Positions 1 to 37,767 of a stretch of DNA of 37,767 nucleotides are shown one piece after another. Position 1 is the stretch's first letter. The number at the start of each line of letters is the position of its first letter. This DNA comes from Azohydromonas caseinilytica (GTDB lineage Bacteria; Pseudomonadota; Gammaproteobacteria; Burkholderiales; Burkholderiaceae_C): assembly GCF_012927045.1 (NCBI RefSeq), contig NZ_JABBFW010000041.1, positions 1 through 37,767 of the forward strand, given 5' to 3'. The notes beneath the pieces were generated by a model, which worked only from the letters and a program-made list of their open reading frames with translations, searched no databases and had not been told where the DNA came from. The position numbers and the translations under genes were made by a program.

Positions 1-812
1 ACCAGCGCAGTCCTTCACCGATCGCCGTCAGACGCAGCCAAGACCGCGTTCATTGCGATACCGCGGCAGGACTTGAACCTCGGCGCGCTGGGTAGCCTCC
101 GAAAACTCTGCCGCCCACGCTCCTAGGGCACGCTCCTCGCGCCCGATAGGAAAAAACCGACATCGAGCCGCCGCCGCACGGCCCGCGCTTCTCAGCGTTT
201 TCCAGGCAATGTCTTTCCGATCTTGTTGAGGCCCCGGGCTTGACAGGCGGCAACGGGTTTGCAAGAGCGTGCCGCGATACTGAATATCGATATTTGGACG
301 CAATCTTCAGACGGCGCCCGGCCGGGATCGTGGCCAAAGAATCACGGACCGGCCAGGCCGGTGCCGCGTTTTCAGCGCAGCCCCGCGCATGGAACCTGTT
401 GACGCCCTGAAAGGGCCTTAGTAAGCTTTTGTATCAGCAACAGCAAATTTAGCGATAAAAAGGTCAGCGACGGCACTGGCAAGCGCTGAGAGTGGTCGTG
501 CAGGCGCCAAGCGCTTGAGGAGACACGAAATTTTCGTGGAGCACCTTGCTTGGGGTACAGGTTGCAGGGTGCGAAACAAGCTTGATGTAGTTTCGGCAAT
601 TAAGTTTATTGTCGAAACTGTCATGGATTTGGATTTTCTGGAAGGCCGTTGAGGCCGACTCTGGAAAATTGGGCACCGGTACGCTGCCGTTAATTTTTGC
701 AGGCAGCTTGCTGCAGCACCAGCTTGGTTTTTGCCGGTGGCGTGCTGGCGGGGCTCAACGGCTGCACTGCCTGTGCGCGGTGCTTCTTCGCTTTATCGGG
801 AAGAAATCGCTC
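1..812. other. No convincing gene; leader of the PAS-MCP gene
   Basis: Several open frames cross this stretch on both strands, but none has a recognisable domain, a good ribosome binding site or a family-like composition. The part from about 410 to 620 is clearly AT-richer than the rest of the window. It holds an imperfect inverted repeat at 589-619, listed separately. The open frame of the downstream chemoreceptor extends back to 609, but the residues before 813 do not look like a PAS-MCP N-terminus. Confidence 0.6.
589..619. promoter_or_regulatory. Inverted repeat upstream of the PAS-MCP gene
   Basis: AGTTTCGGCAAT at 589-600 and ATTGTCGAAACT at 608-619 are complementary at 11 of 12 positions around a 7-base AT-rich loop. 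It lies about 190 bp before the ATG at 813 in the AT-rich patch, so it could be an operator or an RNA hairpin in the leader. No protein can be assigned to it from sequence. Confidence 0.4.
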
Positions 813-2435
813 ATGCGAAACAACCAGCCCGTCACGCAATCCGAGTTTCGGTTTCCCGCCGGCGCGACGCTGATGTCCACCACGGACATGCACGGCGCCA
901 TCACCTATGCCAACGACGATTTCATCGGCGTCAGCGGCTTCCGGCGCGAGGAGATCGAGGGCAAGCCGCACAACCTCGTGCGCCACCCCGACATGCCGCG
1001 CGAGGCCTTTGCCGACATGTGGGCCACGCTCAAGGCCGGCCAGCCCTGGACGGCGCTGGTGAAGAACCGGCGCAAGGACGGCGACCACTACTGGGTGCGG
1101 GCCAATGCCGTGCCGGTGGTGCGGCATGGGCGCAACGTGGGCTACATGTCGGTGCGCACGCAGCCCTCCCGCGAGGAGGTCGCCGCCGCGGAGAAGCTCT
1201 ATGCCGAGGTCCGCGAGGGGCGGGCGAAGCGGCGCTTCCACAAGGGAGTGCTGCTGCGCACGGGATGGCTGGGCTGGACCGCGCTGTTCCAGCTCATGCC
1301 GGTGCGCTGGCGCATCCGCCTGGCCTTCATCGGGCTGGTGCCGGTGATGGCCGCGCTGGTGTGGGCGCAGCGGCCCGGCATCGTGCCGGGCGCCGCGATG
1401 GGCGCCGGCGCGCTGCTGGCGCTGCTGGCGAGCTGCTGGGCCCTGGAGGCGCAGATCGCCCGCCCGCTGGAGCGGCTGCGCGCCGAGGCGGAGAAGGTGG
1501 TCACCGGCGAGAACTGGATGACCACGCACCTGAGCCGGGTGGACGAGATCGGCATGACGCTGCGCTGCGTCGGCCAGCTCGGACTCATGTTCCGCTGGCT
1601 GGTGGACGATGCGAGCCAGCAGATCCAGTCGGTGCGGCATGCCGCCGCGGAGATCGCCCAGGGCAACGCGGACCTGAGCTCGCGCACCGAGCAGGCCGCC
1701 GCCAGCGTGGAGCAGACGGCCGCGTCCATGGAGCAGATGACCGCCACGGTCAGGACGAATGCCCAGACCGCCGCCCAGGCCAGCGGGCTCTCGGGCCAGG
1801 CCCGCGACGCGGCGCTGCAGGGCGGGCACGCGGTGTCGGAAGTGGTCCGGACCATGAGCGACATCTCCGACAGCTCGCGGCGCATCGAGGACATCGTGCA
1901 CCTGATCGACAGCATCGCGTTCCAGACCAACATCCTGGCCCTCAACGCCGCGGTGGAGGCCGCGCGCGCGGGCGAGCAGGGCCGCGGCTTCGCGGTGGTG
2001 GCCAGCGAGGTGCGCAACCTGGCGCAGCGCAGTGCCCAGGCGGCCAAGGAGGTCAAGCAGCTCATCGAGGCCAGCGTGCAGAAGGTCGGGACGGGCTCGA
2101 CGCTGGTGGAGCAGGCCGGCCAGGCCATGGGCGGCATCGTGGCGCAGGTGAGGGAGGTGTCGGAGCTCATCGGCCAGATGAGCTCTTCCACCCAGGAGCT
2201 CAGCGGCGGCATCGGCCAGATCAGCCAGGCGGTGAACCACATGGACCGGATCACGCAGCAGAACGCCGCCCTGGTGGAACAGAACGCGGTGGCCTCGGAC
2301 AGCCTGAGCCTGCAGACCTACCGGCTGGTCCAGGCGGTGGCGATCTTCAACGTCAAGGGCTCGCGGCGCGGCGATGGCCAGCCCGAGCCGGCCACGCCGG
2401 AGATGTTTCCCATGGCCGTGGCGGCCCAGGCCTGA
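813..2435 (+). CDS. Aer-like PAS-domain methyl-accepting chemotaxis protein
   Basis: Energy or redox taxis receptor of 540 residues. The N-terminal PAS domain (about 10-120) carries the Aer-type signature [13 protein letters not shown] and [10 protein letters not shown], typical of FAD-binding cytoplasmic PAS sensors. Two hydrophobic segments at roughly 165-215 are joined by a very short loop, so there is no periplasmic sensor domain. A HAMP linker and a full MCP signalling domain follow, with the tip sequence [20 protein letters not shown]. There is no C-terminal CheR-docking pentapeptide. I chose the ATG at 813 because [12 protein letters not shown] is the usual start of Aer homologues; the frame is open back to 609. 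The aerotaxis role is inferred from family architecture; the signal is not determined. Confidence 0.9.
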
Positions 2436-2517
2436 GCAGGCCGCGCGCGGCGGCCTTGGCGGCTTGTGCCGGCCGGGTTCATTGCAATTCCGGCTGGCCC
2501 GGCTGGCGCTTGAAAGA

Positions 2518-2612
2518 ACCTCGTCACACCCGCGCAGGCGGGTGTCCACAAGCGCCGGGCAGCATCCCGGTCAGCGTGGATGCCCGCCCCCGGCTACGCG
2601 GGGGCGGGCTCT
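2518..2612. repeat. Cluster of hairpins, REP-like, between convergent genes
   Basis: Three consecutive stem-loops lie between the convergent MCP and E1-like genes. The first pairs ACACCCGC with GCGGGTGT across GCAG, the second pairs CCGGG with CCCGG, and the third is an 11-bp stem at 2582-2609. The first resembles the REP-type repeats built on GTCATTCCCGCG/GCGGGAATCC that are scattered in many proteobacterial genomes. It probably acts as a bidirectional transcription end. There is no T-tract on the plus side. Confidence 0.55.
2582..2609. terminator. Strong 11-bp GC hairpin between convergent genes
   Basis: GCCCGCCCCCG pairs perfectly with CGGGGGCGGGC around a 6-base loop. It is the strongest of the hairpins downstream of the PAS-MCP and the E1-like gene. 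No U-run follows, so intrinsic termination is uncertain, but the position between convergent stops fits a bidirectional transcription barrier. Confidence 0.5.
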
Positions 2613-2704
2613 GCACGGGCATGGCGAGGTCTTCCTGGAAACGTCGAAGCAGACCTTGCAGCCGCTGCTCCACCAGCTTGTGGCTGCAGCGGCTGCGGCG
2701 ATGC

Positions 2705-5308
<2,604 letters not shown>

Positions 5309-5378
5309 ACGGGTCCGTGGGTGTGGTCAGGCACGGGGACTGCGCACCCCGCGCCCGAAGGCATGTCGCCATGCCGGG

Positions 5379-5406
5379 AAAAGAGCACCGGCGGGAGCGC
5401 CGGTGC
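5379..5406 (-). terminator. Rho-independent terminator of the 4HB-MCP gene
   Basis: Read on the minus strand, GCACCGGC and GCCGGTGC form an 8-bp stem with a 6-base loop, followed directly by TCTTTTCC. It lies 25 bp past the MCP stop codon and separates that gene from the E1-like gene downstream on the same strand. Confidence 0.75.
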
Positions 5407-5431
5407 CCGCGAAAGAGACTGGCTCCGCCGC

Positions 5432-6973
5432 TCAGAGCTTGAAGGTGCTCACCGCATGGGCCAGTTCCCTGGCCTGGTCCTGCATGGCCTGTGCCGAGGC
5501 GGTGCCTTGCTCGACCATGGCGGCGTTCTTCTGCGTCGAGGTGTCCATGCTGGCGATGGCGGCGTTGACCTGCTCGATGCCCACGCTCTGCTCGCGGCTG
5601 GAGGCGCTGATGTCGGCCACGATGTCGCTGACGCGCTTGATGCCGGCGACGACCTGGTCCATCGTGGCGCCGGCGCGCTCCGCCATGCGGTTGCCCTCGC
5701 CGATCTGCACGGCCGAGGCATCGATCAGCGCCTTGATCTCCTTGGCCGCGGAGGCCGAGCGCTGCGCCAGCGCCCGCACCTCGCTGGCGACCACCGCGAA
5801 GCCGCGGCCCTGCTCGCCCGCGCGCGCGGCCTCCACCGCGGCGTTGAGCGAGAGGATGTTGGTCTGGAAGGCGATGCCGTCGATGACGTTGATGATCTCG
5901 AAGATGCGCTGCGACGAGGCGGCAATGCCGCCCATCGACGCGACCACCTTGCCCACCGTGTCGCCGCCCTGGGTCGCCACCTCCGAGGCGGAGACCGCGA
6001 GCTGGCTGGCTTGGCCGGCATGGTCGGCGTTGAGCCGCACGGTCGAGGTCAGCTGCTCCATCGCCGAAGCCGTCTCCTGCAGCGCGCTGGCCTGCTGCTC
6101 GGTGCGCCCCGAGAGGTCGCGGTTGGCCTGTGACATCTCCTGCGCCGCGCTGGTGATGGTGTCGGCGCTGCCGCGCACCTGCGAGACGATGCGGTGCAGG
6201 CTGCGCACCATGTTCTGCAGCGCGTTCATCAGGCGGCCGACCTCGTCGTCGCTCTCGGCACGCGCCTCGCAGGTGAGGTCGCCCGCCGCCACCGCTTCGG
6301 CCACGGCGATGGCGCGACCGATCGGCTGCGTGATGGAGCGGGTGATGTACCAGGCCGTCGCCGCACTGAGCAGCGCGGCCAGCAGCGAGGCGAGGGCCAT
6401 CTCGACCTTGGACTGGCGCGCACTGTCTCGGGCGCCGGCACTGTCCTGCGCCATGCTCTGCGCCTGGCGCTCGACCATGCGGTCGAGCAGCGCGTAATAC
6501 TTCTGCTGCGGCCCGGACGTCTCGTTCTGGTACACCGCCAGCGCCGCCTCGCGGTCGCCGGCCTTGAGCAGGTCGAAGACCTTGCGCACCACGGCACCGT
6601 ACTCCTGGCGCGCCTTGGCCTGCTCCTCGAACAGCGCCTTGCTCTCGGGCGACTGCATGAGGGCCTCGAACTTCTTGTAGTTCTCGGTGTTGGCCGCGCG
6701 GATGGCGGCGTACTCGTCCATGTACCTTTGCTGCTGCTCGGGCGTGGAGGACAGCAGCAGGCGGCCGATGATCAGGGCGCCCTTGTCGCCGTTGGCCTTG
6801 ATGGTGTTGCTCAATGCGATCTCGGCATAGCGCTGGTCCACCATGTCACCCATCAGGGTGCTCATGCGGTCCAGACTGGCGGTGCCGACGACCATGATCA
6901 CCAGCAGCAGCGCGATGACGGTTGAGAAGGCGATCGCGAGCCGCGTGCCGATTTTGAAATGCTTGAAAAACAT
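5432..6973 (-). CDS. Methyl-accepting chemotaxis protein with 4HB sensor domain
   Basis: Transmembrane chemoreceptor of 513 residues, Tsr/Tar-like. A first membrane helix (about 10-32) is followed by a periplasmic four-helix-bundle domain (about 33-190, 4HB_MCP type). A second helix (about 191-212, [18 protein letters not shown]), a HAMP domain ([20 protein letters not shown]) and a complete signalling domain follow, with the tip [20 protein letters not shown]. There is no C-terminal CheR pentapeptide. A sigma-28-type promoter lies about 125 bp upstream (7099-7125) and a terminator follows. It should work in the polar chemoreceptor array through CheW/CheA. The ligand cannot be told from sequence. 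Confidence 0.93.
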
Positions 6974-7433
6974 AGGGTCAGGCTCAGTGTCGTTGCGACC
7001 TCAAACGGAAAGTGGTGAGGCAGCGGGAAGGTCGGCGCGGTGCTCTGTATTTCAGCAGGGCACTGTGACGTTCAAGTTACCTCACAGGGGACTGGCGCTT
7101 ATCGGCGCAACGGCCTACCGAGTTAAGGGCGTCCGGCATGGTTGAGTGCTGTGCCTGGCAGCAGCTTGGAACGGACGGCCCATCGGGTCCCATGTGTTGG
7201 GTCCACGGTGGGCCGGATGGTGGGAAGAAGCGGAGGAGGCCGCTGCCGTGCAGTACATCACGGCGGCTGCGGCTTGAGCTTGATGCAGAGCATGGTTTGC
7301 ACGCACCAGGATGGTTCGGCCGGCATGCCGACGCACCGGCCGAGGGCGCCCTGCGCCGGCCGCGACCGTCAGTCGATGCCGACCGCATGTACCTGCGGCA
7401 CGCGAGCCCCTTCGGTGCGCGCCGGCGCGGCTC
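6974..7433. other. Intergenic stretch carrying the MCP promoter
   Basis: This 460-bp gap lies between the MCP start and the stop of the Ldh2-family gene, both on the minus strand. Apart from the sigma-28-like promoter at 7099-7125, I see short open frames without domains or ribosome binding sites on both strands. Most of 7150-7430 has no assignable function. Confidence 0.6.
7099..7125 (-). promoter_or_regulatory. Sigma-28 (FliA) type promoter for the MCP gene
   Basis: On the minus strand the sequence reads TAACTCGG, 11 bases, then GCCGATAA. The -10 box is identical to the E. coli FliA consensus GCCGATAA, the spacer matches the consensus N11, and the -35 keeps the TAA core. It sits about 125 bp upstream of the MCP start at 6973, which fits flagellar-class expression of a chemoreceptor. 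Confidence 0.7.
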
Positions 7434-8435
7434 TCAACGCCGCAGCCCGGCCAGCAGCGCCTCCGTCACGACCACGCCTTCCCGCTGCGCCTGCCGGCGC
7501 AGCTGCTCGCGCCGCGCGCCAGGCAGGCGCACGCCCTCGTCCACCAGCATCTCGCGCACCAGCACCTCGACACGCTCCAGATAGCTGCGGGAGCCGGCCA
7601 GCGCGCCGGGGTCGATGACGAGGAAAGCCTGACCGATGCGCGGCCGGTTGCCCTCGTCAACGAAGAAGCTTGAAGCTTCGAAGCCGAAGTTGGCGCCGAT
7701 GAGCGCCGTCACCAGCAACTCCACCACCAGCGCCAGCATCGCGCCCTTGGCGCTGCTGGCGCCGCCGATGGGCAGCATCGAGCCTTCCATGCCGGCCTTG
7801 GGGTCGGTGGTGGGGCGGCCGTCCTTGTCCAGCGCCCAGCCCTCCGGAATGGGCTGGCCTCGCTGCGCGGCCACCATCAGCTTGCCGCGTGCCGCTTCCG
7901 ACAGGCTCAGGTCCACCAGCAGCGGGTCTTGTCCGTGGCGCGGGAAGGCCGCCGCCAGCGGGTTGGTGCCGAAGATGGGATGGCGCCCCCCTGCGGCCGG
8001 CATCGCGGCCGGCGAGTTGGCGAAGGCCAGGCCCACCATGCCGGCCTCTGCCACGGGGCGCAGGTGGTCCGCCATCACGCCGCCATGGTGGCTGCGCGTG
8101 ACGCCGACGAAAGCCACGCCGAACTCGCGCGCGCGGCGCAGGCCTTCGGCCACGGCGAAGTCGCAGGCGGGGAAGGCCAGGCCGTCCTGCGCATCGACCA
8201 CCGCCGCGCCGCCGCGCGCCGTGAGCAGCTGCGGCACCGCGCGGCCCTCCACCCGGCCGTGGCGCAGGTGCGCCGCGTACTGCGGCACGCGCGCCAGACC
8301 GTGCGAGCTCAGCCCCTGTGCCTCGGCCAGCACCAGGGCGCGGGCCGTGGAGGCCGCCATCGATGCGCCGGCACCGGCACGCTCCAGGGCGGCAGCGGCC
8401 AGCAGCCGTGCCTCGTCCAGGCTCAGCCGCGGCAT
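7434..8435 (-). CDS. Ldh2-family malate/lactate/sulfolactate-type dehydrogenase
   Basis: NAD(P)-dependent 2-hydroxyacid dehydrogenase of the malate/L-lactate/ureidoglycolate (Ldh2/YlbC) fold, 333 residues, the normal family length. Family marks include LSSHGLARVPQY near residue 42, VGVTRSHHGGVM, GTNPLAAAFPR, and the late glycine-rich IGGASSAKGAMLALVVELL. A strong GGGGAGG ribosome binding site precedes the ATG by 7 bases. It is the last gene of a minus-strand cluster, 42 bp after the amidohydrolase-like gene. The same family contains (R)-sulfolactate dehydrogenase (ComC), attractive beside an SsuD-like gene, but malate, lactate or ureidoglycolate enzymes cannot be excluded. Substrate is inferred only. 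Confidence 0.85.
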   Translation of the reverse strand: MPRLSLDEARLLAAAALERAGAGASMAASTARALVLAEAQGLSSHGLARVPQYAAHLRHGRVEGRAVPQLLTARGGAAVVDAQDGLAFPACDFAVAEGLRRAREFGVAFVGVTRSHHGGVMADHLRPVAEAGMVGLAFANSPAAMPAAGGRHPIFGTNPLAAAFPRHGQDPLLVDLSLSEAARGKLMVAAQRGQPIPEGWALDKDGRPTTDPKAGMEGSMLPIGGASSAKGAMLALVVELLVTALIGANFGFEASSFFVDEGNRPRIGQAFLVIDPGALAGSRSYLERVEVLVREMLVDEGVRLPGARREQLRRQAQREGVVVTEALLAGLRR

Positions 8436-8477
8436 GGCCGTGCCTCCCCATGCAGCTCGGGCCGGGGTGCGCCGCCC

Positions 8478-9329
8478 TCAGTCCATCGAGAGCACACGCT
8501 TGGCGTTCTGGAAAAGAAACTTTTCAAGCACGTCATCCTTGAAGCCCAGCCGCTGCGCGTCCTCGACGCTCTGCCGGATGGGCCGAAACGGGTAGGAGGA
8601 CCCGAACAGCACCTGGTCGGACAGGAACTGGTTGGCGGCCGTAACCACCACCTCGCTGCCCGGCAGGAACAGGTACATGTCCGGCACGAGAAACACATTC
8701 TCGTGCCGGAAGGCCACGCCCACGAGCTGCTGCACGTTGGGCCAGTAGCCGTGGTAGGCGACGATGCGCAGCTTCGGGAAGGCCGCCGCCACGCGCGCCA
8801 GCGGTGCGGGGTCGTTGAAGCGGTGGTCCGGCGTGGTCGGGCCCGACATCAGGAACACCGGCACGCCCAGCGCCGAGAGCTGCTCGTAGACCGGGAAGTA
8901 CAGCGGGTCGTCGGCATGGCGCGCCGGCGCACCGAAGCCGGGCTCGATGTCGATGCCGGCCAGGCCGAGCTGGCGCACGGCGCGGTCCACCTCGTCGGGC
9001 GTGCCCGGGCCCAGCAGCGCCGGATCGACCGCGCCGATGCCCACCAGCCGCTCATCGCTGCGCACGATCTCGTGGATGCGGTCGTTGCTGAGATGCTGCG
9101 TGGGCGTGTGCCGGCCCACCACCACGGCCTTGCTCAGGCCCGCGTCGTCGATCTCGGCCATGAAGCCCTCGTGCGTGCGCGAGCGGGCGTAGTGCTCGGG
9201 GTCGCCGCGCGTGCCCACGCGCTGGTTGAGCCAGCGCGCCACGTCGTTGGCGGCCGAGCCGGGCATGGCGCCGAAGAAGTCGTGCAGGTACGCCGGCCGG
9301 CAGCGCATGTCGATGACGGGGAGGCTCAT
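8478..9329 (-). CDS. Amidohydrolase-fold (Amidohydro_2) protein with lost metal ligands
   Basis: TIM-barrel protein of 283 residues, of the family that includes LigI-like lactonases and gamma-resorcylate-type decarboxylases. The N-terminal strand, normally D-x-H-x-H, reads DMRCRP, putting Arg9 and Arg11 in place of the metal histidines. The usual late motif GSDYP is GSSYP, with Ser245 replacing the catalytic/metal aspartate. The core and the C-terminal helix ([10 protein letters not shown]) are intact. The start overlaps the ssuD-like stop by ATGA, indicating translational coupling and a shared pathway. It may be a metal-independent hydrolase or lyase, or non-catalytic. The fold is fairly sure, the function unknown. 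Confidence 0.8.
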
Positions 9330-10465
9330 GCCGCCTTCCTTTCGGCCACAGTGGCGCGCACGTCGAAGGCGCCGCCGGTGAGCACCTGGTCGCGCAGCGT
9401 CACGGGCTTCTTGTCCGGCAGCAGCGGGAACACCAGCTCGGCGAAGCGGATGGCCTCTTCCAGGTGCGGGTAGCCGGAGAGCACGAAGCTGTCCACGCCC
9501 AGGTCCGCATACTCCTTGAGGCGGGCCGCGACGGTTTCGGGATCACCGACCAGCGCCGTGCCAGCGCCGCCGCGCACCAGGCCCACGCCGGCCCAGAGGT
9601 TGGGGCTGATCTCCAGCTTGTCGCGGCGCCCGCCGTGCAGCGCGGTGATGCGCTGCTGGCCCACCGAATCCATCCTGGCGAAGTTGGCCTGCGCGGCGTG
9701 GATGTCCTCGTCCGTGAGCTTGCTGATGAGGCTGTCGGCCGCGGCCCAGGCCTCGGCGTTGGTCTCGCGCACGATGACCTGCAGCCGCACGCCGAAGCGC
9801 ACCGTGCGCCCATGCTTGGCGGCGCGCGCGCGCACGTCGGCGATCTTCTCCGCCACGGCCGCGGGCGGCTCGCCCCAGGTGAGGTAGGCGTCCACATGCT
9901 TGGCGGCGAGCTCGTGCGCCGCCGGCGAGGAGCCGCCGAAGTACAGCGGCGGATAGGGGCGGCTCTCGGGCTCGAAGTGGTTCTTCGCGCCCTCGATCCT
10001 GAAGTGCTGGCCCTCGAAGTCCACCTTCTCGCCCTGCAGTAGCCGCTTCCAGACGCCGAGGAACTCGTCGGCGACCTCGTAGCGCTCGTCGTGCTTGAGG
10101 TGCACGCCCTCGGCGGCCAGCTCCGCGGCGTCGCCGCCGGGCACCACGTTGAGCAGCAGGCGGCCGTGCAGCGCCTGGTCCAGCGAGGCGGCCTGGCGCG
10201 CGCTGGCGGTGGGGCCGCTGATGGAGGTGCGCAGCGCCACCAGCAGCTTGATGCGCTGCGTCACCGGCACGAGGCTCGACGCCACCACCCACGGGTCCAG
10301 GCAGGAGGCGCCGGTGGGGATGAGCAGGCCGTCGTAGCCCAGGTTCTCGGCCGTGACGGCGATCTGCCGCATGTACTCGTTGCTGGCCGGGCGGCCGAAG
10401 TCGGACTTGCCCAGGTAGCGCGTGTCGCCCGAGGTGGGCAGGAACCAGAAGATGTCGAGGCTCAT
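9326..10465 (-). CDS. ssuD: SsuD-like FMNH2-dependent alkanesulfonate monooxygenase
   Basis: Bacterial-luciferase-like (LLM) flavin monooxygenase, 379 residues, strongly similar to E. coli SsuD along its whole length: [83 protein letters not shown]. SsuD uses FMNH2 from a separate reductase (SsuE) and O2 to convert alkanesulfonates to aldehyde plus sulfite in the cytoplasm. The active-site cysteine in TGASC is kept. In the [12 protein letters not shown] segment a Gln stands where E. coli SsuD has His228 (comparison from memory). No ssuE or ssuABC is present, so reductase and transporter must be elsewhere, or the substrate differs. It is coupled to the downstream amidohydrolase-like gene. Confidence 0.88.
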
Positions 10466-10511
10466 GGTGTGTTCTCTTGTAGTAGGAGCGTCATTCCATT
10501 TCGCGTTCGTC

Positions 10512-10627
10512 AGTGAAACGTTCCGTTCGTCCTGAGGTATCGAAGGATGAACGGCCCCTGCCGTGGTGCGGCCATCGCAGCCTCACGGACTCGCACTTCG
10601 ATACCTCAGTGCGAACGGGTCATTTCA
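10512..10627 (+). repeat. Dispersed palindromic repeat, copy 1
   Basis: About 116 bp built from two facing arms around CGTTCGTCCTGAGGTATCGA and its reverse complement. It lies between the DszC-like stop and the ssuD-like start. A second copy in opposite orientation is at 35651-35767; 45 consecutive bases (10521-10565) are identical and the rest differ at scattered positions. The right arm here has diverged (TCAGTGCGAACGG), so the palindrome is imperfect. This is the style of REP/MITE element common in Burkholderiales; no transposase is nearby. Confidence 0.85.
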
Positions 10628-10647
10628 ACGGCAAAGCAAAACCGGAA

Positions 10648-11853
10648 TCAGGAATAGGCCGTGGGCTCGGGGTAGCGGCCGAGCAGGGCATGGCGGCCGA
10701 GGTCGCGCAGCTTGTAGTCCAGCGGGTCGTGCAGCGTGTGCACGCGGGCGTTGCGCCAGAAACGGTCCAGCCCCAGCCGCGAGGCGGTGGCGCCCGCGCC
10801 CGTGAGCTCGAACACCTGGGAGCTGACCTCGATGGCGGCGCGGTGCGCCACGGCCTTGGCCTCGGCCACCGCGACGGCCACCTTGCCGCGGTCGGCGGCC
10901 GTCACGTCGGCGCCCAGCGCCAGGGCCTCGTCGAGCCTCCGTGCCGCCAGGTCGGCCAGCACCTCGGCCGGGCGCACCAGCACGGACAGCTCGCCGTAGC
11001 GGTGCTGGATGTAGGGGTCGTCCACGGCGCGCGCGACGCCCGAGGCGAAGAAGGGCCGCGAGGAGTCGCGCGTGTAGCGCAGGCCGTGCGCCAGCGCGCC
11101 CTGGGCGATGCCGACGTAGAGGTTGACCAGGATGAGCTGCGCGATCTGCGAGCGCAGCGTGGCGCGCGGCTGCAGCACCGTGCCGGGCCGCACCAGCACC
11201 TCGTGCGCCTGCACGCGCACCTGGTCGAACTGCACGGTGCCGCTGTCGGTCTGGCGCTGGCCGAAGGCGTCCCAGTCGCCCTGGATGCTGATACCGGGGC
11301 TGCGGCTGGGCAGCGCGGCGATGAGCAGGCTCTGCGTGGGCTCATGCCAGGCGGAGAAGCTCAGGCGGTCCGAGCCCACCGAGCCGGAGCAGTAGCTCTT
11401 GGGGCCGTTGACGACGAAGCCCGTGCCCTCGGCCTGCGCCAGCGCGCGCTTGTCGTTGGGGTTGAGCGCGTTGCCCCAGAACAGCCGCTCGCGCACCGTG
11501 GGCCGCAGGAAGAATTCATGCTGCTCGGGCTCGCCGTACAGCAGCACGGTGGCGACCTGCAGGTGGTGGAAGGCGTAGAGGTGGGCCAGGGCGCTGTCGG
11601 CCTGCGCGAGGCGGCGCAGGCCGCGGGAGAAGAACTGCCAGGAGTGGCCCCAGCCGCCATGGGCGCGCGGCGTGGTCAGGTTGAGCAGGCCGCTGTCGCG
11701 GATGAGCTCGCGCTCGGTGCGGGCATGGCCGCCGCGCTGGTCGCGGGCCACGGCCGTTTTCTGCAGGGCCTGGGCCAGCGCCTCGGTTGCGTGCTCGACT
11801 TGAACGGGGTCGGCGAGATCCACCGCGAAGGGGCTGATGGGGGCAGGGGGCAT
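10648..11853 (-). CDS. DszC/SfnB-like flavin monooxygenase (acyl-CoA dehydrogenase fold)
   Basis: 401-residue member of the acyl-CoA-dehydrogenase superfamily, in the branch of FMNH2-dependent monooxygenases such as DszC (dibenzothiophene monooxygenase) and SfnB (sulfur acquisition). The marker is the C-terminal FWRNARVHTLHDPLDYKLRD, shared by DszC and SfnB and absent from true acyl-CoA dehydrogenases. The middle domain has GTVQFDQVRVQAHEVLV and the N-terminal helical region GLLNLTTPRAHGGWG. It is the first gene of the putative organosulfur cluster, separated from ssuD by a repeat element. Likely role: oxidation of an organosulfur or related compound with reduced flavin. Substrate unknown. 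The ribosome binding site before the chosen ATG is weak. Confidence 0.82.
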   Translation of the reverse strand: MPPAPISPFAVDLADPVQVEHATEALAQALQKTAVARDQRGGHARTERELIRDSGLLNLTTPRAHGGWGHSWQFFSRGLRRLAQADSALAHLYAFHHLQVATVLLYGEPEQHEFFLRPTVRERLFWGNALNPNDKRALAQAEGTGFVVNGPKSYCSGSVGSDRLSFSAWHEPTQSLLIAALPSRSPGISIQGDWDAFGQRQTDSGTVQFDQVRVQAHEVLVRPGTVLQPRATLRSQIAQLILVNLYVGIAQGALAHGLRYTRDSSRPFFASGVARAVDDPYIQHRYGELSVLVRPAEVLADLAARRLDEALALGADVTAADRGKVAVAVAEAKAVAHRAAIEVSSQVFELTGAGATASRLGLDRFWRNARVHTLHDPLDYKLRDLGRHALLGRYPEPTAYS

Positions 11854-11979
11854 CTTCCGGCTGCTTCGTTATTGGAATGAAGGCAGTCTAGGAGCCCCCC
11901 TTTGGCGGCGACAACGACGCTTTCTGCTGCTGCTTATGCGCGGAAATCCAATGCTGCCGGCTCCCCGTGCCGGGTGCCG

Positions 11980-13047
11980 TCAGCGCCGCGCCTCCAGGAT
12001 CAGGTTGAACGGCGTCTGCGCCGCGCGCCGGAAGTGCGTGAACCCGGCCTTGCGGAACACCTCGCGCAGCCGCGCCTCGCCGGCCTGCGCGCCCAGCACC
12101 AGCTTGCCGCCTTCGGAAATGGCATGCGCGCAGCACATGGTGGTCGAGGCCGAGTAGTACAGCCGCGCCACGGTGTCGGGTTGGCCGTCGAAGCGGTCGG
12201 GCGCGAAGGGCTCCACCAGCATCACCGTGCCACCGGGCGCCAGCACCTCGGCCGCGTACTGCGCCGCGGCCACCGGATCGCCCATGTCGTGCAGGCAGTC
12301 GAAGAAGCAGATCAGTCCGAAGTGCCGGTTGGGATAGCCGACGGCGCGGGCGACTGCGAAGCTCGCCTGCCCGGCCACGCCGGCCGCGGCCGCGTTGCGC
12401 CGGGCCGCGGCGATGGAGTCCGCGTGCACGTCGAAGCCGAAGAAGCGCGACCGTGGAAAGGCCTGCGCCATCAGCACGGTGGAGTGGCCATGGCCGCAGC
12501 CCACGTCCGCCACCGCGATGCCGGCCTGCAGCTGCGCCACCACCCCTTCCAGCGCGGGCAGCCATTGCGGCACCAGGCAGGCCTTGTAGCCGTTGCGGTA
12601 GAAGGCCGCCACGCCGCAGGCCAGCCGCCCGTCGTGCTCGCCCCAGGCCAGGCCCTGGCCGGTGCGGAAGGTCTCCAGCGACTTCTCCTCATCCGCCCAC
12701 ATGGATGCCGGCACCTGCCACGCGTGCGGGATGAACACCGGGCTGTCCTCATCGGCCAGCACCAGCGCCTGCTCGGGCAGGAGCTCATAGCTGGCGCTGG
12801 CCGCGTGGTATTGCACGTAGCCGCTGGCCGCCTGCGCGTTGAGCCATTCGTGCACGTAGCGCTCGGCGCAGCCGCTGCGCGCGGCCAGTTCCCCGGCGCT
12901 GAGCGGGCCGGCGCCGGCCATGGCCTTGTACAGCCCCAGGCGGTGGCCCAGGCTGACCATCACGCCGCCGTAGGCGGAGGCGAGGTCTTCGATGGCGCGC
13001 GTGACGAAGGCGTCCAGCCGGGCCTGGTCGATCGTGGCGGTGTCCAT
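11980..13047 (-). CDS. Winged-helix class I SAM methyltransferase (Rv2258c-like)
   Basis: 355 residues. An N-terminal winged-helix dimerisation domain (about 30-110, LSAGELAARSGCAERYVHEWL) precedes a Rossmann methyltransferase domain with SAM motif I VADVGCGHGHSTVLMAQ, acidic strand FFGFDVHADS, and FDCLHDMGDP. The arrangement resembles Rv2258c-type and other small-molecule O-/S-methyltransferases. The start at 13047 is chosen because AAGGAG lies 7 bases upstream; the frame stays open 21 bases further. It is divergent from a GlxA-family regulator and sits 126 bp upstream of the DszC-like gene on the same strand, so it may share regulation with the organosulfur cluster. Substrate not determined. 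Confidence 0.85.
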   Translation of the reverse strand: MDTATIDQARLDAFVTRAIEDLASAYGGVMVSLGHRLGLYKAMAGAGPLSAGELAARSGCAERYVHEWLNAQAASGYVQYHAASASYELLPEQALVLADEDSPVFIPHAWQVPASMWADEEKSLETFRTGQGLAWGEHDGRLACGVAAFYRNGYKACLVPQWLPALEGVVAQLQAGIAVADVGCGHGHSTVLMAQAFPRSRFFGFDVHADSIAAARRNAAAAGVAGQASFAVARAVGYPNRHFGLICFFDCLHDMGDPVAAAQYAAEVLAPGGTVMLVEPFAPDRFDGQPDTVARLYYSASTTMCCAHAISEGGKLVLGAQAGEARLREVFRKAGFTHFRRAAQTPFNLILEARR

Positions 13048-13192
13048 GGTGTCGCTCCTTGTTCGCATCCACTACAGCGGGATCGTGGCGTCCATGGTGG
13101 CGGCCGGCGCCGCCCGGGCGAAGAGCCGAAATCGCCCTGAACCGGTCCGTTCGTGCCACAGTGCAGCCGCTGTGCCGAGGAGGAACACCGCC

Positions 13193-14224
13193 ATGCACCG
13201 AGCCAGCGCCCCTGCCGCACCGGCGGCCCGCCATGTCAGCCTGGTGGCCCTGCCCGAGGCCGCCGCGTCCACGCTGTTCGGCCTCTACGATGTCCTGAAC
13301 GCCTTCGCGCTGATGGGCCTTGCCGCCCCGGGCACGCCGGCGCCGTTCCAGGCCGAGATCGTGGGCGAGGCGGCCGGAGCGCTGACGCTGGCCAGCGGCG
13401 TCCCGGTGCAGGTGCAGCGCGGCATCGAGGACATCGCGGCCACCGACATCGTGATCGTGCCGTCCGTGGTGCTGCCGCCTCAGGGCTGGCCCGCGGGACG
13501 CCATCCCGGCCTGGTGGCCTGGGCCCGCGCCATGCATGCGCGCGGCGCCCTGCTGTGCTCGGCCTGCTCGGGCATCTTCCTGCTGGCCGAGACGGGCCTC
13601 TTCGACGGCCGGGACGTCACCGTGCACTTCAACTACGCCCACAGCTTCACGGCCACGTACCCGGGCGTGCCGGCGCACCCCGAGCGCGTGCTGGTGATCT
13701 CGGGCCTGCGCGAGGAGCTGATCACCTCGGGCGCCTCCACCACCTGGCACGACATGGTGCTGTACCTCATCGCCCGCCACGCCGGTGCGACCGCCGCGCA
13801 ACAGGTGGCGCGGCTGTTCGCGCTGCAATGGCACCAGGACGGGCTCACGCCCTACATGGTGTTCGAAGGGCGCAGTGACCATGGCGATGCTGAGATAGGG
13901 CAGGCACAGCAGTGGTTGAGCACGCACTTCTCGGTGGCCAACCCGGTGGAGGAAATGATCAAGCGCTCGAAGCTGGCCGAGCGCACCTTCAAGCGCCGCT
14001 TCGCCAGCGCCACCGGCCTGACGCCCATCGCCTACGTGCAGCGCCTGCGCATCGAGGACGCCAAGCGGCGGCTGGAGCGAACCGACGCCTCGGTGGACGA
14101 GATCAGCTGGCGCGTCGGCTATGAGGACGCGGCCTTCTTCCGCCGCCTGTTCAAGCGCACCACGGGCCTGGCGCCGGGCGCCTATCGCAAGCGCTTCAGC
14201 ATTCCCGACTTCGCCCGTCCATAG
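13193..14224 (+). CDS. GlxA-family transcriptional regulator (DJ-1/PfpI plus AraC HTH)
   Basis: 343 residues. The N-terminal part (about 12-190) is a class I glutamine-amidotransferase-like (DJ-1/PfpI) domain with the nucleophile-elbow sequence CSACSGIFLLAETGLFDG. The C-terminal part (about 235-335) is an AraC-type double helix-turn-helix (KLAERTFKRRFASATGLTPI, then DEISWRVGYEDAAFFRRLFK). Members include regulators of choline, carnitine and arginine catabolism; the N-domain usually senses a ligand rather than acting as an enzyme. The start at 13193 follows GAGGAGGAAC; the frame is open further upstream. Its divergence from the methyltransferase at 145 bp suggests control of that gene. Confidence 0.9.
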   Translation: MHRASAPAAPAARHVSLVALPEAAASTLFGLYDVLNAFALMGLAAPGTPAPFQAEIVGEAAGALTLASGVPVQVQRGIEDIAATDIVIVPSVVLPPQGWPAGRHPGLVAWARAMHARGALLCSACSGIFLLAETGLFDGRDVTVHFNYAHSFTATYPGVPAHPERVLVISGLREELITSGASTTWHDMVLYLIARHAGATAAQQVARLFALQWHQDGLTPYMVFEGRSDHGDAEIGQAQQWLSTHFSVANPVEEMIKRSKLAERTFKRRFASATGLTPIAYVQRLRIEDAKRRLERTDASVDEISWRVGYEDAAFFRRLFKRTTGLAPGAYRKRFSIPDFARP

Positions 14225-14331
14225 CCGGGCATCACCGGACCCGGTTGCTGGGAGATCACGCCGCCGACCAAGGGCGGTGCGGCTTGCCTGGGACAATCGG
14301 CGTGTTGCCTCACCCCATCGGAGCGTCCATC

Positions 14332-14595
14332 GTGCGCGACCAGCCGGATGCCCAGCCCACCTGCTCGCCTTCCTTCCGCCTTGCCCTGGCGCTTGCCGCG
14401 GCAGCGCTCGTGTTCACCATCGTCTGGCTGCGCGCGGGGGCCTTCGACTTGGCTGTCGGGCTGGAGACGGCCGCGGTGGCCGGTGTCACGGGCCTGCTCG
14501 CCTACTGGCTGGCGGACCGCTTTCTCTTGCTGTTCGTGGTGGGCATGGCGGTACTGCTCGTGCTGCTGGCGCTGTTCGGGATCTGGTTCGCATGA
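14332..14595 (+). CDS. Small three-helix membrane protein, unknown
   Basis: Unrecognised protein of 87 residues with a hydrophilic N-terminal tail of about 14 residues and three predicted membrane segments (roughly 16-36, 40-60 and 65-86). I chose the GTG at 14332 because GGAG lies 8 bases upstream; the open frame reaches back to 14245. Its stop overlaps the ferredoxin ATG (ATGA), which supports translation and coupling. Whether it anchors or partners the ferredoxin is not known. Confidence 0.6.
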   Translation: MRDQPDAQPTCSPSFRLALALAAAALVFTIVWLRAGAFDLAVGLETAAVAGVTGLLAYWLADRFLLLFVVGMAVLLVLLALFGIWFA

Positions 14596-14867
14596 CCTTC
14601 GCCGTCACAGAAAGCTGCCAGGGGTGCAAGGACACGGCCTGCGTCGCACCCTGCCCGATGGGGTGCTTCCTTGAAGGCCCGGACGTGCTGGCCATCGAGC
14701 CGACGGAATGCATCGACTGCGCCATGTGCGTGGCCGAGTGCCCGGTGGATGCCATTCGCGCCGACGTGGAATTGACCTCGGCGCAGCAGGCTTTCGTCGA
14801 ACAGAGCCTGCAGCGCTCACGCGCGGCCGGCTGGCCACGCATTACCCGGCCCTTGGCCAAGGCATGA
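14592..14867 (+). CDS. Two-cluster (FdxA-like) ferredoxin
   Basis: 91-residue electron carrier. The first cysteine set is C9-x2-C12-x4-C17-x3-CP, the spacing seen in the 3Fe-4S half of 7Fe FdxA ferredoxins. The second is CIDCAMCVAECP, a standard 4Fe-4S ligand set. The stretch FLEGPDVLAIEPTECIDC closely resembles FdxA. The start ATG overlaps the stop of the upstream membrane-protein gene. A GC hairpin follows the stop. It is a cytoplasmic low-potential electron carrier; no partner oxidoreductase is adjacent. Confidence 0.9.
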   Translation: MTFAVTESCQGCKDTACVAPCPMGCFLEGPDVLAIEPTECIDCAMCVAECPVDAIRADVELTSAQQAFVEQSLQRSRAAGWPRITRPLAKA

Positions 14868-14897
14868 GCCCGGGCGCCCGGGCAGGCCGCCCGGGCT
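14867..14897 (+). terminator. GC hairpin after the ferredoxin gene
   Basis: AGCCCGGGCG and CGCCCGGGCT form a perfect 10-bp stem with an 11-base loop beginning at the ferredoxin stop codon. No T-tract follows, so it may end transcription with help or protect the mRNA 3' end. Confidence 0.5.
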
Positions 14898-15127
14898 GTC
14901 GTGATGTCCGCCAGCGCACCCAGCAGCCGCCGAGTTTTTCGTTTCCGGGGCCCGCCATGCCGTGGCCGCCTCCTGCCCGTAGCGAAGTCCGGACTGTGCC
15001 GCATGAAGATGCCCGCGCAACCACAGACGGCGCAGCACTCCGGCTGCGACGGCGGCACGCCACCGCAATGATGCGCGCGCCGTCCTGACCCGGGCCTGCG
15101 CCCCACGACCCCGGGACTCCGCCGGGG

Positions 15128-15143
15128 CGGCACGCCCCTTGCC
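15128..15143 (+). promoter_or_regulatory. Sigma-54-like promoter of the NAGGN operon
   Basis: CGGCACG-CCCC-TTGCC matches the RpoN consensus TGGCACG-N4-TTGCW at every core position, including the -24 GG (15129-15130) and -12 GC (15141-15142); only the flanking T and final W differ. Transcription would begin near 15153, about 60 bp before the asnO start. A need for an enhancer-binding activator would follow; none is encoded nearby. The motif overlaps the left arm of the nested stem, so the two readings compete. Confidence 0.5.
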
Positions 15144-15202
15144 CTAGGTGGTGGCTCAAGGGCCGATGTCTCGGCCCGCAACGACGACACCACAGCAAGG
15201 GG
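15135..15202 (+). promoter_or_regulatory. Nested inverted repeats reaching the asnO ribosome binding site
   Basis: Three concentric stems are visible. CCCCTTGC (15135-15142) pairs with GCAAGGGG (15195-15202), GTGGTG (15148-15153) with CACCAC (15188-15193), and GGGCCGA (15160-15166) with TCGGCCC (15171-15177) around TGTC. The right basal arm contains the AAGGGG Shine-Dalgarno sequence 10 bases before the ATG at 15213. If transcribed from upstream of 15135, the RNA could hide the ribosome binding site. If the sigma-54 start is used, only the inner parts exist in the transcript. Confidence 0.45.
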
Positions 15203-15212
15203 AACGATTTCA

Positions 15213-16994
15213 ATGTGCGGCATTGCAGGTGAGCTTCGCTTCGACGACACGGTCGCCGACGTGCGCGCCGTGTTGGCGATGACGGAGGCGCAGTCGCGCC
15301 GCGGGCCGGACAGCGAGGGCGTGTTCGGCATCGGCCCGCGCTGCTTCGGCCACCGGCGGCTGAGCATCATGGACCTGAGCCGGCGCGGCCATCAGCCTTT
15401 CGTGGACAACACGCTGGGCCTGGGCCTGGTCTTCAACGGCGCGATCTACAACCACCACGAGCTGCGCGAGGAGCTGGGCGCGCAGGGCTACACCTTTTCC
15501 TCCACCGGCGACACCGAGGTCATCCTCAAGGCCTGGCATGCCTGGGGACCGCGCGCGCTGGAGCGGCTGCAGGGCATGTTCGCCTTCGCGCTGTGGGAGC
15601 GCGACAGCGGCATGACCTACCTGGCGCGCGACCGCCTGGGCATCAAGCCGCTCTATTACACGCTCGACGAGCAGCGGTTGCGCTTTGCCTCGGCGCTGCC
15701 GGCGCTGCTGGCCGCCGGCGACGTGGACACCACGATCGACCCGGCCGCGCTGCACCACTACCTGTCCTTCCATGCCGTGGTGCCGGCGCCGCTGACCATG
15801 CTGCGCGGCGTGCGCAAGCTGCCGCCGGGACACTGGATGGCGGTGCATCCCAACGGCCGCTGCGATCTCCACAGTTGGTGGCGGCTGGACTTCACGCGCA
15901 CGGAGGAGGACGAGCGGCGCTCCTTCGGGGACTGGAAAGAAATGGTGCTGCAGGCCCTGCGCCGCGCCGTCGAGCGGCGCCTGGTGGCCGACGTGCCGGT
16001 GGGCGTGCTGCTGTCGGGCGGGCTGGATTCGAGCCTGATCACGGGGCTGCTGGCCGAGGCCGGCACGCAGGGGCTGCGCACCTACTCCATCGGCTTCGAG
16101 GCGGTGGACCGCGAGCCCGGCGACGAGTTCAAGTATTCCGACCTCATTGCCCGCCACTACGGCACCGTGCACGAGAAGCTGCACGTGCCCGCGGCCGACC
16201 TGCTGCGCAGCCTGCCCGATGCCATCGCGGCCATGGCCGAGCCCATGGTCAGCCACGACTGCGTGGCCTTCTACCTGCTGTCGCAGGCGGTGTCGCAGCA
16301 CAGCCGCGTGGTGCAGAGCGGGCAGGGCGCCGACGAGGTTTTTGGCGGCTACCACTGGTACCCGCCGCTGGCCCAGCTCGATGATCCGGATCGCAGCGTG
16401 GACGCCTACCGCGCGGTGTTCTTCGACCGAGACCACGACGAGATGCGCACGCTGCTGCAGCCGCAGTGGCTGAGCGAAGACTTCAGCCAGCGCTTCGTCA
16501 GCCACCATTTCGCGCAGCCCGGGGCCACCAGCGCCATCGACCGCGCACTGCGGCTGGACACCACGGTCATGCTGGTGGACGACCCGGTCAAGCGCGTGGA
16601 CAACATGACCATGGCCTTCGGGCTGGAAGCGCGCGTGCCCTTCCTCGACCACGAGCTGGTGGAGCTCGCCGCGCGCATCCCGGCGCGGCACAAGATCGCC
16701 GAGGGCGGCAAGCATGTGCTCAAGGAGGCTGCGCGCGCCGTCATCCCGGCCGAGGTCATCGACCGGCCCAAGGGCTACTTCCCGGTGCCGGCGCTCAAGT
16801 ACCTGCGCGGCGAGTTCCTGGACTTCGTGCATGGCGCGCTCGACAGCGACGCGGCGCGCGGCCGCGGCCTGTTCCGGCCCGAGGCCATCGCGCAGATGTT
16901 CGAGGCGCCCGACCAGCACATCACCCGCCTGGGCGGCTCCAAGCTCTGGCAGGCCGCGCTGCTGGAGGCCTGGCTGCAGAGCCACGGCATCTGA
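15213..16994 (+). CDS. asnO: N-acetylglutaminylglutamine amidotransferase (NAGGN synthesis)
   Basis: 593-residue asparagine-synthetase-type amidotransferase. Cys2 (MCGIAGE) is the N-terminal glutaminase nucleophile, with RRGPDSEG and FNGAIYNH in the same domain. The synthetase domain has the PP-loop SGGLDSSL near residue 268 and the late GLEARVPFLDHELVEL. Its place directly before the ngg synthetase and the M42 peptidase identifies it as the enzyme that amidates N-acetylglutaminylglutamine to the osmolyte NAGGN, as established for Sinorhizobium and Pseudomonas. The next gene follows after 38 bp. The AAGGGG ribosome binding site may be occluded by upstream pairing. Confidence 0.92.
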   Translation: MCGIAGELRFDDTVADVRAVLAMTEAQSRRGPDSEGVFGIGPRCFGHRRLSIMDLSRRGHQPFVDNTLGLGLVFNGAIYNHHELREELGAQGYTFSSTGDTEVILKAWHAWGPRALERLQGMFAFALWERDSGMTYLARDRLGIKPLYYTLDEQRLRFASALPALLAAGDVDTTIDPAALHHYLSFHAVVPAPLTMLRGVRKLPPGHWMAVHPNGRCDLHSWWRLDFTRTEEDERRSFGDWKEMVLQALRRAVERRLVADVPVGVLLSGGLDSSLITGLLAEAGTQGLRTYSIGFEAVDREPGDEFKYSDLIARHYGTVHEKLHVPAADLLRSLPDAIAAMAEPMVSHDCVAFYLLSQAVSQHSRVVQSGQGADEVFGGYHWYPPLAQLDDPDRSVDAYRAVFFDRDHDEMRTLLQPQWLSEDFSQRFVSHHFAQPGATSAIDRALRLDTTVMLVDDPVKRVDNMTMAFGLEARVPFLDHELVELAARIPARHKIAEGGKHVLKEAARAVIPAEVIDRPKGYFPVPALKYLRGEFLDFVHGALDSDAARGRGLFRPEAIAQMFEAPDQHITRLGGSKLWQAALLEAWLQSHGI

Positions 16995-17032
16995 CCTATC
17001 CAAGCAATCCAACAATTCCTGGGGAACCGACC

Positions 17033-18778
17033 ATGACTCCGTTGCACCGTCAACCCGGCTCGCAGCCGGCGGCCACGCCCACGGCACTGCATTCGCTCGA
17101 CCTCAACAGCGAGGCGCTGCACTTCGACCCCGACCGGCGCGGGCCGGTCAATGCCTGGGTGGACTGCGGCTGGGGCCGGCTGCTGTTCGGGCCGTCCTTC
17201 GATTCCACCGCTGCGCTGGCGCAGACGCTGCTGCAGGAGGCGCCGAACCGGCGCGACATCGCGCTCTACGTCGAGTCGCCGCAGCTGGTGCTGGCCGAGG
17301 CGCCCAATGAGCTGTTCCTCGACCCCTCGCTGCTGTTCCGCCGCCCGCTCGATGCTGGCGAGGCGGTGCAGGAACTGCCGCCGGGCATCGCGATCCGGCC
17401 GCTGGCCACGCGCGCCGACATCGCCGCCATCAACCGCCTCTACCGCATGCGCGGCATGGTGCCGCTGGACCCGGCCGTGGTCTGGGTGCGGCATCGCGAG
17501 GAGGCCTTCACGTACATGGTGGCCGAGGACGAGCGCAGCGGCGACGTGGTGGGCACGGTGCTGGGCCTGGACCATGTGCAGGCCTTCGGCGACGCGCATG
17601 GCGGCTCCAGCCTGTGGTGCCTGGCCGTCGATCCGCAGAGCCGCGTCGGCGGCGTGGGCCAGGCGCTGGTGCGCCACATCATCGGCCACTTCGCGCAGCG
17701 CGGGCGCCGCTTCCTGGACCTGTCGGTGATGCACGACAACGGCCCGGCCATCGCGCTGTACGAGAAGCTGGGCTTCGCGCCGGTGACGGGCTTCGTGGTC
17801 AAGCGCAAGAACGCCATCAACCAGCGCCTGTTCGACGGCAACACCGACATCGCCGGGCTCAACATCTATGCCCGGCTGATCGTGAACGAGGCCCGGCGCC
17901 GCGGCATCGGCGTGGACGTGATCGACGCCCCGGCGGGCATCTTCAAGCTGCGCCATTTCGGCAACGAGATCCTGTGCCGCGAGTCGCTGACCGACCTCAC
18001 CGGCGGCGTGGCGATGACGTGGTGCCAGGACAAGCAGCTCACGCTGCGCCGCCTGGCCAGCGTGGGGCTGCGCGTGCCGCAGCAGCAGCCCGCCGGCAGC
18101 GCCGAGGACAACGCCGCCTTCCTGCGCGCGCAGGGCTCGGTCGTGGTCAAGCCCGCGCTGGGCGAGCAGGGGCGCGGCATCAGCGTGGATATCCGCGACG
18201 AGGCCGCGCTGGCGCAGGCCGTCGAGCGCGCGGCGCGCGAGGGCGGGCCGGTGGTGCTGGAAGAGTTCTGCCAGGGGCAGGATTTGCGCATCGTCGTCAT
18301 CGGCTACCGCACGGTGGCGGCGGCGATCCGGCGCCCGGCCGAGGTGCTGGGCGACGGCCGCTCCACGGTGCGCGAGCTCATCGAGCGCCAGAGCGCCCGC
18401 CGGGCCGCGGCCACCAGCGGCGAGAGCCGCATCCCCATGGATGGCGAGACCGAGCGCTGCCTGGCCGACCAGGGTCTCAGCTGGGACAGCGTGCTGCCCG
18501 AGGGGCAGGCGCTGCAGGTGCGCAAGACCGCCAACCTGCACACCGGCGGCACCATCCACGACGTGACGCCGCAGTTGCACCCGCAACTGCGCGAGGCGGC
18601 CGAGGCGGCGGCGCGCGCGCTGCGCATCCCGGTGGTGGGGCTGGACTTCCTGGTGCCCTCGCCGCAGCAGCCCGAGCACGTGATCATCGAGGCCAACGAG
18701 CGCCCGGGCCTGGCCAACCACGAGCCGCAGCCCACCGTGGAGCGCTTCGTGGACCTGCTGTTCCCGGAGACGGTCTGA
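17033..18778 (+). CDS. ngg: N-acetylglutaminylglutamine synthetase (GNAT plus ATP-grasp)
   Basis: 581 residues. The N-terminal half has a GNAT acetyltransferase domain (about 118-270, CLAVDPQSRVGGVGQALVRH then NGPAIALYEKLGFAPVTGF). The C-terminal half (about 290-581) is an ATP-grasp ligase (VVKPALGEQGRGISVDI, VVLEEFCQGQDLRIVVI, EANERPGLANHEPQP). It is thought to acetylate glutamine and ligate a second glutamine, giving the precursor amidated by AsnO. The start ATG at 17033 gives the residue pattern expected at the N-terminus. The stop overlaps the M42 peptidase start (TGATG). Cytoplasmic; part of the osmotic-stress response. Confidence 0.93.
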   Translation: MTPLHRQPGSQPAATPTALHSLDLNSEALHFDPDRRGPVNAWVDCGWGRLLFGPSFDSTAALAQTLLQEAPNRRDIALYVESPQLVLAEAPNELFLDPSLLFRRPLDAGEAVQELPPGIAIRPLATRADIAAINRLYRMRGMVPLDPAVVWVRHREEAFTYMVAEDERSGDVVGTVLGLDHVQAFGDAHGGSSLWCLAVDPQSRVGGVGQALVRHIIGHFAQRGRRFLDLSVMHDNGPAIALYEKLGFAPVTGFVVKRKNAINQRLFDGNTDIAGLNIYARLIVNEARRRGIGVDVIDAPAGIFKLRHFGNEILCRESLTDLTGGVAMTWCQDKQLTLRRLASVGLRVPQQQPAGSAEDNAAFLRAQGSVVVKPALGEQGRGISVDIRDEAALAQAVERAAREGGPVVLEEFCQGQDLRIVVIGYRTVAAAIRRPAEVLGDGRSTVRELIERQSARRAAATSGESRIPMDGETERCLADQGLSWDSVLPEGQALQVRKTANLHTGGTIHDVTPQLHPQLREAAEAAARALRIPVVGLDFLVPSPQQPEHVIIEANERPGLANHEPQPTVERFVDLLFPETV

Positions 18779-20010
18779 TGAGCGAGGGACCGCGCCTGCT
18801 GCCCATCGACGCCACGCGCCTCATCGACACGCTGCTGGAGCTGCTGGCCATTCCCAGCCCGGCCGGGCTGACCGACGGGATCGTGCACTACACCGGCGCG
18901 CGGCTCGACGCCATCGGCATCCCCTACGAGCTCACGCGCCGCGGCACCCTCCGCGCGCTGCTGCGGCGCAACCTGCCCGAGCGCCGGCGCCAGAACCCGT
19001 CCTGCGCCATCGTGGCGCACCTGGACACGCTGGGCGCGATGGTGCGCGAGGTCAAGGCCAACGGCCGGCTCTCCATTGCGCCCATCGGCACCTGGTCCAG
19101 CCGCTGGGCCGAGGGCGGGCGCGTCACCGTCTTCACCGAGAACGCACGCTACCGCGGCTCGGTGCTGCCGCTGATGGCTTCGGGCCATGTCTACAACGAA
19201 GCCATCGACAGCCAGCCCGTCAGCTGGGACCAGCTGGAGCTGCGCGTGGACGAGCGCATCGCCTCGGCCGCCGACGTGGCGAAGCTGGGCATCCAGGTCG
19301 GCGACTTCGTGGCCTTCGACGCGCAGCCGGAGGTGCTGGACAACGGCTACATCGTCTCGCGCTACCTCGACGACAAGGCCGGCGTGGCCGCGCTGCTGTG
19401 CGCGCTGGAGGCGGTGGTGAAGTCCGGCGTGCCGGTGCCCATGGACTGCCATGCCGTGTTCACCCTCACGGAGGAAGTGGGCTCCGGCGCGCGCGCCGTG
19501 ATCGAGGAGGACGTGAGCGAGGTCATCGGCGTGGACATCGGCCCCATCGCCGCCGGCCAGGGCGCGGGCGACGAGGGCGTGACCATCCCGCTGATGGACT
19601 CCGCCGGCCCGCACGACTACCACCTCACGCGGCGGCTGCTGGCGCTGTGCGCGCAGCACGGCATTCCCAGCCACCGCGACGTGTTCCGCTTCTACCACTC
19701 CGACGCCGGCGCGGCCGTGAGTGCGGGCGCGGACGTGCGCACCGCGCTGCTGTGCTTCGGCACCGACGCCACGCATGGGTACGAACGCACCCACTTGTCT
19801 TCGCTGGTGCACCTGGCGCAGCTGCTGGCGCTCTACATCCAGAGCGGTCCGACGCTGCGAGAGGACCGGCAGCGCCGGCTGGAGTCGGTGCAGGACTTCT
19901 CGCACCAGCTCGACGCCGATCAGCTCGCGCGCACCGACACCGTGTTGCCCGACCCGGGCGAGCTGGTCACGCGCACCGATCCAGAAACGCCGCCGCCGGA
20001 CAGGGCCTGA
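18778..20010 (+). CDS. NAGGN-system M42-family metallopeptidase
   Basis: 410-residue di-zinc aminopeptidase-fold protein of family M42 (FrvX/DAP2-like). Metal-ligand motifs are visible: AHLDTLG, YLDDKAGVAALL, the catalytic pair TEEVGSG, GVDIGP, and the final histidine in ATHGYERTH. This is the third gene of the conserved NAGGN operon and translationally coupled to ngg. It is presumed to degrade NAGGN or its precursor when osmolarity falls, but that is inferred from context. The C-terminal tail beyond residue about 380 is hydrophilic. It ends 46 bp from the convergent LysR gene. Confidence 0.9.
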   Translation: MSEGPRLLPIDATRLIDTLLELLAIPSPAGLTDGIVHYTGARLDAIGIPYELTRRGTLRALLRRNLPERRRQNPSCAIVAHLDTLGAMVREVKANGRLSIAPIGTWSSRWAEGGRVTVFTENARYRGSVLPLMASGHVYNEAIDSQPVSWDQLELRVDERIASAADVAKLGIQVGDFVAFDAQPEVLDNGYIVSRYLDDKAGVAALLCALEAVVKSGVPVPMDCHAVFTLTEEVGSGARAVIEEDVSEVIGVDIGPIAAGQGAGDEGVTIPLMDSAGPHDYHLTRRLLALCAQHGIPSHRDVFRFYHSDAGAAVSAGADVRTALLCFGTDATHGYERTHLSSLVHLAQLLALYIQSGPTLREDRQRRLESVQDFSHQLDADQLARTDTVLPDPGELVTRTDPETPPPDRA

Positions 20011-20056
20011 ATCGCCACGGCGGCCCGCCGCTCCGCTCGTTCGTTTGCGCCTTGGC

Positions 20057-21016
20057 TCATTCGCCGCCTCGCTCGTTTGCCCGCAACTTGCCCGGCGTGG
20101 CAAGGTGAGCCGCCTCGCGGCCATGAAATGCCGCGCCGGCGCCGCTGCGAAAGGCGCGCACTGTCTCCAGCATGGCGGTCAGCAGTGGCGAGTCGTTGTC
20201 TTGCAGGTAAAAGCAATGCAGGTCCATGAACGCTTCCACGCGGGAGTGCAGGGGCCGGTAGGTGATGCCGGGGAAGCGAACGTTCGTCATCGAACCCGGT
20301 ACGAGCGTGATGCCCAGCCCCGCCGCGGCCAGCAGCGTGGCCGTGACAACATCGCTGGCCGGCGGCGCAAGTCGCGGCTCGAAGCCGTGATCCCGGCACA
20401 GCTGCAGCGTCATGGCCGCGATGGAAGGTGAGCTGCCGATGAGCATCGTTTCATCACGCAGCGCCGCCACGTCGATGCGGTCGTGGGCTGCCAGCGGATG
20501 CCCCTCGGCCATGCCCAGCAGCAGCGGTTCACGCGCCACCAGCTCCACCTCGATGTCCACCTCGTCGGGCAGCATTCGCTCGAACACCAGCGACACGCGC
20601 CCCTGGCGCAACGCCGGCAGCTGCTGGGGGGTCTGCGCGTGGTGCAGCACCAGATCGACCTCGGGATGCGCGGCGTGGAAGGCTTCAAGCACTTGCGGCA
20701 CCAGGCCGAAGATGGCGGAGCCGTAGACGCCGATGTCGAGCCGCCCGGCCTGCCCGCGCCCTGCGCGCTGTGCGCGCTCGGCTGCCTGCGCCACGAGGCT
20801 GCGAATGTTCTGGGCGTCGCGCAACAGCTCTTCTCCGGCCTGCGTCAGCTCCATGCCGCGTGACGTGCGCTTGAACAGCTGCACGCCCAGCTCGGCTTCG
20901 AGCTGCTGGATCTGGCGCGTGAGAGGAGGCTGTGACAGGTGCAGCTTCTCGGCGGCGCGCCCGAGATGCCGCGTCTCCGCCACGGCCACGAAGTAGTTCA
21001 GTTGCCTCAAATCCAT
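20057..21016 (-). CDS. LysR-type regulator, probable controller of the GH3/uronate locus
   Basis: 319 residues. N-terminal winged HTH (residues 1-60, MDLRQLNYFVAVAETRHLGR, LHLSQPPLTRQIQQLE, GVQLFKRTSRGMELTQAG), then a LysR effector-binding domain. The start at 21016 is set by the canonical MDLRQLNYF and AAGAGG 6 bases upstream; the longer open frame is spurious. It is divergent from the first GH3 gene. A 42-bp element shared with the second GH3 upstream region lies 10 bp in front of this gene, which points to autoregulation and to control of both glycosidases. The inducer is unknown; a uronate or aldarate is plausible. Confidence 0.92.
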   Translation of the reverse strand: MDLRQLNYFVAVAETRHLGRAAEKLHLSQPPLTRQIQQLEAELGVQLFKRTSRGMELTQAGEELLRDAQNIRSLVAQAAERAQRAGRGQAGRLDIGVYGSAIFGLVPQVLEAFHAAHPEVDLVLHHAQTPQQLPALRQGRVSLVFERMLPDEVDIEVELVAREPLLLGMAEGHPLAAHDRIDVAALRDETMLIGSSPSIAAMTLQLCRDHGFEPRLAPPASDVVTATLLAAAGLGITLVPGSMTNVRFPGITYRPLHSRVEAFMDLHCFYLQDNDSPLLTAMLETVRAFRSGAGAAFHGREAAHLATPGKLRANERGGE

Positions 21017-21025
21017 TGCCAGCCT

Positions 21026-21067
21026 CTTACGGAAAAGGTATCGGGTTGAACAAATTTTGCATTGGAC
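21026..21067. promoter_or_regulatory. Shared 42-bp element, copy A (LysR/GH3-1 divergent region)
   Basis: The plus strand holds TTACGGAAAA, then GTATCG, ACAAA, TTTG and ATTGGAC in fixed spacing; 33 of 42 positions equal copy B at 27680-27721. It contains a LysR-type T-N11-A box with dyad ends (TAC-N7-GTA, 21028-21040) and a CAAA-N-TTTG dyad. It lies 10 bp from the lysR start and about 200 bp before the GH3 ATG. Confidence 0.75.
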
Positions 21068-21269
21068 GTGTTGTAAGCGGGTGCTGAAACTCACGCTCAG
21101 TCCCACGTGAAGAGACAGGGGACCAGGACATGAGCGTCCATGCCGGACCTCGCCGCCCAGGGCCGCTGCAAAGGCTCTTTCCGCGAATGGCGGAGTCGCG
21201 AAACCGGATGCCGGCAACGTTCATGGAACCAATGCGAAGGCCCGTCTGAGGCCGCATCGAGGAGACAAC

Positions 21270-23504
21270 ATGGAATCCAAAGACGCACGCCGTCTGCGTC
21301 CCATTGCCACGGCCTGCGTGCTGAGCGTGGCCGGGCTGGCTTTGAGCGGCTGCTTTGGCGGCGACGACGGCGAGGCTCCGCGCCTGGAGCAGCCCACTAT
21401 CGGTGTGCGCGGCAAGACCGTTCTGAACCAGGACGGCTACCAGTTCCGCGACGCCAACGGCAACGGCCGGCTCGACCCGTACGAGGATTGGCGGCTGTCC
21501 ATTGAGGCCCGCGTGGCCGACCTGCTGCCGCGCATGACGCTGCAGCAGAAGGCCGGGATGATGCTCATCGACACGCTCAATGCCGGGTGCGCGGGCGACG
21601 TGGCCAGCACCAAGGCGGCTGCCTTCGTGCAGACCGAGAAGATGACGCGCTTCATCCTGCGCAGCACGGCCAAGGCCACGGCGGATGCCTGCGACGGCAG
21701 CGTCACGCCCGGGCGCGGAGGCTATGTCGTCACCCCGCGGCAGCTTGCGGAGTTCCACAACGCCGTGCAGGCCCTGGCCGAAGCCGAGCCGCTGGGCATC
21801 CCGGTGCAGTTCAAGGACAACCAGCGCAACCACTACAACAACGATCCGCGCTTCGGCATCTCCGGCAGCGCCGGTGCCTTCACCGAGTTTCCGCGCGAGG
21901 CCGGCATCGCCGCAGCCGCGCTGGGCACGGGCGACATGTCGCCCGTGCAGAAGCTCACCGAGGTGATGGGCGAGGAATATCGCGCGGTGGGCCTGCGCGG
22001 TCTCTATGGCTACATGGCCGATCTGGCCACCGAGCCGCGCTGGTACCGCGTGTCGGAAACCTTCACCGAGGACGCCGACCTCAACGCCAACATCATGACC
22101 GCGCTGGTGCAGGGGCTGCAGGGCGGGCCGGTGAGCCCTAACTCGGCCGTGGCGCTGACCATGAAGCATTTCCCCGGCGGTGGCCCGCAGGAGCAGGGGC
22201 TCGACCCGCATTACTCCTTCGGAAAGCACCAGGTGTACCCGGGCGGCAACTTCGCCTACCACCTCAAGCCTTTCCAGGCCGCCGTCAGCGCCGGGGTCTC
22301 GGCCATCATGCCCTACTACGGCGTGCCCATCAGCGTGAGCTACGAGGGCGTCACCTACGACCAGACCGGTTTCGCGTTCAACAAGCAGATTGTGACGGAC
22401 CTGCTGCGCGGCAAGCTGGGCTTCCAGGGCTACGTCAACTCCGACACCGGCATCATCAACGACCGCGCCTGGGGCCTGGAAGGCAAGACCGTGCCGGAGC
22501 GCGCGGCCACCGCCATCAACGCCGGCGTGGACGTGCTCTCGGGCTTCAACAGCAACAAGACCATCACCGACCTGGTTGCCGCCGGGCTGGTGAGCGAGGC
22601 GCGCGTCACCGAGGCGGCGCGGCGGCTGCTGACCGAGCAGTTCAGGCTCGGCCTGTTCGAGAACCCCTACGTGGATGCGACGAAGGTGGACGCCGTGCTT
22701 GGCAGCGACGCCCACCGCGCCAAGGGCCTGGAAGTGCAGAAGCAATCCATCGTGCTGCTGCAGAACAGCGACCCGGGCACGGGTGCGAAGCTGCTGCCGC
22801 TGGCCGCGGGCAAGCGCCTCTACACCATGGGCATGGGCAAAGCCGACGTGCAGAAGTACGGCTATGTCGTCACGGATGGCAACTACACGGTGCCTGGTGG
22901 CCGGCCCAGCGCCGCGGGGCATGACGCGGCCGTGATCCGCGTGCAGGTCACCAATCCCGCTGCCGTCACGGCCGCCTACCGCACCAAGGGCGCGACCACC
23001 GGGGCCGAACCGGCCAACCTCAACCCGCGCACCGGCAGCGTCTGGGGCGCCGAGGACTCCTGCATCCTCTTTCCGGCGCAGAACCCGAGCTGCGTGGATG
23101 ACGTGGGCCTGATCTTCGGCGGCGCCTTCCCCTGGGAAGCCAACAACCTCTCGTTCAGCACCATGGCGGCTTCGCAATCGTGGCAGATGACGCCCTCGCT
23201 GGCCGACATCCAGGCGGTGATGAATGAGGTGGGCGCGAAGAACACGGTGCTGGCCATCTACTTCCGCCAGCCTTACGTGCTCGATGACGCCAGCGGGCTG
23301 AAGAACGCCGGCGCGATCGTGGGCACCTTCGGCGTCAGCGACGTGGCGCTGCTTGAAGTGCTCAGCGGCAAGTTCAAGCCGCAGGGCAAGCTGCCCTTCG
23401 CGCTGGCCAACAAGCTGGAGGCGGTGGTCAACAACCAGCCCGACGTGCCCGGATATCCGGCTGCCGACACGCTGTATCCGTACGGCTTCGGCCTGAGCTA
23501 CTGA
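21270..23504 (+). CDS. GH3 glycosidase lipoprotein without Fn3 domain
   Basis: 744-residue glycoside hydrolase family 3 protein, probably a beta-glycosidase. The signal peptide ends in the lipobox LSGC with Cys28 as lipid site; the +2 residue is not Asp, so outer-membrane sorting is likely. The mature start has a spacer, then RDANGNGRLDPYEDWRLS and MTLQQKAGMML. KHFPGGGPQEQGLD and YVNSDTG mark the active site, with Asp392 the candidate nucleophile. The C-terminal alpha/beta sandwich ends at YPYGFGLSY immediately before the stop, so the fibronectin-like third domain common in bacterial GH3 enzymes is missing. GAGGAGACAAC precedes the ATG. udh follows after 93 bp. Linkage and sugar are not determined. 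Confidence 0.88.
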   Translation: MESKDARRLRPIATACVLSVAGLALSGCFGGDDGEAPRLEQPTIGVRGKTVLNQDGYQFRDANGNGRLDPYEDWRLSIEARVADLLPRMTLQQKAGMMLIDTLNAGCAGDVASTKAAAFVQTEKMTRFILRSTAKATADACDGSVTPGRGGYVVTPRQLAEFHNAVQALAEAEPLGIPVQFKDNQRNHYNNDPRFGISGSAGAFTEFPREAGIAAAALGTGDMSPVQKLTEVMGEEYRAVGLRGLYGYMADLATEPRWYRVSETFTEDADLNANIMTALVQGLQGGPVSPNSAVALTMKHFPGGGPQEQGLDPHYSFGKHQVYPGGNFAYHLKPFQAAVSAGVSAIMPYYGVPISVSYEGVTYDQTGFAFNKQIVTDLLRGKLGFQGYVNSDTGIINDRAWGLEGKTVPERAATAINAGVDVLSGFNSNKTITDLVAAGLVSEARVTEAARRLLTEQFRLGLFENPYVDATKVDAVLGSDAHRAKGLEVQKQSIVLLQNSDPGTGAKLLPLAAGKRLYTMGMGKADVQKYGYVVTDGNYTVPGGRPSAAGHDAAVIRVQVTNPAAVTAAYRTKGATTGAEPANLNPRTGSVWGAEDSCILFPAQNPSCVDDVGLIFGGAFPWEANNLSFSTMAASQSWQMTPSLADIQAVMNEVGAKNTVLAIYFRQPYVLDDASGLKNAGAIVGTFGVSDVALLEVLSGKFKPQGKLPFALANKLEAVVNNQPDVPGYPAADTLYPYGFGLSY

Positions 23505-23526
23505 CCGCCAGGGCGTCCGCCCGGAA

Positions 23527-23553
23527 CCCGGCCGCCGTTTCAGGAAGGCCGGG
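23527..23553 (+). terminator. Hairpin between GH3-1 and udh
   Basis: CCCGGCC and GGCCGGG form a 7-bp stem with a 13-base loop 22 bp after the GH3 stop. No T-run follows. It may partly terminate or stabilise the upstream message. Confidence 0.35.
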
Positions 23554-23597
23554 CGGGCTGCGCTCATCCTCGAATTCCATGCCCGCCAGACCTCACC

Positions 23598-24428
23598 ATG
23601 CTGCCTGATCCCATGACTCCCATCCGCTTCGGCCGCCTGCTGCTCACCGGCGCGGCCGGCAACCTGGGCCGCGAACTGCGCCCACGCCTGCGGCGCTACT
23701 GCGACACGCTTCGCCTGAGCCACCGCCGCGACTTCGGCCCTGCCGAGCCGGGCGAGGAGATCGTGCTGGCGCACCTGGAAAACAAGGCTGCCATGCTGGC
23801 GCTGCTTGAAGGCGTGGACGCCGTGGTGCACATGGGCGGCGTTTCCACCGAGCAGCCCTGGCAGCCGATCCTGGAGTCCAACATCGTCGGTGCCTACAAC
23901 CTCTACGAGGCGGCGCGCCACCACCGCGTGTGGCGCATCGTGTTCGCCAGCTCCAACCACGTCACGGGCTTCTATCGGCAGGACCAGGTCATCAGCCCGC
24001 GCGACCCGGCACGCCCGGACGGTCTCTATGGCCTGTCCAAGGCCTTCGGCGAGGATCTGGCACAGCTCTACTTCGACCGCTTCGGCATCGAGACCGTGAG
24101 CCTGCGCATTGGCTCCAGCTACGCCGAGCCCAAGGACCGGCGCATGCTGGCCACCTGGCTGAGCTTCGACGACCTGGAACGCCTGGTGGTGGCCGCGCTC
24201 ACCGCGCCGGTGGTGGGCCACAGCGTCATCTACGGCATCTCCGACAACGCCACCACCTGGTGGGACAACACGCCGGCGCGCCACGTCGGCTATCGCCCCC
24301 AGGACAGCTCCGACACCTTCCGCGCCGCCGTGGAGGCTCGCCAGCCGCGCATCGACCTGGACGACCCCGCCGCGCGCTACCAGGGCGGCGCCTTCGTGCG
24401 CACCGGCCCGTTCGAGGACCAGGCCTGA
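23598..24428 (+). CDS. udh: Uronate dehydrogenase
   Basis: 276-residue short-chain/extended Rossmann oxidoreductase. It has the NAD motif [19 protein letters not shown], catalytic Tyr144 and Lys148 in [16 protein letters not shown], and [12 protein letters not shown]. The order and sequence match Agrobacterium and Pseudomonas uronate dehydrogenases, which oxidise D-galacturonate or D-glucuronate to the aldaro-lactone with NAD+. The ATG at 23598 is followed by another at 23613; neither has a strong ribosome binding site. The downstream TRAP transporter supports uronate as substrate. Lactone isomerase/lactonase and aldarate dehydratase genes are not in this window. Confidence 0.9.
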
Positions 24429-24474
24429 GCAGCCGGCTCATTTCGCCACACGCCAACTTCAACCGACACCAACC

Positions 24475-25440
24475 ATGATCAAGCAGATTGCCCTGGCTGC
24501 GATGGCCACGCTGACCGTCCTTGGCGCGCAAGCCAAGGAATTCCGCTCCGCCGACGTGCACAACAGCGACGACTACCCCACCGTCGCGGCCGTGAAGTAC
24601 ATGAGCCAGGTGCTCGAACAGAAGAGCGGCGGCAAGTACAAGATCAAGGTCTTCAACAAGAGCGCCCTGGGCACCGAGAAGGAGACGCTGGACCAGGTCA
24701 AGATCGGCGCGCTGGACATGAACCGCGTCAACATCAGCTCGCTGAACTCGATGTGCCCGAAGTCGCTGGTGCCCACGCTGCCCTTCTTGTTCAACAGCAT
24801 CGAGCACATGCACCAGGTGCTCGACGGCCCGGTGGGCGAGGAGATCCTCAAGGGCTGCGAGCATGAGGGCCTGGTGGGCCTGGCCTTCTACGACAGCGGC
24901 GCGCGCAGCATCTACGCCAAGAAGCCCGTGCGCACGCTGGCCGACGCCAAGGGCATGAAGATCCGCGTGCAACCGTCTGACGTATGGGTGGCGGTGGCCG
25001 CCGCCATGGGCGCCAACGCCACGCCCATGCCCTACGGCGAGGTCTACACCGCGCTCAAGACCGGCATCATCGACGCCGCCGAGAACAACATCCCCTCATT
25101 CGAGACCTCCAAGCATTTCGAGGCCGCGAAGGTGTTCTCGCACACCGAGCATTCGATGGCGCCCGAAGTGCTGCTCATCAGCAAGGCCGTGTTCGACAAG
25201 CTGCCCAAGGCCGAGCAGGACATGGTCCGCGCCGCGGCCAAGGAGTCGGTGGCGTTCCAGCGCAAGAAGTGGGCCGAGCAGGAGGCCAAGTCGCTGACCA
25301 CCATCAAGGCTGCCGGCGTGCAGATCGTTGACAACGTCGACAAGGCCTCCTTCCAGTCCGCAATGCAGCCGGTGTACGCCAAGTTCGTGACCACGCCGGA
25401 TCTGCAGCGCCTGGTCAAGGCGGCGCAGGACCTCAAGTAA
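24475..25440 (+). CDS. dctP: TRAP transporter substrate-binding protein (DctP), probable uronate
   Basis: 321-residue periplasmic solute receptor with signal peptide (cleavage after LGAQA, mature [10 protein letters not shown]). Typical DctP features are [12 protein letters not shown], with the carboxylate-binding Arg, and [23 protein letters not shown]. Position between udh and the TRAP permeases suggests binding of glucuronate or galacturonate, as known for several Burkholderiales DctP proteins. It delivers ligand to DctQM using a sodium gradient. The gene starts 46 bp after udh. A stem-loop in the 119-bp gap to dctQ could raise binding protein over permease. Confidence 0.92.
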
Positions 25441-25489
25441 GCCGCCGCGGCGGCGCCCGGCGCGCCGCCGTGCCTGCATGAAATGAGCA

Positions 25490-25513
25490 CCATGCCTTTG
25501 CAAGAAGGCATGG
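25490..25513 (+). promoter_or_regulatory. Intercistronic hairpin between dctP and dctQ
   Basis: CCATGCCTT and AAGGCATGG form a perfect 9-bp stem with a 6-base loop. It lies 49 bp past the dctP stop and 46 bp before the dctQ start. Such hairpins in binding-protein/permease operons often stabilise the upstream message or attenuate read-through. Confidence 0.5.
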
Positions 25514-25559
25514 AAGCCCTTGTTGCGCGCGCTGCTGCGCGTGCCGTCCCGGAGTCTCC

Positions 25560-26156
25560 ATGAGTTCCCCTGCCGCCCTGCCGGCCACCGTCGCGGACAA
25601 CGAAAACGTCAACGCCGCCACCGGTACGCCGCTGGAGGCCGACCACACCCGGCCGCCCTCCACCCACCTCTACTCGCGCTTTTGCGCCTTTCTCTCCAAG
25701 GCCAGCCTGGTGCTGGCCGTGATCGGGCTCATCGCCCTGATCCTGTGCGTGCAGTTCCAGGTCGTCGGCCGCTACATCTTCAACGACACGCCCACCTGGG
25801 CCGAGGCCCTGGCGCTGCAGCTCGTGCTCTACATCACCGCACTGGGCGTGGCGGTGGGCGTGCGCGACGCGGGCCACATCGGGCTGGAGTCGCTGGTGTC
25901 GCTGCTGCCTGAAGCCTGGCGGCTGCGCCTGGAGATCCTCATCCACGGCTTCGTCGTGCTCTTCGGCGCCATCATGGCCAAGAGCGGCTGGCTGTGGACC
26001 ACGCTCAAGTGGAGCGACATCAAGCCCATGCTGGGCGTGCCCGTGGGCGCGGACTACCTGGCCCTCGTGGTGGCCGGCGTGCTGATCGTTCTCTTTTCTA
26101 TCGAACACATCATCGCGCTCGTGCGTGATGAGGAAGTGGTGCCGGCATGGAACTGA
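25560..26156 (+). CDS. dctQ: TRAP transporter small permease (DctQ)
   Basis: 198 residues, with a long hydrophilic N-terminal tail of about 45 residues followed by four membrane helices (roughly 50-72, 85-105, 130-150 and 170-190). The family pattern QVVGRYIFNDTPTWAEALALQL is evident. The stop overlaps the dctM start by 10 bases, indicating coupled translation. It forms the inner-membrane complex with DctM. Confidence 0.92.
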   Translation: MSSPAALPATVADNENVNAATGTPLEADHTRPPSTHLYSRFCAFLSKASLVLAVIGLIALILCVQFQVVGRYIFNDTPTWAEALALQLVLYITALGVAVGVRDAGHIGLESLVSLLPEAWRLRLEILIHGFVVLFGAIMAKSGWLWTTLKWSDIKPMLGVPVGADYLALVVAGVLIVLFSIEHIIALVRDEEVVPAWN

Positions 26157-27436
26157 CCGTCCTGACCCTGAGCTTCGCCGCCCTGCTGGTGCTGGGCGTG
26201 CCCGTGGCGTTTTCCATCGGCCTGGCCTCCATCGCCACGGTGCTGTACTCGGGCATGCCCGTGGAGATCGTCTTCCAGAAGATGGTGGGCGGCATGCAGG
26301 TGTTCTCCTTCCTGGCCATCCCGTTCTTCGTTTTCGCCGGCGAGCTCATGCTCTACGGCGGCATCGCCGACCGCATCGTGCGCTTCGCCAACAGCCTTGT
26401 CGGCCACGTGAGGGGCGGCCTGGGGATGAGCAACGTCGTGGGCTGCACGCTCTTTGGCGGCGTGGCGGGCTCGGCGCTGGCCGACGTCTCGGCCATGGGC
26501 TCGGTGATGATCCCGCTGATGAAGAAGGAGGGCTACGACGCCGACTACGCCGTCAACGTCACGACGCACTCGGCGCTGGTGGGCGTGCTCATGCCCACCT
26601 CGCACAACCTCATCATCTTCACGCTGGCCACCACCGGCATCGCCTCGGTGAGCATCCTCAGCCTGATCCTGGCGGGCATCATCCCGGCCATCCTGCTGAC
26701 CGCGTGCAACCTGGGCGCCGCCTACTACGTGGCGCGCAAGCGCGGCTATCCCATCCGCGGCGGCTTCCCCGGCTGGGGCGAGGTGCTCAAGAGCTTCCTG
26801 GGCGCGCTGCCGGGGCTGCTGATCGTGGTCATCATCCTCGCGGGCATCCTCTCGGGCATCTTCACCGCCACCGAGAGCGCGGCCACGGCCGTGTTCTGGG
26901 CCGTGCTGGTGACGGCCCTGGTCTACAAGACGCTGTCCTGGAAGGACTTCCTCAAGGCCTGCGCCAAGGCCTGCAAGGCCACCGGCGTGGTGCTGCTGCT
27001 CATCGGCATCTCCAGCGCCTTCGGCTACTTCATGGCCCTGTACGAGGTGCCGCAGAAGACCGGCGAGCTCATGCAGTCGGTGACGGACAACCCGCTGGTG
27101 ATCTTCTTCATGATCAACCTGCTGCTGTTCGTGCTGGGCACCTTCCTGGACATGGCCGCCACCATCCTGGTGTGCACGCCCATCTTCCTGCCCATCGCCA
27201 TGCAGTTCGGCATGGACCCGGTGCAGTTCGGCATCGTCATGCTCATCAACTGCGCGCTGGGCCTGAACACGCCGCCCGTGGGCGTGACGCAGTTCGTGGG
27301 CTGCGCCATCGGCAACATCTCGGTGGGCCAGGTGATGAAGTCGATCCTGCCCTTCTACAGCGCGCTGGGCATCTGCCTGGCCCTGGTCACCTACGTGCCC
27401 GCCTTCTCGATGTGGCTGCCCGGCATGTTCAGATGA
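26147..27436 (+). CDS. dctM: TRAP transporter large permease (DctM)
   Basis: 429 residues, about twelve membrane segments, the catalytic sodium-coupled translocation subunit. Family marks include LGVPVAFSIGLASI, FAGELMLYGGIADRIV, GGVAGSALADVSAMGSVMIP, MPTSHNLIIF and NTPPVGVTQFV. It starts inside the end of dctQ and is the last gene before a strong terminator at 27495-27524. Confidence 0.95.
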   Translation: MELTVLTLSFAALLVLGVPVAFSIGLASIATVLYSGMPVEIVFQKMVGGMQVFSFLAIPFFVFAGELMLYGGIADRIVRFANSLVGHVRGGLGMSNVVGCTLFGGVAGSALADVSAMGSVMIPLMKKEGYDADYAVNVTTHSALVGVLMPTSHNLIIFTLATTGIASVSILSLILAGIIPAILLTACNLGAAYYVARKRGYPIRGGFPGWGEVLKSFLGALPGLLIVVIILAGILSGIFTATESAATAVFWAVLVTALVYKTLSWKDFLKACAKACKATGVVLLLIGISSAFGYFMALYEVPQKTGELMQSVTDNPLVIFFMINLLLFVLGTFLDMAATILVCTPIFLPIAMQFGMDPVQFGIVMLINCALGLNTPPVGVTQFVGCAIGNISVGQVMKSILPFYSALGICLALVTYVPAFSMWLPGMFR

Positions 27437-27494
27437 CCACCGCCGCCCGGAATTGACGCGCGCTGTGCGCGAAATCAGATTCTTTTCAAATCAG

Positions 27495-27524
27495 GAAAAT
27501 GCGCCGCTGCCGCGGCGCATTTTC
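27495..27524 (+). terminator. Terminator of the TRAP operon
   Basis: GAAAATGCGCCGC pairs perfectly over 13 bp with GCGGCGCATTTTC around TGCC, giving an A-flanked GC stem ending in a T-rich side. It lies about 58 bp after the dctM stop and may work in both directions. Confidence 0.85.
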
Positions 27525-27679
27525 ATTTGGCGCCCTGCGGCATGCTGGTGCGTTCAATGGGAACCCGCGGTTTTTCAAAGTTCACAGGGTGGTGCGCCAT
27601 CGCGGTGCAGTCATCGAATGTTTTTGACGCCTTGGAAATCAGGGCGGTGTGCAAGTTGGGTTGGGGGTAGTCCCAATTG

Positions 27680-27721
27680 CTTACGGAAAAAGTATCGAAC
27701 CTCACAAACTTTGTATTGGAC
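27680..27721. promoter_or_regulatory. Shared 42-bp element, copy B (upstream of GH3-2)
   Basis: Same element and orientation as at 21026-21067: TTACGGAAAA, GTATCG, ACAAA, TTTG and ATTGGAC in identical spacing. The TAC-N7-GTA box is at 27682-27694. Differences are confined to a six-base central block and three single positions. It ends about 220 bp before the GH3-2 ATG, close to the 203 bp seen for GH3-1. Confidence 0.75.
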
Positions 27722-27940
27722 TTGAGTGTTGCTGCTCTGGTGAACTGTCGAGGTGCCAGCGGTTTAATGAGATTTGCAGCTGAATACCGGGAAATTCGAA
27801 TTATTTTCGATTTCAGCCTGTGATTTCCTCGGCATGACCCGGTGCAATCTTCGGATACATGCCTGGTTTTATTCAGTTTCGCCGTGACAGCTCCTGGCCG
27901 CGTCAACAAAGCCTGTTCCATCAATTCAAAGGAGACAACG

Positions 27941-30550
27941 ATGCAACCCCGGTTTTTCGCCAGGAAGACCCCGCTCGCCATGGCGGTCAGCGCGGTTCTT
28001 TCGATGGGCCTGGTGGCCTGCGGTGGCTCGGACGAGGCTGAGCCGGCTGCGGTAGCGGCCTCGGCGCCCGCTTCAGGCGTCCAGCCATGGATGGCCATGG
28101 CCACCATCAATGAGCAGAAGACGGCAGCGACCGACACGGCCAAGGAGGCGGTGGCCAACCGGCGTGCCAAGCTGCTGCTCGCGGCAATGACGCTGGAGCA
28201 GAAGCTGCAGCAGCTCACGGGCAGCATGCCGGAACTGATCCCTGAACTGCCGGGGTGCTACGGGGCTCGCCACGTGACGGGCATCGCCGCCCTGAGCATC
28301 CCGACCCTGCGCATCACCAATGGTCCGGTCGGCGTGGGCCAGAACGACTGCGTGGCGGCGAGCCTGTACGACGAGGTCAAGGCGGGCACGAAGAGCTTCA
28401 CCGTCGCGTACACGCATCCCAGCTCCGCCAAGGCGACGGCGCTGCCGTCCGCGATCTCGGCTGCCGCGTCCTTCGATCCGGCCGTGGCTGCCGCGTACGG
28501 CGACGTGATCGGCACGGAGATGAACAACCTGGCGCTGCACGTCTTCGAGGCGCCGGGCCTGAACCTGGCGCGAATTCCGGTGCTGGGCCGCAACTTCGAG
28601 TACTTCGGCGAGGACCCGTACCTCACGGGCGTGATGGGCGTGGCCGAAACCAAGGCCGTGCAGGCCAAGGGCCTGATCGCGATGCCCAAGCACTTCGTCG
28701 CCAACGAGCAGGAAACCAACCGCCAGAAGGTGCAGGAAACGGTGGACCGCCAGGTGCTGCGCGAGCTGTACCTGCTGCCCTTCGAGATGGCGGTGAAGGA
28801 CGGCAAGCCGGGCTCCATCATGTGCGCCTACAACTATGTCAACGGCGCGCAGTCCTGCGAAAGCAAGGAGATGCTCACCGACGTGCTGCGCACCGACTGG
28901 GGCTTCACGGGCTACGTGCAGTCGGACTTCTTCGCCATGAAGAGCACCGTGGGCACGATGCAGGCGGGCATGGACCATGAGATGCCGATCCCGCAACAGT
29001 GGGCGCCGGCCAAGCTCACCCCAGCCTTGGCTTCCGGCTCCATCACGACGGCCATGATCGACAAGGCCCTGGAGCGCCGCTACACGCAGATGTTCAAGAT
29101 GGGCATCTTCGACCGCCCGCTGGTGCAGACGGCCATCGACTTCGCCAACAACGGCAAGGTGGCGCGCGACATCGGCACGAAGGCGGCTGTGCTGCTGCAG
29201 AACAACGGTGCGCTGCCCATCGCCTCCACGGTGCGCAAGGTGGTTCTGGTCGGCAAGGCGTCCCAGGTCTACGCCCAGCAGGCCGTAGCCGGCGGTTCGC
29301 TGGTGGGCAAGCCGATGGGCGCGGGCGGTGGCAGCTCGGACGTCGTGCCCAACTACACGGTGGCGCCCATCGACGGCATCAGGAACACGCTCAAGGCGCT
29401 GGGCAACACCACGGCCGCCGTCCAGCTCATCCTGGTTGATGATGCCAACGCGAGCGCCACGATCGACGGCCGCTCGGTGTCCTTCGACGAGGCGCTGGCG
29501 GCCGCGGCAGCGGCCGACGCCGTGGTGGTGATGGCGGGCACCGTTTCGGAAGAGGGCGCGGACCGCGCCACCATGGCCGACGGCAGCACGGCGGCCTCCA
29601 CCACCGTGCCGCTCGCCGCCGGCGCCAGGCCCTCCGACGGCAGCAGCCTGGACTGGTACGCGACGTCGAGCTCCAGCGCGTATGCGACGCTCACCGGTGC
29701 CAATGCCGTCAAGAACAGCCAGACGGTGGCCATGATCAAGGCGATCATGACCACGGCCTCGACCACGGGGCGCACGATGGTCCAGAAGACGGCGCTGGTG
29801 CTCAAGGACAACGCCGGTATCGCGATGGACCCGGACTTGGTCGGCACGGCCGGCCCCTCCATCCTGGAAGCCTGGTTCCCGGGCCAGGAGGACGGCAACA
29901 TCGTGGCCGACCTGCTGTTCGGCGTGAAGAACCCTTCGGGCAAGCTGCCGGTGACCTTCCCGGTCGCCGGCAAGGGTTTCCTCGACCACGCGAGCCTGGA
30001 GCAGTTCCCCGGCGTGGTGAGCGCCGACGGCAGCACGCAGACGGTCAACTACAGCGAAGGCCTGCACATCGGCTACCGCTGGTACGACGCCAACAAGAGC
30101 GGCGAGTGCACGGTGGTGAACGGCAGCAACCCCTGCGTGGCTTTCCCCTTCGGCCATGGCCTGGCCTACACCACGTTCACCGTCACCGCGCCGAGCGTGG
30201 CGCTGAACAACTCGACAAAGGCCTATGACGTGAAGGTCAAGGTCAGCAACACCGGCAAGGTGACGGGCTCGGAGGTCGTCCAGGTGTACCTGTCACTGCC
30301 CACCGGCGCCAGCGCGTTGGGCATGGAGCAGCCGCCGAAGCGCCTGGTCGGGTTCCAGAAGGTCGAGCTGGCGCCGGGCGCTTCCCGGGACGTCGTCATC
30401 TCGATCAACCCGGCGGCAAGCAACCACCCGCTCAGCGCATGGAGCAAGACGTCCAACCAGTGGGTCACCCCGGCGGGCGCCTACACGGTCTATGCCGGCA
30501 AGTCCTCGGCACCCAGGGACCTGGCTGTGGCGGGAACCTTCACTCGCTGA
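27941..30550 (+). CDS. GH3 beta-glycosidase lipoprotein with Fn3-like C-terminus
   Basis: 869-residue family 3 glycoside hydrolase. The signal peptide ends in LVAC, with Cys27 as lipid site and Gly at +2, suggesting outer-membrane anchoring. The catalytic (beta/alpha)8 part has FEYFGEDPYLTG, KHFVANEQETNR and GYVQSDFFAM with candidate nucleophile Asp329. The second domain has FPGQEDGNIVADLLFG and PSGKLPVTFP, the FPFGHGLAYTTF motif near 740, then a fibronectin-like domain (VKVKVSNTGKVTGSEVVQVY) to the end. The start at 27941 follows AAAGGAGACAACG; the frame is open to 27842. It is separate from the TRAP operon but shares the putative LysR element. Likely a periplasm-facing beta-glucosidase or xylosidase-type enzyme; specificity unknown. 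Confidence 0.9.
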   Translation: MQPRFFARKTPLAMAVSAVLSMGLVACGGSDEAEPAAVAASAPASGVQPWMAMATINEQKTAATDTAKEAVANRRAKLLLAAMTLEQKLQQLTGSMPELIPELPGCYGARHVTGIAALSIPTLRITNGPVGVGQNDCVAASLYDEVKAGTKSFTVAYTHPSSAKATALPSAISAAASFDPAVAAAYGDVIGTEMNNLALHVFEAPGLNLARIPVLGRNFEYFGEDPYLTGVMGVAETKAVQAKGLIAMPKHFVANEQETNRQKVQETVDRQVLRELYLLPFEMAVKDGKPGSIMCAYNYVNGAQSCESKEMLTDVLRTDWGFTGYVQSDFFAMKSTVGTMQAGMDHEMPIPQQWAPAKLTPALASGSITTAMIDKALERRYTQMFKMGIFDRPLVQTAIDFANNGKVARDIGTKAAVLLQNNGALPIASTVRKVVLVGKASQVYAQQAVAGGSLVGKPMGAGGGSSDVVPNYTVAPIDGIRNTLKALGNTTAAVQLILVDDANASATIDGRSVSFDEALAAAAAADAVVVMAGTVSEEGADRATMADGSTAASTTVPLAAGARPSDGSSLDWYATSSSSAYATLTGANAVKNSQTVAMIKAIMTTASTTGRTMVQKTALVLKDNAGIAMDPDLVGTAGPSILEAWFPGQEDGNIVADLLFGVKNPSGKLPVTFPVAGKGFLDHASLEQFPGVVSADGSTQTVNYSEGLHIGYRWYDANKSGECTVVNGSNPCVAFPFGHGLAYTTFTVTAPSVALNNSTKAYDVKVKVSNTGKVTGSEVVQVYLSLPTGASALGMEQPPKRLVGFQKVELAPGASRDVVISINPAASNHPLSAWSKTSNQWVTPAGAYTVYAGKSSAPRDLAVAGTFTR

Positions 30551-30606
30551 TGAAGACGCGCCAGTGCCCTGGCGTCCTGGCCTGCGGTGCTGAGCGCTGC
30601 TGAAGC

Positions 30607-30647
30607 AACGCCCGTCATGCCGCGCAAGCGGGCATGACGGGCGTTTT
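30607..30647 (+). terminator. Terminator of GH3-2
   Basis: ACGCCCGTCATGCC (30608-30621) and GGCATGACGGGCGT (30631-30644) form a 14-bp stem with a 9-base loop, followed by TTTC. It serves GH3-2 and, read the other way, the convergent hemerythrin-like gene. The stem resembles the REP-like hairpins at 2518-2612. Confidence 0.8.
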
Positions 30648-30688
30648 CACGCATCTGGTTGAGATCAAAGGGGTCGGGCCGCTGTCCG

Positions 30689-31204
30689 CTACGCCGACTG
30701 CTGCTCCTGCACGCCCATCTGCTGCATCAGCTCCTGGCGGCGCGTCATCATCTGCCGGCCCAGGGCGCTGAGATCCAGCCCGCCCTTTTGCTGCAGTTGC
30801 GGGATGAGCTCGTTCTCTTCTTCCTGCACATGGTGCTTGGTGTACTCGCCGAGCACCTTGACCTTGGCGTCGTACAGCTCTTCCGACGGGTCCATGCCCT
30901 GGATCTGCTTGATCAGGTCGCGCGCGCTGGCGTGTTCGACCTTGGCCTCTTCGATGAGGTCGTTCCGGCCCAGCGCCTGGCGGGCCGCCGGGTAGAGAAG
31001 TTCTTCCTCCAGCTGCGCATGCATCAGCAGCAGCTTGCAGATCCGCTGCGCCGTCTGCTCCTTCTGCTGGTCGCCGGCCTGCGGTGGAGTCTCGGGCTTT
31101 TCCCGGGGCGCCGCGGTTGCGCCTGGGCACGCGGATTGCGGCGTCCCGGGACAGGTGCTGCGTATCCCCGCCAAGGGCCGGCAGAGCGATGCGGCAGTGG
31201 TCAT
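30689..31204 (-). CDS. Short hemerythrin-like (HHE) protein, first helix absent
   Basis: 171 residues from the ATG at 31204; the frame is open much further upstream. The C-terminal two thirds fit a hemerythrin-type four-helix protein: ICKLLLMHAQLEEELLYPAAR, EEAKVEHASARDLI, EYTKHHVQEEENELIPQL. Family members normally begin with a helix containing a DHxxVK-like iron-ligand histidine. Here that segment is replaced by a low-complexity Pro/Ala/Cys-rich stretch, and I find no match to it in any frame upstream. The ribosome binding site is weak and the 5' end overlaps a putative operator. It could be a truncated, decaying gene or a divergent form that does not bind a normal diiron site. Confidence 0.6.
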   Translation of the reverse strand: MTTAASLCRPLAGIRSTCPGTPQSACPGATAAPREKPETPPQAGDQQKEQTAQRICKLLLMHAQLEEELLYPAARQALGRNDLIEEAKVEHASARDLIKQIQGMDPSEELYDAKVKVLGEYTKHHVQEEENELIPQLQQKGGLDLSALGRQMMTRRQELMQQMGVQEQQSA

Positions 31205-31220
31205 AAGCAAAACACATAGC
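31202..31220 (+). promoter_or_regulatory. CATAAG-N7-CATAGC motif upstream of the van operon
   Basis: CATAAG (31202-31207), seven bases, CATAGC (31215-31220). The same twelve bases with the same spacing occur at 37100-37118 in front of the tandem-HTH LysR gene. The core is a T-N11-A LysR-type box. It lies about 200 bp before the MFS start and overlaps the 5' end of the hemerythrin-like gene. Confidence 0.5.
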
Positions 31221-31417
31221 AGCGCCCCTACACGGCATTGGCTGCTGCCAAGGGGAACTGTGATGCTTCGGCCCGCAGAAACAAGGCAGCGACGGCGCAC
31301 CGCCCGGTGGGTCGTCCAGACCATCAAACCAGGCTGCGGTTCCTGCGCAGTGACGGCATCCGAGTGGCGTCGCCCGCCAAGGACGGAGTGAGACAACCTG
31401 TTCCGTAGAGGACTTGT

Positions 31418-32758
31418 ATGACAGACATCCGAAGGACGCTCGAAGAGGGCGTCATGACCCGGTTCCAGTGGGTCGCCGTGGCGATCTGCGTGATGCTCAT
31501 CATGCTCGATGGCTTCGACGTGCTGGTGATGGCCTTCACCGCCTCCAGCGTGGCCGCCGAGTGGAAGCTCAACGGCGCGCAACTGGGGCTGCTGTTCAGC
31601 GCCGGCCTGTTCGGCATGGCCGCGGGCTCGCTGTTCGTGGCGCCGGTGGCCGACCGCATCGGCCGCCAGCCCGTCATCCTGCTGTGCCTGATCGTCATTG
31701 CCGCGGGCATGCTGCTGTCGGGCCTGGCGCAGAGCCACATGCAGCTCGTCGGGCTGCGTGGGCTCACCGGCGTGGGCATCGGCGGCATGCTCGCCAGCGT
31801 GGGCATCATCACGGCCGAGTATTCCTCGCTGAAGTGGCGCAGCACCGCCGTGGCGCTGCAGGCCACGGGCTATCCCATCGGCGCGACGCTGGGCGGCCTA
31901 GTGGCCGCGTGGCTGCTGCAGCACTACGGCTGGCGCTCGGTGTTCGTCTTCGGCGGGCTGGCCACGGCAGTAATGATTCCGATCGTGCTGTGGCGGTTGC
32001 CCGAGTCGGTGGACTTCCTCATCGCGCGCCGTCCGGCGCATGCGCTGGACAAGCTCAACCGCATCCTGGGCTTCATGGGCCATTCGCGCCTGCAGCAGTT
32101 GCCCGAGCGGGCCGCGGCCGGCGTGGCGGCGGCCCAGGGCAATGCCGTGGCCGGCCTGTTCAAGAACGGCCTGGCGCGCCCCACGCTGATGCTGTGGAGC
32201 GCCTTCTTCCTGCTGATGTTCAGCGTCTATTTCTCGCTGAGCTGGACGCCGAAGCTGCTGGTGCAGGCCGGCCTGTCGGCGCAGCAGGGCGTCACGGGCG
32301 GCGTGCTGATCAACCTGGGCGGCATCGTCGGCGGCAGCCTGTTCGGCGCACTGGCCGTCCGCGTGCGGCTGGTGCATCTCACGGTAGGGGCCTTCCTGAT
32401 CTACGCGGTGTTCACCGCGCTGTTCGGTGCCGTCTCCGGTGCCCTGGGCCTGGCCTTCGCGGCGGCCTTCGGCATGGGCGTTTTCCTGTTCGCCTCGATG
32501 GCCGGCCTCTATGCCTTCGCGCCGGTGACCTACCCGGCGGCAGTGCGCACCACCGGCCTGGGCTGGGCCATCGGCATCGGCCGTATCGGCGCCATCCTGG
32601 CCCCGCTGATCGCCGGCATGCTGCTCGACGGCGGCTGGCAGCCCGCATCCCTTTACTACGCCTACGCGCTGCCGCTGGTGGCCGGGGCCCTGGCGGTGCT
32701 GGCCATCGGCACCGGCCGTACCGCGCCGGGCCAGTCGCGGCCCGCGGCTGCGCACTGA
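31418..32758 (+). CDS. MFS aromatic acid:H+ symporter (AAHS family), probable vanillate importer
   Basis: 446-residue major facilitator with twelve membrane segments. The AAHS signature MLDGFDVLVMAF in helix 1 carries the Asp pair typical of PcaK, BenK and VanK, and the loop 2-3 motif ADRIGRQPVIL is present. Other marks are GIGGMLASVGIITAEYSSLKW and LPESVDFLIARR. AGAGGA lies before the ATG. It precedes vanA by 55 bp on the same strand, so vanillate or a related methoxylated benzoate is the likely substrate. It acts in the inner membrane as a proton symporter. Confidence 0.9.
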   Translation: MTDIRRTLEEGVMTRFQWVAVAICVMLIMLDGFDVLVMAFTASSVAAEWKLNGAQLGLLFSAGLFGMAAGSLFVAPVADRIGRQPVILLCLIVIAAGMLLSGLAQSHMQLVGLRGLTGVGIGGMLASVGIITAEYSSLKWRSTAVALQATGYPIGATLGGLVAAWLLQHYGWRSVFVFGGLATAVMIPIVLWRLPESVDFLIARRPAHALDKLNRILGFMGHSRLQQLPERAAAGVAAAQGNAVAGLFKNGLARPTLMLWSAFFLLMFSVYFSLSWTPKLLVQAGLSAQQGVTGGVLINLGGIVGGSLFGALAVRVRLVHLTVGAFLIYAVFTALFGAVSGALGLAFAAAFGMGVFLFASMAGLYAFAPVTYPAAVRTTGLGWAIGIGRIGAILAPLIAGMLLDGGWQPASLYYAYALPLVAGALAVLAIGTGRTAPGQSRPAAAH

Positions 32759-32813
32759 CACGACGTCGGCCCCAAAGGGGCACGCCCGCATCACTTCTTC
32801 AAGGAGCCATCCC

Positions 32814-33893
32814 ATGTTTCTGAAGAACACCTGGTACGTCGCCTGCAAGCCCGACGAGATCGAGGGCAAGCCGCTGGGCCGCAAGGTCTGCAACGAGGCC
32901 ATCGTCTTCTACCGCCAGGCCGACGGCAGCCCGGCCGCGGTGGAGGACTTCTGCCCGCACCGCGGCGCGCCGCTGTCGCTGGGCTACGTGTCCGACGGCA
33001 AGCTCGTGTGCGGCTACCACGGCCTGGAGATGGGCTGCGACGGCAAGGCCGTCGCCATGCCGGGCCAGCGTGTGCGCGGCTTCCCGTGCATCAAGAGCTA
33101 CGCCACGGTGGAGCGCCACGGCTTCATCTGGGTGTGGCCCGGCGACAAGGACCAGGCCGACCCCGCGCTCATCCCGGAGCTGCACTGGGCCCACGATCCC
33201 GAGTGGGCCTACGGCGGCGGCTACTACCACGTCAGGTGCGACTACCGGCTCATGATCGACAACCTGATGGACCTCACGCACGAGACCTACGTGCACTCCA
33301 CGTCCATCGGCCAGAAGGAGATCGACGAGACGCCGTGCACCACGAAGGTCGAGGGCGACCACGTCATCACCAGCCGCTTCATGAACGAGCTGCCCGAGGC
33401 GCCGCCGTTCTGGAAGCTGGCGCTGCGCGGCCACGGGCTGCCCGATGACCAGCGCGTGGACCGCTGGCAGATCTGCCACTTCAACCCGCCCACGCACGTG
33501 ATGATCGAGGTGGGCGTGGCGCTGGCCGGCCACGGCGGCTACGACGCGCCGGCGGACAAGAAGGTCTACGCCATCGTGGTGGACTTCATCACGCCCGAGA
33601 CCGAGACCTCGCACCACTACTTCTGGGGCATGGCGCGGCACTTCAAGCCGCAGGACCCGGCGCTGACCGTGGCCATCCGCGAGGGCCAGCGCAAGGTCTT
33701 CGGCGAGGACCTGCAGATGCTGGAGCGCCAGCAGGCCAACCTCAGCACCTGGCCCGAGAGGAAGCTGCTGATGCTCAACATCGACGCCGGCGGCGTGCAG
33801 TCGCGCCGCGTCATCGACCGCGTCCTGGCGCAGGAGACGGCCGCGAAGGCCAATGCCTCCAGTGCCACCGGCGTGGCGGAGGCGGCGCAATGA
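32814..33893 (+). CDS. vanA: Vanillate O-demethylase oxygenase subunit
   Basis: 359-residue Rieske non-heme iron oxygenase. The Rieske ligands are in CPHRGAPLS and CGYHG, and the mononuclear iron motif NLMDLTHETYVH follows. FLKNTWYVAC at the start and the overall length match VanA. With VanB it converts vanillate plus O2 and NAD(P)H to protocatechuate plus formaldehyde. An AAGGAG site precedes the ATG and the stop overlaps vanB (ATGA). Protocatechuate ring-cleavage genes are not in the window. Confidence 0.95.
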   Translation: MFLKNTWYVACKPDEIEGKPLGRKVCNEAIVFYRQADGSPAAVEDFCPHRGAPLSLGYVSDGKLVCGYHGLEMGCDGKAVAMPGQRVRGFPCIKSYATVERHGFIWVWPGDKDQADPALIPELHWAHDPEWAYGGGYYHVRCDYRLMIDNLMDLTHETYVHSTSIGQKEIDETPCTTKVEGDHVITSRFMNELPEAPPFWKLALRGHGLPDDQRVDRWQICHFNPPTHVMIEVGVALAGHGGYDAPADKKVYAIVVDFITPETETSHHYFWGMARHFKPQDPALTVAIREGQRKVFGEDLQMLERQQANLSTWPERKLLMLNIDAGGVQSRRVIDRVLAQETAAKANASSATGVAEAAQ

Positions 33894-34864
33894 GCGGTAC
33901 GGGCGCAACGATGGAAGTGCGGGTGGCGCGCAAGGCGATCGAGGCCACCGACATCTGCAGCCTGGAGCTGGTGGCCGCCGACGGCGGCGCGCTGCCGGGC
34001 TTCTCCGCCGGCTCGCACATCGACGTGCACCTGCCCGGCGGCATCGTGCGCCAGTACTCGCTGTGCAACGACCCGGCCGAGACGCACCGCTACCTGATTG
34101 CCGTGCTGCGCGACCCGGGCTCGCGCGGCGGTTCCATCGCCGTGCACGACGCGGTGAACGAGGGCGACACCCTGTGCATCAGCGCGCCCAAGAACCACTT
34201 CGCGCTGGCGCACGAGGCCAAGAGGAGCCTGCTGCTGGCCGGGGGCATCGGCGTCACGCCGATCCTGTGCATGGCCGAGCGCCTGGCGGTGATGGGCGCC
34301 TCCTTCGAGATGCACTACGCCGCGCGCTCGCGCGAGCGCACCGCCTTCCTGGAGCGCATCCGCCAGTCGGCCTTTGCCGACCGGGTGCAGTTCCACTTCG
34401 ACGACGGCGACGCCGAGCAGCGCCTGGACCTGCCCGGGCTGCTGATGCAGGCGCAGCCCGGCACGCACCTCTACGTCTGCGGTCCCAAGGGCTTCATGGA
34501 CGCGGTGCTGGGCACGGCGCGGGCGCAGGGCTGGGGCGAGGCGCAGCTGCACTGGGAGTTCTTCTCCGGCGCCGACGCCGCGCCGCGCGCCGACGACGGC
34601 AGCTTCGAGGTGCAGCTCGCCAGCTCGGGCCGCGTCATCGCCATCGCCCCGGACAAGACCGTGACGCAGGCGCTGGCCGAGGCGGGCGTGGAGATCCTGG
34701 TGTCGTGCGAGCAGGGCGTGTGCGGCACCTGCCTCACGCGCGTGCTGCAGGGCGAGGTGGACCACCGCGACGCCTACCTCACGCCCGAGGAGCAGGCGGC
34801 CAACGACCAGTTCACGCCCTGCTGCTCGCGCGCCAAGTCGCCGCGGCTGGTGTTGGATCTGTGA
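33890..34864 (+). CDS. vanB: Vanillate O-demethylase reductase subunit
   Basis: 324-residue class IA reductase. The flavin domain has RQYSLCNDPAE near residue 48, the NAD domain has LLLAGGIGVTPILCMAE near 115, and the C-terminal plant-type 2Fe-2S domain has CEQGVCGTC with the fourth cysteine in FTPCCSRAK. It passes electrons from NAD(P)H to the VanA Rieske centre. The start overlaps the vanA stop. Confidence 0.95.
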   Translation: MSGTGATMEVRVARKAIEATDICSLELVAADGGALPGFSAGSHIDVHLPGGIVRQYSLCNDPAETHRYLIAVLRDPGSRGGSIAVHDAVNEGDTLCISAPKNHFALAHEAKRSLLLAGGIGVTPILCMAERLAVMGASFEMHYAARSRERTAFLERIRQSAFADRVQFHFDDGDAEQRLDLPGLLMQAQPGTHLYVCGPKGFMDAVLGTARAQGWGEAQLHWEFFSGADAAPRADDGSFEVQLASSGRVIAIAPDKTVTQALAEAGVEILVSCEQGVCGTCLTRVLQGEVDHRDAYLTPEEQAANDQFTPCCSRAKSPRLVLDL

Positions 34865-34919
34865 CGCGGCCTCGCGCCGCAGGTGTGTTCATGCCGCGAT
34901 GGCTTGGGAGAAACAGAGG

Positions 34920-35630
34920 ATGACCCGACCTTGTGTGGTGCTGCTGCCCGGCTTGCTGTGCGATGCCGCCGTGTGGCGCGAGCAGTGCCAGGCGCTGGCT
35001 TTCGCGGACTGCGTGGTGCCGTCCTATGGCGAGCTGGCGTCCATCACCGCCATGGCGCGCAGCGTCCTGGAGGCGGCGCCGGCGCAGCGTTTTTCGCTGG
35101 CCGGGCATTCGATGGGCGGCCGCGTGGCGCTGGAAGTGGTGCGCCTGGCGCCGGAGCGCGTCGAGCGCCTGGCCCTGCTCGACACCGGCATGGACCCGCT
35201 GGCCCAGGGCGGCGCGGGCGAGCAGGAGCGTGCCAAGCGCATGGCGCTGTTGCAGGTGGCCCGGGCCAAGGGCATGCGCGCGATGGGACGCGAATGGGCC
35301 CGCGGCATGGTCCATCCCTCGCGCCTGGACACGCCACTGTTCGAGGAGATCCTCGACATGATCGAACGCCAGACGCCGGCGATCTTCGAGGCCCAGATCA
35401 ACGCGCTGCTGGGCCGGCCCGACGCGCGCCCGGTGCTGCGGGCGCTGAGCTGTCCCACCCTCCTGGCCTGCGGACGCCAGGATGCCTGGAGCCCGCTGTC
35501 GCGCCACGAGGAGATGCAGGCCCTGGTGCCGGGCTCGCGTCTCGTGGCCATCGAGGACAGCGGCCACATGAGCACGATGGAACAGCCCGAGGCGGTATCG
35601 CGGGCGCTGCTGGACTGGATGAAGGAGTGA
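34920..35630 (+). CDS. Alpha/beta hydrolase of the van cluster
   Basis: 236-residue alpha/beta-hydrolase. The nucleophile elbow GHSMGG carries Ser64, with a late Asp in GRQDAW and His in SGHMST completing a triad. The N-terminus VVLLPGLLCDAAVW supplies the oxyanion HG-like loop. The start at 34920 has GGGAG nine bases upstream; an in-frame ATG lies 21 bp earlier. It is 55 bp after vanB. It could hydrolyse vanillate esters or a lactone of the aromatic pathway, but similarity alone does not define the substrate. Confidence 0.85.
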   Translation: MTRPCVVLLPGLLCDAAVWREQCQALAFADCVVPSYGELASITAMARSVLEAAPAQRFSLAGHSMGGRVALEVVRLAPERVERLALLDTGMDPLAQGGAGEQERAKRMALLQVARAKGMRAMGREWARGMVHPSRLDTPLFEEILDMIERQTPAIFEAQINALLGRPDARPVLRALSCPTLLACGRQDAWSPLSRHEEMQALVPGSRLVAIEDSGHMSTMEQPEAVSRALLDWMKE

Positions 35631-35650
35631 TTCGAGTTCTTTTTTGCTTG

Positions 35651-35767
35651 TGAAATGACCCGTTCGTCCTGAGGTATCGAAGGACGAATCCGTGAGGCTC
35701 TCGCGGCCTGACTCACGGCAGGGGCCGTTCATCCTTCGATACCTCAGGACGAACGGAATACTTCACT
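35651..35767 (-). repeat. Dispersed palindromic repeat, copy 2
   Basis: Inverted copy of the element at 10512-10627. The two arms CGTTCGTCCTGAGGTATCGA and TCGATACCTCAGGACGAACG are almost perfectly complementary here, so a long hairpin can form. It lies between the hydrolase stop and the convergent LysR stop, where it may act as a transcription end. No target duplication or transposase is evident. Confidence 0.85.
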
Positions 35768-35807
35768 GGCAAGCGCGAGTCGGACTGGGCCGGCGGCCCG
35801 CCGGGCT

Positions 35808-37079
35808 TCAAGCAGGACTCGCCACCGCCGCCTGGCACGCCTGCAGGAACAGCTGCAGGTCATGCGCGGGCTCGCCCAGGGCGCGCGTCGTGACCCCGAT
35901 ACGGCGCGCCGTGGACGGCAGCGCCAGCGGCACGATGCACAGCTGCCCGCCGTGGTTCTCGGCCAGCACCTGTCCGCGCGAGGCCAGCGCCAGCCGGCCG
36001 GTCTGCATCACGAAGGCCTGGGTCAGCGCCGGGCTGCTGGCCTGTAAGCCCTGCTGCGGCGGCTCCAGGCCCTCGGATCGGAACAGCTCCTCCAGGGCCC
36101 GGTCCGCCGGCGTCCCCGGCAGCGGCGTGACCCATTCCCATTGCAGCAGGTCCTTCAGGCGCAGGGCGCGGCGCTTCAAACAGGGATGGCCGGCGCGTGC
36201 GATGACGGCCAGCTCGTCGTCGAACAGGTGCAGCTGCCGGATCTCGTCGCGCGCCGTGTCGCCGCGCAGTGCGCCCGCGATGGCGTCCACGTCGGCGCTG
36301 AGCAGCTGCTGCACCAGGCTCTCGTAGGTGCCATCGACGATCTGGATCGCGATGTTGGGATGCTCGTGCACCAGGGCCTCGATCGCGCGCGGCAGGAACA
36401 TGGACACCGACAGCGGCAGCACGCCCACCACGATGCGCCCGCGGATGTCGCCGCGCCAGGCGGCGAGGTCGTTCTCCATGGCCTTGATCTCGGCCAGCGC
36501 CAGCTTCACGCGCCGCAGCAGCGCCTCGCCGGCGGGCGTGAGCCGCGTGCCGGCGGCCATCTTGTAGAACAGGCGCACCCCCAGCACCTGCTCCAGCGCC
36601 TGCAGCGCCGCGTGCACGGCCGGCTGGGTCACGCCCAGGGACTGCGCCGCGCTGGCCTCGCTGCCGCAGGCCGTGATCGCGATCAGCGCGCGCAGGCTGC
36701 CGGCGGACACCACGCTCGGGAAGCGCTCCGGCGACGCGGGCTGCCGCGCCGTGGACGGGGCGGCGGCGAGGGCTTCCGCGGCGCCGCAAGCCAGGTGCTC
36801 GAACACCGTCCCGGTGCGTCCGACCAGCCGCGTGCCGGGCTGCGTGGCCACCATGCCGCGCGCGGTGCGCACGAACAGCTCCAGCCCGCAGGCCTTCTCC
36901 AACTCGACGATGGAGCGCGCCACCGCCGGCTGCGACAGGTGGATCGCCTCCGCCGCGCGCGCCGTGCTGCCATGCCCGGCCACCGCCAACAGGACCCGCA
37001 TCGAGCGGATGCGCTCCGTCAGCCGCGGTACGGCCCATGGGCGCGTCGGTGCCGTTTCCGGCGGGGCTGCCGTGCCCAT
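35808..37079 (-). CDS. LysR-type regulator with two DNA-binding domains
   Basis: 423 residues, against about 300 for a normal LysR protein. The first HTH unit spans about 26-85 (GHGSTARAAEAIHLSQPAVA, then LELFVRTARGM). A second spans about 127-187 (CGSEASAAQSLGVTQPAVHA, then VRLFYKMAAGTRLTPAGEAL). A LysR effector domain follows (about 205-420, GRIVVGVLPLS). Both HTH units look intact, so this is not simple decay. The start at 37079 has GAGGAG 7 bases upstream. It is convergent with the van operon and divergent from the SnoaL-like gene, and shares an operator-like motif with the transporter region, suggesting control of vanillate genes. Confidence 0.9.
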   Translation of the reverse strand: MGTAAPPETAPTRPWAVPRLTERIRSMRVLLAVAGHGSTARAAEAIHLSQPAVARSIVELEKACGLELFVRTARGMVATQPGTRLVGRTGTVFEHLACGAAEALAAAPSTARQPASPERFPSVVSAGSLRALIAITACGSEASAAQSLGVTQPAVHAALQALEQVLGVRLFYKMAAGTRLTPAGEALLRRVKLALAEIKAMENDLAAWRGDIRGRIVVGVLPLSVSMFLPRAIEALVHEHPNIAIQIVDGTYESLVQQLLSADVDAIAGALRGDTARDEIRQLHLFDDELAVIARAGHPCLKRRALRLKDLLQWEWVTPLPGTPADRALEELFRSEGLEPPQQGLQASSPALTQAFVMQTGRLALASRGQVLAENHGGQLCIVPLALPSTARRIGVTTRALGEPAHDLQLFLQACQAAVASPA

Positions 37080-37099
37080 CGCTGCTCTCCTCAACTTCT

Positions 37100-37118
37100 C
37101 ATAAGAATTATGCATAGC
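37100..37118. promoter_or_regulatory. LysR-type operator in the lysR/SnoaL divergent region
   Basis: CATAA-GAA-TTATG (37100-37112) is a perfect dyad in an AT-rich island and contains a T-N11-A box. Read as CATAAG-N7-CATAGC it matches the site at 31202-31220. It lies 20 bp from the regulator start and about 90 bp from the SnoaL-like start. Confidence 0.6.
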
Positions 37119-37207
37119 CTGCCCTGCGGGCCACATTGGCGGCGCGGGCCGGGCGGTGCCATTCTTGCCAGCTGCCTCCTGGGCACTGGATGAAGGAAAC
37201 GCGATTG

Positions 37208-37645
37208 ATGGATACCACCGAACGCCTTGAGATCGATCGGGCCTGTCGCGAGCTGGTGCTGCGCGCGGCTCGCTGCGTCGATGCGGGGGACGCGGCGGGG
37301 CTGGCGCAGCTGTTCGCCGTGGACGGCGTGCTGGTGCGGCCCAACGCCCAGCCGCTGCAGGGCCGGGACGCGATCCAGGCCGTTTATGCGCAGCGGCCGG
37401 CGGAGCGCATGACGCGCCACCTGGTCACGAACACGCTGGTCGAGGTGGAGTCGCCGACCAGCGCCCGGGCGCTGAGCTACGTGCTGCTGTGGACCGGCTC
37501 CAGCGCCGACCCGGATGGCCCGCAGGGCCGGCGCGCGCAGGGCCGGCAGCTGGTGGGCGAGTTCGAGGACCGGTTCACGCGCGAGCCCGAGGGCTGGCGC
37601 ATCAAGCACCGCGATGCGCGCTTCGTGCTGCACATCGGCGACTGA
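37208..37645 (+). CDS. SnoaL-like (NTF2-fold) protein
   Basis: 145-residue alpha+beta-barrel protein of the SnoaL_4/NTF2 type: an N-terminal helix pair (RACRELVLRAARCVDAGDAA), LAQLFAVDGVLVRP, the QGRDAIQAVY loop, and a C-terminal beta-rich half ending EFEDRFTREPEGWRIKHRDA. Such proteins are often isomerases, hydratases or ligand binders, frequently next to aromatic-degradation genes. AAGGAA lies nine bases before the ATG at 37208; a further ATG is at 37190. Divergent from the tandem-HTH regulator. Specific function unknown. Confidence 0.85.
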   Translation: MDTTERLEIDRACRELVLRAARCVDAGDAAGLAQLFAVDGVLVRPNAQPLQGRDAIQAVYAQRPAERMTRHLVTNTLVEVESPTSARALSYVLLWTGSSADPDGPQGRRAQGRQLVGEFEDRFTREPEGWRIKHRDARFVLHIGD

Positions 37646-37730
37646 TCCTAAATCCGGCAGTTACTACCCCGTGAGACGGCCAGCGGGCCAATGCTGACAA
37701 GCACTTGAGCCGATCCTGCAGACTCACCCG

Positions 37731-37767
37731 ATGGGTGAAGCAAGACGCAAGCGGGCCCTGGCCCTGG
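37731..37767 (+). CDS. Possible start of a gene cut by the window end
   Basis: An ATG at 37731 opens the frame MGEARRKRALAL and runs off the end. Basic starts of this kind are common in real proteins, but only twelve residues are visible and no strong ribosome binding site is seen. Product unknown. Confidence 0.3.
   Translation, partial: MGEARRKRALAL

Follow-up and report, generated by a model that had tools for sequence, protein, structure and literature searches.

The LysR-type regulators BenM and CatM of Acinetobacter have sites that read ATAC-N7-GTAT, with a Site 2 over the -35, according to extracts of PMC6628147. A different arrangement, in which uronate dehydrogenase (Udh) and a hexuronate transporter stand under one GntR-family regulator, GguR, is given in passages of PMC5507952. 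Beta-glucuronidases of family GH3 found by the SN243 work are reported in a review, again as seen in extracts (PMC10176489).

Here we analysed a window of 37,767 bp (the whole stretch of DNA) that carries two GH3 genes, each preceded by a 42-bp element (A and B), together with a lysR gene, udh and TRAP transporter genes. The locus resembles BenM/CatM and CbnR promoters in the LysR branch and in the T-N11-A box upstream, and a candidate second site lies over the -35. In contrast to the targets of BenM, CatM and CbnR, which are aromatic-ring genes, those here encode glycosidases, a uronate dehydrogenase and a TRAP transporter, and the upstream box starts with TTAC in most close LysR orthologues rather than with ATAC. 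The combination of Udh and a hexuronate transporter under a single regulator, which is predicted here, recalls the GguR regulon; however, GguR is described as a member of the GntR family, whereas the regulator here is LysR-type and glycosidases are included, and the locus was not assigned to the GguR system. The mechanism is already textbook knowledge, and the regulon is apparently new. No paper joining 'LysR' and 'uronate dehydrogenase' was found in the open-licence literature that was searched, subscription journals lying outside its scope. Hexuronate regulons are reportedly the subject of work by Bouvier from 2019.

Gene content and likely substrate

The genes of the locus are as follows.

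20057..21016, minus strand: lysR, 319 aa, proposed regulator of A and B (Pfam HTH_1 and LysR_substrate)
21270..23504, plus strand: GH3a, GH3 enzyme, homologue of the SN243 type (beta-glucuronidase), with a lipoprotein-like signal by eye
23598..24428, plus strand: udh, uronate dehydrogenase (best solved structures are uronate dehydrogenases)
24475..25440, plus strand: TRAP solute-binding protein DctP (nearest solved structures 4mhf and 4mij)
25560..26156, plus strand: TRAP small permease DctQ
26147..27436, plus strand: TRAP large permease DctM
27495..27524, plus strand: terminator-like hairpin 3' of the TRAP genes (13-bp predicted stem, 3' arm ending TTTT)
27941..30550, plus strand: GH3b, 869 aa, beta-glucosidase-like GH3 with an Fn3-like domain

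The best structural relative of GH3a was SN243 (752 bits, residues 38-744), with homology over the full length and the GH3 catalytic segments KHFPGGGPQE and VNSDTGI aligned. SN243 (7qe1 series), which we take to be a GH3 beta-glucuronidase, is the PDB name of an enzyme reportedly described by Neun et al. in 2022. By homology, GH3a is thus predicted to be a beta-glucuronidase. Udh was assigned by its homology to 6mfh (E = 5.7e-87), which is a mutant form of a uronate dehydrogenase, and to 3rft (E = 3.9e-80), and 4mhf is Bpro_3107, which binds glucuronate/galacturonate. Because GH3a is closest to SN243, the substances handled by the regulon are probably glucuronides and uronates. Other links to glucuronides are Udh, DctP with its nearest uronate binder, and, in two relatives (L100 and L101; 891 and 866 bits, cut-off 544), a GH2 beta-glucuronidase equivalog encoded across from this LysR. 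The E. coli-type enzyme (PRK10150) is of another glycosidase family and stands where GH3a would otherwise face the LysR orthologue and the element; it is followed by sugar ABC transporter-like genes (by eye). The terminator-like hairpin after the TRAP genes suggests that GH3b requires its own promoter; terminator-like sites overall were no commoner than in shuffled sequences (6 vs. 6.2).

The product of lysR has the two domains of LysR-type regulators (PF00126, E = 4.8e-26; PF03466, E = 1.7e-34). Its nearest solved structures were 7w06 (LysR family regulator), 1ixc (a LysR-type regulatory protein, presumably CbnR), BenM and CatM. Scores fell under the NCBIfam cut-offs in all 25 of the 54 matches that were listed, including AlsR (220 bits vs. 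430), BenM (148 vs. 600) and CatM (134 vs. 580), values that do not indicate orthology. Judged by these comparisons, the protein is in the same branch as BenM, CatM and AlsR, but is none of these proteins.

Elements A and B and their promoter anatomy

The features of the two elements are listed below; R1 is a site model described in the next section.

21026..21067, plus strand: element A, putative operator and -35 of the GH3a-udh-TRAP unit (alignment, core count, R1 E = 1.5e-11)
27680..27721, plus strand: element B, putative operator and -35 of GH3b (alignment, core count, R1 E = 6.8e-7)
21027..21041, plus strand: upstream LysR box of A, TTACGGAAAAGGTAT (T-N11-A, TAC-N7-GTA), centre at about -64 of the predicted start
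27681..27695, plus strand: upstream LysR box of B, TTACGGAAAAAGTAT, centre at about -65 of the predicted start
21051..21065, plus strand: possible degenerate second site of A, CAAAT-N5-ATTGG, overlapping the -35 (4/7 pairs)
21062..21067, plus strand: -35 hexamer of A, TTGGAC
21086..21091, plus strand: -10 hexamer of A, GAAACT (18-bp spacer)
27716..27721, plus strand: -35 hexamer of B, TTGGAC
27741..27746, plus strand: -10 hexamer of B, TGAACT (19-bp spacer)
21023..21028, minus strand: probable lysR Shine-Dalgarno, AAGAGG, sharing two bases with the upstream box of A

Ungapped alignment reproduced exactly the coordinates, common orientation and 33 of 42 identities that the earlier note had given for A and B. 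No other 42-bp pair between the two intergenic regions scored above this one, and 500 dinucleotide-preserving shuffles reached 27 identities at most (mean 23.0, sd 1.0). The palindromic motif TAC-N7-GTA was found at two places in the window, A and B, and the strict core TTACGGAAAANGTATCG has two copies in the 6.65-Mb genome, both inside the window, with none for the backward control of the core. Chance similarity was therefore rejected by the shuffles and by both counts. The sequence beside A and B was dissimilar on both sides, and the element is conserved across genera, so that local duplication was rejected as the origin of the pair, in agreement with the earlier view of a conserved site rather than a recent duplication.

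The distances to the GH3 starts, 203 bp for A and 220 bp for B, were confirmed, but their near-equality as a meaningful feature was rejected and looks like coincidence, since six relatives have 71, 87, 100, 106, 121 and 182 bp. The TAC-N7-GTA box was upheld as the T-N11-A box of LysR-type operator-promoters, centred at about -64/-65 as counted from the conserved -10, with predicted starts near 21098 and 27753. In contrast, the CAAA-N-TTTG dyad, literally present in A and B, was rejected as a conserved feature: 39 of the 60 possible pairs form in the 15 sites, and all four pairs in just three sites, A and B among them. Reading the right half as CCAAT-N5-ATTGG gave a pair count that was no better (59/105), the dyad around ATTGGA being weak over the 15 sites (59/105 pairs; 4/7 in A and 3/7 in B). 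What stays constant in the right half is ATTGGA, which forms the -35 and whose constancy arises partly by construction, as the pattern that gathered most sites demanded it. The -10 score of the 15 sites, computed with an approximate matrix, showed a single peak at an 18-bp spacer (+1.98 vs. at most -2.65 at 19 other spacers), and the site orthologous to B in one relative (L117, site start 5638) also has a spacer of 19 bp. A sigma-70 scan of 19900-31500 with the E. coli consensus found no promoter. We read the right half as the -35 hexamer TTGGAC, overlain by a candidate weak second site and followed by a -10 18-19 bp on.

The overlap between the lysR Shine-Dalgarno and the box suggests autoregulation of lysR. 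It might also speak for a regulator that is mainly a repressor, as the box covers the Shine-Dalgarno and the possible second site covers the -35, where RNA polymerase could be blocked. We consider this rather unlikely, given that both -10 hexamers are weak and that the upstream box lies at about -64, the position at which it is placed in LysR activators.

Co-occurrence of the element with the lysR gene

R1 was built from the sites of 10 relatives, with A and B left out. On the own 6.65-Mb genome, only A and B matched at E<=1 among the best 150 of 359 candidates. A regulator-free origin, in which the element is a mere strong promoter motif or the leftover of a local duplication, would account for the -35 and -10 and for the position of both copies before GH3 genes. 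It does not account for an upstream box conserved though outside the core promoter, for the dissimilar flanks, for the finding of just these two sites, or for an element that is conserved in several genera and also stands before genes other than GH3; we give it scarcely any probability, and the conservation largely refutes it.

R1 had three further matches outside its training set: one before the GH3b orthologue (84-85% identity) of the congener G001, partial and spanning model positions 11-43, one before udh in G479 and one before a porin gene in G019. Because the contamination of the draft G001 assembly is estimated at 8%, the site before its GH3b carries slightly less weight.

Within the orthologue group of the LysR tree (n = 14, including the window), the element was found near the lysR start in 11 members; the twelfth (L097) has it before udh instead, with none at the lysR start. 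Depending on the relative, the element close to lysR faces GH3, uronate dehydrogenase, TRAP or GH2 beta-glucuronidase genes, and its distance to lysR is mostly about 10 bp across these contexts. All five GH3a loci with an adjacent LysR orthologue (64-87% identical) have the element upstream of GH3a; these five sites helped to build R1, and three of them are recovered when the A/B core is used by itself (23 of 33). Among the remaining 74 of the 79 GH3a loci, none had an R1 match at GH3a under default filters, some of them (e.g. L023, L024 and L040) having little upstream DNA. Assignment of the element to GH3 itself was therefore rejected, as it was missing at GH3a without LysR yet present at udh, TRAP and GH2 loci with LysR. 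Conversely, the occurrence of SN243-like GH3 at 74 of 79 loci without the LysR orthologue indicates that the enzyme does not depend on LysR.

Across the family, LysR was found at E<=1e-85 in 8 of 399 genomes, and each of the eight had an R1 match at E<=0.01 (five candidates per genome scored for LysR, fifteen under stricter filters for R1); six of them had supplied training sites, and G000 and G479 had not. The congeners G002 and G003 had neither LysR (up to 37 candidates per genome scored) nor R1 sites (up to 150 candidates), GH3a or GH3b. By these comparisons, the element tracks lysR more closely than it does the glycosidase, and the scan of orthologous loci bore out the conservation on which the earlier note had staked its proposal.

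A uronate regulator of another family (GntR, LacI or AraC type) could be imagined to bind the element, as the GntR-type GguR governs a Udh operon in Halomonas according to passages of PMC5507952. This is very improbable, since the common neighbour of the element across the GH3, udh, TRAP and GH2 contexts is this lysR, and since the T-N11-A box near -64 with an overlap of the -35 is LysR-type anatomy.

Assignment of the regulator and the proposed regulon

The layout by itself does not identify the regulator. A similar layout recurs near the start of further lysR genes in the branch (29-42% identity), and the own genome encodes five more homologues of LysR. The promoter of one of these, L135, agrees with B at 25 of 42 positions, above the best random piece (23). 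A different LysR-type regulator of the branch might thus bind B, and perhaps A, with the likeness reflecting shared operator grammar only. We regard this as unlikely. A and B agree at 33 of 42 positions, whereas the promoters of the five homologues reach 18 to 25 against B, and none of these promoters matched R1 at E<=1 (best 150 of 359 candidates). Moreover, a B-like site precedes GH3b in the other LysR-bearing congener; this comparison covers that one congener, since the two without LysR also lack GH3b. R1 matches are absent at L017 and L049, where a GH3b relative occurs without an orthologue of LysR. The proposed assignment of LysR 20057-21016 to B is based on B being nearer to A than to the five paralogue promoters examined.

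Taken together, A and B are most probably operator-promoters of one LysR-type activator of the BenM/CatM/CbnR branch, the product of 20057-21016, and would define a LysR-activated regulon for the use of beta-glucuronides and uronates. The comparative tests support the earlier suggestion of a shared LysR-type site that joins two glycosidase promoters with the neighbouring lysR. From the observed sequence conservation, co-occurrence with LysR, promoter anatomy and gene content, we infer the following course. A LysR tetramer would bind at about -64, on the upstream TTAC-N7-GTAT box, and on a weaker second box over the -35 (TTGGAC), and effector-bound LysR would activate, rather than repress, a weak promoter with its -10 18-19 bp downstream. 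At A, this would drive a putative GH3a-udh-dctPQM operon and allow LysR to control itself, as the box overlaps the lysR ribosome-binding site; at B, it would drive GH3b. GH3a would free glucuronic acid from beta-glucuronides, the TRAP transporter would import uronate and Udh would oxidise it, and the effector may be glucuronate or an aldarate/lactone derived from it.

We lean towards a broader view in which a BenM/CbnR-branch LysR became a dedicated beta-glucuronide switch in Burkholderiales and beyond, which would give the SN243-type GH3 a role and a regulator, with an exchangeable glucuronidase (GH3 or GH2) and udh, TRAP or porin genes added. Such a regulon would connect the recently recognised GH3 beta-glucuronidases with uronic acid uptake and oxidation and with a specific regulator and site. 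The site model predicts more members (porin, GH2 glucuronidases and a second GH3), and glucuronide-inducible expression or sensing is a possible use. Two operator copies in one window sufficed to trace the LysR regulon across genera.

Weak R1 matches (E 1.8e-5 to 0.01) occurred in 13 of the 391 genomes without a close LysR, seven beside other lysR genes and six without lysR within about 1.5 kb. The LysR-bearing genomes had three further weak matches (E 0.05-0.35), of which two lie by other lysR genes. Such matches at other lysR genes point to an operator grammar common to the branch, with possible cross-talk. At L009, GH3a (65%) lies beside two LysR homologues (51% and 44%) and no R1 match was present. 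A class-wide search for LysR was positive in one of 274 genomes, the own genome (about 8 candidates scored per genome). Among plasmids, 117 records matched partially and none covered 80% of the query; a stricter search gave one record at E<=1e-60, and plasmid CP099606 was examined further. A degenerate form of the element only was found in the plasmid copy L093 and at L086, where a LysR of 45% identity faces GH3a.

Paired elements and their promoter anatomy

The features of the window considered here are the following.
20057-21016, - strand: LysR gene
21026-21067, + strand: 42-bp element A
21270-23504: GH3a, followed by udh and the TRAP genes dctPQM
27680-27721, + strand: 42-bp element B
27941-30550: GH3b

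The earlier note placed elements A and B at these coordinates on a common strand, and this was borne out: they agree at 33 of 42 positions. Shuffling both intergenic regions 500 times with dinucleotides preserved gave best 42-bp matches of 23.0 on average (sd 1.0) and 27 at most. The TAC-N7-GTA box that it recognized is also present, with 2 occurrences in the window. A search of the whole 6.65-Mb genome for the strict core TTACGGAAAANGTATCG gave two occurrences, both inside the window, and 0 for the reversed control. Moreover, R1, a sequence-only model trained on ten relatives' sites with A and B excluded, recovered A (E 1.5e-11) and B (E 6.8e-7) and, at E<=1, nothing else among the best 150 of 359 first-look candidates in this genome. 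The observation of two elements was right, and its interpretation is largely correct.

Across 15 sites the box lies 34 bp (11 sites) or 35 bp (4 sites) from ATTGGA. The pattern used to collect most of them permitted 16-24 bp between the two, so that their co-presence is partly by construction. The -10 lay outside that pattern. Scored with an approximate sigma-70 matrix, it gave one sharp maximum, 18 bp past TTGGAC (+1.98 vs. <=-2.65 at 19 other spacers). Within the 15-20 bp range the best-scoring spacer was 18 bp at 12 sites; at the other three, namely B, its orthologue L117 and the Pseudomonas duriflava site L022, it was 19 bp. This position places the predicted starts near 21098 and 27753, with the upstream box centred at about -64/-65. 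In BenM/CatM promoters, Site 1 is a T-N11-A box, ATAC-N7-GTAT, and Site 2 overlaps the -35, according to an excerpt of PMC6628147. The second-site dyad is weak here (59/105 pairs over the 15 sites); a second LysR site in the element is plausible. At A, the upstream box shares two bases with AAGAGG (21028-21023), the probable Shine-Dalgarno sequence of lysR, making lysR autoregulation likely.

A hairpin of predicted -23.8 kcal/mol (27490-27530) follows the TRAP operon; a separate promoter, as B would provide, is therefore probably required for GH3b, although terminator-like sites are not enriched in the region (6 vs. 6.2 in shuffles). None is listed on the + strand from GH3a to the end of dctM, consistent with GH3a-udh-dctPQM forming a single unit.

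Co-occurrence of the element with the LysR gene

A GH3a search of genome contigs yielded 264 loci, of which the best 79 (L003-L081) were retained. A divergent, adjacent orthologue of the window LysR (64-87% identical) was present in five of these 79:
L003, Azohydromonas australica
L004, Ideonella livida
L022, Pseudomonas duriflava
L026, Sphaerotilus hippei
L031, Variovorax

The element was conserved in 5/5 of these loci, with about 10 bp separating it from the start of lysR, and R1, whose training sites partly came from these five, found no site at GH3a in the remaining 74, among them loci with GH3a 75-77% identical to that of the window; a single weak match lay away from GH3a (L058, E 0.13). 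The A/B core alone, at a threshold of 23/33, recovered 3 of the 5, plus a site at another lysR gene (L016). Pseudomonas duriflava lies outside Burkholderiales and carries LysR (64%), element and GH3a (60%) together as a unit, possibly acquired horizontally. SN243-like GH3 genes adjoining TRAP genes (23-43% identical to those of the window) occur without this LysR in Arthrobacter-type, Endozoicomonas and Vibrio loci (L032, L033, L034, L037, L044, L047 and L051), which suggests that GH3 and TRAP genes are more widely associated, with other regulators in charge.

The LysR, the GH3 genes and the sites are missing jointly from two congeners (G002 and G003), which gave no LysR at E<=1e-70, no GH3a at E<=1e-100, no GH3b at E<=1e-120 and no R1 sites; each retains one udh. 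At E<=1e-85 the window LysR is found in 8 of 399 family genomes, its own included. R1 matched 21 of the 399 at E<=0.01, namely all 8 LysR-bearing genomes, six of them sources of training sites, and a further 13 in which the matches are weak (7 beside other lysR-family genes, 6 not).

In the LysR tree the window protein and 13 relatives form one group of 14 rows (support 92/87), within which 12 rows make up an inner group (100/99). The element lies near lysR in 11 of these 14, at about 10 bp in most and about 25 bp in L099. Several orthologues face genes other than GH3a.

Genes faced by LysR orthologues at loci with the element
L095: udh
L098: TRAP dctPQM
L099: TRAP genes, then a udh-like gene (38%) and an enolase-superfamily gene
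L100, L101: GH2 beta-glucuronidase

At L097 the element is absent from lysR and lies instead at udh in the lysR neighbourhood. Degenerate forms occur within the group in L093 (a Comamonadaceae plasmid) and L086. Just outside it, two LysR homologues (51 and 44%) adjoin GH3a at L009, with no R1 match. The GH2 proteins score 891 (L100) and 866 bits (L101) against a beta-glucuronidase equivalog cut-off of 544. At these two loci, glucuronidase and transporter change around a constant regulator and operator. By eye, sugar ABC binding protein and permease-like genes follow the GH2 gene (L100:6172-9289, L101:10622-14555); on the opposite side of lysR, L101 has in addition distant TRAP-like genes (30-32%).

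Further sites and related lysR promoters

Three further R1 sites fell outside the training set. One (G001:C21, 2.1e-4, a partial match) precedes a GH3b orthologue 84-85% identical to that of the window, on a contig that holds neither lysR of this draft genome (estimated contamination 8%); upstream lie a second udh, an SMP-30-type gene, TRAP genes and a galactarate dehydratase fragment. The others precede a porin-like gene (G019:C64:94644, 3.7e-5) and udh (G479:C2, 3.0e-4). Among three weaker matches (E 0.05-0.35; G428, G452 and G466), two lie at other lysR genes (35-36%) and the third has no clear target. In the congener locus L117, a 197-aa frame between the TRAP genes and GH3b (5022-5615) aligns with galactarate dehydratase over the first third only, at 247 of 731 bits, and looks like a remnant.

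Elsewhere in the branch, a similar layout recurs at lysR genes of 29-42% identity. Five more homologues in the own genome (33-38% identical, E<=1e-25) have promoters that agree with B at 18-25 and with A at 17-22 of 42 positions, vs. 33/42 between A and B. Against B, random 360-bp window pieces (300 draws, A/B overlaps skipped) score at most 23; at 25, the closest of the homologue promoters, L135, is thus slightly above chance, as expected from shared grammar. The divergent promoters of L135, L136 and L137 (own contigs C19, C78 and C11) contain (C/A)TTGGAC; by eye, that of L135 also contains a box-like GGTATCG, and in that of L136 a TAGACT follows at 18 bp. A branch-wide promoter grammar is possible. 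Polaromonas lysR genes (33-34%) carry ATACAAATAATGTAT at L016:1263 and a near copy at L081 (~4360), then ATTGGAC, and by eye face an acyl-CoA dehydrogenase-like gene.

Proposed regulon and its predicted function

The best account of these genes is a predicted LysR-activated beta-glucuronide/uronate regulon, and the regulatory mechanism is of an already known kind. The best solved relative of GH3a is SN243 (E 8e-225, 752 bits, residues 38-744), which we take to be the GH3 beta-glucuronidase described by Neun et al. 2022. A review (PMC10176489) credits that study with finding a beta-glucuronidase in an unexpected family and depicts it among GH3 beta-glucuronidases. Udh matches solved uronate dehydrogenases, and the solved structures nearest to DctP are 4mhf and 4mij, the former being Bpro_3107, a binder of glucuronate/galacturonate (PMC7660916, in extract). 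Of the solved structures, beta-glucosidases come closest to GH3b, which falls below NCBIfam cut-offs (top, exo-alpha-L-arabinopyranosidase, 343 of 1300 bits). Among the matches listed in searches of an open-licence literature collection, none was a paper on such a regulon. Farther along the window (31418-35630), a run of MFS transporter, VanA/Rieske-type oxygenase, ferredoxin-type reductase and PcaD-like hydrolase genes looks like an aromatic (methoxy-aromatic) breakdown cluster adjoining the glucuronide genes.
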